Shown one piece after another: positions 1 to 47,578 of a DNA stretch of 47,578 nucleotides. The notes under the pieces are model-generated. The model was not told where the DNA came from, did no database searches, and was given only the letters and a program-made list of their open reading frames with translations. The translations under genes and the position numbers were made by a program. Source of the DNA: an uncultured Candidatus Poseidoniales archaeon (lineage in GTDB: Archaea; Thermoplasmatota; Poseidoniia; Poseidoniales; Thalassarchaeaceae). Positions within the stretch are counted from its first letter, which is position 1; each line of letters opens with the position of its first letter. The DNA lies in NCBI GenBank assembly GCA_902601345.1, contig CACKMK010000007.1, forward strand, positions 1 through 47,578, in the 5' to 3' direction.

Positions 1-1
1 G

Positions 2-499
2 GGCGTGGAAAGCTCCGCCTTTGATGAGGGGGGTTATGGGGCAGTCTCTCACAAGGTTGCTGTTCAAATGGCCCGGGGGGCACGATATAAGTCTGGATCA
101 AACATCTCTATTGCAGTGACAGGAATCGCTGGTCCTAGCGGGTCTTCAGAAGATAAGGAAGTCGGAAGGGTTCACGTTGCAGTAATTGCCGAGGACTACT
201 TCTTGGTCAGAAGAATGGATTTCGGAGATAACGATCGTCTCGATAACAAGCGCTCATTCGCCTCGTTCGCTCTGAGATTGGCCTTGGAGGCTATTGATAG
301 GCTAGATGATGGATTAAAGAAGGAGACCTCACTAAGTAGCGATCCCGCTGGAGTCATAACGGGAGAAGACCCAGACAGACAGTCATTGTTGGGTACGGAC
401 GAATGGGAAGGGGGGATTTCATGGGGCTCTGAGAAGAAAACTGTCTCTCAATCCCTGAAGAAGATAGATCTTGCATCACTAATCGATTGGGACGAGTAA
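2..499 (+). CDS. pncC: CinA C-terminal domain / nicotinamide-nucleotide amidase (5' end cut off)
   Basis: This is the 3' part of a CinA C-terminal-type protein, the family that deamidates nicotinamide mononucleotide in NAD salvage. The frame is open to the left edge, so the true start lies outside the window. Visible family signatures are the GAVSHKVAVQMARGAR helix and the strongly conserved AVTGIAGPSG loop, followed by the VGRVHVAV strand. The core ends near residue 105. The last 55 or so residues are a charged, low-complexity tail that I do not recognise as part of the family. The stop overlaps the possible TTG start of the downstream DNA polymerase subunit by 13 bases, suggesting co-transcription. 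The family call is firm; enzymatic activity is inferred. Confidence 0.85.
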   Translation, partial: GVESSAFDEGGYGAVSHKVAVQMARGARYKSGSNISIAVTGIAGPSGSSEDKEVGRVHVAVIAEDYFLVRRMDFGDNDRLDNKRSFASFALRLALEAIDRLDDGLKKETSLSSDPAGVITGEDPDRQSLLGTDEWEGGISWGSEKKTVSQSLKKIDLASLIDWDE

Positions 500-2178
500 T
501 TCATCTGGAAGAATCTCATAGACAGATACCATCAAGGGCGTTCACATATGACGGTCTTCGTATGCGCTCGCCGAGTTGGGAAGATATGCACAACCAACTT
601 TCCTCTGCGGGATTGATTGTTCAGACTAGTGCGGTAGAGAAGCTGGAAAAACTACAGAATGTCCTCCCCCTCATAGAAGCGGCTAATTCATCAGGTGTAA
701 GGCTTCTAAATGGAGCAACAGTAGATGAGTTACTGGCCATCTCTTCATATCCAACTGAGTCCCCAGATGAAACTCAAAAATCCCCCTCTCAATCGACTTT
801 ACCCAGGCCCGAACAAGATACTCCCTACGGCAGGGTCCTTGCCCCAATCCTCCCTGCCCCCGACAAAGCGATCCCCAGGCCCAGATCGTCTTCAGGATTC
901 AACAGCTCCGACTTCCCACTGGAAGCAAGAGAAGTTGATTCGGAGATCGAGATTCATTTCGATATAACCGGGCAATCTTCTACCGAGGGGAGAATTTCAG
1001 ATATGCAATCCTGCTTCAAGAGTAGACTTGCGCAGATTAGAAGCATGATGATTTCTCATGGAGTTCTTCCAAGAAGGCCGATTAGCAACTCTGAAGCGTG
1101 GAGGAATCGCCGAAGGCTAACAAACAAGGAATCAGAATTCACAATCATTGGACTATCTAGTGATGTAAGGTGGACTAAGAATGGTTGGATGAGCTTCGTT
1201 TTGGAGGATGAAAGCACTCAGATCAGGTGCATGATCAAGCCACCTTCTGATGCCTCTCCCTTGCATCCATCTCTAGACGGACTGATGGATGACGAGATAG
1301 TCGGAGTTAGTGGCAATTTCTCTTCCGGTGAGAGAGAACCCATATTATGGGTTCAGAACATACACAAACCTCCCTTAGGACAGCATTCCAAATCCCAAGC
1401 AGGGGAGGATTCGGCCGTTTCCGCAGCATTCCTGTCCGACGTACATCTGGGAAGCAAGACTTTCCTCGCACCTCAGTGGGAGAAGATGGTTCAATGGTTC
1501 AAGAACGACCCTCTGGCTAAGACCGTCAAATACTTCGTTCTCACAGGTGATGGGGTAGATGGGGTGGGAATTTATCCCGGTCAGGAGAGGCATCTAGCAA
1601 TCACCGACTTATTCAATCAATACGGGGAGCTGGCAAGGATGCTAGAAGATATACCCGATTGGGTCGATGTGGTGATGCTCCCCGGAAATCATGACGCCGT
1701 TCGACCAGCAGAGCCCCAGCCAGCCCTAGATCCAGAGGTACAACAGGACTATTCGAATACCACATTTGTTGGAAATCCCTGCGACTTCAGCCTTCATGGC
1801 ATCAGAATACTTTCGTACCACGGAAAGAGCATAGACGATTTCGTAGCCACGCTTCGGTCAGTCACCTATTCCAAACCGGAGATGGCCATGCGTGCCATGC
1901 TTGAGAGGAGGCACCTCGCTCCCTCATGGGGTGGCAAAACGCCGCTTTCTCCTGAGCCAGAGGATAGGATGGTAATTCCAGTCGTTCCAGATATTTTCGT
2001 GACTGGGCACGTGCATGGGCATTTTGTCGGGGACCACAAGGGCACACTCATGGTACACAGCTCCACTTGGCAGGATCAGACAGATTTCCAGAGAATGTTG
2101 GGATTCCAGCCAAAGCCATGTATTCTCACTGTGGTTAATCTACATACTTTCGCGACGGAATCAATCGATTTCATCTAG
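487..2178 (+). CDS. polB: DNA polymerase D (PolII) small subunit DP1, proofreading exonuclease
   Basis: DP1 is the Mre11-like 3'-5' exonuclease and regulatory subunit of the archaeal replicative polymerase PolD. After a variable, proline-rich N-terminal region (about residues 75-140) comes an OB-fold (about 215-295, with FTIIGLSSDVR) and then a calcineurin-type phosphoesterase domain. Metal-ligand motifs are intact: SDVHLGS with D318 and H320, TGDGVDG near 354, PGNHD near 400, and GHVHGH near 510. The exonuclease is therefore probably active. The start is uncertain: TTG at 487 overlaps the upstream gene, while ATG at 562 would drop 25 residues. The large subunit DP2 is not in the window. The stop codon directly abuts the stop of the convergent HAD gene. 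Confidence 0.95.
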   Translation: MGRVIHLEESHRQIPSRAFTYDGLRMRSPSWEDMHNQLSSAGLIVQTSAVEKLEKLQNVLPLIEAANSSGVRLLNGATVDELLAISSYPTESPDETQKSPSQSTLPRPEQDTPYGRVLAPILPAPDKAIPRPRSSSGFNSSDFPLEAREVDSEIEIHFDITGQSSTEGRISDMQSCFKSRLAQIRSMMISHGVLPRRPISNSEAWRNRRRLTNKESEFTIIGLSSDVRWTKNGWMSFVLEDESTQIRCMIKPPSDASPLHPSLDGLMDDEIVGVSGNFSSGEREPILWVQNIHKPPLGQHSKSQAGEDSAVSAAFLSDVHLGSKTFLAPQWEKMVQWFKNDPLAKTVKYFVLTGDGVDGVGIYPGQERHLAITDLFNQYGELARMLEDIPDWVDVVMLPGNHDAVRPAEPQPALDPEVQQDYSNTTFVGNPCDFSLHGIRILSYHGKSIDDFVATLRSVTYSKPEMAMRAMLERRHLAPSWGGKTPLSPEPEDRMVIPVVPDIFVTGHVHGHFVGDHKGTLMVHSSTWQDQTDFQRMLGFQPKPCILTVVNLHTFATESIDFI

Positions 2179-2865
2179 CTAAGGGACTTCCTCACCAGGG
2201 AAAATTAACGGCCATATCAGGCTCAAATTCTTCTCTTTAACTACAGGGACACCTGCTTCCATGAAAGCCTCCAGTGCCCTCTCTCTTCTTGGATTGAATC
2301 CGATGAATTTGGACCCCTGGATCTTCATTGACAAGTCTGTGCTGGAATCTCCCACAGAAACTATTTGTGATGGCTCGAACCCGTTTATTTTTGCTAATTT
2401 TTCGACCATAATCCCCTTATCATGTGTTAGAACCCTGGTTGGGAGGCCACCCAATAGCCACCCTTCATCATCCCATTCGAAACCATTTGCAACCCAGTCG
2501 TCTACCTTCAGCATGTTTGCTATAGCACCTACGAAGATGTCTACTCCAGAGGAAACAATTGCTACAAAAACTCCTCTTCTCTTCAGATTCTCGACTACCT
2601 TTCTGGCACCCTCAATTAGCCCTACCCCGCTGTAGCAACGCATTATGTCATCCCTATGGATCTCTGGACGAACCTCCCTCCATAGTTTGATATCGTGAGT
2701 AACAAATTCCTCCTCCGAGATTTTACCATCCAAGAACATCTCTAGAGCCTCCTGATGTTCTCCCCCGTCATCTTCCCCAGTTCCGAAGCTTCTGTGAATC
2801 ATTTGCCAAGAGGAGCCATTGTCAGATAGCACCCCGTCACAATCGAAAACTACCGCTTTAATCAC
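2179..2865 (-). CDS. serB: HAD-family phosphatase, phosphoserine phosphatase-like
   Basis: This is a haloacid dehalogenase-superfamily phosphatase of the SerB type. Motif I is FDCDGVLSD near residue 8, with the nucleophilic and acid/base aspartates. Motif II is IVSSG near 105, the motif III lysine is in THDKG near 149, and motif IV is VGDSSTDLSM near 172. The length of 228 residues and a helical cap of about 70 residues between motifs I and II fit phosphoserine phosphatase. Related phosphatases acting on other small phosphates share this layout, so the substrate is inferred. The start is GTG at 2865. A TAATAATT element at 2891-2898 sits about 29 nt upstream, suggesting a nearly leaderless transcript. 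Confidence 0.8.
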   Translation of the reverse strand: MIKAVVFDCDGVLSDNGSSWQMIHRSFGTGEDDGGEHQEALEMFLDGKISEEEFVTHDIKLWREVRPEIHRDDIMRCYSGVGLIEGARKVVENLKRRGVFVAIVSSGVDIFVGAIANMLKVDDWVANGFEWDDEGWLLGGLPTRVLTHDKGIMVEKLAKINGFEPSQIVSVGDSSTDLSMKIQGSKFIGFNPRRERALEAFMEAGVPVVKEKNLSLIWPLIFPGEEVP

Positions 2866-2938
2866 TAATTTGCGGCTATCCGGAGACGGCTAATAATTGG
2901 GTAGGTGAGTTGATTTGCTCGGAACCCTTCCCCGAAAT

Positions 2939-3205
2939 ATGGAAGATGCCAAGAACTATGACAGAGCGATCAAGGTAACTATGCTCATGTTCGGGCCATT
3001 GGCGGAGAAAATGGGGACTAGAGAGATAGAAGTCAATATGCCAGATGGGACAACTCTAATCCAATTGGCAGAGCGTTTTGAATTAGAGGGAATGCTGGAT
3101 TCCGGAATGAGAGTGGCAATCGATGGAATTGTAGAGCCGAATACATCCCGTGAGCTCCATGACTCGGCTGAAGTTGCCTTCCTCCCTCCAGTTTCAGGCG
3201 GTTGA
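2939..3205 (+). CDS. moaD: MoaD/ThiS-family sulfur carrier protein
   Basis: This is a small beta-grasp protein ending exactly in FLPPVSGG. The C-terminal Gly-Gly is what becomes adenylated and thiocarboxylated in MoaD, the small subunit of molybdopterin synthase. An N-terminal MLMFGPLAEKMG strand-helix and DGTTLIQLAE match MoaD better than ThiS. I chose ATG 2939 (88 residues); an in-frame TTG at 2915 would add eight. It is transcribed divergently from the HAD gene across a short intergenic region. No other molybdopterin genes are in the window. Archaeal relatives (SAMPs) can also be conjugated to proteins, so both roles are possible. Confidence 0.82.
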   Translation: MEDAKNYDRAIKVTMLMFGPLAEKMGTREIEVNMPDGTTLIQLAERFELEGMLDSGMRVAIDGIVEPNTSRELHDSAEVAFLPPVSGG

Positions 3206-3260
3206 AGGCGGACGATGCCAAAACATTTGAACAAAGCCCTTCACACCGTGTCCTGTTAGC

Positions 3261-3467
3261 ATGGCAATAGGGTCTACAGAAATCGTCATCCTGGTAGTAT
3301 TCGGGATACTAATTTTCGGGGCAAACAAGATACCGCAATTGGCTAGAGGGGTTGGAAGGGCCAAGGGCGAATTCCAGATGGGGATGAAGGAAGCGTCCGA
3401 GATGGCAGCCATAGGGGACATGGATAGAGGGGGGATGACCGAAGACATCGCCTCCGAGCAAGAGTGA
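3261..3467 (+). CDS. tatA: Twin-arginine translocase subunit TatA
   Basis: This 68-residue protein has the TatA/TatE layout: one N-terminal membrane helix (about residues 6-22, EIVILVVFGILIFGANKIP), a glycine hinge, then an amphipathic helix (LARGVGRAKGEFQMGMKEA) and a short acidic tail. TatA oligomers form the pore for export of folded proteins. It follows moaD by 55 bases on the same strand; Tat substrates often include molybdoenzymes, but no such enzyme is visible here. No tatC is in the window. The stop codon (3465-3467) directly abuts the stop of the convergent NOB1 gene. Confidence 0.88.
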   Translation: MAIGSTEIVILVVFGILIFGANKIPQLARGVGRAKGEFQMGMKEASEMAAIGDMDRGGMTEDIASEQE

Positions 3468-3968
3468 CTAAATCTTCCTAAGCCTCAATTCTGATCCGCA
3501 GTCCTCGCACTCTCCAGGACTCTCTCTGGCGAACCTCGTTCTCCCTCTCCCAGAATTAACTCTCCCACATCCTCTGCATTTCAGCTCCCAATCCCAGGCC
3601 TCTGAGATTCCAACCGTCCCCACGGGAGACCACTTAATCCCGGACGAACTGCATACATTCTGTATCCTGTAATCATCAGTGTACAAGTGCCCCTTGATAT
3701 CGATAACTAGTGCGAGAAGTGACAGGTCAGTTTCTGAGAGGCCGTCCAAGTCACCTGTGTCGAGGGAAATCTTAGTTGCCTGATTTATGGATTCTATTGT
3801 TGGGCTCTTCCACATGAGATTCGCAGCTTCAAGAGACAACATCCGTTCGGGAGAAACCCTACTGACCTCCAACCTCTGATTTTCCACGACATACCCCCCA
3901 TCAAGTAACTCGATTGGCCAATTGATTAGGGCGGCCGTGTCCAGAACATTTGGTACACCCATGGTCAT
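3468..3968 (-). CDS. nob1: NOB1-type rRNA maturation endonuclease (PIN domain plus zinc ribbon)
   Basis: NOB1 trims the 3' end of small-subunit rRNA in archaea and eukaryotes. The N-terminal PIN domain begins with VLDTAALI (catalytic Asp near residue 10), continues with LSETDLSLLALV near 100 and YTDDYRIQNV near 117, and supplies the acidic metal site. The C-terminus is a zinc ribbon with two CxxC pairs (CRGC and CEDC) about 20 residues apart. Length (166) and domain order match archaeal NOB1. The start is ATG 3968, with a second in-frame ATG at 3962. A TATA-like element at 3992-4001 lies about 30 nt upstream. Confidence 0.9.
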   Translation of the reverse strand: MTMGVPNVLDTAALINWPIELLDGGYVVENQRLEVSRVSPERMLSLEAANLMWKSPTIESINQATKISLDTGDLDGLSETDLSLLALVIDIKGHLYTDDYRIQNVCSSSGIKWSPVGTVGISEAWDWELKCRGCGRVNSGRGRTRFARESPGECEDCGSELRLRKI

Positions 3969-4058
3969 GCGTCGTAAATCTCCAATTAGAGTTGTATTAT
4001 ATCATTTCAGTCTGCAGCCTAAAGTAATGGTTATGCAGAAGTCCTGTGGCGAACAAAC

Positions 4059-4667
4059 GTGCTAGAACAGATAACGTCGTCTGTGATCGATTGGGGGAGT
4101 AACTTCGGATTGGTTGGGCTTGCTCTGGTTTCTTTCACAGAATCCATAATCCAACCAGTTCCTCCAGATTTACTAATCATACCAATGTCTCTAGAGGCGG
4201 CTAGTACGCTAGAACTCCTCGCGATATTCCTTGTCGCCACCATTTCCAGTGTTCTAGGCTCATTGGGAGGATATGGGATTGGACTTTATGCAGGAAGGCC
4301 GATTATTGGTAGGTTTGCCAGACCTTCATTGTCCAGGAGACTGGATGAGATATTGGTCAGATACGGGGATGCAGGAGTGTTTGTTGCGGCTATATCTCCA
4401 ATTCCTTACAAACTTCTTGCATGGACTGCAGGTGCAGGAAGGATGGATATCAGACCATTCGTATTGGCTGGAATATTTGGCAGAGGCATACGGTTCGGCC
4501 TACAGGTTCTACTCATTGGTGTGTGGGGAGATGAATTCATGAATCACCTGGACAATCCACTCTTCTGGATACTAGTATGCGTGTTTTCGTTTGCAGCATT
4601 CATTCCTCTTAACAAATGGTGGAGGGGTCTGGACAACAATTCGGTCACTAATCTGCAACAGAACTGA
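4059..4667 (+). CDS. DedA/VTT-family membrane protein
   Basis: This is an integral membrane protein of the DedA/SNARE-associated (VTT) family, some members of which are lipid scramblases or flippases. It has about five hydrophobic segments. The family core is visible: FTESIIQPVPPDLLIIPM near residue 25, a glycine-rich SLGGYGIGLYAG segment near 69, and the signature ISPIPYKLLAWTAGAGRMD followed by FGRGIRFG (about 113-150). The start is GTG 4059. It most resembles the YqaA-like subgroup. The substrate is unknown. It is followed by tRNA-Glu on the same strand, with no obvious operon partner. Confidence 0.82.
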   Translation: MLEQITSSVIDWGSNFGLVGLALVSFTESIIQPVPPDLLIIPMSLEAASTLELLAIFLVATISSVLGSLGGYGIGLYAGRPIIGRFARPSLSRRLDEILVRYGDAGVFVAAISPIPYKLLAWTAGAGRMDIRPFVLAGIFGRGIRFGLQVLLIGVWGDEFMNHLDNPLFWILVCVFSFAAFIPLNKWWRGLDNNSVTNLQQN

Positions 4668-4698
4668 TTATGAGAAAGTAGCAACTCGGAAATATGCC

Positions 4699-4776
4699 GC
4701 TCCTGTGGTGTAGTACGGTCCATCATTCCGGGTTTTCATCCCGGCGACCCGGGTTCAAATCCCGGCAGGAGCACCA
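4699..4776 (+). tRNA. tRNA-Glu (anticodon UUC), CCA encoded
   Basis: This folds as a cloverleaf. The acceptor GCTCCTG pairs with CAGGAGC. The anticodon stem CCGGG/CCCGG closes the loop TTTTCAT, giving anticodon TTC. The T-arm contains GGTTCAAATCC. Discriminator A is followed by an encoded CCA. No intron is seen. Confidence 0.95.
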
Positions 4777-4853
4777 AGACAGACTCTAGAATGGCCCATT
4801 TGGTTATACACGAATTCAAAACTCATAACCTTCTGGCTGGGTTAGTTGATGAC

Positions 4854-6087
4854 ATGGGAATGGATGTAGGATTGATTAGGAAAGATTTCCCGATTCTTGA
4901 TAGGAAACTGCCAAATGGTAAGCAGTTAGTCTATTTCGACAATGCAGCTACGTCTCAAAAACCACAGTGCGTAATAGATGCGATGTCTGAGTACTACTCG
5001 GAATACAACTCGAATGCCCACAGGGCCAATCATACTCTGGCTGATGAGGCAACTACCGCTCTTGAGGGGGCTAGGAAGTCTATTTCCTCCTTTTTTGGGA
5101 CCTCTCCCGAACAGATGGTCTACACAAGCGGAGCCACCGAGGCCATCAATCTGGTCTCTTTTGCATGGGCCAGAGAGAACCTCTCCTCCGGAGATGTGAT
5201 AGTTCTCACTGAAATGGAGCATCATGCTGACATAGTCCCCTGGCAGCAACTGTCCAAGGAGAAAGGTGTAGAAGTTCGTTACGTCCCAATCGACACAGAC
5301 TCTTTCACTCTTGACATGGATGCATTCGAGGTAGCCGTTTCCGGAGCATCGCTCGTCTGCGTGGTGCATACCAGCAATGTTCTAGGAATCAGGAACCCCA
5401 TAGAGAGGATCGTGGAACTCTCCCATTCCCAAGGTGCAAGAGTTCTGTTGGACTGTGCACAGGGAGCCCCCCATGAGAGAATTAGTTTCGATCAATCCGG
5501 GGTAGACTTCGTGGCGATATCTGCTCATAAGATGGGGGGGGCCAACTGGAATAGGGTGCCTTTTGGTTAAGCGAGACGCAATGGAGCAGATGGCTCCATT
5601 TATGACTGGGGGATCAATGATCAAGACGGTTAGTGTCGAAGGATCCACCTTCCAGGAGGGACACGCAATGCTGGAAACTGGAACCCCCAGGATCGCAGAA
5701 GCAATAGGCTGGGGGGCTGCTGTTGAATGGCTGGACAGGCATGACATGAAAGAGATACATTCGCACATAAACAGAATCGCATCTTGGACCGCTGAGCAAA
5801 TATCCGAGATAGATGGCATAACCGTCTATGGAGACCCAACCAGAGGGGACAGTAGCGGGGCAGTCTCTTTCCTCCACGAATCAATACAGTCACAGGATCT
5901 CGCCCTACTGTTGGACGAGGGAGGATTCGCAGTGAGGACGGGCCATCACTGTGCGCAGCCTCTAATGGACGCGTTAGGGGTCCCATCTACCAACAGGGCC
6001 TCTTTCTGGCTTTACAACACCATGGACGAGGCAGAAGCGTTCGTGGAGCATCTGAGATATGTTGTCGATAGGTTTTCGGACAAGTAA
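4854..6087 (+). CDS. sufS: Cysteine desulfurase SufS, frame broken by one extra G at 5534-5541
   Basis: SufS is the PLP-dependent enzyme that takes sulfur from cysteine for Fe-S clusters. The first part (4854-5570) carries DNAATSQKP, TSGATEAINL and the PLP-lysine motif AHKMGG. The second part (about 5542-6087) carries LVKRDAMEQM and the catalytic cysteine in RTGHHCAQP. An 8-G run at 5534-5541 shifts the frame; seven Gs would restore AHKMGGPTGIG and give about 410 residues, the normal family length. No other damage is visible, so a sequencing or assembly error in the homopolymer is most likely; real inactivation or slippage are alternatives. ATG 4854 or 4860 matches the usual N-terminus better than ATG 4791. 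sufE and sufT follow. Confidence 0.85.
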
Positions 6088-6562
6088 TGAGCAATTTCAA
6101 GTCCAATGGTCCAGAGGCGATGTCGTGGATGATGGAAGGAGTTGGCCAGAGCAGTTGGACTCCATTGTCGAGGAGTTCTCATCCTGCTTCGACTCCATGG
6201 AGAGGTACGAGCTCCTTTTCCAATACGCAAAGAGGAACCCCTCTCCTTTGCCCGTCGAAGAGTGGGATGATGGAAACCAAGTACATGGTTGCCAATCACG
6301 TGCACATGTCTCTTGCGACCTTGACGAAGAGGGGCAATTCGTCCTGAGGGGCGGGGCCGATGCGCAGATTGTGCAGGGTCTGATTGCGGTAACTGCGATT
6401 GCTGTGAACGGAATGAGTCCTTCCTATGTCGCGGCAATGTCTCCAGAATTCGCGGACTCGATGGGCATAAGGTCATCACTAACGCCAAGCAGAGCGAACG
6501 GTTTTCTGAATATGTTCAAGAGGGTCCAAGAAGAGGCTTCTTCGCTATCGGGGAGGACTTAG
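6059..6562 (+). CDS. sufE: SufE-family sulfur acceptor
   Basis: SufE accepts persulfide sulfur from SufS and passes it to the scaffold. The core is recognisable from ERYELLFQYAKRNPSPLP onward, with the conserved cysteine in VHGCQSRAHV, then GGADAQIVQGLIAV and SLTPSRANGFLNMF near the end. The ORF begins inside the end of sufS (28-base overlap). A shorter start is plausible: GTG 6125 or TTG 6155 would place the protein closer to the usual 140 residues. The order sufS-sufE-sufT indicates an Fe-S assembly operon; sufBCD are not in the window. Confidence 0.85.
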   Translation: MLSIGFRTSNEQFQVQWSRGDVVDDGRSWPEQLDSIVEEFSSCFDSMERYELLFQYAKRNPSPLPVEEWDDGNQVHGCQSRAHVSCDLDEEGQFVLRGGADAQIVQGLIAVTAIAVNGMSPSYVAAMSPEFADSMGIRSSLTPSRANGFLNMFKRVQEEASSLSGRT

Positions 6563-6563
6563 G

Positions 6564-6869
6564 TTGGTCACAGAATCAGAGGTGATGGAATCTCTGTCAA
6601 ATGTCGAGGATCCAGAACTAAATCTGAAGGTTACCGATTTGGGACTGATTTACTCCGTGGTCATCAGCTCAAACCATGTAGAGGTTGAGATGACCCTTAC
6701 TAGTCCCGGTTGTCCCGTCGCTCCAGAGTTGATGGCGGCTGTGCATAGGGCAGCTTTAGCTACAGAGGGAATCGAAAGCGTTCACGTGAATCTGACTTTC
6801 TCCCCTCCCTGGGACCCTAGGGTCCACTCTTCCGAGGACGCGAAGTTCGAGATGGGAATTTTCGACTAA
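6564..6869 (+). CDS. sufT: MIP18/DUF59-family Fe-S assembly protein (SufT-like)
   Basis: This is a single-domain MIP18-family protein of 101 residues. Visible are the family's DPELNLKVTDLGLIYSV segment (residues 16-32), TLTSPGCPVAPEL with the conserved cysteine near residue 50, and the C-terminal FSPPWDP. Members such as SufT mature or deliver Fe-S clusters; PaaD relatives act in phenylacetyl-CoA epoxidase, but none of that pathway's partners are here. The start is TTG 6564, one base after the sufE stop, so translational coupling is likely. Its 3' end overlaps the convergent folD by four bases. Confidence 0.88.
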   Translation: MVTESEVMESLSNVEDPELNLKVTDLGLIYSVVISSNHVEVEMTLTSPGCPVAPELMAAVHRAALATEGIESVHVNLTFSPPWDPRVHSSEDAKFEMGIFD

Positions 6870-7744
6870 ACCAGTTGCATCTCTGTGGCCCTGAGCGTAT
6901 TTTCCATCAACACGGCTATTGTCATTGGCCCTACTCCTCCTGGGACGGGTGTGATCCAACCTGCAACCTCCGAAACTTCAGGAGAAACATCTCCTGCCAA
7001 CCCGCCTTCTACACGAGAAATACCAACATCAACGACGAAAGCGCCCTGCTTAACCCATTCCTTCCTGACCATATGGGGTCTACCAACTGCAGCAATCAGT
7101 ATGTCTGCCTGATTGCATATTGAGGAAATGCCCTCAGTCTTAGAGTGAACTATGGTGACCGAAGCATCACAACCAGGCTGTGCTAGCATTAGTGCCATGG
7201 GCATCCCAACTATCCTTGAGCGACCCAGAACCACAACCCTAGCTCCTCGAGTTTTCACTCCGCTAGACTTTAGGATCCTCATTACTCCGTATGGAGTACA
7301 TGGCATTAGTCCGCCAGCTTGACCCTGTACCAGTTTTCCAAGATTGACAGGATGGAATCCGTCAACATCCTTTTGCGGAAGTATGGACGATGCAATTGCC
7401 AGTTCGTCGACTCCATCCGGTGCCGGACTTTGAACTAGTATTCCGTGGATATTTGGGTCCGAGTTAAGAGAGCTAACTACTTCTATGATTTCTTCTAGAT
7501 TCGAACTTCCCGGCATGTCAATCCGAGTGCTAATTATTCCACACCTCTCACACGCTCGTTCTTTGTTCCTTACATACACATGGCTAGCAGGGTCGTCTCC
7601 CGCTATCACTACAGCAAGGTGAGGAACAACCCCTTGTCCCTTCAGTGAAGAAACTCTCTCCGATACCTCTTCTTGGATTTTTATCCCAAGAGCCTTGCCA
7701 TCAACAATCCGTGCGCTCACGCTAACACGAACGTATCTTGACAT
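6866..7744 (-). CDS. folD: Bifunctional methylenetetrahydrofolate dehydrogenase / methenyl-THF cyclohydrolase
   Basis: FolD interconverts 5,10-methylene- and 10-formyl-tetrahydrofolate using NADP. The catalytic lysine is in YVRNKERAC near residue 62. Other family blocks are GILVQSPAPDGVDE near 105, KDVDGFHPVN near 130, PCTPYGVM near 152, the Rossmann motif GRSRIVGMPMA near 178, and the C-terminal PVPGGVGPMTIAVLMENT. The length of 292 matches the family. Position 5-6 after the catalytic region reads QSP where QLP is usual, a mild variation. The start is ATG 7744. It is convergent with the suf genes. Confidence 0.95.
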   Translation of the reverse strand: MSRYVRVSVSARIVDGKALGIKIQEEVSERVSSLKGQGVVPHLAVVIAGDDPASHVYVRNKERACERCGIISTRIDMPGSSNLEEIIEVVSSLNSDPNIHGILVQSPAPDGVDELAIASSILPQKDVDGFHPVNLGKLVQGQAGGLMPCTPYGVMRILKSSGVKTRGARVVVLGRSRIVGMPMALMLAQPGCDASVTIVHSKTEGISSICNQADILIAAVGRPHMVRKEWVKQGAFVVDVGISRVEGGLAGDVSPEVSEVAGWITPVPGGVGPMTIAVLMENTLRATEMQLV

Positions 7745-7756
7745 TTGACAATTGGC

Positions 7757-7990
7757 TCATATCGGGGTCCAGAATCCCAAAGCTCTAGCCACGCACCAAC
7801 CTGACCAACCTTCGAAGATAGCAAATGATCCCCCTCCAATCAGAGAGGCAGGGACCAGCCACATTGCGCCCACATCAATTCCCTGAACATAGAGGAAAGA
7901 AGCTGCGACAATTCCGACCAGGACTCCGAACGATCCCGAAATCAAGCGAAGGAATTTTCCCCTAGAGCCTATGTTGCACTCCAGTTTCAC
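7757..7990 (-). CDS. Small two-helix membrane protein, DUF2892-like
   Basis: This 77-residue protein opens with CNIGSRGKFLRL, has two hydrophobic helices (LISGSFGVLVGIVAASFLYV and AMWLVPASLIGGGSFAIF), and ends WCVARALGFWTPI. That resembles the DUF2892 inner-membrane domain, sometimes fused to rhodanese. No function is known. The frame is open back to 8062, but I chose GTG 7990 because a TATA box at 8011-8021 lies about 26 nt upstream, the spacing expected for a leaderless start. The longer version would begin three bases from the tRNA-Thr 3' end and add an asparagine-rich stretch unlike the family. Confidence 0.65.
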   Translation of the reverse strand: MKLECNIGSRGKFLRLISGSFGVLVGIVAASFLYVQGIDVGAMWLVPASLIGGGSFAIFEGWSGWCVARALGFWTPI

Positions 7991-8010
7991 AAGGAAATTA
8001 CTGTTGTTGT

Positions 8011-8021
8011 TATTTATAAAA
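8011..8021 (-). promoter_or_regulatory. TATA box for the small membrane protein at 7757-7990
   Basis: On the minus strand this reads TTTTATAAATA. Its centre is about 26 nt before the GTG at 7990, matching archaeal TATA-to-TSS spacing and implying a leaderless mRNA. It lies between tRNA-Thr and the gene. Confidence 0.6.
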
Positions 8022-8065
8022 TACTGTTTTTCAATATCAATAGTAGTATCTCTCCCTTCCATCTT

Positions 8066-8142
8066 TGGAGCCCCAGGAGGGATTCGAACCCCCGGCCGTC
8101 TGATTACAAATCAGATGCTCTACCAGGCTGAGCTACTGAGGC
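8066..8142 (-). tRNA. tRNA-Thr (anticodon UGU), CCA encoded
   Basis: Read on the minus strand: acceptor GCCTCAG pairs with CTGGGGC (one G-U pair). The anticodon stem TCTGA/TCAGA closes loop TTTGTAA, giving anticodon TGT. The T-arm contains GGTTCGAATCC. Discriminator U is followed by an encoded CCA at 8066-8068. Confidence 0.94.
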
Positions 8143-8230
8143 TTGCACTACGCTAAGACATCCTCCACTTGAACCCTCCACATTGGGAGATGTGGCAAGT
8201 TCTCATATCTCGTCATTCTGTCGAACACCC

Positions 8231-8635
8231 ATGGGCTCGAAACCCCGAGTCTCTAATCGCCAATTGAATACGATCATTTCTGCCTGGCTGTGCATCGCTA
8301 TCGGCTCCGGGCTCACCCTAAGCGACGGGTCTGCATTCTCCATCGGACTTTCAGCCCCTCTTTCAATCGGTGGGGTGATACTATTGATTGTGGGAATCGC
8401 CATGGGAAATGATGCCGATAATTCTCCCTTACACAAGGAGTGGGAACCATCGGCCATAGAGTTACGCGACGCAGGTAGGCCCATGTTCAGAATTGACACT
8501 ACCTTGGACAAGCCAATTAGAACATCGATACTATGTGGCAGATGTGCTGAGATAACCTGGATAGAGGGCAGGAAGCCCAAGACCTTCACATGCCCATCTT
8601 GCGGGGTCGATCTGTGGAATTCAGAAGAAGAGTGA
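8231..8635 (+). CDS. Hypothetical membrane protein with C-terminal zinc ribbon
   Basis: I do not recognise a named family. From ATG 8231 the protein has about 134 residues: two hydrophobic helices (about 16-32 and 43-60, the latter SIGGVILLIVGIAMG), then a soluble part ending in a zinc-ribbon-like CGRC...CPSC pair separated by about 17 residues. An upstream in-frame TTG at 8183 would add 16 residues lacking hydrophobic character, so ATG 8231 is preferred. It lies between divergent tRNA-Thr and pheS. A role in membrane-associated metal or nucleic-acid binding is only a guess. Confidence 0.6.
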   Translation: MGSKPRVSNRQLNTIISAWLCIAIGSGLTLSDGSAFSIGLSAPLSIGGVILLIVGIAMGNDADNSPLHKEWEPSAIELRDAGRPMFRIDTTLDKPIRTSILCGRCAEITWIEGRKPKTFTCPSCGVDLWNSEEE

Positions 8636-8672
8636 GCTAGGGAAGCCAATTATCGGCAACCGTCAAGTGTTA

Positions 8673-10196
8673 ATGACTTCTGGATCGAACGGAGACGTAG
8701 ATATGGATCTCGGAAACAATGAGCGTAGGATGCTACGGGCGATGCTAACCGACTCTACAAGGGAGTGGACTTTGGAACAAATTCTCTCAGAAACTGGCTG
8801 GGAAGACCAGGTCCACGTCGCCGGAGCAGGGAAGAAACTTGAGGAGCAGGGGTTGCTTGTATTGAGTGAGTCCTCATCTAGGATGGTTTCTCTGGGTGAT
8901 GAAGGCCAAAGAGCCTCTGAGAATGGTCTCCTGGAATCAAGACTATGGGACTGGATGTCGGAGTTAGAAGGTGAAAAAAGGACGATGAAGTCTCTGATGT
9001 CATCGGATTTTGAAAGAGCGGAAACTGGACCGGGGATAGGGATTCTGAAGGGTCTTGGTATTGATATAGAATCAGGCATTTTCATCATATCAGACGACTC
9101 GAAGATATCAAAAGAAATCGATAGAAGGTCTGAATTCATACTGTCTCTTTCAGAGGGCGAAGTTGAATCCTCTAACCTGGATTCAGAGATGCTATCTCAC
9201 TTCTCATCTAGAAGTGGATTGCTCGATTTCGAGGACGTAACCATAAGAACTTGGAAACTCACTAAACCCGGCTCTTCTTTGGACTCCTCCTCGTTGAAGG
9301 AGACCAAACTGATAGGCGAGGTGACGCCAGAAATGCTGCAGACCGAGTCATGGATAGGGGCGGAATTCAAGCCATTCGACGTAGAGGCACCTGCTCCCAT
9401 GCCAACAGGGGGCAGGAGGCACCCAATGCAGTCGCTTATCGAGCGGATCCGTTCGGTCTTCCTCGAGATGGGCTTCTCAGAGATAGAAGGAGACTACGTT
9501 CAATCAGCTGGCTGGAACATGGATTCGTTATTCATCCCCCAGTCTCACCCAGCAAGAACCATGCAAGACACATTCTATCTGAATCAGCCTAGAAATGTAG
9601 AAGTTGACCAGGAATACCTCGATCTATGGGCCAAGGTGCATGAGCACGGCCATGACACTGGTAGCAAGGGATGGGGGGGCTCCTTCGACAAAGAAGAGTC
9701 TCAGAGGGCCTTGCTAAGGACTCACACCACGGTTAACACCGTCAGGCACATCGCTGACAACCCCCACACTCCGTCCCGAGTTTTCGGAATCGGGAGGGTG
9801 TTCAGGCAGGAGACCATAGACAGAACTCATATGCCGGAGTTCCATCAAATAGAGGGAATAATCCACGAGCCCGATGCCAGCCTACCAATGCTAATTTCGA
9901 CCTTGAAGACCTTCTACTCAAAGATGGGATATCCAGATGTCAGAGTCAGACCTGCGTACTTCCCTTACACTGAACCAAGCGCAGAGGTCGACATACTCTG
10001 GAAGGGAGAATGGCTCGAGCTCGGAGGGTCCGGAATCTTCAGGCCGGAAGTTACAGAACCATTGGGTACCGAGTGGCCGGTATGCGCCTGGGGAATGGGC
10101 CTCGAGAGACTGGCGATGCTGGTCCTTGGTCTGGACGACATTAGGCAGCTGTATCAGCCAGACCTAGAGAGGCTGAGGAAGATGCCTCTGCTCTGA
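8673..10196 (+). CDS. pheS: Phenylalanyl-tRNA synthetase alpha subunit
   Basis: PheS is the catalytic subunit of the alpha2-beta2 enzyme charging tRNA-Phe. The N-terminal 200 or so residues form the winged-helix region typical of archaeal and eukaryotic alpha subunits (ERRMLRAML...WTLEQILSETGW). The class II catalytic core follows from about HPMQSLIERIRSVFLEMGF. Motif 2 is GRVFRQETIDRTHMPEFHQ, and motif 3 is GMGLERLAMLVLGLDDIRQLY at the C-terminus. The length of about 507 fits archaeal PheS. ATG 8673 is chosen over GTG 8667; ATG 8703 is also possible. The beta subunit gene is not next to it in this window. Confidence 0.95.
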   Translation: MTSGSNGDVDMDLGNNERRMLRAMLTDSTREWTLEQILSETGWEDQVHVAGAGKKLEEQGLLVLSESSSRMVSLGDEGQRASENGLLESRLWDWMSELEGEKRTMKSLMSSDFERAETGPGIGILKGLGIDIESGIFIISDDSKISKEIDRRSEFILSLSEGEVESSNLDSEMLSHFSSRSGLLDFEDVTIRTWKLTKPGSSLDSSSLKETKLIGEVTPEMLQTESWIGAEFKPFDVEAPAPMPTGGRRHPMQSLIERIRSVFLEMGFSEIEGDYVQSAGWNMDSLFIPQSHPARTMQDTFYLNQPRNVEVDQEYLDLWAKVHEHGHDTGSKGWGGSFDKEESQRALLRTHTTVNTVRHIADNPHTPSRVFGIGRVFRQETIDRTHMPEFHQIEGIIHEPDASLPMLISTLKTFYSKMGYPDVRVRPAYFPYTEPSAEVDILWKGEWLELGGSGIFRPEVTEPLGTEWPVCAWGMGLERLAMLVLGLDDIRQLYQPDLERLRKMPLL

Positions 10197-10209
10197 CAAA
10201 GATACTGAA

Positions 10210-11319
10210 TCACTCTTCTGCTAGTGCCTTGACATCATGAAGGAAATCCCCGACATCCCAGTGGATGCCAGAGTATGCAACTCTCTTCCTCTGCTCCTTG
10301 TCAATGATGAAAGTGACAGTCGAGTGCCCAATCTCGTATTCTCCCAGACTCTCCTCATGCGGGTCTGTGAGATTTCCATCATTCACTTCTGGGTTTCCTT
10401 CTGGAACACAAGACATCCAGTCTTCGGAACCTCTGTCCCATCCGTCATCGCACATGCAATGTGCGCTTGCTCCCGTCCCCATGACCCATCCTCTGCCATT
10501 GCAATCAACACCTGGGGGCATCATGCTCAAATTTGCATTACTCGCTATCCATGCTAAGTGCGTATCGAATCCAATGTCAATTTCAGAGATGCTAGCATCA
10601 GTGGGTTCCCATGTTTCGTCTGAGTCATTCCAAACATGGAGTAGCCACTTCCACGAGCCATCCTCGGTCCAATTTCCAATCGTCCCATTACTCATGTCGT
10701 AGTCCATTTCGGCATTCACTGTTAGCGCGTATTCAGCGAGTTCTCCACCATTGCCGTAGCAGGATACGTTGTATGCGTCTACACATGGGTTGTCAGTCAC
10801 TACCGTGGAGTTGTCAGGACCCATAACTGCGAATCTCAGTATTGCCTCTTCCGGCGGAAGGCTGTTCGCAATGTGATCAGCATCCACAACGACCTTCCAT
10901 TCGTCCCACACTGCTTGCATAACAGAGCCCCTGTCGTGGGTAAGGTGGTTCCATTCGTACTCTCTCGCAGTGGTCCACTCCAAGAGCCTCTGAGTGGTAT
11001 CCCTAGCGGGATCAATGGTTATTGAGATGAACTCGACGGATTCTGATTCGCTTCCCAGGTTCTGGCTCACGTAGTCGATATTAGAGGATATGATCAGACA
11101 AACATCTGGACAGGCAGTGTAGATGAAGGCAACAACCACAACCTTCCCATCAAAATCGGATAGAGAAACATCCTCCCCAAACTGGTTTTTCAGAGTAAAG
11201 TCCGGCGCATCGGGCGGATTCCTGTATTCCGTCCCCAGTATCTCCGTCCCCTCAGGGCCAATGCAACCTGCAAGTAGGAAGGAGAGGGCCAAAATCGCCG
11301 CTCTGACTCCCACAGACAT
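10210..11319 (-). CDS. SCO1/SenC-type lipoprotein with large inserted EGF-like segment
   Basis: SCO proteins are thioredoxin-fold copper chaperones, classically loading the CuA site of cytochrome oxidase. A lipobox (SFLLAGC, residues 13-19) implies a membrane-anchored extracytoplasmic protein. The copper motif CPDVC near residue 73 and the distal histidine in IGHSTVTFIIDKEQ near 337 are both present. Between them the fold is split by about 150 extra residues containing an EGF-like cysteine cluster (DCNGRG...HCMCDDGWD...SC) and further cysteines. Typical SCO proteins have about 200 residues; this has 369. It is last in a five-gene minus-strand run. SCO identity is confident; the role of the insert is unknown. 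Confidence 0.82.
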   Translation of the reverse strand: MSVGVRAAILALSFLLAGCIGPEGTEILGTEYRNPPDAPDFTLKNQFGEDVSLSDFDGKVVVVAFIYTACPDVCLIISSNIDYVSQNLGSESESVEFISITIDPARDTTQRLLEWTTAREYEWNHLTHDRGSVMQAVWDEWKVVVDADHIANSLPPEEAILRFAVMGPDNSTVVTDNPCVDAYNVSCYGNGGELAEYALTVNAEMDYDMSNGTIGNWTEDGSWKWLLHVWNDSDETWEPTDASISEIDIGFDTHLAWIASNANLSMMPPGVDCNGRGWVMGTGASAHCMCDDGWDRGSEDWMSCVPEGNPEVNDGNLTDPHEESLGEYEIGHSTVTFIIDKEQRKRVAYSGIHWDVGDFLHDVKALAEE

Positions 11320-11346
11320 AGTCCTGCTTCCTAGTAGGGGGTTATT

Positions 11347-12075
11347 TCATTCTTCTTCTACTAGGCTCAGTATGTCTTCTAGAACGAGCTCAGGGTTCCA
11401 GTCCGTGTCTCCCCACCATACCCTTTGCCTCATTTGCTTGTCAACTATGATCGTGCCTGTTGTGTGATCCACCCAGTAGTCAAGTGGGTGGTGGTTAGTC
11501 ACCACGTCACCCTGTGGCTGCTGGGTCTCCTTTCCACACCCGTTGCTATCGACTTCTTCCCCTTCTGGTGTGTCGGGGCAACTATCGAATCCATCGGCGA
11601 CTCCGTCGTTGTCCACATCTGTGTCATACGTTGTCAGGCCCACGTCGAAGTTCATCCAAACAGGCTCCAAGTCCTCGACTGCACCCGTCAGATGCGGCCA
11701 TCCGAGCTCCCTAGTGGAGGCATAATTGTTCAGGACACTAGCATTGTCCGTCCACGGGTCGACTGTAACAGTCAGGATCTGAACAGAAGAGCCATGCAGG
11801 TCGCCGAGCTCCTGCTCGACGAATGCCAGATTTGCACTGACCACCGGGCAGATGTCCGGGCATCTAGTGAATAGGAAGGCCACCACAACCACCTTCCCTT
11901 CGAAATCAGACATAGAGACAGTATCACCATTTTCATCAATTAGAACGAAATCATCAACTGAAATGGGCGGGGATATATCCTCCCCGTAGAATTCATCAAC
12001 CTCGCCAGAGAGGCATCCGGAAGAGGAAATTATCAACAACGCGAGGAAAACAGAGAACATCCTGGCCATCTTCAT
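11347..12075 (-). CDS. SCO1/SenC-type lipoprotein with thrombospondin type 3-like insert
   Basis: This is a second SCO-family copper chaperone, paralogous to the downstream one. The lipobox is IISSSGC near residue 21. The copper motif is CPDIC near 74 and the conserved histidine is in YWVDHTTGTIIVDKQ near 210. At the same place where the neighbour carries its EGF-like insert, this one has a short aspartate-rich calcium-loop module (DTDVDNDGVADGFDSCPDTP, then EEVDSNGCG), a thrombospondin type 3 / OmpA-linker-type repeat with paired cysteines. The ATG start (12075) directly follows the stop of the upstream gene, indicating an operon. Confidence 0.84.
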   Translation of the reverse strand: MKMARMFSVFLALLIISSSGCLSGEVDEFYGEDISPPISVDDFVLIDENGDTVSMSDFEGKVVVVAFLFTRCPDICPVVSANLAFVEQELGDLHGSSVQILTVTVDPWTDNASVLNNYASTRELGWPHLTGAVEDLEPVWMNFDVGLTTYDTDVDNDGVADGFDSCPDTPEGEEVDSNGCGKETQQPQGDVVTNHHPLDYWVDHTTGTIIVDKQMRQRVWWGDTDWNPELVLEDILSLVEEE

Positions 12076-12603
12076 TCATCCACTCCTTTGCCTAGTTACT
12101 ACGACTAAGAAAACCAAGATAAGCATGACTGACATAGCTAGACGGCCATCATTTGTCCAACTTGAATCATCATCCACAGAATTCTCCGAGTTGAATGAGT
12201 ACCCATTAGGGGGACCTGCCTCCTCGTGGTTATCGTGAATCACAGTTAGGTTTAGCGTGTTCCAGATGGTCCCATTATCGAATACGTCGAGGTAGTAATT
12301 TCCCGCTGGCCACCTGTCCCAGTCAAGTATGAACGAGCACTCATCCCTCACGGACGAGGAGTTACTAGGCTCCGTCTCGCACCTCTGGTCGTATTCGCCA
12401 TCCCCATCCAGGTCCACTCTGATCGTCCTATTGGCGTCAGCCACGTTGTAGAACGTGACGGAGTCATTCTGCATCACTTCGGCTACTCCTGGCTGAATGC
12501 TAGACCCCCTCATGATAATCGAGAAGTCATTCGCACCGTGTGCAGAAACCATTGGAATTGCCAAGGAGGACAATAGAAGTGCTACGACTAGTACCCTACT
12601 CAT
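12076..12603 (-). CDS. Secreted C-terminally anchored protein, cupredoxin-like beta domain (hypothetical)
   Basis: The family is not known to me. A signal peptide (MSRVLVVALLLSSLAIPMVSAHG) is followed by a beta-rich domain with VTFYNVADANRTIRVDLDGDGEYD, a cysteine pair (about residues 75 and 90), and a C-terminal membrane helix (LAMSVMLILVFLVVVTRQRSG). The strand pattern and the N-terminal histidine after cleavage recall cupredoxin-like or CopC-like extracytoplasmic domains, but no clear type I copper site is visible. A paralogue sits at 16400-16999, at the other end of the module. ATG 12603 begins one base after the stop of the upstream propeller gene; a longer in-frame reading back to 12720 overlaps that gene and lacks a signal peptide. 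Confidence 0.65.
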   Translation of the reverse strand: MSRVLVVALLLSSLAIPMVSAHGANDFSIIMRGSSIQPGVAEVMQNDSVTFYNVADANRTIRVDLDGDGEYDQRCETEPSNSSSVRDECSFILDWDRWPAGNYYLDVFDNGTIWNTLNLTVIHDNHEEAGPPNGYSFNSENSVDDDSSWTNDGRLAMSVMLILVFLVVVTRQRSG

Positions 12604-12604
12604 T

Positions 12605-14542
12605 TCAATCATCATCTTCAATGGTCCAAAGCGCAGGATAGTTGTATCTCGGGTCGAAGTCCTCATCGAACTGGACCACGTAGATCCCACTGACCATCTC
12701 GGAGATGAATAGGAATCCACGCGGGTCGTATTGCAGCCCCCAATCGAATGGAATCATGCAAGAGGCCCAGCAGTCGGCCATGTCATACCCCAATGTGGCA
12801 GTGGGGTCTTCTATCCAGTATGGCCCAGACGGCAAGTAATATCCGATTGTGTGAGTGGGGGCTAGCTCTTCTATCGCCTGGAAACCCCTGTCTGGCTCGG
12901 CCACTCCGTTCTCCCATACCAGCTCCTCCCATATTCTTCCGTGATCAGTGACCCAGTTCCCCGCATGGTAGTGGGTCCAGTAGACATGACCATTTACGCC
13001 AGTATCCCCATTGTGGGGGCTGTAGATATATCCTCCAGGGATGTAGTGCTGCGGGTGCTTAGATCCATTTGCCAACGTCCCCTCGCCCGGTAGTCTCCAT
13101 TTAGAGACAAGGAAGGGTTTGGTTGGGTCAGTCGTGTCTATAGTCCAGAGGAAGCCAGTGTGCCCGGCATTGCTGCCATACTCGGGTGCGATGATGGTGT
13201 AGTGGCGCCAGTTAACTCCGTAAGTCGCATCACTGGGGCCCGAGCCACATTCCGATGGCCACTCTGCCTGAGGTACGTACTCGCTAATCCCATTGCACAC
13301 TAGGTGGTCGTAGGGAACCGCGTAGTGGATGTTGTCATTCCCTTGCTCTGCGTCTAGCCATTCCTCGGGAGTCATGTTGGCATGTCCGCCTCCGTCTGGA
13401 CCGTACCAACCATCGTCAGCCGTGGGGCAACCCAGCCACCTCCCTACCTCCGGAGGCCAAGAGATTCCGAGGGGGTCTGCTAGGATTGGCGGTTCGCTGA
13501 CATCTACGATTCGTAGGCCAGCACCCCAGTAAGAAGCTACTAGAAGACGCTGTCCTGTAATTGGATGTACGAAGTACACGTGATCATGGTTGAATATCGA
13601 ACCGCCGCATGTGGTGTCTGGCTCAGGGGTATAACCCCCCCATCTGAGGATCTCCCTGCTGGAGTTCTGCTGCTCGTCGTTCTGGTTAGGTAACCAGGAC
13701 TCGAATCCTCTAGGGACGTAGAATATCTGCGTCCCCTTGTAGAATGTTCCCGAACCCCCCTCTACCATCTCCGGATAAGGGTCCGCTCCGAATATGAACA
13801 GGCTGCACTCCTCCCTGAAGTCCACCGCTCCGTCCCAATCGCAGTACACTGCTAGGTCCTGATTGTGGAATCCTGCTGGGGGGTTGTTCCACTCTGCGAC
13901 CTTCACTGGGCTTGTTTTGTCGCCCACGTAAATTACGTCCAATCTGTTCATGCCGCTGTTTGCATCATCATCGTTGGGTATCGGGTCCAACTCGCTGTTG
14001 GTCAATTCGTGATTCACCAGCACCCAGTTGTTGTCCTTGGTCACCTTGATGTCGATCATCCTCGCAATCTCAGCATAGTACGTAGAAAGCAGCCTGATGT
14101 TATTTGGCTCGCTGATATCTAGGATCTCGAACTGGTTGTAACTCGAGACGTAGGCGAAGCAGCCACCACTGCCATCCCCGTGAATCTTGCAGTCCTCATC
14201 GAAGTTGCCTTCAATCGCGATTTCCGAGTTGTCTCCGGGAGTCGGACCAACGTTCTTCCACTCGTCGAAGCAAGGTCTTCCTGCAGTGTTGTCCAACTCT
14301 GGAGGGGGGTAGACCTCGCCGTCGCAATTCAGGTTGTGATAGTCGATGAGCTTGGCATTTGAGGTGGATAACCTGTGTGCCAGAAGATCGCTGTGAGAGT
14401 GGTTAGCATCCTCTATCTCAGTAACGGGATCCACCCAACCCTCGCCTCCGATTTCATTACTTACCTCGCTTTCAGAAGATAGACAACCAGTTACCGGGGC
14501 CAGCATTACTATGGAAACCGCTAGCCAAACCCTAGTGCCCAT
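12605..14542 (-). CDS. Secreted LVIVD-repeat beta-propeller lipoprotein
   Basis: This is a 645-residue extracytoplasmic protein. The N-terminus has a lipobox-type signal (VMLAPVTGCLSS). The body contains several LVIVD-type blades, for example YNQFEILDISEPNNIRLL, GAGLRIVDVSEPP and a C-terminal GIYVVQFD. Histidine-rich blocks IFNHDHVYF, HYIPGGYIYSPHNGD and THYHAGNWVTD are conserved with the upstream paralogue. LVIVD propellers are widespread but poorly characterised. A TATA-like element at 14561-14570 suggests an internal promoter and a leaderless ATG at 14542. It is followed by the small secreted protein and two SCO chaperones, so a copper-dependent role is a reasonable inference. Confidence 0.75.
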   Translation of the reverse strand: MGTRVWLAVSIVMLAPVTGCLSSESEVSNEIGGEGWVDPVTEIEDANHSHSDLLAHRLSTSNAKLIDYHNLNCDGEVYPPPELDNTAGRPCFDEWKNVGPTPGDNSEIAIEGNFDEDCKIHGDGSGGCFAYVSSYNQFEILDISEPNNIRLLSTYYAEIARMIDIKVTKDNNWVLVNHELTNSELDPIPNDDDANSGMNRLDVIYVGDKTSPVKVAEWNNPPAGFHNQDLAVYCDWDGAVDFREECSLFIFGADPYPEMVEGGSGTFYKGTQIFYVPRGFESWLPNQNDEQQNSSREILRWGGYTPEPDTTCGGSIFNHDHVYFVHPITGQRLLVASYWGAGLRIVDVSEPPILADPLGISWPPEVGRWLGCPTADDGWYGPDGGGHANMTPEEWLDAEQGNDNIHYAVPYDHLVCNGISEYVPQAEWPSECGSGPSDATYGVNWRHYTIIAPEYGSNAGHTGFLWTIDTTDPTKPFLVSKWRLPGEGTLANGSKHPQHYIPGGYIYSPHNGDTGVNGHVYWTHYHAGNWVTDHGRIWEELVWENGVAEPDRGFQAIEELAPTHTIGYYLPSGPYWIEDPTATLGYDMADCWASCMIPFDWGLQYDPRGFLFISEMVSGIYVVQFDEDFDPRYNYPALWTIEDDD

Positions 14543-14560
14543 ACACCCATGCGGGGATGC

Positions 14561-14570
14561 CTATTTTATG
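14561..14570 (-). promoter_or_regulatory. Putative TATA box for the LVIVD protein at 12605-14542
   Basis: The minus strand reads CATAAAATAG, centred about 24 nt before the ATG at 14542. It sits in the only 55-base gap within the propeller/SCO run and would allow separate, leaderless expression of the downstream four genes. Confidence 0.45.
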
Positions 14571-14597
14571 AAACTGCACCCAATTAGTACAGCCGCT

Positions 14598-16346
14598 TCA
14601 TAATGAGGCAGGGTTGCCATAAGGCTCGTCAATATCGAGTTGGACAATGTACAAACCGGTGGTGATGCACGACAAGTACGTGTAGCCCTTGTAGTGCTCA
14701 GCCGCCCAGATGAATGGCGTCCACCCGAAGTCGTAGTACGAACTGTCCAGAGGGGCGCCGTTGGCTCCATGTGGGAGGTGGTAACCAACTGTTGATCCCA
14801 TGTGTGCCTCCGTCTTATTGCCGTTCTCAAGTCCTGCCACCATAAGGGACTCTATGTCGATAACCCAAAGTCCTGAGTGGTAGTTGCCCATGTATATCCT
14901 TCCATCCCAAGCACCACCGTGGCTATTGTCCGGAAACCCCGGGAGGCCCGTCTGGAAGATCTCGTGGTCTGCATTATGCGGACTGAAAAGCAACCACTCT
15001 TCCCCTCCAGGGATGAAGTGGTGATCCGCGAATGGGGTCTCCCAACCGTGGATAAGTTGGGGCAGGAATCTCACATTTCCGTTGACGACTTCGTATGGAG
15101 TTGTGTCCAGCAGGTAGGCCATTCCCGTGCCCACTGTGGTCTCAAGGACTTCGGTAGCTATTATCGTCATGTGAATCTTGCCAGAAGGGTATCCAAGATG
15201 GGTGGCATCTACCATTTCGTCAATTGGCTCGGCATAGTGGATGTATGAGGCCCTCCCCCCATTCTCATTCCCAGTTGTTCCGCTGTCTGGCTGCCCATCG
15301 CCATCGAAGTCCTCGAAGTCCATCCATAGCCCAACTTCCGGAGCCCTCCAGTTACAACCCAATTGGGTCCCGAAGGAACCACGACAGGCTGCTGCTATGG
15401 CTAGGTACTCCACCATGTCCTTGCCCGGATGCGGGACTTCTGATACATCGAAAATTCTCAGTCCGGCTTCCCAGTATGCCCCATAGACGTATGTTCTGCC
15501 GTATCGCGGATCATTGGAGTCCTCTCCGGGCCATGTCTGGACTGTCATGTCATGTATGTAGATCCACCCTCCTCTGGTGGTTTCCCAACTCACCTCTGCC
15601 TCTCCCACTTTCACAATCCGTGGTAGATCGCCATATCCTGCGAAGTTCAGATGCGCAACCGTGATCCCTCCACAGGCATCCCCCTGTCCTATGTCACAGG
15701 ACTCGTAGTCAGGGTTGGCTACGAAGATGTACCACTCGTTATCGATCATGTGAGTGTACAGGTTGTGAGGGCCGCTTGGGTGGTCTGCGTCGTACCAGGC
15801 ATCGACAAATGTGGGTTCGTATTTGTCGGTCACGTCTACCAAAGTTACCGTAACCTGAGCAGGATCTCCCCACTCTCCCACATTGGGATCCGCAGCCCCG
15901 GGGTCAACCAGTTGATTCTGAACAATCACGTACTCCCTGTTGTTGTATACTAGGTACTTGACATCAAGAACCTGTGTATTGGGGTCTATGTAGACTCCAG
16001 TCACAGTAGTATTGGTTGGGTCCGTTACATCCACGATGTGCATCTCGCTCCATCCTGCGATGTATGCATACCTTCTCCCGTCCGGAGAGTCTGAAACTTG
16101 GACCTCAGCATTGCCAGGTGCAGTCAGAGGGTTGAATGAAACCGGTTGGATGTTATCCGTGTAGAGGATGTGTTGACTGGCGTTCCTATGGTCATGCCCC
16201 TCGTCCTGCAACAGCGGATCTACCATTGATTCCGAATCATTCGAAACACCGACTTCGCTATCTTGCAACAACAGGAATGCCGATGCTCCTGCCACCACTA
16301 TGCAAGCAGCCAATGCCAAAGCCATAGCTGCCCTCTGGCCATCCAT
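14598..16346 (-). CDS. Membrane-anchored LVIVD-repeat beta-propeller protein
   Basis: This is a paralogue of the following gene, 582 residues. The N-terminal helix (AAMALALAACIVVAGASAFLLLQ) acts as a signal anchor rather than a lipobox. Blades with the LVIVD signature are seen at SEMHIVDVTDPTN, AGLRIFDVSEVP, SGLWVIDIES and the final TTGLYIVQLD. Histidine blocks IYIHDMTV, HHFIPGGE, FSPHNADHE and NYHSGLWVID line up with those of the paralogue. There are also an aspartate-rich loop (DFEDFDGDGQPDSG) and cysteine pairs. No enzymatic function is known for close relatives that I can name. It is divergent from the small secreted protein at 16400, with only 53 bases between them. Confidence 0.75.
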   Translation of the reverse strand: MDGQRAAMALALAACIVVAGASAFLLLQDSEVGVSNDSESMVDPLLQDEGHDHRNASQHILYTDNIQPVSFNPLTAPGNAEVQVSDSPDGRRYAYIAGWSEMHIVDVTDPTNTTVTGVYIDPNTQVLDVKYLVYNNREYVIVQNQLVDPGAADPNVGEWGDPAQVTVTLVDVTDKYEPTFVDAWYDADHPSGPHNLYTHMIDNEWYIFVANPDYESCDIGQGDACGGITVAHLNFAGYGDLPRIVKVGEAEVSWETTRGGWIYIHDMTVQTWPGEDSNDPRYGRTYVYGAYWEAGLRIFDVSEVPHPGKDMVEYLAIAAACRGSFGTQLGCNWRAPEVGLWMDFEDFDGDGQPDSGTTGNENGGRASYIHYAEPIDEMVDATHLGYPSGKIHMTIIATEVLETTVGTGMAYLLDTTPYEVVNGNVRFLPQLIHGWETPFADHHFIPGGEEWLLFSPHNADHEIFQTGLPGFPDNSHGGAWDGRIYMGNYHSGLWVIDIESLMVAGLENGNKTEAHMGSTVGYHLPHGANGAPLDSSYYDFGWTPFIWAAEHYKGYTYLSCITTGLYIVQLDIDEPYGNPASL

Positions 16347-16399
16347 GCCTATCCCATAAGGTCAGTCATGTTCAAGCCATCGCATACTATCCGGGACAT

Positions 16400-16999
16400 G
16401 TGAGAATACCTGAACTGGCATTCGCATCTTTCTTACTGGCTTCTCTTCTTTCGCCGGTAGTTTCCGCTCACGAGCCGAAGGAGTACACCATTCTACTGAC
16501 TCAGGAGGGAACGACCCCTCAGACCATTCCGGATGACGTGCTGGTCCAAACAGACTTTCTGTTCTTCATGAATGTAGACGAGAGGGGGGGAGTGAGTCAT
16601 AGAATCCAGTTCGACGCTGATGGTGACGGTCTATTCAATGGTTCAGATGACTTCTCCACCAACTGGCTAAGAGGCTCTTGTGATTTGGATGAAAATGGCA
16701 GCAAGGTGGACGAGTCATGCATGGTAACAGAGGCAATATTGCTAGGACCGGAGAACGGCCTCCTGCCAGGAACCATCCAACTCCAACATCAAATAATGCG
16801 TAACTCCTCCATCTCAGAAGGGAACCTTTCCGTAACTTTCAGAGAAGACGTGCACAACCAGCCGAACCCAGAAGTAGCTCTGCCCCAGAAGCCTCAAGAG
16901 AATTCTTTAGATGGGAATAGGGACGTATTAGTGGTAATTCTGTTCACATCTCTAATGGGGATCCTGGCAATTTCTCCTAGCCTGATTACTCGTGATTAG
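16400..16999 (+). CDS. Secreted C-terminally anchored protein, paralogue of 12076-12603
   Basis: This 199-residue protein has a signal peptide ending VVSAHEP, a beta-rich domain with FFMNVDERGGVSHRIQFDADGDGLF, a cysteine pair (RGSCDLDENG...ESCMV), and a C-terminal membrane helix (VLVVILFTSLMGILAISPSL). Signal cleavage site, the NV...R.D.DGDG motif, cysteines and the tail anchor all match the protein at 12076-12603, so the two are paralogues at either end of the propeller/SCO module. The family is not recognised. The start is GTG 16400. It is on the opposite strand to the rest of the module. Confidence 0.6.
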   Translation: MRIPELAFASFLLASLLSPVVSAHEPKEYTILLTQEGTTPQTIPDDVLVQTDFLFFMNVDERGGVSHRIQFDADGDGLFNGSDDFSTNWLRGSCDLDENGSKVDESCMVTEAILLGPENGLLPGTIQLQHQIMRNSSISEGNLSVTFREDVHNQPNPEVALPQKPQENSLDGNRDVLVVILFTSLMGILAISPSLITRD

Positions 17000-17052
17000 G
17001 ATTTCATCCCAACGGTTTGACTCAATAATGAGGGGCCTCTCCGATTGATTCA

Positions 17053-17129
17053 GGGCGCTTAGATCAGCCTGGAAGATCGTCTGGTTTGCAACCAGAAGGC
17101 CGGGGGTTCAAATCCCCCAGCGTCCACCA
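17053..17129 (+). tRNA. tRNA-Ala (anticodon UGC), CCA encoded
   Basis: Acceptor GGGCGCT pairs with AGCGTCC and includes the G3-U70 wobble pair that identifies alanine tRNAs. The anticodon stem TCTGG/CCAGA closes loop TTTGCAA, giving anticodon TGC. The T-arm contains GGTTCAAATCC. CCA is encoded. A TATA-like CAATAATGAG at 17024-17033 lies about 25 nt upstream. Confidence 0.95.
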
Positions 17130-17267
17130 ATATCGCCTACATCGTACTTTGCGTGTCACTTCGGAAAATGAGGTACCATCTGGACATGAACCTCCCAAGC
17201 GCTTATTCGTGAGTCTTTCAGCACAAGGGTTGGAAAACTATTCGTCAGTGCTAATCTGATTTGTTTT
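17130..17267. other. Intergenic stretch, no gene seen
   Basis: There are 138 bases between tRNA-Ala and the convergent nitronate monooxygenase-like gene. I see no open frame, tRNA or strong repeat. A T-rich tract (TTTGTTTTTC) near 17260-17269 on the plus strand could end tRNA-side transcription. Confidence 0.4.
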
Positions 17268-18251
17268 TCAATTGACCAATGAGTCTCCAAGTCTTCTCAT
17301 TATGGTAGTAGCAGACTCTACACCCCGAATGGTTTCCACACTCTTTCCCGCCGACCATAAATCCTTCGAAGATTTCTTCTTTCCCCTCGCTAACGCCCTC
17401 ATTCTCCAAAAAGATATTCCCGTTATCAAAACTCTAACCCTGTGTTTGAATCTACTCTTCAATAGTCTCCGAACCAGCCAATTCCCCCTTTGCTTTGTTC
17501 CTTTGTCTCCGATTACGGCTATTGGGACGCCTGTCAATTTGGTCGTGGTTGTGATGTCGTCTTCTCCCGATTTGACTATTGCGTCCTTGTAATCTTGCGG
17601 GGTTGTACACTCATCTGTTGCAATGAACCTTGTTCCCATCTGAACACCGGCATAGCCTAATTTCATTGCTTCTTTGAGCTCTTTTTCACTTCCGACCCCT
17701 CCGGCACAAATTAGTGGAAGGCCGAGATCAGATAGATCTGCATACATCTCTTCCATCGACATCTGACCGAGGTGACCACCGGCTCTGTCATTTACGCATA
17801 TAAGCCCGTCAACCCCGCAAGCGATTCCTTTCTCAGCATGAAATCTATTTGTGACATCATGGTAAACTACCCCTCCCATTGCATGGACTTTCTCACAAAC
17901 CCAGTCTGGTTTACCTAGTGAGGTTACAAAGAATCTTATTCCTTCTTCTAGAGCAATATCTATCCATTCTGACATCCGATTTAGGTATCTTTCACTGCCC
18001 TTCTCAATCAGAGCATTGAATCCAATTGGCTTGTCAGTAATGGTTCTGATACGGTTAATCGCTAATCTCAGTCCCTCCCTTGTATTTGGGTCATCATAAC
18101 CATGGACCATGGTGGCGGATACCGGTTGCACAATTGCTATTCCTCCACCCTCAGATGCTGCTGCGACCAGCTCTGGATTTGAACAGGGATACATTGCCCC
18201 GCATATAATCGGATACTCAATCCCCGCATCCTCGGTGAGAGCGGTTTTCAA
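17268..18251 (-). CDS. FMN-dependent nitronate monooxygenase-family protein
   Basis: This TIM-barrel flavoprotein belongs to the nitronate monooxygenase / enoyl-ACP-reductase-II-like family. Signs are PIICGAMYPCSNPELVAAASEGGGIAIVQP at the start (longer than quoted motifs in relatives but same pattern), the GVDGLICVNDRAGGHLG block near residue 145, LPLICAGGVGSEKEL near 185 and GYAGVQMGTRFIATDE near 205. I chose TTG 18251 (327 residues): it overlaps the upstream stop as TTGA and follows a strong GGGGGAGGT ribosome-binding site at about 18255-18263. The physiological substrate is unknown; its position behind a thioesterase-fold gene and the beta-oxidation genes suggests acyl-CoA chemistry. Confidence 0.82.
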   Translation of the reverse strand: MKTALTEDAGIEYPIICGAMYPCSNPELVAAASEGGGIAIVQPVSATMVHGYDDPNTREGLRLAINRIRTITDKPIGFNALIEKGSERYLNRMSEWIDIALEEGIRFFVTSLGKPDWVCEKVHAMGGVVYHDVTNRFHAEKGIACGVDGLICVNDRAGGHLGQMSMEEMYADLSDLGLPLICAGGVGSEKELKEAMKLGYAGVQMGTRFIATDECTTPQDYKDAIVKSGEDDITTTTKLTGVPIAVIGDKGTKQRGNWLVRRLLKSRFKHRVRVLITGISFWRMRALARGKKKSSKDLWSAGKSVETIRGVESATTIMRRLGDSLVN

Positions 18252-18769
18252 CTGACCTCCCCCTTTTCCATGATTGAGAAGCTCCACTTAAAGACCCATT
18301 CGGAAACCACATCCCCTGCAGCATCTCTCCCTGTAGACTTCAGCTCAACGCTTACGGGACTTCCAGTCTGGATACTTTCCTCTACGGCCTTTCTTGCCAA
18401 TACGCCATCTTCACAACTAAATGTTATCTCGCCCAGGGCTTTTTTTCTAAATTTAGACTCCTGTGCAGCTACCAGTGTCCTTGTCCTCCTCCCTAATGAG
18501 TTAACGACGGCTAGGGCATAACCCCCGGTTGAGAGCTCCGCTCCCATCCCCTGAATAGCCCAATACATGCTCTTGAATGGATTCTGCGTCCTCCATCCCC
18601 CTGGAACAGAAACAACACAAGACTCCGAGTCTAACTTATCGATCCTTAGGCCCGCGAAGCGAGATGCTGGGAATTTAAACAAACTCCACAATCTAAATCT
18701 CAATGGGGATGTTATTTTGTCTATCTCCCTGAGCACCTTCCTTTCCTCTACGTGCATGTCTATTCCCAC
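18248..18769 (-). CDS. Hotdog-fold protein of the DUF4442 / acyl-CoA thioesterase type
   Basis: This is a roughly 170-residue protein with the features of DUF4442 hotdog proteins: an N-terminal helix (SPLRFRLWSLFKFP), LDSESCVVSVPGGWRTQNPFKSMY, and a long helix QGMGAELSTGGYALAV, which is the hotdog central helix. It ends in paired beta strands. Members are predicted acyl-CoA thioesterases or acyl binders. Start options are GTG 18769 and ATG 18757. The stop overlaps the TTG start of the nitronate monooxygenase-family gene, so the two are translationally coupled. It lies 77 bases downstream of the acyl-CoA-binding protein gene. Confidence 0.7.
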   Translation of the reverse strand: MGIDMHVEERKVLREIDKITSPLRFRLWSLFKFPASRFAGLRIDKLDSESCVVSVPGGWRTQNPFKSMYWAIQGMGAELSTGGYALAVVNSLGRRTRTLVAAQESKFRKKALGEITFSCEDGVLARKAVEESIQTGSPVSVELKSTGRDAAGDVVSEWVFKWSFSIMEKGEVS

Positions 18770-18846
18770 AAAGTTTGGTTAGAAGAATTGTTTGCCTTGT
18801 GATCCAACTAAAATTGGCGATAAATCCTGCATGACTCTAGGTTAGG

Positions 18847-19113
18847 TTAGGTCAAAGAGAATGAATCGACAACTTCACAGTACCTCCTCATTGCATCAGA
18901 CTTAGAGGTGCCCGAAACTTGATTCCAAGCCTTCCACTTGGCTCTCTCTTTCAAGCCTCCCTTCGCCTTACCGATACAGTCTCCTTCGGTGGCTTGTTTG
19001 TAGAGGGCGTACATCTTCAGGAGTAAATCATTAGATGGTCTTGAGGATAAGGCCCACGCCTTTTTGCTAGCTCTGTTAAACCTCATCCGAAGACTCCTGG
19101 AGGGCTCTTTCAT
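18847..19113 (-). CDS. Acyl-CoA-binding protein (ACBP)
   Basis: This 88-residue protein matches the four-helix ACBP family, which binds long-chain acyl-CoA esters in the cytosol. The N-terminal FNRASKKAWALSSRPSNDLLLKMYALYKQATEGD carries the LYKQAT signature (tyrosines and lysine near residues 36-40). It is followed by AKWKAWNQVSGTSKSDAMRRYCEVV, where the AKWxAW and final tyrosine are standard ligand-site residues. Length equals the eukaryotic protein. It overlaps the acyl-CoA dehydrogenase stop as ATGA, so it is in the beta-oxidation operon. The family is typical of eukaryotes and patchy in prokaryotes; acquisition by transfer is likely. Confidence 0.9.
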   Translation of the reverse strand: MKEPSRSLRMRFNRASKKAWALSSRPSNDLLLKMYALYKQATEGDCIGKAKGGLKERAKWKAWNQVSGTSKSDAMRRYCEVVDSFSLT

Positions 19114-20918
19114 CAGAACATCTCCGTGGGATATTCCATCAGTGGCTTTGGTCCTGACTGAATTCTCGCCGCCAACCCAAACGTCTCTGGATATATTCTT
19201 TGGAAGAAGAACCTAGCGCTGGCCAATTTTGCTTCATAGAATGTATCGTTTTTCTTCTCCAAACACACGCTAGCTATTCTTGCCCACATGTAGCCTATCA
19301 GAACATTGCCGAAATAGCGGCAATAATCCGTCGCTCCAGAGGCCAGGAAATTAGGATTTGCCATTCCGCTGGAAATCATCAAGAGTGTGAGCTGTTGAAG
19401 TCCCTTAACACCCTGATGAAGAGGTTTGTTGAACTCAGCCATTTCCGCATTCTTTCGATTTTCCTCGATGAAATCTGTCATCGGCCACAAGAGATGCCTC
19501 AGATTCTTTCCGAAATCTTGGGTAATCTTCCTGCCTGCCAGATCCAAGGCCTGTATGCCATTCGTTCCTTCCCATATCTTGGAGATCCTGACATCCCTGT
19601 AGAACTGCTCCACACCATACTCCGAACAGTAACCAGCCCCTCCCATTACTTGCATACAAGTATCAACATTCTCACAGCCAATATCAGTAAAATGAGCCTT
19701 TATGATTGGAGTCAGGAGTGCGATCAATGCCTCAGCCCTATCGGCAGTCTCTTTATCCTCACTATTCATTTCATCTAACAGGATACCTGTCCATGAAGCC
19801 AGGGCCCTGCATCCCTCATTATTCACTTTACATTCCAGTAGCATTCTCCTAACGTCTGGATGGACGAGGATGCTATCCGCTTCTTCGTTTGGATCCCGAA
19901 CTCCTCTCAGATCTCTCCCTTGTCTTCTGTCCTTGCACCATGATAGGGCGTTTTGATAAGCAATCTCGGAAAGTCCAAGCCCCATCATCCCAGTTGCTAG
20001 TCTTTCTCTGTTCATCATTTGGAACATGAGTGGCATTCCCCCATGTACCGGGCCTACCAGCCAACCGATGGAATCTTCAAAATTCATCACACATGTTGGG
20101 CTAGCGTGAATGCCCATTTTTTCCTCTGTTCCTGAGCAGCTGACTCCGTTAATAGAGTCAGATAGTGATCCAGTGTTCATCGAAGGCCTCCCACCAGACC
20201 AATCCGAATTCAAGAGCTTGGGAACCAGGAAAAGGGAAATCCCCTTAGTGCCACTAGGCCCACCAGGTACCTTCGCCAGGACCAGATGTAGAATGTTGTC
20301 AGCCATGTCATGCTCCCCGGCCGTGATGTATATTTTCGTCCCAGTTATCGAGTAAGACCCGTCTTCATTTGGCATCGCCTTGGTTTTTATCATCCCAAGA
20401 TCTGTACCTGCATGGGGTTCAGTTAGGCACATTGTCCCAGCCCATTCGCCAGATGCGAGAAGAGGAGCATATGTGTCAGTTATGTCATCTTCTGCATGTT
20501 CGGTAATCACCTCGTAAACACCAGCAGATAGGGCAGGAAAGACGCTCAAAGCCATGCAAGTGGATGTCCCGTACTCCGACCAAGGGACTGATTGGAACAG
20601 CAAAGGCGCCCCCATTCCTCCATGCTCAGGTTTGCAAGAAGTTCCAAACCATCCCTCTTTTACGCCCTTTCTGTAAGCGTCTTTGAAAGCATCAGGCATA
20701 GTAATCTTGCCTCCCTCGAAGCCTAGTCCTTCTTTGTCGCCAACCTCGTTGATAGGCAACCACACCTCCCTTGCATGATTGCCCCAGGACTCTATCATCA
20801 TTGCAATCGATTCCTCGTCAAACCCTTCGAAACCAAGTTTCTGAAGCCTTTCTGTCATGCTAAAGACTTCGTTGAATAGGAAATCATACTCGCGATTTGG
20901 CGGGGTCCAGTCTACCAT
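19113..20918 (-). CDS. Large acyl-CoA dehydrogenase (about 600 residues, DmdC-like subfamily)
   Basis: This FAD enzyme makes the first oxidation of acyl-CoA. Core signatures are FGTSCKPEHGGMG near residue 95, MCLTEPHAGTDLG near 161, and VMGGAGYCSEYGVEQFYRD followed by ISKIWEGTNGIQALDLAGRK near 450, which holds the catalytic glutamate. The length of 601, with an additional helical C-terminal domain of about 120 residues, is that of the subfamily including 3-methylmercaptopropionyl-CoA dehydrogenase DmdC, rather than the common 380-residue enzymes. Subfamily alone does not fix the substrate; a general or medium/long-chain role fits the operon. ATG 20918 lies nine bases after the fusion gene stop. 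Confidence 0.88.
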   Translation of the reverse strand: MVDWTPPNREYDFLFNEVFSMTERLQKLGFEGFDEESIAMMIESWGNHAREVWLPINEVGDKEGLGFEGGKITMPDAFKDAYRKGVKEGWFGTSCKPEHGGMGAPLLFQSVPWSEYGTSTCMALSVFPALSAGVYEVITEHAEDDITDTYAPLLASGEWAGTMCLTEPHAGTDLGMIKTKAMPNEDGSYSITGTKIYITAGEHDMADNILHLVLAKVPGGPSGTKGISLFLVPKLLNSDWSGGRPSMNTGSLSDSINGVSCSGTEEKMGIHASPTCVMNFEDSIGWLVGPVHGGMPLMFQMMNRERLATGMMGLGLSEIAYQNALSWCKDRRQGRDLRGVRDPNEEADSILVHPDVRRMLLECKVNNEGCRALASWTGILLDEMNSEDKETADRAEALIALLTPIIKAHFTDIGCENVDTCMQVMGGAGYCSEYGVEQFYRDVRISKIWEGTNGIQALDLAGRKITQDFGKNLRHLLWPMTDFIEENRKNAEMAEFNKPLHQGVKGLQQLTLLMISSGMANPNFLASGATDYCRYFGNVLIGYMWARIASVCLEKKNDTFYEAKLASARFFFQRIYPETFGLAARIQSGPKPLMEYPTEMF

Positions 20919-20927
20919 TTTTTCACC

Positions 20928-23264
20928 TTAGTTTCTGAGTGGTTTACCCGTCTCGAGCATGTGCTCCATTCTATCCAGAGTTTCTGTCTGCCTACCAAGC
21001 CAACCTATTGCTTCCCTCTCCAGTTCCAGAATTTCTTCTTCTTCCACCGACTCTGTTATGTCGGTGCTCCCTCCTGTTAGCACGCGTGCCAGCTTCTTGG
21101 TCACAACGACGTCATGAGGAGTAGCTTGACCCGCAAGTGCGAAGTCGTTAATCGCCAATTCCAAGGCCAATAAACCGGTTTCTCCGGGGAGAACGTAATT
21201 CCTAGGTTCTGGGGGGCAGTAACCCTCTGCCAAATCGATTGCCTTTTTCTTCGCATCTGCAAGAAGCCTGTCTCTGTTCATCGTTATGCCATCATTGGGG
21301 GCCAGGAAACCCATCGTTCTTGCCTGTTCGGCAGATTTTGAGACTTTTGCAGTACCAATGTACTCAAATGCTTTCATAACCGCACCCATGGGTCCCTCAG
21401 ATACAAGTTTGAATTCTGACAGCCTACCTAGGAGCTCCTTGCAACCTCCCCAGGCGGGAACGATGCCGACTCCGACCTCGACTAGGCCGATGTAAGACTC
21501 ACAGTGGGCTTGGACTGCGTCGCAATGCAGCAGGACTTCTGCACCCCCTCCCAAACACATCCCAGCAGAGGCAGCGACAACTGGAACCTCGCAGAACTTC
21601 AGGGCTTGGTAGGCCTCCTGTCCTGCAACTATGAATTCCTCAACATCTTTCCATGCGGCGAGATTAATCGCGAACAAGACCAAACCCAGGTTCGCACCGG
21701 CACAGAAATTTGCACCATCATTGCCAATTACGATGCCCCTCCAGTCACCGGTCTCGGCAATGTCTACCGCATCAACCAGAATTTCGATGATGAATGGATC
21801 AACTGCATTCATCTTTGAGTGATACTCTACGAGGAGGATATCATCTCCCATATCCCAGATACTTGCTGAGCCATTTTTCTTGATTGGCGCACCATGTCTT
21901 TTCAGATCCGCCACCTTAAGGGTGTTTGTTGGCCTATCAATGATTTCCATTTTTCCTTCGGTTGTTAGCCTAGTAGTCTCGTTGTCTACAACCTCGTAAA
22001 ATGACCCTTTTTTGGCAGCCTCAACCAGCATGGGAGGCACTCCTCTCCCTGAGGCTTCCAGACGCTCAACCACGCTAACTATACCGATTGAGTCCATCAT
22101 CTCAAATGGGCCTTTCTTCCAGTTATACCCTATTTTCATAGCAGTGTCAATTGAGTATATATCATCGCTCACATCAGGTACTAAGTGGGCAGCATAAGAC
22201 AATGTGTCCAAGAGTACTTCAGCCACAAATTTGGCCCCCCTGTCTGGGTGATCAATGAGTCTTCTCAATCCTTGTTTACCCATCTTTGCAGAAGGGAAAG
22301 CCGCTCTTCTGTCGGCAGGGCGGTATTTTCCGGTGTTTAGGTCTCTAGCCTCTTTAACACGCTGTCCTCCCTCCGTGTTCAGACGATAGAACCCCCCTTT
22401 CCCCTTTCTACCAATGTAGCCCTCAGCTAACATGTCATCAACGATTTCTACACCAGTTCCAGCAATCTCATGAAAAGGATCGTCTTCAGGAAGATTTTCC
22501 AATAAGCTTGCCGTAACGTGCGGGACTAGGTCAATTCCGACGAGGTCCATCAAGCCGAAGACGCCTGTCTTAGGCACTCCTATCGGCCTACCGAGCATGG
22601 CGTCAGCTTGTTCAATCGTGAGCTTATGATCAATGGTTCCCTTTAGGGCCCTTTGAATGAAGTACACACCCAGTCTGTTACCTATGAAACCAGGCGTATC
22701 ATTGCATAAAATGACCCTCTTCCCAAGCATATTGTCTGCGAATGACGATATTTTATTTGTGATAGAGGAATTTACTTCATCCGCTGTGACTACCTCGAGC
22801 AGAGGTAGGTACCTCGGCGGATTAAAGAAATGAGTGATAAGAAATCTAGAAGCCATCTCTGCCTGCATATTTTCAACCAGCTTACTTCTAGGTATTGTTG
22901 ATGTATTTGAAGAAACGATTGTACTTTTCCCGATGTGCTTGGAAATATTGCTGTACAGGTCCCTCTTCACATCCAAATTCTCGATTACCACCTCTATCAC
23001 CCAATCGACCTCAGATAGCATGGACAAGTCGTCCTCAATGTTCCCAGTAGTGATTAGTTTGGCATTACGCTTGTGAGTCAGCATCTCTGGATTTGATTTC
23101 ATCATTACTTTGACCGCAGAATTCGCGACACTATTCCTGTCTCTTTCTTCCCCGACGATATCAAGAAGTAAGACGTTGCATCCGGCATTAGCACAATGGG
23201 CAGCAATGCCTGCTCCCATGACGCCACTCCCGATAACGGCTACATTCTCTATGCTATTTGACAT
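20928..23264 (-). CDS. fadN: 3-hydroxyacyl-CoA dehydrogenase / enoyl-CoA hydratase fusion (FadN-like)
   Basis: This bifunctional 778-residue enzyme carries out steps two and three of beta-oxidation. The N-terminal NAD-binding domain opens with VAVIGSGVMGAGIAAHCANAG. The dehydrogenase catalytic histidine is in FLITHFFNPPRYLPLLEVV near residue 145, and the hydroxyacyl C-terminal domain follows (GFIGNRLGVYF). The crotonase domain occupies roughly residues 440-650, with GNDGANFCAGANLG, a CLGGGAEVLL helix and YIGLVEVGVGIVPAWGG containing the catalytic glutamate. Dehydrogenase-first order is that of FadN, opposite to FadB. One base separates it from the thiolase gene upstream. Confidence 0.92.
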   Translation of the reverse strand: MSNSIENVAVIGSGVMGAGIAAHCANAGCNVLLLDIVGEERDRNSVANSAVKVMMKSNPEMLTHKRNAKLITTGNIEDDLSMLSEVDWVIEVVIENLDVKRDLYSNISKHIGKSTIVSSNTSTIPRSKLVENMQAEMASRFLITHFFNPPRYLPLLEVVTADEVNSSITNKISSFADNMLGKRVILCNDTPGFIGNRLGVYFIQRALKGTIDHKLTIEQADAMLGRPIGVPKTGVFGLMDLVGIDLVPHVTASLLENLPEDDPFHEIAGTGVEIVDDMLAEGYIGRKGKGGFYRLNTEGGQRVKEARDLNTGKYRPADRRAAFPSAKMGKQGLRRLIDHPDRGAKFVAEVLLDTLSYAAHLVPDVSDDIYSIDTAMKIGYNWKKGPFEMMDSIGIVSVVERLEASGRGVPPMLVEAAKKGSFYEVVDNETTRLTTEGKMEIIDRPTNTLKVADLKRHGAPIKKNGSASIWDMGDDILLVEYHSKMNAVDPFIIEILVDAVDIAETGDWRGIVIGNDGANFCAGANLGLVLFAINLAAWKDVEEFIVAGQEAYQALKFCEVPVVAASAGMCLGGGAEVLLHCDAVQAHCESYIGLVEVGVGIVPAWGGCKELLGRLSEFKLVSEGPMGAVMKAFEYIGTAKVSKSAEQARTMGFLAPNDGITMNRDRLLADAKKKAIDLAEGYCPPEPRNYVLPGETGLLALELAINDFALAGQATPHDVVVTKKLARVLTGGSTDITESVEEEEILELEREAIGWLGRQTETLDRMEHMLETGKPLRN

Positions 23265-23265
23265 C

Positions 23266-24387
23266 CTAAACTCTTTCCAAAACCGTTGCCATCCCCATTC
23301 CTCCGCCCACGCATAGTGTTGCTAGAGCGTAGGTGCCCGCGCTCCTTGCTAGTAATTGGGCAGCTTTACCTATAATTCTGGCTCCACTCGCTCCCAGTGG
23401 GTGTCCAAGAGCAATAGCCCCTCCTTCGAGGTTCAATTTATTGATGTCAATCCCCAACTCACCAATAACCGCGAGCGATTGCGCCGCGAAAGCTTCATTC
23501 AATTCTATAATGTCTATATCATCTAGACTCAAACCCGCTTTATCCAATGCTTTTTTTGTAGCCTCCACCGGTCCTATTCCCATTATCTCAGGGGCGCACC
23601 CGGTCACTGAAGCGCTTCTGACTCTTGCCAGAGCGGCAAGGTTGTTCCTTTTGGCGTACTCGTCAGAACAGACCAAGACGAATGCCGCTCCATCTGTTAG
23701 TGGGGACGAGGTCCCAGCAGTTACAGTTCCATTAACATCGAATGATGGCCTCAGGCCTTTCAAGATCTCAATAGTCGTCTCGGACCGTATGCAGCCGTCA
23801 GCATCCACTACTCCCTCCTGAGTATGTATCGGCACGATCTCGGATGAGAATAATCCGGCTTCAATTGCAGAGGAAGCGAGCTTCTGACTCCTAACTGCAA
23901 ATTCCTCCTGATCCTCCCTCCCGATTCCGTAGACCTTTGAGACGTTTTCTGCCGTTGTTCCCATCGAGGTCATTACGTTTGCTGCAAGTTCTGGGTTCGG
24001 CATTGGGTTGAATCCCGTCATCGGGATTCTGCTCATACTCTCCACGCCACCTGCTATTATTGCATCTGCAAGTCCGCAATCTATCTTCGTAGCAGCATCT
24101 TGAACTGCCTGCATTGAGGACCCACAGAAACGATTTATTGTCGCACCTGGGACCGCTTCTGGCAACTCGCTCAGGAATACGATTATCCTACCCATGTTGT
24201 AGCCCTGTTCGGCTTCTGGAAAGGCACAGCCCACGAGAAGGTCATCTATGTTGGTACCCTCCAAGCCCAAATCCGATAGTAGTTTGTCTATAACCTGGGA
24301 GGCCATTTCATCGGATCTAGTTTTAGCCAATTGACCTTTATTTGCGGGGGTAAATGGAGATCTCGCATAGCCGGCGATTAGGGCCAT
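23266..24387 (-). CDS. fadA: Acetyl-CoA C-acyltransferase (thiolase)
   Basis: Thiolase catalyses the last step of beta-oxidation. The nucleophilic cysteine is in NRFCGSSMQ near residue 88, the catalytic histidine in GGAIALGHPLGASGARI near 335, and the second cysteine in TLCVGGGMGMA near 363. From ATG 24387 the protein has 373 residues and begins MALIAGYARSPFTP, a normal thiolase N-terminus; the frame extends to 24492 but that part is a hydrophobic non-homologous leader crossing the promoter region. It is the first gene of the beta-oxidation operon, with a perfect inverted repeat 40-60 nt upstream. Confidence 0.93.
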   Translation of the reverse strand: MALIAGYARSPFTPANKGQLAKTRSDEMASQVIDKLLSDLGLEGTNIDDLLVGCAFPEAEQGYNMGRIIVFLSELPEAVPGATINRFCGSSMQAVQDAATKIDCGLADAIIAGGVESMSRIPMTGFNPMPNPELAANVMTSMGTTAENVSKVYGIGREDQEEFAVRSQKLASSAIEAGLFSSEIVPIHTQEGVVDADGCIRSETTIEILKGLRPSFDVNGTVTAGTSSPLTDGAAFVLVCSDEYAKRNNLAALARVRSASVTGCAPEIMGIGPVEATKKALDKAGLSLDDIDIIELNEAFAAQSLAVIGELGIDINKLNLEGGAIALGHPLGASGARIIGKAAQLLARSAGTYALATLCVGGGMGMATVLERV

Positions 24388-24427
24388 GTCATTCTCTGAA
24401 AGAGTGAACACATAAACCAGATAGTGG

Positions 24428-24448
24428 TTATATCTGCAACAGATATAA
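24428..24448. promoter_or_regulatory. Perfect 9-bp inverted repeat, putative operator with overlapping TATA elements
   Basis: TTATATCTG, spacer CAA, CAGATATAA. The two arms are exact reverse complements. It lies between the divergent thiolase (start 24387) and carboxymuconolactone decarboxylase-like (start 24528) genes. Each arm contains GATATAA, a plausible TATA box, so a dimeric regulator bound here would block transcription in one or both directions. No regulator gene is adjacent, so the binding protein is unknown. Confidence 0.55.
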
Positions 24449-24527
24449 AAAATAAAAGCTAGTGAAAAAAGTAAACCTATGGCAGAGGACAAACAACTAT
24501 TATTCGTTTGGTTAGCACCGGAGGAAT

Positions 24528-25157
24528 ATGAGCACGTGGGATTCGGTAAATCTGGATGTAAAGGACTTGCCTAGGCTGGGCTATCTGACACTGGAGTCAT
24601 TAGAACCCGAAATGAAGGAAATTTTCACTTCCATAACAGACTCTGAGAGGGGTGTTGGAACCCTATCAAATGGAGGTTTACCCGGGCCCTTCAATGGCTG
24701 GATGTACACAGATCCCGAAATGGCGAGGGCCCTGGATGACATAGGGATGGCCGTAAGGTCGAATACCACAAATGTCCCAAAAACCATGAAGGAAGTGGCC
24801 ATATGCGTAATCGGTGCACATTTCAGAAGTAACGTCGAATTCTGGGCACATAGCAGGATAGCATTGGCGGCAGGAGTGAGGCAGGAGGTATTGGACTCTA
24901 TCTACAACTCGGAGGAACCCATTTTTTTTGAGACAGGAGAAGAGCCATTTCAGAAGGCTGGATACGACATGACGAAAGAGTATCTAGAAACCTACAGGAT
25001 CTCAGATAAAAGCTACCAGACCATTCTTGACTTGTTGGGATCCGATAAGGCCATGATTGAGCTGATCCTAGTCATGGGCCATTACATAGGTCTCGCAACC
25101 CAGCTAAACATCCTAAGAGTACCAAACCCCGGAGACCGACAATATTTCGAAAATTGA
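24528..25157 (+). CDS. Carboxymuconolactone decarboxylase / AhpD-fold protein
   Basis: This is a 209-residue all-helical protein of the CMD/AhpD-like superfamily. Signs are GPFNGWMYTDPEMARALDDIG near residue 54, KTMKEVAICVIGAHFRSNVEFWAHSRIALAAGV (about 85-118, the family core) and a C-terminal IELILVMGHYIGLATQLNI helix. It lacks the CxxC of AhpD peroxidases, which leaves a lyase-like or unknown role. GGAGG at 24520-24524 precedes the ATG very closely. Its stop overlaps the possible TTG start of the Rieske gene (TTGA). It is first in the plus-strand ring-cleavage-like gene set. Confidence 0.78.
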   Translation: MSTWDSVNLDVKDLPRLGYLTLESLEPEMKEIFTSITDSERGVGTLSNGGLPGPFNGWMYTDPEMARALDDIGMAVRSNTTNVPKTMKEVAICVIGAHFRSNVEFWAHSRIALAAGVRQEVLDSIYNSEEPIFFETGEEPFQKAGYDMTKEYLETYRISDKSYQTILDLLGSDKAMIELILVMGHYIGLATQLNILRVPNPGDRQYFEN

Positions 25158-25507
25158 AAGGCAAGATTATGTTGACCGAAGTCGCTAGATTACAAAGCTC
25201 ATCCCTTTCCTCGGGGGAGGTCAAGATGATCGAGATACCTGAAAATGCTGACAAGCTAACGGCATTGGTCATTAGAACCAATACAGGAGTGTACGGATGG
25301 CTCAACGCCTGTCCTCATGATGGGAGGAGATTATGCCAAGACCCGGCTTACCTAATAAAAAGGAAAACCGGCCTCATTCAGTGCATGCACCATCAGGCAA
25401 CTTTTGATCCGGAGTCAGGAGTGTGTGATGACGGACCCTGTTTAGGTGACAAACTAAGAGAAGTCAAAACTATAGAGAAAGACGGGCAAATCATAGTCCT
25501 GATGTGA
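25154..25507 (+). CDS. Rieske [2Fe-2S] ferredoxin-like protein
   Basis: This small soluble protein has a Rieske cluster motif: ACPHDGRRL near residue 50 and QCMHHQATFDPESG near 74 supply the Cys-x-His and Cys-x-x-His ligands. A second cysteine pair (VCDDGPCLG) follows. Length (112-117) fits ferredoxin components of ring-hydroxylating oxygenases or NirD-type proteins. No large oxygenase subunit is in the window, so its redox partner is open. The start is TTG 25154 (overlapping the previous stop) or ATG 25169. Confidence 0.85.
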   Translation: MKGKIMLTEVARLQSSSLSSGEVKMIEIPENADKLTALVIRTNTGVYGWLNACPHDGRRLCQDPAYLIKRKTGLIQCMHHQATFDPESGVCDDGPCLGDKLREVKTIEKDGQIIVLM

Positions 25508-25562
25508 TTCCAAAAAATATACTCTCCGTCAATTCTAAATCATCCCCCCCGCATCGATTTCC

Positions 25563-26981
25563 ATGGTACAAGAGAGTTCGGGACCAACCCCGACCGCCGC
25601 AGACATAATTCAATTTGTAGACAGAGACTTGGATTTATTCGAAGCTATAAACGACGGAACTGAAAGCCATCTGGAAGGAGCAGAGTCCCTACCTCAAATA
25701 GAACCTCTGACCAAGGCATGGGATATCGCTTATGTCAGATTCTCAGTACCTGATCTCGACCGGTACGAAAGGTGGGTGGAAGACTTTGGACTGAAGATTG
25801 TTCATAGGGACGAGAACACAATCTACTCACGAGGCATTGGTGGAGATGGGTTCTGTCATGTGGCACACAAGGGACCTGCTAAATTCCTCGGATTCGCAAT
25901 GATGATGAGCGAGGAGGAAGACCTCCATATCTTGTCAAAAAATATAGCGGGCTGCAGTGAGGTGCACAATATCCCGGGAATAGAGGGAAAGATAAGCGGA
26001 GGAAAGCGAGTCTCATTCATAGACCCAGTTTGTAACCTCCTTCTAGAGGCCGTATACGGCAGGAAGATCGAACCCCTCCCTCCTTCGAGAGAAAGAATAG
26101 AATACAACTATGGAGACAAGATTCACTACAAGAGGCCAGCAAATAAGTTACAAGATACCTCGGGCAATAGGAAAGTCGACGGCAGCAATACCGTGCATCC
26201 TGGCCCTCCGGATGTGCTGAAGATTGGTCACGTTGTCCTAACGATACCGGTTGGTCCTCACCACCAGATGATGTCGTTCATGATGGAGACTTTCGGCCTT
26301 CTACCTTCTGACAGCGTATACTTTGAATCCCCTAAATCAGCGGAAGGACATTCCATCAACCCTCAGATGTTCGAGAGCTTGCAGAAGGCCGGCCCATCTC
26401 CACTTTACGAGGGTACATTCGCAGAGGGTGAAGCAACATATGGGTGCTTTTTCAGGTGTGACAGGGGCGAAGTGCCAACTGACCACCACACATTCTTCAT
26501 TTTGTCACTAATGGATTCAAGGCAGGCTCCAGAGGGCCAAGGGATTAATCCTCAACTGAGCCATGCCTCTTTCGAGGTCTCCAATCTGGATGACGTTTGG
26601 CGGGGTCACATGCAGCTGAAGACGAAGGCGGAATTCCTGGATGAGAGATATGAGATAGCCTGGGGCGTGGGAAGGCACGTCCTAGGTTCACACATCTATG
26701 ACTACTGGCATGACCCTTACGGACACGTGCACGAACACATGTCCGACGGCGATAGGATGACGAGGTCCTTCGGCCAGAGGATTCACAAGATCAGTGGCAT
26801 GGGCCCGAATGGGCACAATCAATGGGGGCCCACCGTCGCTGAGTCGGGTATCAGGAACCTCGATGGCCCCGCAGCAGCAAGTTTTTACGAAGATCTGGAC
26901 AAAGAAACCCAGCAGTCACTTGTTAATCGAGACTTGGCGAACGTACAAGATCTGGTACGAAGGATCAGGAATTCGTCATGA
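25563..26981 (+). CDS. Extradiol (type I) ring-cleavage dioxygenase, VOC fold
   Basis: This is a two-domain vicinal-oxygen-chelate protein of the catechol 2,3-dioxygenase type, which opens catechol rings next to the hydroxyls using Fe(II). The iron ligands are visible as H223 (IGHVVLTIP), H334 (LSHASFEVSNLDDVW) and E391 (DPYGHVHEHMSDGD). The N-terminal VOC domain runs from about residue 54 (DIAYVRFSVPDLDRYERWV). At 472 residues it is longer than the usual 290-350, with extensions at both ends and a long inter-domain linker. Its stop overlaps the hydrolase start by four bases. A TATA-like AAAATATAC lies at 25516-25524. The aromatic substrate cannot be read from the sequence. Confidence 0.82.
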   Translation: MVQESSGPTPTAADIIQFVDRDLDLFEAINDGTESHLEGAESLPQIEPLTKAWDIAYVRFSVPDLDRYERWVEDFGLKIVHRDENTIYSRGIGGDGFCHVAHKGPAKFLGFAMMMSEEEDLHILSKNIAGCSEVHNIPGIEGKISGGKRVSFIDPVCNLLLEAVYGRKIEPLPPSRERIEYNYGDKIHYKRPANKLQDTSGNRKVDGSNTVHPGPPDVLKIGHVVLTIPVGPHHQMMSFMMETFGLLPSDSVYFESPKSAEGHSINPQMFESLQKAGPSPLYEGTFAEGEATYGCFFRCDRGEVPTDHHTFFILSLMDSRQAPEGQGINPQLSHASFEVSNLDDVWRGHMQLKTKAEFLDERYEIAWGVGRHVLGSHIYDYWHDPYGHVHEHMSDGDRMTRSFGQRIHKISGMGPNGHNQWGPTVAESGIRNLDGPAAASFYEDLDKETQQSLVNRDLANVQDLVRRIRNSS

Positions 26982-28327
26982 AGGAAAGCGAATATTCCAT
27001 ACCTGATACCAATGGGGTATCATTCGATGTGGAGTACGTGGAGATCGATGGGCACAAACATAGGATTGCAATCGCTGGAAACCCGGAAGGCACGCCTGTA
27101 GTTGTCATGATGGGAGTTTTCGAAGACAGCCTGAAACATTCAAAATGGCTTGTCTCATACATGGTAAACCACCCCAGCGGTGGAGATTACAGATTTGTCA
27201 TAATCACAGTTCCATTCTTGGAGGAGTATACCAGTATCAACGTGGACCCCAATACGATGTCAAAGTACGATGGCATGGTTCCCCCAAACAAAATCATACC
27301 AATGAAAGGGACTCTGGCAGTGGACCCTAGATTCGATCTCGAGAACTGCGCCTACACGCTGAAGGACATACTTACCCAGGGGCTAGGAATCGAGAGTGCT
27401 CACTTCATCGGCCATGACAGGGGGTGCATAATCATGGATAACATGCTCGCAGAGTTCCCACAATTTGCTATCAGCTACTCCAGGGGATCACAGGGATGGA
27501 CAATGTTCGAGGAAGAATGGTACGACCTAACTGACAGTGGAATATTCCTAGGACCACCCCACAGAATCATGGCGACCAAGGCTTTCCCCCCTCTTCTCGG
27601 CAGTGCGATCAGGGGAGGCGCCCCCTTCGGCTTCATCGCACCCTCCTTCGCAATTGAGGGCTCTATGGCGCCAACCGGCAGTGAGGCCAAGGACAGATGG
27701 GATGCCATCCAGTCAATGCCGAATCAGACGGAAACATTCTTTCAGCTGACAAGGCAGATGTTCCGCCAGACAGACTTCCAGGATGAGGGGAAGAGAAGGT
27801 CGGACAGGTCCAGGGGATTCAGCATACTTGACACTGACTTCCCTATGATGCAGTTCCAGGGATCAGATGAGATGCTCAGGGCTAGAGACATACCAGGTGC
27901 TAGAAAGATGCCCCTTTTGAGGAAACTTAGAGGCCTGCTGGGTGGTGGCCATGTCACGGGAATCTTCAGGCTATTTAGACTGAAATTCCCGACCTACATA
28001 TTCGCCGACCTGCCTAATGACCACGGAGTTATCTCCAATCATACAGGCGACCAGCCCTATTGGGGCAAGTGGAATTTCTGGCCTGATGATGTCGAGGATC
28101 TATTACCCGGGGGGGAGTTCCAAGATAGGAATGACCCGATCTGGAAGGAGAACCAAAAGAGGTATGTTAAGGCCATGGCCGGGGGGAAATACTCAACTCT
28201 GCAGACCAAAGAAGGAGGGAGGTTCTCAAGGTTCAGTATAATCTCAGATGCCCTCCACTGGACTCATATCGAGAGGCCCGAGAACGTTGCATGGGCATGC
28301 ATGGACTTCATAGTGGAAAATAGCTGA
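26978..28327 (+). CDS. Alpha/beta hydrolase with aspartate nucleophile elbow
   Basis: This is an alpha/beta-hydrolase fold protein directly coupled (ATGA) to the extradiol dioxygenase. The nucleophile elbow is FIGHDRGCI with D147 where serine hydrolases have Ser. GHDRG is the motif of haloacetate dehalogenases and epoxide hydrolases. The likely catalytic histidine is in ALHWTHIERPENVAW near the C-terminus, the usual place. At 449 residues it is much longer than the 300-residue norm; the cap region between about 165 and 370 is enlarged. Position suggests it acts on the ring-cleavage product or a related epoxide/halide. C-C hydrolases of the meta pathway normally use Ser, so the exact chemistry is uncertain. 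Confidence 0.75.
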   Translation: MKESEYSIPDTNGVSFDVEYVEIDGHKHRIAIAGNPEGTPVVVMMGVFEDSLKHSKWLVSYMVNHPSGGDYRFVIITVPFLEEYTSINVDPNTMSKYDGMVPPNKIIPMKGTLAVDPRFDLENCAYTLKDILTQGLGIESAHFIGHDRGCIIMDNMLAEFPQFAISYSRGSQGWTMFEEEWYDLTDSGIFLGPPHRIMATKAFPPLLGSAIRGGAPFGFIAPSFAIEGSMAPTGSEAKDRWDAIQSMPNQTETFFQLTRQMFRQTDFQDEGKRRSDRSRGFSILDTDFPMMQFQGSDEMLRARDIPGARKMPLLRKLRGLLGGGHVTGIFRLFRLKFPTYIFADLPNDHGVISNHTGDQPYWGKWNFWPDDVEDLLPGGEFQDRNDPIWKENQKRYVKAMAGGKYSTLQTKEGGRFSRFSIISDALHWTHIERPENVAWACMDFIVENS

Positions 28328-28334
28328 TAGCGGA

Positions 28335-30974
28335 TCAGGAATTCCTCTCGGCCTCGGCAACTGTAGCCCTGACAGCCACAGCAGTATCCGGGGTAACCGA
28401 GATACTAGTTATGCCGCAATCGATTAGGAAAGGCGGAAACTCATCTGGAAAATCAGACGGAGCCTGTCCACATATTCCTATCTCAAGACCTTTAGAGTTG
28501 AATTTTTCCACTATTTCCCTAATCATGGATTTCACCGATGGAGACCGTGCGTCGATGGGGTTCTGGTATCCTTCCAGGTCATCTCTCGAAACAGCATATA
28601 CAGTCTGGACTAAATCGTTAGAACCTATAGAACCACCAGCTAGATCCATCATCTCAATGAACCTGTCGGCCTCAATTACATTCGACGGGAGCTCGACCAT
28701 AACAAAAAGTTCAGTTCCAGTGTCTGGTCCAACTTCCTTCTCGTTCAGAAGCTCGGTCACCATTTTACCCTCCTCAGGAGTTCTGCAGAAGGGTACCATA
28801 AGCTGTAGATTGTCCAACCCGAACTCGTCTTTCACAGATTTCATTGCGTCTAACTCCATCTCGAAAGCCGGCCGGAACTTGTCATCCATGTACCTAGACG
28901 CCCCTCTCCATGCTATCATCGGATTTTCCTCAACCGGCTCGAAAATCCAACCACCCAGGAGCTCCCTGTACTCATTTGATTTGAAATCAGAAAGCCTGAC
29001 AAGCACCGGTCTAGGATAGAATGCGGCGCAGATAAGTCCAACTCCTTCCTTGAGCTTGTCGATGAAAAGACCTCGTTTGTCAGGATAAGCCCAGGCCCTT
29101 TTTTCTAACGACTCGACGAGGGTCCTCACCTCTGCGGTATCGGAATTCTCCAAAACCTCTCGATACGCCTTCAGGCTGTCAGAAACCTCTCCTGTTTCAG
29201 CATAGTTCTTCAGCTCGTCGTGATGCACAAAAGCCAGAGGGTGGATTCCCAATTCCGAGGATAAGATGAATTCTATCCTCGCCAATCCAACACCATCGAC
29301 CGGTAATTTAGAATCTGCTAGTGACTTGGTTGGAAAACCTACATTCAGTTTTATCTTGGTTTTCAAGACTTCACTCTCGTCGATAGAAAACTCCTCTATC
29401 TCAAAGGGGACTGATCCTGAGTAAACGTAGCCTATGTCCCCCTCCGCACAGCTTCCAGTAACTTCAGTCATGTCTGGTATATCCATTGCTTCAGAGCATC
29501 CAACAATAGCGGGTATCCCGAACTCTCTTGCGATTATCGCGGCATGGGACGTTCTGCCCCCCTTTCTTGTGATGATTAGTGCCGATTTTTTCATCAATGG
29601 CTCCCAGTCAGGTGTAGTCATTTCGGTTACGAGAACATCTCCTTGTTGGAAAACTGCCATCTCATCTGAAACCTCCTCCATGGAAAGCCCGCTATCCAAA
29701 AGCTTGCTCAATTCTCTCTTCTTCCCTAGAACCTCGGAATACGTTCTGAAGGCCCTGACCTTGCCTACTCCAATTCTCTTCCCAACGGCCTGTCCAGAGG
29801 CGATCACTCTGCCCTCTAGCTTCAACTTCGACGCGATTTTCTCGTCTATCTTGTACATGAGCATCTTGTTATGCTCAGATTTGGAGTGTATGGTTTCTGG
29901 CCTTGCTTGGACTATGTAGATCTCTCCCGTCACTCCGTCCTTCGCCCACTCAATATCCATCGGCTGATCGAAGTACTCCTCGATCGACACCGCCATTTGC
30001 CCCAGCATAACACACTCATCCCTCTCCAGTGACCATCTCTTCCTCAGGTCCAGGGGAACCCTTACGGAGGAGACTTCATTGGCCAGTTCGTCATCATAAA
30101 CCAGCATCTGTTCCTTTGAACCAAGGGTCCTATGGACAATCGGTGATTTTCCCTTCCTGAGCCCTTCCTTCCAGATCGTAAATGTGTCGGGCGTCACAAC
30201 TCCTTGAACCACAAGCTCCCCCAGTCCGTATGAGGACGCAATGTGTATCACTCCTCCATGGCCGGAATCTGGATCTATAGTGAACATAACCCCAGAGCAT
30301 GCTCTGTCAGACCTAGCCATCTTCATGACGACTACCGCCACAGCGCTCTCAAGAGGGTGTAGGCCATTCTCCAGATGGTACCCAACAGATCGCTCCGTGA
30401 ACATGCTGGCGACGCATCTCCTCCATTTTTCGACAATCTCAACCTCGCCACTCACGTTAAGGAAGGACTCGTATTGCCCCGCGAAAGATGCCTCTTTGGA
30501 GTCCTCGGTCGTCGCCGAGGATCTCACTGCCACATCCACACCCGGGTAATAGATGTCACATAGCTTACCATAGTCGGAGGCAATGGCGAGTTTGACGGAT
30601 TCTGGGACTGGCGTCTCCCTCACCAGTGATCTTGCCAGTGCCGCTCTAGCATTGAGCTCTAGCTCCTTTGCTGGATCAACCCCTCTCAGGCAAACCTCTA
30701 GTGCCCTACCGAGGCTTCTCTGCTTGATCGCTTCATTTCTGATCTCCTCCACTCCCTCTGGGTTTCTTACGTTGTCCCATGTTCTCTCGGGAATTTCAGA
30801 ATCTACGAATCTAGAAAATGCATCGGTAGTTAGAGTAAATCCATTCGGGACTTTCACGCCAGATTCCGATAATTTCTGAAACATTTCCCCCAGTGAGGCG
30901 CCCTTTCCCCCAACTTTCGGAGTGTCTCCAATTCTAGTTCGCTCAAACCACTTTGTCAGTCTTGGCTCCGCCAT
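28335..30974 (-). CDS. ppsA: Phosphoenolpyruvate synthase
   Basis: PEP synthase converts pyruvate and ATP to PEP, AMP and phosphate and starts gluconeogenesis. The N-terminal ATP-grasp domain begins near KVGGKGASLGEM (residue 21) and includes VAVRSSATTEDSKEASFAGQYESFLN. The swivelling phosphohistidine is in GGRTSHAAIIAREFGIPAIVG near residue 480. The C-terminal PEP/pyruvate barrel contains GSNDLVQTVYAVSRDD and the catalytic cysteine in GICGQAPSD. The length of 879 is somewhat above the typical 790. It lies convergent to the alpha/beta hydrolase, between the two halves of the ring-cleavage set. A TTAAAC element about 27 nt upstream (near 30998-31006) could serve as TATA box. Confidence 0.93.
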   Translation of the reverse strand: MAEPRLTKWFERTRIGDTPKVGGKGASLGEMFQKLSESGVKVPNGFTLTTDAFSRFVDSEIPERTWDNVRNPEGVEEIRNEAIKQRSLGRALEVCLRGVDPAKELELNARAALARSLVRETPVPESVKLAIASDYGKLCDIYYPGVDVAVRSSATTEDSKEASFAGQYESFLNVSGEVEIVEKWRRCVASMFTERSVGYHLENGLHPLESAVAVVVMKMARSDRACSGVMFTIDPDSGHGGVIHIASSYGLGELVVQGVVTPDTFTIWKEGLRKGKSPIVHRTLGSKEQMLVYDDELANEVSSVRVPLDLRKRWSLERDECVMLGQMAVSIEEYFDQPMDIEWAKDGVTGEIYIVQARPETIHSKSEHNKMLMYKIDEKIASKLKLEGRVIASGQAVGKRIGVGKVRAFRTYSEVLGKKRELSKLLDSGLSMEEVSDEMAVFQQGDVLVTEMTTPDWEPLMKKSALIITRKGGRTSHAAIIAREFGIPAIVGCSEAMDIPDMTEVTGSCAEGDIGYVYSGSVPFEIEEFSIDESEVLKTKIKLNVGFPTKSLADSKLPVDGVGLARIEFILSSELGIHPLAFVHHDELKNYAETGEVSDSLKAYREVLENSDTAEVRTLVESLEKRAWAYPDKRGLFIDKLKEGVGLICAAFYPRPVLVRLSDFKSNEYRELLGGWIFEPVEENPMIAWRGASRYMDDKFRPAFEMELDAMKSVKDEFGLDNLQLMVPFCRTPEEGKMVTELLNEKEVGPDTGTELFVMVELPSNVIEADRFIEMMDLAGGSIGSNDLVQTVYAVSRDDLEGYQNPIDARSPSVKSMIREIVEKFNSKGLEIGICGQAPSDFPDEFPPFLIDCGITSISVTPDTAVAVRATVAEAERNS

Positions 30975-31046
30975 GTGTGATAAGACGAAGACTCATGTTT
31001 AATCCTTGATGGCCGACTTTAGATTTCCTCTTTTTGAATCAGAGTG

Positions 31047-32684
31047 TTAAACAAGACAAAACATTGACAGATAATCTGAAATCATATTCTTCTCTTGTCC
31101 TCTATTGTAAGTTCCGAGCATAGTGTAACCAGGTGCCATTAGAACGTAATCGACCCCCTTGAACAGTTTCTGATGCATCCTCAAATCTTCCTCTCTCTGG
31201 CAAGATACAAGCGACGTGCCGGAGGTTTTCTTTCCATCTTTGCCATCGCTGAGAGATATCACGAGGGGTTGGATTGAGGCAGGGATTTCTTGAACCAGAC
31301 CATCTACATTTCCACTGGAGTCCTTACATAGAATTCTGTATTTTGTGGGGTTGTATGTCCTCAGGGATCTGGGCAGACCTTCCTCTGTCTTGTAATTATA
31401 CATCGGATATCCCTTTTGACTCGATTTTTTGGGTTTGAACCCATTCGGTATTGTGATAGTCTCGGGGACAAACGCAGGAAATAGATCAATGGGTTTGCCC
31501 CTTGCACCGTTTAACCGGTGGATAATTCCTCTTATGAGGTTAATATGGGGTTTCACGTTGAATAACAGACCTCCCATGAACAATGACTGTTTGATTATGA
31601 ATTCAGAGTCAGGGTAGCACTCTACTTGATACCTATCTAACAGGCGATCCTCGGAAACACCCTTGGATACCAGATCAATCTTGTTGACCAGATTCAGGGT
31701 ATTCCTGACCCCTAGGTTCAGCCCCTGACCTATGAAGGGGGACGTCTGGTGGGTAGCGTCTCCGATAGTGAACATGTTTCCCTTTCTCCAATCCTTGGAA
31801 ATAAGAGAATTAAATTTGTAAATGGTGGACCTGACTATCTTGATCTCATCAGGGACAAGGTAAGGAGAGACTAGTTTTTTTATCGAATCTGGAGACTGAA
31901 TTTTAGCATGGTCGTCATTTTTGTTTAGTGCGAATTCAAACCTGAAAGTGTTCTTGTATGTCCCGTGGTTCTTGCCTTCGCACAGCAAGAATGTCGTCGG
32001 CCTTTTTCCATCAGGATCGATAATCTGGTGCCCCCCTGCGTCAAACTCCTTCCCCGGTTGTAGTGCAGATCTAGGGGCATTTATGTCCACTATCAGGAAG
32101 TGAATTGATTTCCCCAGTGATTTCAATTCTGAACCCATCTGTTTTCTAACGAAGCTTCCACCGCCATCCGCTCCGATCAGGTAGTCTGAAGACAGAGTTT
32201 TCGTATCTCCCGTGGTATTGTTCTGGATATTGATGAAGTTCTTTTGATCTTCCCATAACACGAGGGCTTCGTGACCATAAAGTGCTTCTATTCCACCATC
32301 ATCCTCAATTTTGGCCCTCAGTAGACGCTCCAGTTGTGGTTGATTGAACCAGTTGATGAAACCGTAGTGATCCAGATCAAGAATTTCCCCGTCTATCACT
32401 GGGGGTTGCATTTTTCCGAAAGGCTCGTTCATTCTATCCTTTCCGAGTACGTAACCGACCTCGATAGCGGTGGTGTAGTCGAAATCAGGCCATTTTTCCC
32501 CGAGGAGTTCCTCGATTACGCCCATCGTGAATCCGTTCAGAGCTATTCCACGAGGGAATGGGTAGGGGCTCGCGTTCTTTTCGATGAGGCAAACGCTAAG
32601 CCCTTTTTTCGAAAGGAGTAGCGACGCTATGGATCCTATTGGACCTCCACCCACTATGATTACATCGAATTCTTCACTTTTCAC
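31047..32684 (-). CDS. FAD-dependent aromatic-ring monooxygenase (MhpA-like, class A)
   Basis: This flavoprotein hydroxylase of the p-hydroxybenzoate hydroxylase / MhpA superfamily normally inserts one oxygen into a phenolic ring using NAD(P)H. It has the FAD dinucleotide fold VIIVGGGPIGSIASLLLSKKG at residue 8, the DG motif LIGADGGGSFVRKQMG near 168, and the GD motif TIGDATHQTSPFIGQGLNLG near 295. Its length of 545 fits the MhpA group, including a C-terminal thioredoxin-like region. The start overlaps the end of the CoA ligase gene by 11 bases. With the extradiol dioxygenase it could provide the hydroxylation before ring opening; the substrate is unknown. Confidence 0.82.
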   Translation of the reverse strand: MKSEEFDVIIVGGGPIGSIASLLLSKKGLSVCLIEKNASPYPFPRGIALNGFTMGVIEELLGEKWPDFDYTTAIEVGYVLGKDRMNEPFGKMQPPVIDGEILDLDHYGFINWFNQPQLERLLRAKIEDDGGIEALYGHEALVLWEDQKNFINIQNNTTGDTKTLSSDYLIGADGGGSFVRKQMGSELKSLGKSIHFLIVDINAPRSALQPGKEFDAGGHQIIDPDGKRPTTFLLCEGKNHGTYKNTFRFEFALNKNDDHAKIQSPDSIKKLVSPYLVPDEIKIVRSTIYKFNSLISKDWRKGNMFTIGDATHQTSPFIGQGLNLGVRNTLNLVNKIDLVSKGVSEDRLLDRYQVECYPDSEFIIKQSLFMGGLLFNVKPHINLIRGIIHRLNGARGKPIDLFPAFVPETITIPNGFKPKKSSQKGYPMYNYKTEEGLPRSLRTYNPTKYRILCKDSSGNVDGLVQEIPASIQPLVISLSDGKDGKKTSGTSLVSCQREEDLRMHQKLFKGVDYVLMAPGYTMLGTYNRGQEKNMISDYLSMFCLV

Positions 32685-34296
32685 TATCGCCGTCCTCCAA
32701 TAAATAACCCTCGTAATCCTCTCTTAATTGCCTTTTGATAGGCTTTCCTGTGGAACCAAGAGGGAGCTCATCGACAAATACCACGGCATCCGGTTTTTGC
32801 CACTTGACAACTTTACCGTCATAGAAATCAAGAAGTTCCGCCTGGTCTATTCTACTACCCTTCACCATCTCAGCAATCACAATCGGCCTCTCTGACCACT
32901 TACTGTGCTTGACACCGATTACAGCAGCATCATATACATCCGGATGCAACTTGATTATCTCTTCTAGCTCTATCGAGCTAATCCACTCGCCGCCGGATTT
33001 TATGAGATCCTTTGATCTGTCAGTTATGGTCAGGAATCCATCTGAATTCAAAACCCCAAGGTCTCCGGTTTCGAACCAACCGGACTCGTCAACGGCATCA
33101 GATTCATCAAACAAATATCTCCGAATTACAGTCGGCCCCCTAACCTGAATTGCCCCCTCTGGTCCTCCTCTTTCTATTTCCTCACCTGAATCGTCAATGA
33201 CCCTGATTTCCACAGCCCAGTTCGTCCTGCCAGCGTTTTCCATTAGTTCGATGGCTTGATCATGTTCCAAGTCTGTGTGCTTCCCTAATGGGGTGTTCGC
33301 AGTCCCCAAGGGGCTCGTCTCGGTCATGCCCCAAGCCTGTTGAACGTTAACGCCGTGTTTTTCTTTGAAATCTCTGATTACCCAAGAAGGAACAGCTGAC
33401 CCCCCTGAGACCACTCTCTTCAGGTCTCGAATAGGCATTGGATCGGTACTAAGTACATCAAGAACTTCTTCCCAGATAGTAGGTATCGCTAGTGCTACGG
33501 ACACATTCTCTTCAGACATCAACCTGACAATACTCTTGCCATCCAGATTCGGCCCCGGCAGAATAAGTCTAGCACCCACCATCGCGGATGCGTAGGTCAT
33601 CCCCCACGCGTTCACATGGAACATGGGAACTATGGGTAGTATCGTATCTCTCGCGCTAAGGCAGAAGCTGTCTGGAAGGCTGACAATGTTCGCGTGAAGC
33701 ACGATTGACTTGTGAGAGTAAAGCACTCCTTTCGGATTACCAGTTGTTCCTGAGGTGTAACACAGTACTGCGGCGGCGTCCTCATCAAGCTGAGGCCACT
33801 GGAATGAGTCGTCTCCCTCTTGGAGCAGGTCGACAAGAAACTCCAGCCCGTTCATTCTTGCAGCAATCTCATTCTGCTTGGGCCCGGTAATGTAGAAGCG
33901 CTCTACTGTTTCGAGTAAGTGTTTGTGGCCTATCAAGAAGCCTACGTAAGATGGATCAACGAAGAGAACCCTATCCTGTGCATGATTGATGATGTAGACA
34001 ATCTCATCGGGGAACAATCGAGGGTTAATTGTGTGCGCAACCCCCCCAAATCCGGATATTGCGTACAATAACTCTAGATGTGACCTGTTGTTAGGCATGA
34101 TAGTGCCAATTCGGACACCTTCTTCCAATCCTGTATTCTCTAGCGCGCTTGCAAGTTTCCTGCATCGCTGGCCGACCTCCTTCCAGTCGGTCCTCTCACG
34201 AGATCCACTTATGTCCACCGAGACTACCTCGGTATCCCCATGATTGGTCTCTGCGTGGCCTATCAGCAAGTTCGTGGTAAGGCCGGTTTGGCTCAT
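32674..34296 (-). CDS. Acyl-CoA / aryl-CoA synthetase (ANL superfamily)
   Basis: This AMP-forming CoA ligase activates a carboxylic acid via acyl-adenylate. The P-loop is YTSGTTGNPKGVLYSHKS near residue 180. The A5 motif GMTETSPLG and the A7-A8 hinge GWFETGDLGVLNSDGFLTITDRSKDLIKSGGEWIS follow, and the catalytic lysine is in GSTGKPIKRQLRE near the end. The ANL subgroup resembles medium/long-chain fatty-acyl-CoA ligases. ATG 34296 is preferred; GTG 34323 overlapping the FAH stop would add nine residues. It sits between FAH and the monooxygenase in one operon, so a benzoate-like or ring-fission acid is possible. Confidence 0.85.
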   Translation of the reverse strand: MSQTGLTTNLLIGHAETNHGDTEVVSVDISGSRERTDWKEVGQRCRKLASALENTGLEEGVRIGTIMPNNRSHLELLYAISGFGGVAHTINPRLFPDEIVYIINHAQDRVLFVDPSYVGFLIGHKHLLETVERFYITGPKQNEIAARMNGLEFLVDLLQEGDDSFQWPQLDEDAAAVLCYTSGTTGNPKGVLYSHKSIVLHANIVSLPDSFCLSARDTILPIVPMFHVNAWGMTYASAMVGARLILPGPNLDGKSIVRLMSEENVSVALAIPTIWEEVLDVLSTDPMPIRDLKRVVSGGSAVPSWVIRDFKEKHGVNVQQAWGMTETSPLGTANTPLGKHTDLEHDQAIELMENAGRTNWAVEIRVIDDSGEEIERGGPEGAIQVRGPTVIRRYLFDESDAVDESGWFETGDLGVLNSDGFLTITDRSKDLIKSGGEWISSIELEEIIKLHPDVYDAAVIGVKHSKWSERPIVIAEMVKGSRIDQAELLDFYDGKVVKWQKPDAVVFVDELPLGSTGKPIKRQLREDYEGYLLEDGDSEK

Positions 34297-34322
34297 GTTC
34301 CCGTACAACATAAGACCCCACA

Positions 34323-35225
34323 CTACACTACGGTATTCTCTAGCACGCCAATCGACTCGATCTCACATCTGACAACGTCTCCGCTTTGAAGGAAAACATT
34401 CCCTTTTCTTCCCTTATCGGCATTGCCCGATGAGCCTCGCGGGCTAAATCCTGAGCCAGGGGGGGTGCCAGTGGCAATGATGTCCCCTGGGTAGAGTGTC
34501 ATAGCACTCGATAGGTACTCTATCTGTTCGTAGCAATTCCATATCATGTCATCAGTGTTGCTTGATTGCCTGATCTCTCCGTTGACATAGCACTCTATTT
34601 TCAGGTTGTGCGGCTCGGGTACTTCGTCCGAGGTGACGATCCACGGACCAATGGGGCCATGTGAGTTATGGGACTTTCCTATCATCAACTCAATCCTGTC
34701 TGGCATATTGTGCATCTGCCAGTCCCTCATGCTAACGTCGTTACAGACCATGTAACCGAATATGTAGCGAGAAGCTTCCCCTGCGTTGACTTTGTAGCAC
34801 TCCTCGCCGATGACAAACGCCAATTCAACCTCGTAATCAAGCATCATCGTAGAATCGGGCTTTATGATGTCCCCATTCGGAGAATTGATACAACTAACTT
34901 GCTTTGAGAACCACATCTGATTCCTCGGAGGGGTTATACCAGCGTCGACAGACTCTGCTCTGTGCTTTTGATAGTTCATTCCTATGGCTAGAAATTTGCC
35001 TGGGTTACTAATTGGAGAGAGGAGGGACACCTCAGATAATGGCAATGTGATGGTTTTATCCTTCATTTCCTGTAAAATTGCTCCTTCGTATTTCGGCCAA
35101 TCTGATATCAATTTCAGCATATCTGGGGGGATGTTAGTCCTTTCATTTGACAATTCGATAACGCCATTTCCAGACTTTACACCTAATGAGATTTCTCCAT
35201 CATGCCGGTATCTGAGTAGCCTCAT
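34323..35225 (-). CDS. Fumarylacetoacetate hydrolase (FAH) family protein
   Basis: FAH-fold enzymes hydrolyse, isomerise, hydrate or decarboxylate beta-dicarbonyl products of ring cleavage. The metal site is visible: DYEVELAFVIG near residue 138 gives two glutamates and VCNDVSMRDWQ near 167 an aspartate. IGMNYQKH near 82 and GDIIATGTPPGSG near 253 are family signatures. The best functional matches in kind are 2-hydroxyhepta-2,4-diene-1,7-dioate isomerases and relatives from meta pathways. From ATG 35225 it has 300 residues; the frame continues to 35285 but that part is AT-rich promoter sequence. First gene of the minus-strand operon with the CoA ligase and monooxygenase. Confidence 0.87.
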   Translation of the reverse strand: MRLLRYRHDGEISLGVKSGNGVIELSNERTNIPPDMLKLISDWPKYEGAILQEMKDKTITLPLSEVSLLSPISNPGKFLAIGMNYQKHRAESVDAGITPPRNQMWFSKQVSCINSPNGDIIKPDSTMMLDYEVELAFVIGEECYKVNAGEASRYIFGYMVCNDVSMRDWQMHNMPDRIELMIGKSHNSHGPIGPWIVTSDEVPEPHNLKIECYVNGEIRQSSNTDDMIWNCYEQIEYLSSAMTLYPGDIIATGTPPGSGFSPRGSSGNADKGRKGNVFLQSGDVVRCEIESIGVLENTVV

Positions 35226-35332
35226 GATTTCCCGTGCGATAACTAACTTATTATCAATATCAAAAATGGAAATAATATACATCACACTAAGAATTCAATT
35301 ATTTAGGGCCTGGACAGCGCAAGGTCCACATC

Positions 35333-36214
35333 CTAGCCTATCCTTTCTCCCATCCATGTCTTCAGGTCATCGCCTAAATCTTCTCGTTGTAATGCGTGAT
35401 CTATCTGTGATTTTAACCAAGACAAGGGATTTCCACTGTCGTACATGCTAAATCGGTCTAACTTCACTGCGTGCAAGCCTCCATTTTCGATTAAGTGATT
35501 TAGTACCTCAATAGATTGCAACTCCCCGAACTCTGAAAGAGGGTACATTTCCAGTATTTCCCCGGTATTTTCAGGGAAAATGTATCTACCACACAGTACG
35601 TATTCGCTCGGAGCAGACTCGATGTCTGGCTTCTCCACGATACTCTTCACCTTTTCATCAGAAATCTCGACCACCCCGTAATTGCTAATCTCCTCTCTTG
35701 CCACTGGGCAGGCGCCAACTACCGGCAATCCAGATTGTGAAAACACGGAAACCAATTCGCTAGATGCATCTGAAGCATAACTCGTCCCTGAATGAAGCGG
35801 TCCCCAGTGTTCCTCCAACAACAACATGTCTCCAAGGAGTACGAGAAAAGGCCCCTCGACAGACTCGATTGCAGTAGATATGGCATCTGCAACCCCTCCG
35901 GGCCTTTTCTGAATGTGGGGGATTATTTCCAATCCTTTCAAACCCAGTCTAAGTGACTCTCTCGGCAGATCTGGCCTAATCTCGCCACCGTGTTGTTCTT
36001 CGTCAGATATGAAATCACTGAGAAACTCGTGTTTCCTTTCGGAAAGTACTAGGTGAACCCTAGACACTCCGGCCTTGGCAACTTCCCAGATTAGATGATT
36101 GATGATAGGGGTATCTACGAGGGGCATGGTTTCCTTGGGAATGAAAAGACTAGCGGGTAGCATCCTAGTCCCGCTCCCTCCGGCAAGAATGACCGCATCT
36201 TCCACCTTCGCCAT
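35333..36214 (-). CDS. galU: UTP-glucose-1-phosphate uridylyltransferase type nucleotidyltransferase
   Basis: This is a GT-A fold sugar nucleotidyltransferase. The N-terminal signature is DAVILAGGSGTRMLPASLFIPKETMPLVD, with VILAGGSGTRMLP and the PKETMPLVD lysine; further motifs are RPGGVADAI near residue 107, the metal aspartate in LVLLGDML near 126, and the downstream SIVEKPD. These match GalU, which makes UDP-glucose, better than RmlA. ATG 36214 gives 293 residues; GTG 36226 would add four. A TTTATTG element about 30 nt upstream may be the TATA box. It opens the polysaccharide region. Other NTP/sugar specificities cannot be excluded. Confidence 0.82.
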   Translation of the reverse strand: MAKVEDAVILAGGSGTRMLPASLFIPKETMPLVDTPIINHLIWEVAKAGVSRVHLVLSERKHEFLSDFISDEEQHGGEIRPDLPRESLRLGLKGLEIIPHIQKRPGGVADAISTAIESVEGPFLVLLGDMLLLEEHWGPLHSGTSYASDASSELVSVFSQSGLPVVGACPVAREEISNYGVVEISDEKVKSIVEKPDIESAPSEYVLCGRYIFPENTGEILEMYPLSEFGELQSIEVLNHLIENGGLHAVKLDRFSMYDSGNPLSWLKSQIDHALQREDLGDDLKTWMGERIG

Positions 36215-36287
36215 GTTATTCGCCACACATCAGCCCCTTTCAATAAAGCGCCAAAACAGGAAGTATTCAATTCCATGAGGTGGTAAA

Positions 36288-37007
36288 GTGAAAAGCCCAA
36301 GGTACACGCCAAAGGCAATGGAACCGGTAACAGTCATTGTTCCGGTTAAGGACGAAGAAGTTGGGCTAAACTTCCTACTGGAGGATTACGGGCGGTCGAC
36401 TTTGAAAGATCTTTACGATATCCGGTTCTTGTTCGTCATCGACGTTAGAACCAGTGACTCTTCAAAGAAAATCGCATCAAAGTTTTCTGACAATATTATC
36501 GACCAACAAAAAACAACGGGAAAGGGCTCTGCCATGAGTCAGGCAATCGAAAAATGGAAGCTTAACCCAACTTCGAAGGTCGTTTTTCTGGATGCAGATG
36601 GATCTTACTCGTTTGAATCTGTAATTAGGATACTCGAGGCTCTGGAAAGTGGAGCTGATGTGGTTTCGGGCTCAAGATTCTTGTCCATGGGAGGCAGGCC
36701 AAGAGGCATGAGTAGGCTACATAATTTTGGAAATAGGGCCCTATCAAAGATTTCTAGCATACGAAACTCCAGAAGGATATCCGATCTCTGTACTGGACTC
36801 TGGGGATTCAATTCTGAGGCTTTGATGGCAATGGACATAAAATCCAGGGGTTTTGACTTAGAAGCCGAATTGGCGGGTCTGGCCAGGAGAAAAGGACTCG
36901 ATCACGTCGAAGTTCAGGTCGATTGGAGTCAGAGGAAGGGGGGGACCAGTAAATTGAGATCATTGACCGACGGACTAATCATTTTCCTCAGAATTATCAG
37001 GACATAG
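36288..37007 (+). CDS. Family 2 glycosyltransferase (dolichyl-phosphate sugar synthase-like)
   Basis: This is a soluble GT2 enzyme of 239 residues. VTVIVPVKDEEVGLNFLL near residue 13 is the nucleotide-binding strand. DVRTSDSSKKIA, TTGKGSAMSQAI near 75 and the DXD-like FLDADGSYSFE near 92 complete the active site; VVSGSRFL and GFDLEAELAGLARRKG follow. This layout is that of dolichyl-phosphate mannose/glucose synthases or polyprenyl-phosphate sugar transferases. No membrane helices are seen. GTG 36288 is preferred because GAGGTGG (about 36276-36282) lies just upstream; ATG 36318 is the alternative. Its 3' end overlaps the convergent acetyltransferase gene by 11 bases. Confidence 0.82.
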   Translation: MKSPRYTPKAMEPVTVIVPVKDEEVGLNFLLEDYGRSTLKDLYDIRFLFVIDVRTSDSSKKIASKFSDNIIDQQKTTGKGSAMSQAIEKWKLNPTSKVVFLDADGSYSFESVIRILEALESGADVVSGSRFLSMGGRPRGMSRLHNFGNRALSKISSIRNSRRISDLCTGLWGFNSEALMAMDIKSRGFDLEAELAGLARRKGLDHVEVQVDWSQRKGGTSKLRSLTDGLIIFLRIIRT

Positions 37008-37620
37008 CCCCAAAGTAACCTGTCACAGTCTCGTTTGGATTTATCATGGAATTCGGTCCAATCAACGCTCCGGGATTTGTTACTGAATTACAACCAATCT
37101 GACTCCCATCTCCTACTAGTGCACCCATCTTTCTCAGATTAGTTTGTACTCTTTCTCCGTTCAACAGTCTGACTGACACCAGTCCCCTATCATTTCTAAC
37201 ATTAGATATTTTCACCCCCGCACCAAGATTTACATTAGCTCCGATAATTGAGTCGCCAACATAGTTGAAGTGCGGAGCCTTCGCACCGGGAAGCAGAAGA
37301 GAATTCTTAATTTCGGAAGAATTTCCGACTACTGAATCGTTGCATATCCAACTCCCTCCCCTCAAGTAGGCACCATGTCTGATCACTACGTTCGGACCTA
37401 TGTAGCATGGCCCTTCAATCACAGCACTTTCTGCTACAATTGCATCGGGATGGATGAAAATCGAATCATCCCCTCGATTTATTGTTCGGATTTGCTCACT
37501 TAGTAAGGACCCATTATTGTGTCCAAGAATCTCCCAGGGTGAGTTTTCGTCATTCCATTTTGGAATTTTGACACCTACTAATCCATCCAAGCATGGAAAT
37601 ATGGTACGAAGTAATGTCAT
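36997..37620 (-). CDS. Left-handed beta-helix acetyltransferase, GlmU C-terminal-like, without pyrophosphorylase domain
   Basis: This 207-residue hexapeptide-repeat protein has a coil region (about residues 55-200) matching the GlmU acetyltransferase half: KAPHFNYVGDSIIGANVNLGAG corresponds to the acetyl-CoA/GlcN-1-P site block, followed by KMGALVGDGSQIGCN. The N-terminal uridylyltransferase domain of GlmU is absent, leaving a short variable N-terminus (LDGLVGVKIPKWNDENSPWEILG). Probably a GlcN-1-phosphate N-acetyltransferase acting after GlmS, which is divergent and adjacent. The GalU-like enzyme or one outside the window could supply the nucleotidyl transfer. An acetyltransferase for another amino sugar is possible. 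Confidence 0.75.
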   Translation of the reverse strand: MTLLRTIFPCLDGLVGVKIPKWNDENSPWEILGHNNGSLLSEQIRTINRGDDSIFIHPDAIVAESAVIEGPCYIGPNVVIRHGAYLRGGSWICNDSVVGNSSEIKNSLLLPGAKAPHFNYVGDSIIGANVNLGAGVKISNVRNDRGLVSVRLLNGERVQTNLRKMGALVGDGSQIGCNSVTNPGALIGPNSMINPNETVTGYFGAMS

Positions 37621-37720
37621 ATTCGTCGGAATGTGTTATTGGCGATAAACTGTTTTCCGTTAATTATCCTGGTCAATCATTTTCCAATAGATAACTTGTG
37701 GATAATTCCGGGGTGGTTTT

Positions 37721-37730
37721 GAAATATAAA
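37721..37730 (+). promoter_or_regulatory. TATA box for glmS
   Basis: GAAATATAAA is centred about 23 nt before the glmS ATG at 37749, consistent with a leaderless or near-leaderless transcript. The 128-base region shared with the divergent acetyltransferase gene is otherwise A/T-rich without an obvious repeat. Confidence 0.55.
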
Positions 37731-37748
37731 TGGCTTAGCGCGTAAAAC

Positions 37749-39569
37749 ATGTGCGGGATTTTTGGGTGCATTTCTGATGACGCCTCCGCAATAGTCCTGG
37801 AGGGCCTAAGAAAACTAGAGTACAGGGGGTACGACTCTGCCGGTCTAGCAGCGATTTTCCCTGAACATAAAGGTCCGATTCAGACCGAAAGGACCACTGG
37901 TTTCGTCTCCGATCTGGTCTCGAAGGCAAATGGCAGATTTAATGGAGCTGAGATTTCCATCGGTCACACTAGGTGGGCCACACATGGCGGTGTTACCGAT
38001 TCGAACGCGCACCCACACTCCAGCAACGATGGGGATATCACAATTGTACACAATGGAATAATCGAAAACGCCTCAGATCTTCTCGAGAGGGTGCAGAACC
38101 TAGGCTATTCTGTTTCTTCAGAAACTGATTCAGAGGTTATTGTACATCTCCTAGACCATGAAATAAAGACCCAGCCTTCTAAATCAAACCCCCTCGATGC
38201 GTTCACCAAGATAATCCAGATGCTGGAAGGATCCTGGGCTATCGCTGCAATAATGAATGGGATGGAGGGAATCCTCCTCGCCAGGAACGGTGCTCCTTTG
38301 ATTGCAGGCCGAGGGCACGATTGCGTTTGTGTATCCTCGGATGTACAACCATTCTATGGGACATGTTCTGAGGTAGCATACCTAAACGATGGGGACGTCT
38401 TCTTACTGACCGAAAACGGGATTACATCTACTGACTCGGCCATGGCCCCTGATTTCGAATTGTTGGAAGGGACTTACGAAGAACAGAACCCAGGCAGATT
38501 TGAACATATGATGATGAAGGAAATCTTCGATCAACCAATTTCACTATCCAACGCAATGAGCGGGAGAATTTCTGCAGACGGAATAAACATAGAATTGGGA
38601 GGTTTTACAATGTCGAGAAAAGAAATATCTTCTCTAGATAGGATAAACATCGTCGCATGCGGTTCAGCTTACTATGCATCTCTTGTCGGCGTGGATTTCC
38701 TCAGAAAATTCACGAATATAACGGTCGAAGCCTTTCGAGCCAGTGAATTCCCTGCTAAGTCGGTGTGCAGCAAAAGAACACTGACCATAGGAGTGAGTCA
38801 ATCGGGAGAGACTAAGGATACTTTGGATGCACTCCAGAAAGCAAAATTGTATGGTAGCAATATTTCTTCCATCTGCAATGTCATTGGCTCAACGATGTCA
38901 AGAATCACAGGAAACGGAGCATACCTACATGCAGGCCCTGAGTACGCGGTTGCATCCACTAAAGCCGTAAGCAACATGATAATTTCATTCGCACTTCTGG
39001 CACTATCTTTGTCAGAAAAACCTAGTCAAAATAACAAATTAATTTCTGAAATGAGAAGACTACCAAGCCGAGTTACTAAGCAACTTCTGGAAGACGACGG
39101 CTCAATCCAAAGGGCGGTAGAAGTAATTGCTGGTTCAAAATCAGCCATCTTCATCGGCAGGGGTATCTCCGCGCCTTTGACTCAGGAAGGGGCACTGAAA
39201 ATGATGGAGGTAGCATATCTCCCATGTGTAGCTTATCCGGGAGGAGAACTTAAGCACGGGCCCATTGCATTGATTGAAGACGGGACTCCAGTAATCGCAA
39301 TCGCCCCTACCGATAGTACTCTTTCACTGATGGAAACGAGCATCAGGGAATGTAAATCAAGAGGAGCCCGAATAATCTTGATTACGGATTCCGATGGGCA
39401 TCTGACAGAGATTGCGGACGTAGTCATATCCACACAGACAACACACCCAATGCTATCTCCGATAATCAATTTAATTCCCCTCCAGTTGCTGGCCTACCAC
39501 CTCGGAATATTCACTGGTAATAACGTGGACAGGCCGCGCAATCTAGCGAAGTCGGTCACTGTGGTTTGA
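37749..39569 (+). CDS. glmS: Glutamine--fructose-6-phosphate aminotransferase
   Basis: GlmS makes glucosamine-6-phosphate, the entry to UDP-GlcNAc. The N-terminal nucleophile amidotransferase begins MCGIFGC (Cys2), with EYRGYDSAG near residue 27, GHTRWATHGG near 75 and NGIIENASDL near 99. The two SIS domains follow: CGSAYYASLVG near 305, GVSQSGETKDTLDAL near 347 and the C-terminal ELKHGPIALIEDG near 495 and DRPRNLAKSVTV. The length of 606 is normal. Its stop region overlaps the convergent Nudix gene by 14 bases. Confidence 0.97.
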   Translation: MCGIFGCISDDASAIVLEGLRKLEYRGYDSAGLAAIFPEHKGPIQTERTTGFVSDLVSKANGRFNGAEISIGHTRWATHGGVTDSNAHPHSSNDGDITIVHNGIIENASDLLERVQNLGYSVSSETDSEVIVHLLDHEIKTQPSKSNPLDAFTKIIQMLEGSWAIAAIMNGMEGILLARNGAPLIAGRGHDCVCVSSDVQPFYGTCSEVAYLNDGDVFLLTENGITSTDSAMAPDFELLEGTYEEQNPGRFEHMMMKEIFDQPISLSNAMSGRISADGINIELGGFTMSRKEISSLDRINIVACGSAYYASLVGVDFLRKFTNITVEAFRASEFPAKSVCSKRTLTIGVSQSGETKDTLDALQKAKLYGSNISSICNVIGSTMSRITGNGAYLHAGPEYAVASTKAVSNMIISFALLALSLSEKPSQNNKLISEMRRLPSRVTKQLLEDDGSIQRAVEVIAGSKSAIFIGRGISAPLTQEGALKMMEVAYLPCVAYPGGELKHGPIALIEDGTPVIAIAPTDSTLSLMETSIRECKSRGARIILITDSDGHLTEIADVVISTQTTHPMLSPIINLIPLQLLAYHLGIFTGNNVDRPRNLAKSVTVV

Positions 39570-40050
39570 TTCCAAAATCACCGACGAAGAACTCCTTCGT
39601 CCTCTCATGCACCCTGGCGTCTTCGATAATTTCTTGAAGATTGAACCATCGATATTCTTTATGCTGGATTTGAGGTAGTTTTGCCAAATCCAATTCGCAG
39701 TCCTCGAGAACCATGGCGATTGAAACATAATGAGAACCAATCTCGTCAGAGAAAGCGGAATCATCATACATGTGCTCAAAGACTCCTTGGAATTCAGCAT
39801 CTTCTATCTCAACCGACAAACCCAACTCGTTATTGGCAACTCTTCGAAATGCAGCTCCGAGTTTTTCCATCCTCCTTATCCTGCCACCCGGTACAAACCA
39901 ATGGCCCATAGCAGGCCGATTCTCTCGATTACCGAGAAGAATGGCTCCGTCAGAGTTTCGAACCAGCAAATCGATTGAAACCAATGGAAGATGTGAAACG
40001 GAAGCAGTGAATTCTTTTTCTCCTATCATCGCTCCATCAGACATTTTCAC
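39556..40050 (-). CDS. gmm: Nudix hydrolase, GDP-mannose mannosyl hydrolase type
   Basis: This Nudix-fold protein has the altered box of the Gmm subfamily: GGRIRRMEKLGAAFRRVANNELG carries the first glutamate, but the usual REUxEE is RVANNE, as in GDP-mannose mannosyl hydrolases. The N-terminal LVSIDLLVRNSDGAILLGNRENRPAMGHWFVPGG is also typical of Gmm. It would release mannose and GDP from GDP-mannose and limit flux to the GDP-6-deoxy sugars made by its neighbours. Its start overlaps the stop of the ColD-type gene (ATGA), so it belongs to the fcl-colD-gmm operon. Confidence 0.82.
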   Translation of the reverse strand: MKMSDGAMIGEKEFTASVSHLPLVSIDLLVRNSDGAILLGNRENRPAMGHWFVPGGRIRRMEKLGAAFRRVANNELGLSVEIEDAEFQGVFEHMYDDSAFSDEIGSHYVSIAMVLEDCELDLAKLPQIQHKEYRWFNLQEIIEDARVHERTKEFFVGDFGIKPQ

Positions 40051-41210
40051 CCTTCCATGAATTCTCTGACCAGTTCCGATATCTTCTCGATATCGGCGGA
40101 GATATCATAGTGATGGTTGCCGAAGAAAAGCCCGTTATCATGCGCATGGTCAGCGACTTCAAGATTACCGTGTTTTTCGTGATCCATAATCTCAATAACA
40201 GGATTTCTAACAAAATTTCCCGCTACTATTGGCCTGACCTCTACTCCTGCCCCTTTCAGTAAAGAAACTAATTCGGCCCTATTTGCGCCATTTTCAATGA
40301 TCATTGAGAAGCCAAACCAACTTGATTCTCCAACTTCTTTCTGGATTCTGAGACCATTAATCCCAGAGAAACAACTCTGGAAGGCCCGAGCATTTCTCCT
40401 CCTGCCCTCAACTATGTTATCCAATTTCCTCAATTGTGACTGCCCTATCGCACCGGACATCTCCAATGGTCTGAGATTATATCCTGGGAGAATGAATCTA
40501 AATGACTCCATGAATTCATCATCAGATTTAGTTGTGATTAGATTGTCTTTCGGAAGCCCTCTTGTCCAACCGTGAGCCCTCATTGATATCATCAATTGGT
40601 ACAACTCTTCGCAGTCCGTCACGGTTATGCCGCCTTCCATCGTCGAAATGTGGTGACTGAAAAAAGAACTGAATGTTCCTGCGACACCAAAGGTTCCAGC
40701 ATACCTTTTCTCGAATTTAGCACCCATAGACTCGCAATTATCCTCAACAAGAATCAATGAGTTATTCTGGCAAATTTCCTGAAGTCTTTCGAAATTAATT
40801 GGGTTTCCGAGGAGATTTACTGCAAAGACCATCTTTGTCTTATCTGTAATTGCTCTTTCCAACTCATCCAAGTCCAAATTAAGCGTATCCCGATCGATGT
40901 CAACGAACTTCATCTTCAATCCGTATTGGTGTAGGGGGTAGTAGGTTGTCGACCAGGACACAGCTGGGACTATGACTTCGTCACCCACAGAGATGTGGTG
41001 CCGCTTAGAATGTATTAGGGCGGCAATTGCCAATAGATTTGCCGACGAACCAGAATTGGACATCACAGCGTAATTAGATCCGAAAAATTTAGCGAAATCA
41101 CTCTCGAATGCCTCGACTTCCGGACCCATAGTAAATCGATTAGATTCTATAACTCTCTGAATGGACTCATACTCCTCTTGGTCCCAAGAACTTGTGGCAA
41201 GAGGAAGCAT
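40047..41210 (-). CDS. colD: ColD-type GDP-4-keto-6-deoxymannose 3-dehydratase (His in place of PLP Lys)
   Basis: This is a DegT/DnrJ/EryC1-fold PLP enzyme of 387 residues. The position of the Schiff-base lysine is occupied by histidine: SFFSHHISTMEGG, with H186-H187. This is the hallmark of the 3-dehydratases ColD and E1 (RfbH) rather than sugar aminotransferases. ColD removes the C3 hydroxyl of GDP-4-keto-6-deoxymannose on the way to GDP-colitose. Blocks RAHGWTRGLP, LPGYNLRPLEMSGAIG, ESSWFGFSMII and NGLFFGNHHYD also fit ColD as I remember it, and the length matches ColD (about 388). ATG 41210 overlaps the upstream stop (TGATG); the frame runs to 41282 but that part is not homologous. Confidence 0.83.
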   Translation of the reverse strand: MLPLATSSWDQEEYESIQRVIESNRFTMGPEVEAFESDFAKFFGSNYAVMSNSGSSANLLAIAALIHSKRHHISVGDEVIVPAVSWSTTYYPLHQYGLKMKFVDIDRDTLNLDLDELERAITDKTKMVFAVNLLGNPINFERLQEICQNNSLILVEDNCESMGAKFEKRYAGTFGVAGTFSSFFSHHISTMEGGITVTDCEELYQLMISMRAHGWTRGLPKDNLITTKSDDEFMESFRFILPGYNLRPLEMSGAIGQSQLRKLDNIVEGRRRNARAFQSCFSGINGLRIQKEVGESSWFGFSMIIENGANRAELVSLLKGAGVEVRPIVAGNFVRNPVIEIMDHEKHGNLEVADHAHDNGLFFGNHHYDISADIEKISELVREFMEG

Positions 41211-42127
41211 CAAATCCACGCATCCAAGAAATAAGAATAAGTCTTCCCAATTGCTTCTCTCGTATCTGTCGGGGGGGACCAACCGAGACTTTTTTGTTTG
41301 CTGACATCCACCAACTTTTGCCTCATTCCAACGGGCTTGGATAGATCGAATTCAAAATTACCTAAGTATCCGATTTCTTCTGCAATCATCTGGTAATATT
41401 CCTTTACGGTGAAATCGAAACCTAATCCTACATTTACCTCCTGTGGTATAGAGCTATACTCAGAAAGTGCGAAACAGATGAAAACAGCTAGATCAGAAGC
41501 GTACATGAACTCTCTCCTGGCACTTCCATCGCCCCAAATTTTAATGCTGTCCTTTCCAGAATTCTTGTGTAAATGCATTCTATGAATTACTCCCGGAATG
41601 AGGTGCGCCTTTTTCAAATCAAAATCATCATATTTTCCAAACAGATTACATGGAATCATTGTTTTGAAATCAGTTCCGAATTGACTGTTTGAGTACTTAC
41701 ACAGTCTGGAAACAGCGATCTTTGCAATAGCATAACCCTCATTGGTCGGTTCTAATGGCCCGGATAGGATCGAGTCTTCTGTTAGCGGGTTCTCACCCTC
41801 TTTAGGATACATGCACGAACTTCCAAGATTGATAAACTTCTCAACACCATTTTCGAGACAGGAATTTACGATATTCGAACCCATAAAGATATTCTGTAGT
41901 GCGAAATCATACGGGCGTTCGATATTCGCATGAATGCCTCCGACCAGTCCAGCACAGTGAATTACTGCATCCGGCTTCAGGCGTGAAAAAAAACTAGCGA
42001 CCTCATCCTGTTTAGTCAAGTCAAGCTCCTCCTGTTTGGGAGAGATAGTTTCAATTCCTAATGAATTCAGTTTTTCCCTCAAATTGCTTCCAACCATACC
42101 GGAACCCCCGGTAACAAGAACCTTCAT
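41210..42127 (-). CDS. fcl: GDP-L-fucose synthase / GDP-L-colitose synthase-like epimerase-reductase
   Basis: This short-chain reductase-type NAD(P) enzyme has GGSGMVGSNL at residue 7, the catalytic serine in LGSSCMYPKEG near 106 (with the adjacent cysteine used for epimerisation), the YxxxK pair in EGYAIAKIAVSRL near 135, and the histidine in KKAHLIPGVIHR near 178. These are the catalytic residues of WcaG, which epimerises C3/C5 and reduces C4 of GDP-4-keto-6-deoxymannose. Because its stop overlaps the ColD-type gene, it may instead (or also) act as ColC, turning the 3-deoxy intermediate into GDP-L-colitose. Sequence alone leans to fucose synthase. The length of 305 is normal. Confidence 0.82.
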   Translation of the reverse strand: MKVLVTGGSGMVGSNLREKLNSLGIETISPKQEELDLTKQDEVASFFSRLKPDAVIHCAGLVGGIHANIERPYDFALQNIFMGSNIVNSCLENGVEKFINLGSSCMYPKEGENPLTEDSILSGPLEPTNEGYAIAKIAVSRLCKYSNSQFGTDFKTMIPCNLFGKYDDFDLKKAHLIPGVIHRMHLHKNSGKDSIKIWGDGSARREFMYASDLAVFICFALSEYSSIPQEVNVGLGFDFTVKEYYQMIAEEIGYLGNFEFDLSKPVGMRQKLVDVSKQKSLGWSPPTDTREAIGKTYSYFLDAWI

Positions 42128-42208
42128 TCTGACACCTGTATATTGCGGTCGATGTTTCCGTATTTGTCTTTATTCGTATTAGAAAAATCAATTTCACTAT
42201 CATTGGTG

Positions 42209-42219
42209 TTATTATACTG
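42209..42219 (+). promoter_or_regulatory. Putative TATA box for gmd
   Basis: TTATTATACTG lies about 29 nt before the gmd ATG at 42243. It sits in the 115-base A/T-rich region between the divergent fcl and gmd genes, so this region likely holds promoters for both directions of the GDP-sugar pathway. Confidence 0.45.
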
Positions 42220-42242
42220 AACTATTACCGGGGTTTGAAACT

Positions 42243-43313
42243 ATGAAGAAGGCACTTATTACCGGAGTGACAGGACAAGATGGGTCATATCTGGCAGAAC
42301 TCCTCCTCGAAAAGGGATACGAAGTTCACGGAATAAAGAGAAGATCCAGTTCTTTCAACACAGATCGTATCGACCATATTTTCCAAGACCCTCATGAAGG
42401 AGAGCCTCGCTTTTTCCTACATTATGGCGATCTTACGGATTCTTCTAATCTGATTCGAATCGTCAGAGAAGTAGAACCCGATGAGATTTACAATCTCGGT
42501 GCCCAAAGTCACGTTGCCGTTAGTTTCGAAAGTCCCGAGTATACAGCAAATGCCGATGCACTTGGAGCTCTTAGACTCCTGGAGGCGATTCACTTTTTAG
42601 GGCTTGAAAATAAGTGTCGATATTATCAAGCTAGTACATCTGAACTCTTTGGAAAGGTTTTGGAGACTCCACAAACCGAGAAAACTCCTTTCTACCCGAG
42701 AAGTCCGTACGCAGTTGCTAAACTTTACGCATATTGGATTGCAATAAATTATCGGGAAGCATATGGGATTTACGCTTGTAACGGAATTTTGTTTAATCAC
42801 GAAAGCCCTAGGAGGGGTGAGACCTTTGTCACCAGAAAGATAACTAGGGGACTTTCTAGAATTTCAGTTGGCTTAGAAGAATGCCTTTATCTCGGAAATT
42901 TGGACTCGTTAAGGGATTGGGGGCATGCACGAGATTATGTCGAAATTCAGTGGCTTATGCTTCAGCAGGAAGAGCCCGAGGACTTCGTAATTGCCACAGG
43001 AAGACAAGAATCAGTAAGGACCTTTGTCGAGTTAACTGCTAAACGCCTTGGCTTTGGAATAAATTGGAAAGGCAAGGGGGAAGGGGAAGTTGGAATTAGA
43101 GATGATACAGGAGAAGTTGTAGTCAGAATAGATCCTCGTTATTTCAGACCTACTGAGGTGGAAACACTGCTTGGAGACCCTTCAAAAGCAGAACTAAAAT
43201 TGGGATGGTCTCCAAAAATATCACTCGAAGAAATGGTATCAGAAATGGTGGATCATGATTTAGAAATGGCCAAACAAGAGAAAATCATAATCGAGAGAAA
43301 AGAATCTGAATAA
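42243..43313 (+). CDS. gmd: GDP-mannose 4,6-dehydratase
   Basis: Gmd converts GDP-mannose to GDP-4-keto-6-deoxymannose, the branch point for fucose and colitose. The protein begins [29 protein letters not shown], the diagnostic Gmd N-terminus with [10 protein letters not shown]. It continues with [24 protein letters not shown], the catalytic threonine/glutamate in QASTSELFG near 132, and [15 protein letters not shown] holding the YxxxK pair near 157. [16 protein letters not shown] and [11 protein letters not shown] follow. The length of 356 is normal. Start ATG 42243. It is divergent from fcl-colD-gmm. Base composition is A/T-rich relative to housekeeping genes upstream. Confidence 0.96.
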
Positions 43314-43371
43314 ATCAAGATAGAAATATTAAATCAATACCAGTTTACAAATCAACCTGTAGGTGTTACGA

Positions 43372-45174
43372 ATGACCGACGAAACCTCTCTTTTCGAGAA
43401 TATATTGCGGTATAGTTCTATCACTCCAGTAAATGACAATAACATAGACATGCAACCGGATATTTCATTCTCGTCTCCAAATCACGAAATTTTTCATGAT
43501 TCTTTACTCTCAATTCTTAATTCAAATTCCAATAAATCCAAGAGTATTATCTTTTCAACAAACAGAATTATCAACGGAAAAAGGAGAGCTACAGGAGGAT
43601 TTGCTGACAGGTTTAAGGGCCTTGCTTCTGCAATATTGTGGTCTATTGGGGCCGGAAGATCGTTCAAACTAGATTGGACGCACCCATTTAATTTAGACCA
43701 AATTTATGATTTTCCTTTTGCTCGGGTCGAAAACAAGGGAGAACTTCGTACACTGGACCTCATTGATAAAAACAGGATTGAAAATCTACCCATAATTAGT
43801 GAAAAGGGTATTCTTTCGTTTACCCCCGAAGATGATGATATAATATTTCACTCGAATAATCCCATGATAGAACTGCTGAAAATAAATGATATTCGAGAGA
43901 AATTTCCCGATGTAGATTTTGATCAAGAAGGTCAGCCAGGACAGATAGGAAATAGAGAGTTGATGTCTTCCATTTTGTCAATTTTCAAACTACTTCCCGA
44001 TGAAAAAGAAACAAATTTCTTGTCTTCTTTCATTAAATTAAAACAGGATTTTCAAACCACGGTAGGACTCCAATTTAGAACTGGTGGAGATGGTGAATGG
44101 CGGGATCCGGATTGGGGAGATCCGAAGGACATTAGTAGATTAATCGAAGAAATTGAAAAAAAATTGCCCCAGAATGATGGCAAATCTCTTCTCTATCTGG
44201 CAACAGATTCAAATAAAGCTAAAGAGATTCTACTACAACTCAATCATTCAAGATTCAGATTACTATGCTCCAACGGGCCCATCGCGCACATGGACAGATC
44301 ATCTGGAGATATGGCTATCCAGGGGTCCAGATTCGCAATAATTGAAAACCACCTGTTGAGTCATTGTGACAAGATATATACTGTACATGGGGGCTTTGCG
44401 AAACTTGCCGGTGATAGGGCAAACAAGCCTATAACTAGAATAAATCTCAAAAAAATAGAGTCACCAAGTCAGAAAACCCTAATCAATGTCAAGGAAAAAA
44501 CCCTTCTTAGGAATAACCTAATGAGCGAAAAACTATTTTCTGAAGAAAACAAATTTCTCTACATAGGAGTTCCCAAAGCAGCTACGAGATCAATTTTGTC
44601 CATATTGAGGAGGGATACATTCGCAACTTCGGAATTTAATGAACCAATCTCTTTTCACCTAGACAAAAATCCTTCTCACAAAAATCTCTTTATTTTCTCA
44701 TTTGTCAGGAATCCCTGGTCAAGGGTTGTATCAACTTGGAAGAACAAGGTCGCAAACTCAAATGAAGGAGCTTCAAGGGTTATAATAGATAGATTCGAGG
44801 AATTATACCATAATATGCCCTTTGAGGAGTTTGTAAATTTTGTCTGCAACTCGGAATCAGGGAATGATTTGCTCGGAGACAGACATTGGACCTCGCAAAA
44901 TCTTTTCTTGAAAGACACAGATGGGAACCTAGTACCCGATTTTATTGGAAGATTAGAGAATCTGGAAGAAGATTTCTCTCACGTACTTACAAGAATCGGA
45001 ATCGATGACATATCTCTACCTTGGCTAAACACTAGAAGGGGTTGGAAATCAGATTCGAAGACAATGAAAAAAGACTCTCAGTATTATTACAGAGAATTTT
45101 ACTCTCCAGATTTAGAAAGTATGGTTTCAGAACGATATAAGGACGATATCTCATATTTTAATTATGAATTTTAA
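43372..45174 (+). CDS. Fusion: fucosyltransferase-like GT-B domain plus carbohydrate sulfotransferase domain
   Basis: This is a 600-residue two-domain protein. Residues about 45-365 resemble NodZ/FUT8-type fucosyltransferases: TGGFADRFKGLASAILW, GRSFKLDW, then TVGLQFRTGGDGEW, LLYLATDSNKAKEIL and a final ENHLLSHCDKIYTVHGGFAKLA. Residues about 393-600 form a sulfotransfer_2 (HNK-1/chondroitin-type) domain: the PAPS 5'-phosphosulfate loop YIGVPKAATRSIL, the 3'-phosphate loop FVRNPWSRVVSTW, and DRHWTSQNLF...DFIGRLENLEEDF. The sulfotransferase assignment is good; the fucosyltransferase one is by motif pattern and less sure. It follows gmd directly. ATG 43372 with AGGTG upstream is preferred over GTG 43363. 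No membrane helix is visible. Confidence 0.65.
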   Translation: MTDETSLFENILRYSSITPVNDNNIDMQPDISFSSPNHEIFHDSLLSILNSNSNKSKSIIFSTNRIINGKRRATGGFADRFKGLASAILWSIGAGRSFKLDWTHPFNLDQIYDFPFARVENKGELRTLDLIDKNRIENLPIISEKGILSFTPEDDDIIFHSNNPMIELLKINDIREKFPDVDFDQEGQPGQIGNRELMSSILSIFKLLPDEKETNFLSSFIKLKQDFQTTVGLQFRTGGDGEWRDPDWGDPKDISRLIEEIEKKLPQNDGKSLLYLATDSNKAKEILLQLNHSRFRLLCSNGPIAHMDRSSGDMAIQGSRFAIIENHLLSHCDKIYTVHGGFAKLAGDRANKPITRINLKKIESPSQKTLINVKEKTLLRNNLMSEKLFSEENKFLYIGVPKAATRSILSILRRDTFATSEFNEPISFHLDKNPSHKNLFIFSFVRNPWSRVVSTWKNKVANSNEGASRVIIDRFEELYHNMPFEEFVNFVCNSESGNDLLGDRHWTSQNLFLKDTDGNLVPDFIGRLENLEEDFSHVLTRIGIDDISLPWLNTRRGWKSDSKTMKKDSQYYYREFYSPDLESMVSERYKDDISYFNYEF

Positions 45175-46369
45175 TCGTAGGACAAAAAAAATCAAATCTT
45201 TCCAACAGCATAAAGTCATACCTTTTAATGGACAAACTATGAATGGAATTGAGGCTTCACAAATCGCAGGCTGGATCTGCTTCTCTATACTTTCAATCAC
45301 CACAATTAGATTCTATCTTATCACTGCCTCCAAAAGGAAAATCCCTAATCCGGAGAAATTTCCATCTAATCAACGGATTTTGGCCGTTCTTGCCTTTAGA
45401 AATGAAGAACTAACAATAAAAAAATCACTACCTCGGGTGCTGAGTGAAACTCTTTCCGATAAGAATTGTAAGTTGGTTCTAGTCAACTCTGCATCTAATG
45501 ACGGTAGTGTGGAGGCAATATTGGAAACAATTGCCGAATCAGGCTTGGAAGCAGACTCTTGGTGCCTCATAAATTCGGATAAACCAGGAAAGGGAAGAGC
45601 TCTAAATATGGCAATGTCAAACTACGTTGATGGGGATATTGTGATAATGATAGACGCGGATGCCTTGATACAAAAGGGCTCATTTGGAACTTTTAGGAAA
45701 TTTATGTCCAATGAAGAAATTGGTGCCATCTCAGCTCAGGAATCAATTCGCCCCGAAGACCCCATGTCCGAATACAAAACGCGTTCCAATGAACTCAGAC
45801 AGTTTGAAAGCTCCTCTGGGCAATGCCCTATTCTTGAGGGAAGCTTGTTGGCATGGTCTCCATCTAGAATTGAATGGTCTTCATTTGATGAGAGTTCTAA
45901 CGCCGATGACGCACAGATAGCCCTTTGTTCAATTCGTTCCGGCCATAAGAGTCATGTAACTTCAGAAATAAAATTTACCAGTTTAAGGGACTCTAAAAAG
46001 GCCAGTTTTCAGAGATCAGTTCGTAGATCGCAGGGCTTGAATTTACAACTTCTCAGGAATATAGATATTTTCTGGGACCCCTCTTGCCGTCGATTCCGCT
46101 CGACTTTCTTTTTCAACATAATATTGCATTGCATTATTCCTTGGTGTGTTATATTCCTCCTATTCTCGCCTCTAATAATTATTCAGTATCCCGAATTTAC
46201 CGAATTGAATCCTAATTCTTATTCAATGGTGCCTTCATTAATTATTTTTATTTCATTATTCTCAAAGACGGGAAGATCCCTTCTTAGGGGGTCCCTTGCT
46301 TCAATTCTCGGACAACTCCGAGTATTGTTAAGAATGAGGGCCAGCCATTGGGAACCAGGTGAAGGATGA
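45164..46369 (+). CDS. Membrane-associated family 2 glycosyltransferase
   Basis: This processive-type GT2 has an N-terminal membrane helix (about residues 33-55), a catalytic domain with ILAVLAFRNEELTIKKSLP, VNSASNDGSVEAI, DKPGKGRALNMAMS and the metal motif MIDADALI near 170, then EGSLLAW, a NADDAQIAL acceptor motif and RRSQGL (the QxxRW-like position) before two or three C-terminal helices. The layout is that of hyaluronan/cellulose-synthase-related transferases. The first ATG (45164) overlaps the fusion gene by 11 bases; ATG 45239 would remove a basic leader of 25 residues. It overlaps the ABC permease start (ATGATGA). Confidence 0.8.
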   Translation: MNFNRRTKKIKSFQQHKVIPFNGQTMNGIEASQIAGWICFSILSITTIRFYLITASKRKIPNPEKFPSNQRILAVLAFRNEELTIKKSLPRVLSETLSDKNCKLVLVNSASNDGSVEAILETIAESGLEADSWCLINSDKPGKGRALNMAMSNYVDGDIVIMIDADALIQKGSFGTFRKFMSNEEIGAISAQESIRPEDPMSEYKTRSNELRQFESSSGQCPILEGSLLAWSPSRIEWSSFDESSNADDAQIALCSIRSGHKSHVTSEIKFTSLRDSKKASFQRSVRRSQGLNLQLLRNIDIFWDPSCRRFRSTFFFNIILHCIIPWCVIFLLFSPLIIIQYPEFTELNPNSYSMVPSLIIFISLFSKTGRSLLRGSLASILGQLRVLLRMRASHWEPGEG

Positions 46370-47193
46370 TGAAGGCTTCATCTGGACTGGAAGAAAACAC
46401 ACCCATGGTATTAACGAGAAAGGAAAGAAAGCCAGGAAGTGGACTAATTTCTGGAAATCTTTCTGCCGGTCTAAAGCTCGGCTACAGAAACTTCACCAAA
46501 CCCCATCTCTCCTACAGGCTAGGACTCCTTTGGGTGGTGCTTGATCCCCTACTCAGGGCAATTGTATTCTCTTTCCTTATGATCGTGATCAGGGGCAATA
46601 CCTCTCCTGAATCGCTTGTAATTGGTGTGTTTACAATCTATGCGTTAAACAACTCAATTTCTTCTTCAATGAATCTCAGACTATCTGCTGAACCGTTCCC
46701 TCTTAGCCACACTCCATCATCGACGATGATTGTTTCCAAAATCACATCTGACATACTTAATTCCATTTTCTTAGGCCTTTCTAGCGCAATTATTCTGATC
46801 CTTATTGTTGAAATGCCGATAATCCTAGTTCTGGTTCTGCCAATATCTTGTATCGCACTTTCATTAATTGGTTCAGGAGTTGGATTGTTGCTTTCACCAA
46901 TAGTGATGATTGTCAAAGATATAAGTAAGATAATCAGTTACCTACTTCTACTGAGCTTTTTCCTCCAATGCGTACTTTATCCTTATTCAGATACTGAGGG
47001 ACTTCATAGAGTTGTTCTCTCGTGGCTTCCTCATACTATTTTCGTCGAATGGGCGAGATCTGCTTCATCTGGAAATCAATATCCTTTCTCAATCCAACAT
47101 GCATTCTCAACCCTATTTCTATGGGCATTTCCTATGTTTTACGGATTTTTCAGATTCAACCAATACCGATGGAGGTCAACAACATGGTCTTAA
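46366..47193 (+). CDS. wzm: ABC-2 type polysaccharide export permease (Wzm-like)
   Basis: This is a 275-residue integral membrane protein with six or so helices. The N-terminal cytoplasmic region ends with SYRLGLLWVVLDPLLRAIVFSFLM, matching the amphipathic entry and first helix of O-antigen ABC-2 permeases (typically LGxLWxxxxP). A late amphipathic YPYSDTEGLHRVVLSWLPHTIFVEWAR corresponds to the family's periplasmic segment (NP..h/xx.R). The AAGGATGATG start region overlaps the previous stop. Together with the ATPase that follows it would export a lipid-linked glycan. Family assignment is by topology and the N-terminal block; specificity is inferred from neighbours. Confidence 0.82.
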   Translation: MMKASSGLEENTPMVLTRKERKPGSGLISGNLSAGLKLGYRNFTKPHLSYRLGLLWVVLDPLLRAIVFSFLMIVIRGNTSPESLVIGVFTIYALNNSISSSMNLRLSAEPFPLSHTPSSTMIVSKITSDILNSIFLGLSSAIILILIVEMPIILVLVLPISCIALSLIGSGVGLLLSPIVMIVKDISKIISYLLLLSFFLQCVLYPYSDTEGLHRVVLSWLPHTIFVEWARSASSGNQYPFSIQHAFSTLFLWAFPMFYGFFRFNQYRWRSTTWS

Positions 47194-47578
47194 TTTCAAT
47201 TAGCAATCTATCACTTGCTTATGACGGGTTAAGGATTGCAAACGCTTTCAGATTTCCCGAAAGACTTAGGTTCAAAGCATTGGAAATCGATGATTTTACA
47301 GTTAGAGACGGAGAAATTTTAGCATTAATGGGCCATAACGGCGCGGGAAAATCTACTTTACTGAATGCAATTGCAGGAAAAATGAGGCCCAGCGAGGGCT
47401 CAATTAGAGCCAAAGGAACCATTATCCATCTTTCTAGCGTAGATCCAGGTTTTGACCCAAATCTTTCTCCCCGGCAAAATCTTCATTGGCTTTCAAAAAT
47501 TTACGCATGTGACTCTGACAGAGTAATTTCATCCGTCGAAGAATTCTCAGAAATCGGAGAAGCGTTCGACCGTCCAAT
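47184..47578 (+). CDS. wzt: ABC transporter ATP-binding protein, polysaccharide export (Wzt-like), 3' end cut off
   Basis: This is the N-terminal 131 residues of an ABC ATPase. The Walker A is LMGHNGAGKSTLL near residue 50; the Q-loop region falls around SSVDPGFDPNLSPRQNL, which is the pattern of Wzt/TagH-type ATPases. ATG 47184 overlaps the permease stop by 10 bases and follows GGAGG at 47171-47175 with good spacing. Walker B, the signature motif and any C-terminal carbohydrate-binding domain lie beyond the window. Confidence 0.9.
   Translation, partial: MVLISISNLSLAYDGLRIANAFRFPERLRFKALEIDDFTVRDGEILALMGHNGAGKSTLLNAIAGKMRPSEGSIRAKGTIIHLSSVDPGFDPNLSPRQNLHWLSKIYACDSDRVISSVEEFSEIGEAFDRP

Follow-up and report, generated by a model that had tools for sequence, protein, structure and literature searches.

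The window examined here, the whole 47,578-nucleotide stretch of a Candidatus Poseidoniales contig, carries a set of catabolic-type genes within a variable island that extends from a tRNA-Ala(TGC) gene (17053..17129, plus strand; ARAGORN) on its left edge to a gene for a galU-like nucleotidyltransferase (35333..36226, minus strand) on its right edge, the latter being conserved by synteny and also present in G027. The plus-strand genes of the set open with cmd (24528..25157), which encodes a carboxymuconolactone-decarboxylase/AhpD-like protein of 209 aa and has a GGAGG a few bases 5' of its ATG. This gene is followed by one for a small Rieske [2Fe-2S] ferredoxin-like protein of 117 aa (25154..25507), by edo (25563..26981), whose product is a type I extradiol dioxygenase-like VOC protein of 472 aa, and by abh (26978..28327), which encodes an unusual alpha/beta hydrolase of 449 aa. 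On the minus strand lie fah (34323..35285; a fumarylacetoacetate-hydrolase-family enzyme), acs (32674..34323; an AMP-forming acyl-CoA ligase), fmo (31047..32684; an MhpA-like group A flavin monooxygenase of 545 aa) and ppsA (28335..30974; phosphoenolpyruvate synthase, 879 aa). All seven catabolic-type genes that the original prediction placed around ppsA, and ppsA itself, are intact open frames in the predicted positions and order, and the domain and homology matches mostly agree with the proposed assignments. The prediction also described two operons around ppsA; both gene groups exist, but ppsA does not divide them, as it runs in the direction of fah-acs-fmo, is the last gene of that strand, 73 bp beyond fmo, and converges on abh. 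No transporter or regulator was found within the cassette.

The remainder of the island, on the minus strand (17271..24492), encodes an NMO, a DUF4442 thioesterase-like protein, an acyl-CoA dehydrogenase, a fused 3-hydroxyacyl-CoA dehydrogenase/enoyl-CoA hydratase and a thiolase. It is possible that this cargo provides downstream beta-oxidation. However, it occurs at this site in the window only, and in cassette-bearing relatives, where cmd or ppsA follows tRNA-Ala(TGC) directly or nearly directly, these beta-oxidation neighbours are absent from the same site, contrary to the proposal that they belong to the set. No direct repeats of at least 16 nt were detected at the island ends and no integrase was found among the identified island genes, so that the hallmarks of an integrative element are missing here.

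The original prediction of a dioxygenase with an intact metal site is borne out by edo. Its two-histidine, one-glutamate metal site (H223, H334 and E391) is invariant in 20 of 20 diverse homologues, as are the second-sphere residues H309, H372 and Y381, so that the full type I extradiol active site is kept, rather than the features of a non-ring-cleaving VOC clade. The H372-Y381-E391 spacing of 9 and 10 equals that of catechol 2,3-dioxygenase in reference numbering. A profile built from these 20 sequences aligns to 1mpy, a catechol 2,3-dioxygenase, over its length at 6e-13, and to 3b59 at 1e-29. The protein itself has no Pfam match and scores weakly against the NCBIfam models for HpaD (26.5 bits, cut-off 321) and catechol 2,3-dioxygenase (20.8 bits, cut-off 320), far under the curated cut-offs, and it was therefore not assigned to either equivalog. 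At 472 aa, edo is much longer than the standard enzymes of about 300 aa and carries an N-terminal extension and an insert of approximately 40 residues; its predicted structure model reached a pLDDT of 34. No relatives of edo were found among viral contigs, so phage carriage of the cassette is not supported.

The hydrolase step is where the cassette departs from the classical scheme. The nucleophile elbow of abh reads G145-H-D147-R-G149, accompanied by H430, and Asp147 in this GHDRG motif is invariant in 17 sequences. Because the nucleophile is Asp, with no Ser in the elbow, abh is unlikely to be a meta-cleavage-product hydrolase of the classical BphD/MhpC type, and the classical alpha/beta hydrolase step that had been claimed is not supported. 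In both fold and sequence, abh comes closest to epoxide hydrolases and haloalkane dehalogenases, and enzymes of these types top the matches of a predicted model that is of low quality (pTM 0.52) and usable solely in its core; BphD appears among the weak fold matches of this model, at rank 20. With the Cif/EphA epoxide hydrolases and the haloalkane dehalogenases abh shares the Asp elbow and an HW..E.P motif near the C-terminal His, but it differs from them in its long lid, its length of 449 aa and its profile match, at E 0.008, which makes the alpha/beta hydrolase assignment by sequence weak. Homologues of abh are absent from 72,556 plasmids and occur in 1 of 289 Alphaproteobacteria. Neither abh nor cmd has a PADLOC match, and they are therefore not known defence genes.

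The remaining proteins fall into recognizable families. The fmo product (FAD_binding_3, 7e-51) has the FAD motifs GGGPIG (GxGxxG) and GDATH (GD) of a group A flavin monooxygenase; its score against the nearest MhpA-type NCBIfam subfamily is 250 bits where the curated cut-off is 390, so that it was not taken as MhpA proper, and it is also similar to 2,4-dichlorophenol monooxygenase and polyketide oxygenases. For acs (AMP-binding, 7e-70), the nearest NCBIfam models are 3-(methylthio)propionyl-CoA and long-chain-fatty-acid CoA ligases. The fah product (FAA_hydrolase, 1e-67, 228 bits) has as nearest relatives HpcE and L-2,4-diketo-3-deoxyrhamnonate hydrolase, to which its ExE metal motif (YEVE) and HxxE dyad (NYQKHRAE) align. 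The Rieske protein (domain match 1.6e-7), whose gene is always immediately upstream of edo, keeps the CxH...CxxH motif intact in 19 of 19 homologues. The cmd product scores 12.8 bits against the carboxymuconolactone decarboxylase family PF02627, under the 23-bit Pfam cut-off, and is about 30% identical to proteins annotated as carboxymuconolactone decarboxylase (E to 1e-17/1e-18). PPDK_N and PEP-utilisers domains are present in ppsA.

Few Poseidoniales genomes carry the cassette (6 of 319), and its genes are kept together, as the original prediction requires, in Marine Group II (MGII, to which the Poseidoniales belong), Marine Group III (MGIII) and Marinimicrobia, with cmd-rieske-edo-abh facing fmo-acs-fah; the MGIII and Marinimicrobia sets have the same genes without ppsA. 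Because this gene order recurs in MGIII, Marinimicrobia and other MGII and dN/dS lies at 0.06-0.12, which is purifying selection, the gene set is more than a chance association. The edo proteins are 73-80% identical across domains, whereas the hadh and acd homologues at the MGIII locus are 46-52% identical, and the edo identity shows that the cassette was transferred recently; by this sequence comparison its genes have travelled together among marine plankton that are not related to one another, namely MGII, MGIII, Alphaproteobacteria and Marinimicrobia. A single shared history for all of the genes is not what the phylogenies gave, since the trees of the left and right halves conflict, and the halves have therefore recombined. 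In the marine Alphaproteobacteria the variant is reduced: it lacks acs, and its FAH is another one, at about 36% identity, so that cassette versions do not all end the pathway in the same way. Within the genus, ppsA is present in four of four cassette carriers and in one of 22 other genomes (p = 3e-4, kinship ignored); in two MGII genera it accompanies the cassette, and it is missing from one MGII genus (L010) and from the non-MGII cassettes. It is accessory, yet travels with the cassette.

More distant homologues lie in fmo-edo-fah operons of many Alphaproteobacteria, and those of fmo, edo, fah and the acyl-CoA synthetase lie in aromatic-type operons on plasmids of Burkholderia and other bacteria. 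The operons of Burkholderia multivorans, in the order FMO-VOC-FAH-acyl-CoA-synthetase, and of similar bacteria (NZ_CP143553, Sphingopyxis granuli pRW412a, Microvirga ossetica) share these four enzyme families with the cassette, and the dioxygenase active site in operons of this type is identical to the invariant edo site. They differ in their low identity (about 28-35%), shorter dioxygenase and location on bacterial plasmids, and those examined have neither abh nor the cmd-rieske pair. No member of this operon type with a proven substrate was found. In the Mhp pathway for 3-(3-hydroxyphenyl)propionate, too, the ring is opened after an MhpA-like hydroxylase has acted and the product is processed hydrolytically, but there the dioxygenase, MhpB, is of the LigB type and the hydrolase, MhpC, is a Ser enzyme; the cassette instead has a VOC type I dioxygenase, an Asp hydrolase and an added CoA ligase. 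Among the named proteins closest to edo and fah are the type I extradiol dioxygenase HpaD and the FAH-family HpaG/HpcE of the homoprotocatechuate (Hpa) pathway, but the cassette proteins score far under the HpaD and HpaG cut-offs, the HpaE dehydrogenase is lacking and an FMO replaces HpaBC.

On balance these observations favour, with a probability of roughly 0.7, a horizontally mobile catabolic cassette for a phenolic compound, located in a variable Poseidoniales island at tRNA-Ala. Counting against this reading are the missing transporter and regulator, the failure to find a proven substrate for any operon of this type, the altered pathway end in Alphaproteobacteria, the unusual length of edo and the patchy occurrence of ppsA. 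From the enzyme families and their conserved residues we infer the reactions and the kind of substrate as follows. The fmo product would hydroxylate a phenolic ring next to an existing hydroxyl, and edo would then open the ring with O2, with Fe2+ held by H223/H334/E391 and acid-base chemistry by H309/H372/Y381, while the Rieske protein may hold the dioxygenase iron in the reduced state. The abh hydrolase would probably attack an ester, lactone, epoxide or carbon-halogen bond, either in the substrate itself or in an intermediate. The fah enzyme could cleave or decarboxylate an oxo-dienoic or 2,4-dioxo acid, probably freeing pyruvate as the keto acid, which PEP synthase would send back to gluconeogenesis; acs would attach CoA to the leftover acid for beta-oxidation. 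The earlier proposal of ring hydroxylation, opening, processing, CoA activation and further oxidation is thus retained as a predicted aromatic ring-opening set, conserved and transferred, and loses the adjacent beta-oxidation genes, the classical hydrolase and a common history for all the genes.

Two other functions could be assigned to these genes. In a classical meta-cleavage pathway, fmo and edo would be followed by abh as a C-C hydrolase (BphD/MhpC-like) and by fah as a downstream hydratase-like enzyme, in keeping with the resemblance of the gene content to the mhp and bph pathways, the MhpA-like fmo and the BphD fold match; the invariant Asp in the abh elbow, its epoxide hydrolase and dehalogenase neighbours and the distant fmo-edo-fah operons that lack an abh homologue make such a pathway improbable. 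A role in tailoring or detoxifying one particular natural product, such as a quinone, a halogenated phenol or an antibiotic-like compound, rather than in growth on aromatic carbon, would suit a sporadic gene set in an island at a tRNA site, the similarity of fmo to dichlorophenol and polyketide oxygenases and that of abh to dehalogenases. It is nonetheless unlikely, as the CoA ligase, the FAH enzyme and, in MGII, ppsA indicate carbon use, the homologous operons include acyl-CoA synthetase and catabolic-type regulators, and a biosynthetic core enzyme is absent.

Bacterial contamination or mis-assembly of an archaeal bin was also considered, given that the records are mostly metagenome bins and that the cassette proteins on a contig binned as Flavobacteriales (L011) are the same as those in MGIII. 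This explanation is scarcely credible and was rejected: the cassette is also present in the genome of a single Poseidoniales cell (L007) and in several independent bins, and on the 47.6 kb contig it is joined to MGII genes on its left (90-99% identical) and to the galU/glmS region on its right.

If the catabolic reading holds, some MGII and MGIII archaea, which are known for feeding on protein and fat, may in addition use an aromatic compound, and the near-intact movement between domains under purifying selection would suggest a useful substrate shared in the photic ocean. The enzymes are specific enough for the substrate question to be testable, and the locus also reveals tRNA-Ala as a hotspot in Poseidoniales for swapping metabolic cargo. 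More tentatively, the seven genes, exchanged among surface-ocean archaea and bacteria, might represent a new way of cleaving the ring of a single marine aromatic that is widespread (e.g., a halogenated phenol or plankton quinone). This route would employ a new Asp-nucleophile hydrolase family and a Rieske-type dioxygenase activator, and would be the first of its kind in planktonic MGII and MGIII. We found no published description of the cassette and no paper pairing Poseidoniales with an extradiol dioxygenase. The original prediction called such a set unexpected in protein- and lipid-degrading MGII, and two main surveys of MGII metabolism that could be searched do not mention aromatic compounds or dioxygenases. 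A hydrocarbon survey (PMC9535955), which notes alkB/xylM reports in MGII bins and does not mention the cassette, places Poseidoniales and MGIII among the genomes with the capacity to degrade downstream aromatic intermediates.

Of the ring-cleavage gene set that the original prediction placed at 24528-35225, all eight genes are open frames at their given positions. The plus strand carries a carboxymuconolactone-decarboxylase/AhpD-like gene (cmd, 24528-25157) and genes for a small Rieske [2Fe-2S] protein (rieske, 25154-25507), a type I extradiol dioxygenase-like VOC protein (edo, 25563-26981) and an alpha/beta hydrolase (abh, 26978-28327), with four-base overlaps at cmd/rieske and edo/abh. On the minus strand lie an FAH-family enzyme (fah, 35285-34323), an acyl-CoA ligase (acs, 34323-32674), a flavin monooxygenase (fmo, 32684-31047) and PEP synthase (ppsA, 30974-28335), the last of which does not divide two operons, as had been proposed, but ends the minus strand, convergent with abh. 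The Pfam domains FAD_binding_3 (fmo), AMP-binding (acs), FAA_hydrolase (fah), Rieske and PEP synthase score well over cut-off; cmd, edo and abh score under it and were assigned by other means. The ATG at 24387 (MALIAGYARSPF...) is a likelier thiolase start than the 24492 listed for its ORF and leaves a divergent intergenic stretch of ~140 bp ahead of cmd.

The catabolic reading has good support as regards enzyme class and genetic unit; the substrate, the roles of abh, cmd and the Rieske protein, and all activities are what we infer. Edo very probably cleaves rings as a type I enzyme rather than being a glyoxalase-type VOC protein, because H223, H334 and E391, correctly predicted to be intact, are invariant together with H309, H372 and Y381 across 20 homologues (the most distant only 30-39% identical), H372, Y381 and E391 are spaced (9, 10) as in catechol 2,3-dioxygenase, and a profile of the 20 homologues aligns to that enzyme over its length (E 6e-13). 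The site was read using the residue numbering and catalytic roles of the reference catechol 2,3-dioxygenase. By NCBIfam cut-offs edo is neither HpaD nor catechol 2,3-dioxygenase, and it has an N-terminal extension and a ~40-residue insert between the first His and the catalytic His. The Rieske protein, whose CxH...CxxH motif is kept in 19/19, is encoded immediately upstream of edo in every locus showing both. XylT reactivates catechol 2,3-dioxygenase, and by analogy the Rieske protein may keep the edo iron reduced.

The hydrolysis step implied in the original prediction is doubtful, since the elbow of abh, GHD147RG, carries Asp (D147), whereas to our knowledge the meta-cleavage-product hydrolases described so far use a Ser nucleophile. 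This elbow and H430 (in HWTHIERPENV) are invariant in 17 sequences, and the sole PDB profile match, the epoxide hydrolase EphA (E 0.008), aligns at both motifs. In the predicted core (pTM 0.52), D147 would lie between strand 141-145 and helix 148-159, and the model best matches the folds of epoxide hydrolases and haloalkane dehalogenases, with low TM-scores. Outside the cassette, no member of the abh family was found in plasmids or 289 Alphaproteobacteria. Fmo belongs to the group A flavin monooxygenases and comes closest to the MhpA-type hydroxylases, yet scores under their cut-off; fah keeps ExE and HxxE and comes closest to HpcE and L-2,4-diketo-3-deoxyrhamnonate hydrolase, and acs to 3-(methylthio)propionyl-CoA and long-chain acyl-CoA ligases. 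In Poseidoniales, ppsA is an accessory gene (60/312); within the genus it occurs in 4/4 cassette carriers versus 1/22 others (p 3e-4, uncorrected for kinship), an association owed in part to physical linkage, which a pyruvate-releasing pathway would explain.

A scan of GTDB representatives gave 20 loci with close edo relatives, and the gene order, whose conservation had been proposed as a check, recurs across domains. In Marine Group III (MGIII) archaeon CG-Epi1 (L026) and Marinimicrobia AG-892-A09 (L022), cmd-rieske-edo-abh faces fmo-acs-fah without ppsA; bacterium TMED144 (L023) matches as far as its contig end, and a Marine Group II contig (L010), again without ppsA, has edo-abh facing fmo-acs-fah. 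Eleven alphaproteobacterial loci (L012-L021 and the truncated L024) hold a variant with abh, a different fah, cmd, rieske, edo and fmo. By far the most convincing account of this distribution is transfer, not common descent, judging from identities: edo is 73-80% identical between domains and phyla, whereas the MGIII locus has a hadh and an acd that are only 46-52% identical to the hadh (fused 3-hydroxyacyl-CoA dehydrogenase/enoyl-CoA hydratase) and acd (acyl-CoA dehydrogenase) of the window. The cassette is rare, occurring in at least 6/319 Poseidoniales genomes (three genera, one family), 1/149 sampled Marinimicrobia, 1/21 MGIII and 1/385 sampled Alphaproteobacteria, all lower bounds because many genomes are incomplete; that containing the window is 63.7% complete. 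Flavobacteriales MED779 (L011, PAGT01000001) has cassette proteins identical or nearly so to those of CG-Epi1, adjoining archaeal-like genes, and is probably a misbinned MGIII contig. The edo of L025 (L025:5577-5581) and the abh of L009 (L009:3724-5703) are frameshifted, through either assembly errors or decay.

More distant dioxygenases (~28-35% identical) often adjoin fah and fmo homologues in 42 sampled Alphaproteobacteria, and likewise in Burkholderia, Paraburkholderia, Sphingopyxis, Microvirga and others; in Burkholderia multivorans the order FMO-VOC-FAH-acyl-CoA synthetase is accompanied by OmpW and regulators. The cassette described here is a marine, interdomain variant of this known type of system; we found no publication describing it in the open-access literature.

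As to common transfer of the genes, interdomain transfer is borne out, but the edo and fmo trees conflict: the window groups with L009 for edo and with L010 for fmo, and forcing each gene onto the other's tree was rejected (p-AU 0.007 and 0.004, for groups picked after the trees were seen). Measured against L008, the window has a dS of 0.13-0.17 across the left flank and 0.13-0.14 across fmo and acs, versus 0.3-1.1 for cmd, rieske, edo, abh and ppsA. The left half, together with ppsA, has undergone a separate exchange. Across cassette genes and ppsA, dN/dS in this pair is 0.05-0.12. Alphaproteobacterial loci L013, L017 and L024 are 95-99% identical to L012 and L021 in edo and only ~70% in fmo, so that fmo was either swapped or alone diverged fast.

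The cassette lies in a variable island between tRNA-Ala(TGC) at 17053 and the nucleotidyltransferase gene galU at 35336, with no flanking repeats found at the island. This tRNA-Ala is also upstream of cmd in L007, L025 and L008 (76 bp from the cmd start in the last), and in a genus-mate lacking the cassette (G027, L098) the genes after it are ppsA, a methyltransferase, a short gene of unknown kind, DUF1574-like and MBOAT genes, then galU and glmS. The site (16997-35335 in the window) is a hotspot whose cargo differs among related Poseidoniales genomes (window, L098, L099, L008): it holds either the cassette or ppsA along with the methyltransferase, DUF1574-like and MBOAT genes. Of the beta-oxidation neighbours, the window's acd, hadh and thiolase are absent at this site in L007, L008 and L025, and hadh is present in 11/27 genus genomes. 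The MGIII locus carries hadh, acd, SDR, thioesterase and enoyl-CoA hydratase genes of its own next to the cassette, so functional coupling to beta-oxidation may still exist. The other end of the MGIII cassette is 58 bp from a tRNA-Ile gene (L026:14204-14281), a second archaeal example of tRNA-adjacent placement. At the window's right end, GC drops from ~0.50 to 0.39-0.43 at 40000-46000, possibly a second island.

Follow-up and report, generated by a model that had tools for sequence, protein, structure and literature searches.

Gene content of the locus

The window analysed here, a stretch of 47,578 nucleotides, is one entire contig of a 1.18 Mb draft genome (G000) that comprises 37 contigs and is 63.7% complete. 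Near its end lies a gene in which a NodZ-type domain is joined to a Sulfotransfer_2 domain in a frame uninterrupted over 1.8 kb (Table 1); an alternative GTG start at 43363, three codons upstream of the ATG, would lengthen the frame to 603 codons. The gene lies 58 bases downstream of gmd and near a homologue of fcl, an arrangement that an earlier note on this DNA had described correctly. No membrane-type stretch was detected in the protein (the best 19-residue hydropathy mean is 0.93), and a sequence search with its full length against solved structures gave no match. Exporters of O-antigen and teichoic acid are found, alongside other ABC proteins, among the solved relatives of the ABC ATPase at the contig end.

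Table 1. Predicted features of the locus, in positions of the window
Feature	Position	Strand	Basis or remark
Nudix hydrolase, GDP-mannose mannosyl hydrolase type	39556..40050	-	NF011963, 154 bits vs cut-off 146
ColD homologue, GDP-4-keto-6-deoxymannose 3-dehydratase	40047..41282	-	solved relatives; start codon uncertain, longest frame overlaps fcl homologue
fcl homologue, GDP-fucose synthase or GDP-colitose synthase type	41210..42127	-	PDB relatives
gmd, GDP-mannose 4,6-dehydratase	42243..43313	+	TIGR01472, 592.8 bits vs cut-off 415
Fusion gene, NodZ-type + Sulfotransfer_2	43372..45174	+	ATG to stop, 600 codons
N-terminal extension, residues 1-69, ahead of NodZ profile match	43372..43578	+	
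NodZ/FUT8-superfamily glycosyltransferase domain, residues 70-371	43579..44484	+	NodZ profile, tblastn, fold model
Donor-site motif VGLQFR (231-236)	44062..44079	+	alignments
Sulfotransfer_2 domain, residues 388-599	44533..45168	+	profile search
5'-phosphosulfate loop VPKAATRS (400-407)	44569..44592	+	
3'-phosphate loop RNPWSRVVS (446-454)	44707..44733	+	
Family 2 glycosyltransferase	45164..46369	+	overlaps fusion gene's end by 11 bases
ABC-2 type permease	46366..47193	+	PF01061, E 1.2e-7
ABC transporter ATPase	47022..47576	+	frame start uncertain; cut by contig end

The fusion is known from a single occurrence, in a draft genome that is 64% complete and split into 37 contigs, as might be the case if the genes of two organisms had been joined during assembly. 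Several properties of the DNA argue against such a chimera: GC content and third-position GC differ little between the two sides of the junction (0.379/0.352 and 0.363/0.355), the GC of both halves fits the surrounding island, which is lower in GC than the rest of the window, the frame stays open and the next gene overlaps its end, and an equal gene order, unfused, occurs in phages (see below). The misjoin that the earlier note had considered left no sign, and we hold a chimera to be highly unlikely.

The sulfotransferase half

The C-terminal half matches Sulfotransfer_2 (PF03567) with 91.9 bits (E 9.5e-26) against a gathering threshold of 22, over positions 4-252 of the 252-position profile, and contains both PAPS loops; residues R446-S454 of the 3'-phosphate loop lie within FSFVRNPWSRVVS. 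In an alignment of 11 rows with stand-alone relatives, 18 columns are invariant, and K402, S407, H429, R446, P448, R451, S454, H505 and Q509 are among the residues kept in 11/11 rows, the invariance of H429 being less sure since the alignment around it is gapped. Because a profile built from these 11 rows found no sulfotransferase in the PDB, the assignment relies on the Pfam match and the loops. These data support the prediction of a complete PAPS-dependent-type sulfotransferase domain, as the earlier note had proposed.

Most of the relatives found for this half are frames of about 190-280 aa that hold a single domain. Among the sequences compared, the nearest are short phage and bacterial sulfotransferases, not the stand-alone ones of its own order; they share the full profile and the PAPS loops with the fusion, whose domain in contrast makes up half of 600 aa. 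A search of 292 genomes of the order with the whole protein matched 12, the own genome included, and the other 11 gave 12 matches, with the sulfotransferase half, in frames of 224-255 residues. In one genome (G223), two more sulfotransferase-like frames, recognized by eye, adjoin a stand-alone sulfotransferase (L039:4971-5822 and 7987-8892).

The NodZ-like half

Single-sequence searches with the N-terminal half gave marginal scores. Pfam NodZ (PF05830) was matched with 11.7 bits (E 0.11), under its gathering threshold of 28.3, and the sole phmmer match in the PDB was NodZ itself (2hhc, E 0.98). No single-sequence match is confident, yet the similarity exceeds chance. All of the 10 records matched by tblastn among 72,556 plasmid records are annotated as NodZ (residues 64-335, best E 0.009), and a HMMER profile of seven NodZ rows, built without the window protein, matched residues 70-371 with 46.7 bits (E 2.4e-13), while none of 2000 shuffled sequences exceeded 7.7 bits and none of 261 decoy ORFs exceeded 16.1. 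An hhalign comparison with seven NodZ-family proteins gave 96.1% probability over residues 229-346. The Pfam cut-off is passed by a stand-alone family member (L024, 64.1 bits) and by a phage protein (L095, 53.2 bits).

An AlphaFold model of residues 55-386, for which phage members of the superfamily had been aligned in 13 rows, reached a pTM of 0.59 and a mean pLDDT of 56.8; the second Rossmann half scored 54-91 per ten-residue block and the first half mostly <50. All of the best 50 Foldseek matches listed were FUT8, plant FUT1, NodZ or POFUT1. Among the matches listed by VIA-align, 43/50 were FUT8, plant FUT1, NodZ, POFUT1 or POFUT2 (Z 10.0-15.1), led by FUT8 at 15.1, FUT1 at 14.3, NodZ at 13.3, POFUT2 at 11.7 and POFUT1 at 10.8; the best row outside the superfamily was a UDP-GlcNAc 2-epimerase (Z 8.4), and unrelated GT-B folds did not exceed 8.4. 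Predicted viral proteins gave 14 matches at E <=0.001, several of which are named fucosyltransferases, including two from Synechococcus phages. Because the rows supplied to AlphaFold come from the superfamily, the model and the claim of homology are not independent of each other. A single-sequence model (pLDDT 33.5) was set aside. Profile and model together support assignment of the N-terminal half to the NodZ/FUT8/FUT1/POFUT superfamily with a predicted GT-B fold, the kind of fold that the earlier note had expected.

Among the closest characterized counterparts is the alpha-1,6-fucosyltransferase NodZ (PF05830; 2hhc, 3six), which the fusion resembles in fold (Z about 13) and in the profile match over residues 70-371, and whose gene likewise lies beside gmd in Mesorhizobium. 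The fusion differs from NodZ in its low identity (about 22-24%), its score under the Pfam cut-off, a Gln in place of His, and the attached sulfotransferase. FUT8, plant FUT1 and FUT4, and POFUT1/2 belong with it to the GT-B fucosyltransferase superfamily by fold, at 10-16% identity in structural alignment. These enzymes are eukaryotic and act on other acceptors, and none of them is known to carry a sulfotransferase domain.

The residues of the putative donor site bear on whether this half is still a transferase. R236 is the counterpart of Arg in the HxR donor motif and is invariant across all rows of two alignments (A3, A8), whereas Gln234 stands where NodZ and FUT8 have His (FUT8 His363), and the region of FUT8 Ser469 reads Gly-Gly; both His363 and Ser469 are counted among the catalytic residues of FUT8 in PMC11468063. 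These replacements, the score under the Pfam cut-off and the want of a close relative in the searched genomes would suit a domain that has lost its transferase activity and whose only role is to position the sulfotransferase by binding a glycan or nucleotide. The retention of R236, the Gln that plant FUT4 also has at the His position of the motif (GIQIR) and the operon neighbour gmd speak for an active transferase, and we consider loss of activity improbable. Of the NodZ/FUT8-like domain claimed in the earlier note, superfamily membership has held up (46.7 bits with the profile, Z 10-15, R236), whereas the Pfam cut-off is not reached and the motif His is replaced by Gln.

Apart from itself, the N-terminal half matched 7 of 389 genomes of the phylum at E 0.1, and these matches were judged to be chance. 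Six of the frames were read by eye: one resembles a repeat-rich surface protein, one a papain-type protease and one an RNA polymerase subunit, two look phosphoesterase-like and are related to each other, and the sixth is short. The seventh (L023) has 41 residues and contains a stop. Another candidate, L017, scored similarly to NodZ in pairwise comparison, but this was the top score among 389 genomes, and the match is confined to query residues 15-180.

NodZ-sulfotransferase gene pairs in phages

Among phage contigs of IMG/VR, a NodZ-type gene is followed directly by a Sulfotransfer_2 gene in 11 of 16 loci found via NodZ, against 3.0 expected from the share of sulfotransferase ORFs in each locus. 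The set comprised 17 loci; L165, where the contig breaks off within the gene, was excluded. The pairs (L149, L160, L161 and others) have the same families, strand and order as the fusion, and often the stop of the first gene touches the ATG of the next. The phage proteins are encoded by separate genes, unlike the fusion, and the NodZ-type ones, when aligned, share 15-17% identity with the N-terminal half of the fusion; the NodZ-type gene of L095 matches Pfam NodZ at E 2.7e-14, and the phage sulfotransferase matches Sulfotransfer_2 at E 6.5e-16. With one locus per 90% cluster, 4/7 pairs were observed against 1.3 expected (P 0.028), a figure that depends on the cluster representative; of the close relatives L153 and L154, for example, only the latter has a sulfotransferase next.

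An initial set of 80 loci had been chosen by sulfotransferase, and the search was therefore redone starting from NodZ; in the initial set, 7 loci have a NodZ-type ORF, which abuts a sulfotransferase in 5/7. In five other NodZ-type loci (L166-L170), the NodZ-type gene is not immediately followed by a sulfotransferase gene, and a search of phage records with L095 gave no match. Since the phages are related and their clusters are rich in sulfotransferases, the pairing counts as support and not as proof. It nevertheless shows that the association of NodZ-type and sulfotransferase genes is not peculiar to this contig, and the loss of one stop codon could turn a phage-type pair into such a fusion. 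From the company that these phages keep we infer that they are marine. Their contigs (L149-L164, L069-L148) hold dense gene clusters in which several sulfotransferase genes, and also NodZ-type genes, occur.

The phage clusters also bear on whether the two halves share a substrate. They might act on different sugars of the same glycan, the fusion merely keeping two tailoring enzymes together: the phage sulfotransferases lie beside genes of many kinds and make up 0.14-0.27 of the other ORFs per locus, 5/16 NodZ-type genes have something else next, and the sequence does not fix the acceptor of the sulfotransferase. This reading accords less well with the excess of the NodZ-type to sulfotransferase order over expectation in both counts given above, and with the rhizobial precedent, in which NoeE sulfates C3 of 2-O-methylfucose after fucosylation by NodZ (PMC5080398). 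We regard separate target sugars as possible but rather unlikely. The Nod factor route, in which a fucose is attached and then sulfated, is also a nearer parallel than fucoidan, a comparison from the earlier note that found no support; it differs from the fusion in employing two separate proteins and a lipo-chitooligosaccharide acceptor.

Distribution of the fusion

The survey of genomes for the same architecture, which the earlier note had suggested, placed the fusion in G000 only. No second NodZ-sulfotransferase fusion was found in 318 genomes of the order, 389 of the phylum or 385 of the alphaproteobacterial class (overlapping samples drawn from one genome collection), and no ORF of the 80 viral loci fetched via sulfotransferase is both NodZ-type and sulfotransferase. 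Among the order and phylum genomes, a full-length NodZ-type match was obtained in G000 and G106 only, the frame in G106 having 397 residues. At E 0.001, the NodZ-type profile matched 53/318 order genomes, with the full profile covered only in G000 and G106, whose sequences are by construction part of the alignment behind it. The other 51 matches were rejected on their coverage, which is confined to positions 8 to 66 of 329; two similar matches, L025 and L027, were recognized by eye as CTP synthase.

The alphaproteobacterial class was included for a Micavibrio sulfotransferase that is among the nearest relatives of the C-terminal half and lies about 4.4-6.4 kb from fcl and gmd. Full-length NodZ-type matches occur in 4/385 genomes of this class, in frames of 347-400 residues; a search of the Micavibrio genome itself found no NodZ-type gene. 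In that draft genome, the sulfotransferase, a mannose-1-phosphate guanylyltransferase-like gene (recognized by eye), fcl and gmd lie within 7 kb (L015:2939-9911).

Searches of open-licence PMC papers brought up no fucosyltransferase-sulfotransferase fusion, in agreement with the earlier note, which knew of no protein of this architecture. Other fusions are reported in PMC6418280 for the sulfated fucan genes of one brown alga, namely a fucokinase-pyrophosphorylase and a sulfotransferase domain joined to a hydrolase. The combination looks new, while both domain families and the two-step chemistry are known separately.

Sugar nucleotide genes and the donor

The best solved relatives of the fcl homologue are GDP-L-fucose synthases (E 7e-72); its score with the GDP-L-fucose synthase model NF047922 is 317 bits, under the cut-off of 500, and the product may be either Fcl or ColC. 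For the ColD homologue, the best four solved relatives are ColD/WbdK, over nearly the full length (E 1.2e-142 to 5.8e-141), whereas the next-closest solved PLP sugar enzyme follows at E 7e-48. Read by eye, the protein contains SFFSHHIS, which may include the His that ColD has in place of the aminotransferase Lys. Because the homologue is by far closest to ColD, GDP-colitose is probably made at the locus, and since gmd and the fcl and ColD homologues nearby would provide GDP-6-deoxyhexoses, the donor sugar is no less likely to be colitose than fucose.

A genome of the same genus (G106) shares the backbone of the locus, with identities over the long matches of 63% for the NTP transferase, 59% for the family 2 glycosyltransferase (GT2), 71% for glmS and 70% for gmd. 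In G106, the island after the backbone holds homologues of fcl and Gmm together with a NodZ-family gene that stands alone, and tblastn with the window's ColD homologue and sulfotransferase found no match in 22 kb of this genome (L171, L041). As the G106 island lacks a ColD match, the donor may be fucose in one genome and colitose in the other. Positions 35333-39569 of the window (NTP transferase, GT2, glmS) are syntenic with G106 (L171), and the content differs after glmS. Judging from these comparisons, the locus is a glycan island of variable content at a fixed position.

Proposed function

We regard the fusion as real, so far single, and composed of two known families whose joint function is credible from sequence and model. 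The observed domain identities, intact frame, PAPS loops and neighbouring genes are compatible with a bifunctional enzyme that would transfer a deoxyhexose and then sulfate the new or an adjacent sugar before export, a reading that we favour as the somewhat probable one and in which catalysis, donor, order of steps, acceptor and export are all presumptive. The gene product would be a cytosolic two-domain enzyme. Its GT-B domain would move a 6-deoxy-L-hexose from GDP-L-fucose or GDP-colitose onto a growing glycan, and the C-terminal domain would next move sulfate from PAPS to the new sugar or its neighbour. Sulfation would precede the exit of the glycan via the ABC exporter encoded two genes downstream.

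A more specific scenario is speculative and, taken as a whole, unlikely: one archaeal polypeptide might add colitose (3-deoxy-L-fucose) and sulfate its O-2 or O-4, so that the surface glycan of a planktonic archaeon would bear a sulfated 3,6-dideoxyhexose. In this scenario the fusion would derive from a phage-type abutting pair, which would point to phages and marine archaea exchanging genes for glycan tailoring.

If active as in the favoured bifunctional reading, the protein would offer a ready-made bifunctional enzyme for making sulfated deoxyhexoses and a way into the surface chemistry, so far little known, of this uncultured group of marine archaea. Its occurrence as a fusion, together with the abutting genes of phages, connects fucosyl-type transfer with sulfation more closely than proximity of genes would by itself, and suggests that phages carry the same two-enzyme module. 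The step is a modest one, given that the domains and the chemistry are known separately.

Supply of PAPS

Genes for PAPS synthesis, which the earlier note had thought worth looking for in the organism, were recovered in part: an APS kinase scores over the cut-off in 19/28 genomes of the genus, whereas none was matched in the 64% of G000 that is recovered. ATP sulfurylase (PF01747) and CysD (TIGR02039) were matched in 0/28 genus genomes, G000 included. According to PMC6864105, cysD, cysN and cysC have been reported in MGIIb of Marine Group II, and the PAPS was suggested to feed sulfotransferases; the count of 0/28 for CysD fits awkwardly with that report, if G000 belongs, as we infer, to MGIIb. 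This placement draws on genome size (about 1.4 Mbp according to the abstract of the same paper), on a chaperonin of the Cpn60/TCP-1 family in G223 that looks archaeal by eye, and on the APS kinase. In G098, the APS kinase gene adjoins a CysQ gene over cut-off (TIGR01331), whose product would remove PAP. In most genus genomes, the APS kinase forms the first half of a protein of ~300-360 residues, and in G098 (L038:2588-3532) the second half is a cytidylyltransferase-like nucleotidyltransferase; this protein might be an unusual PAPS synthase.
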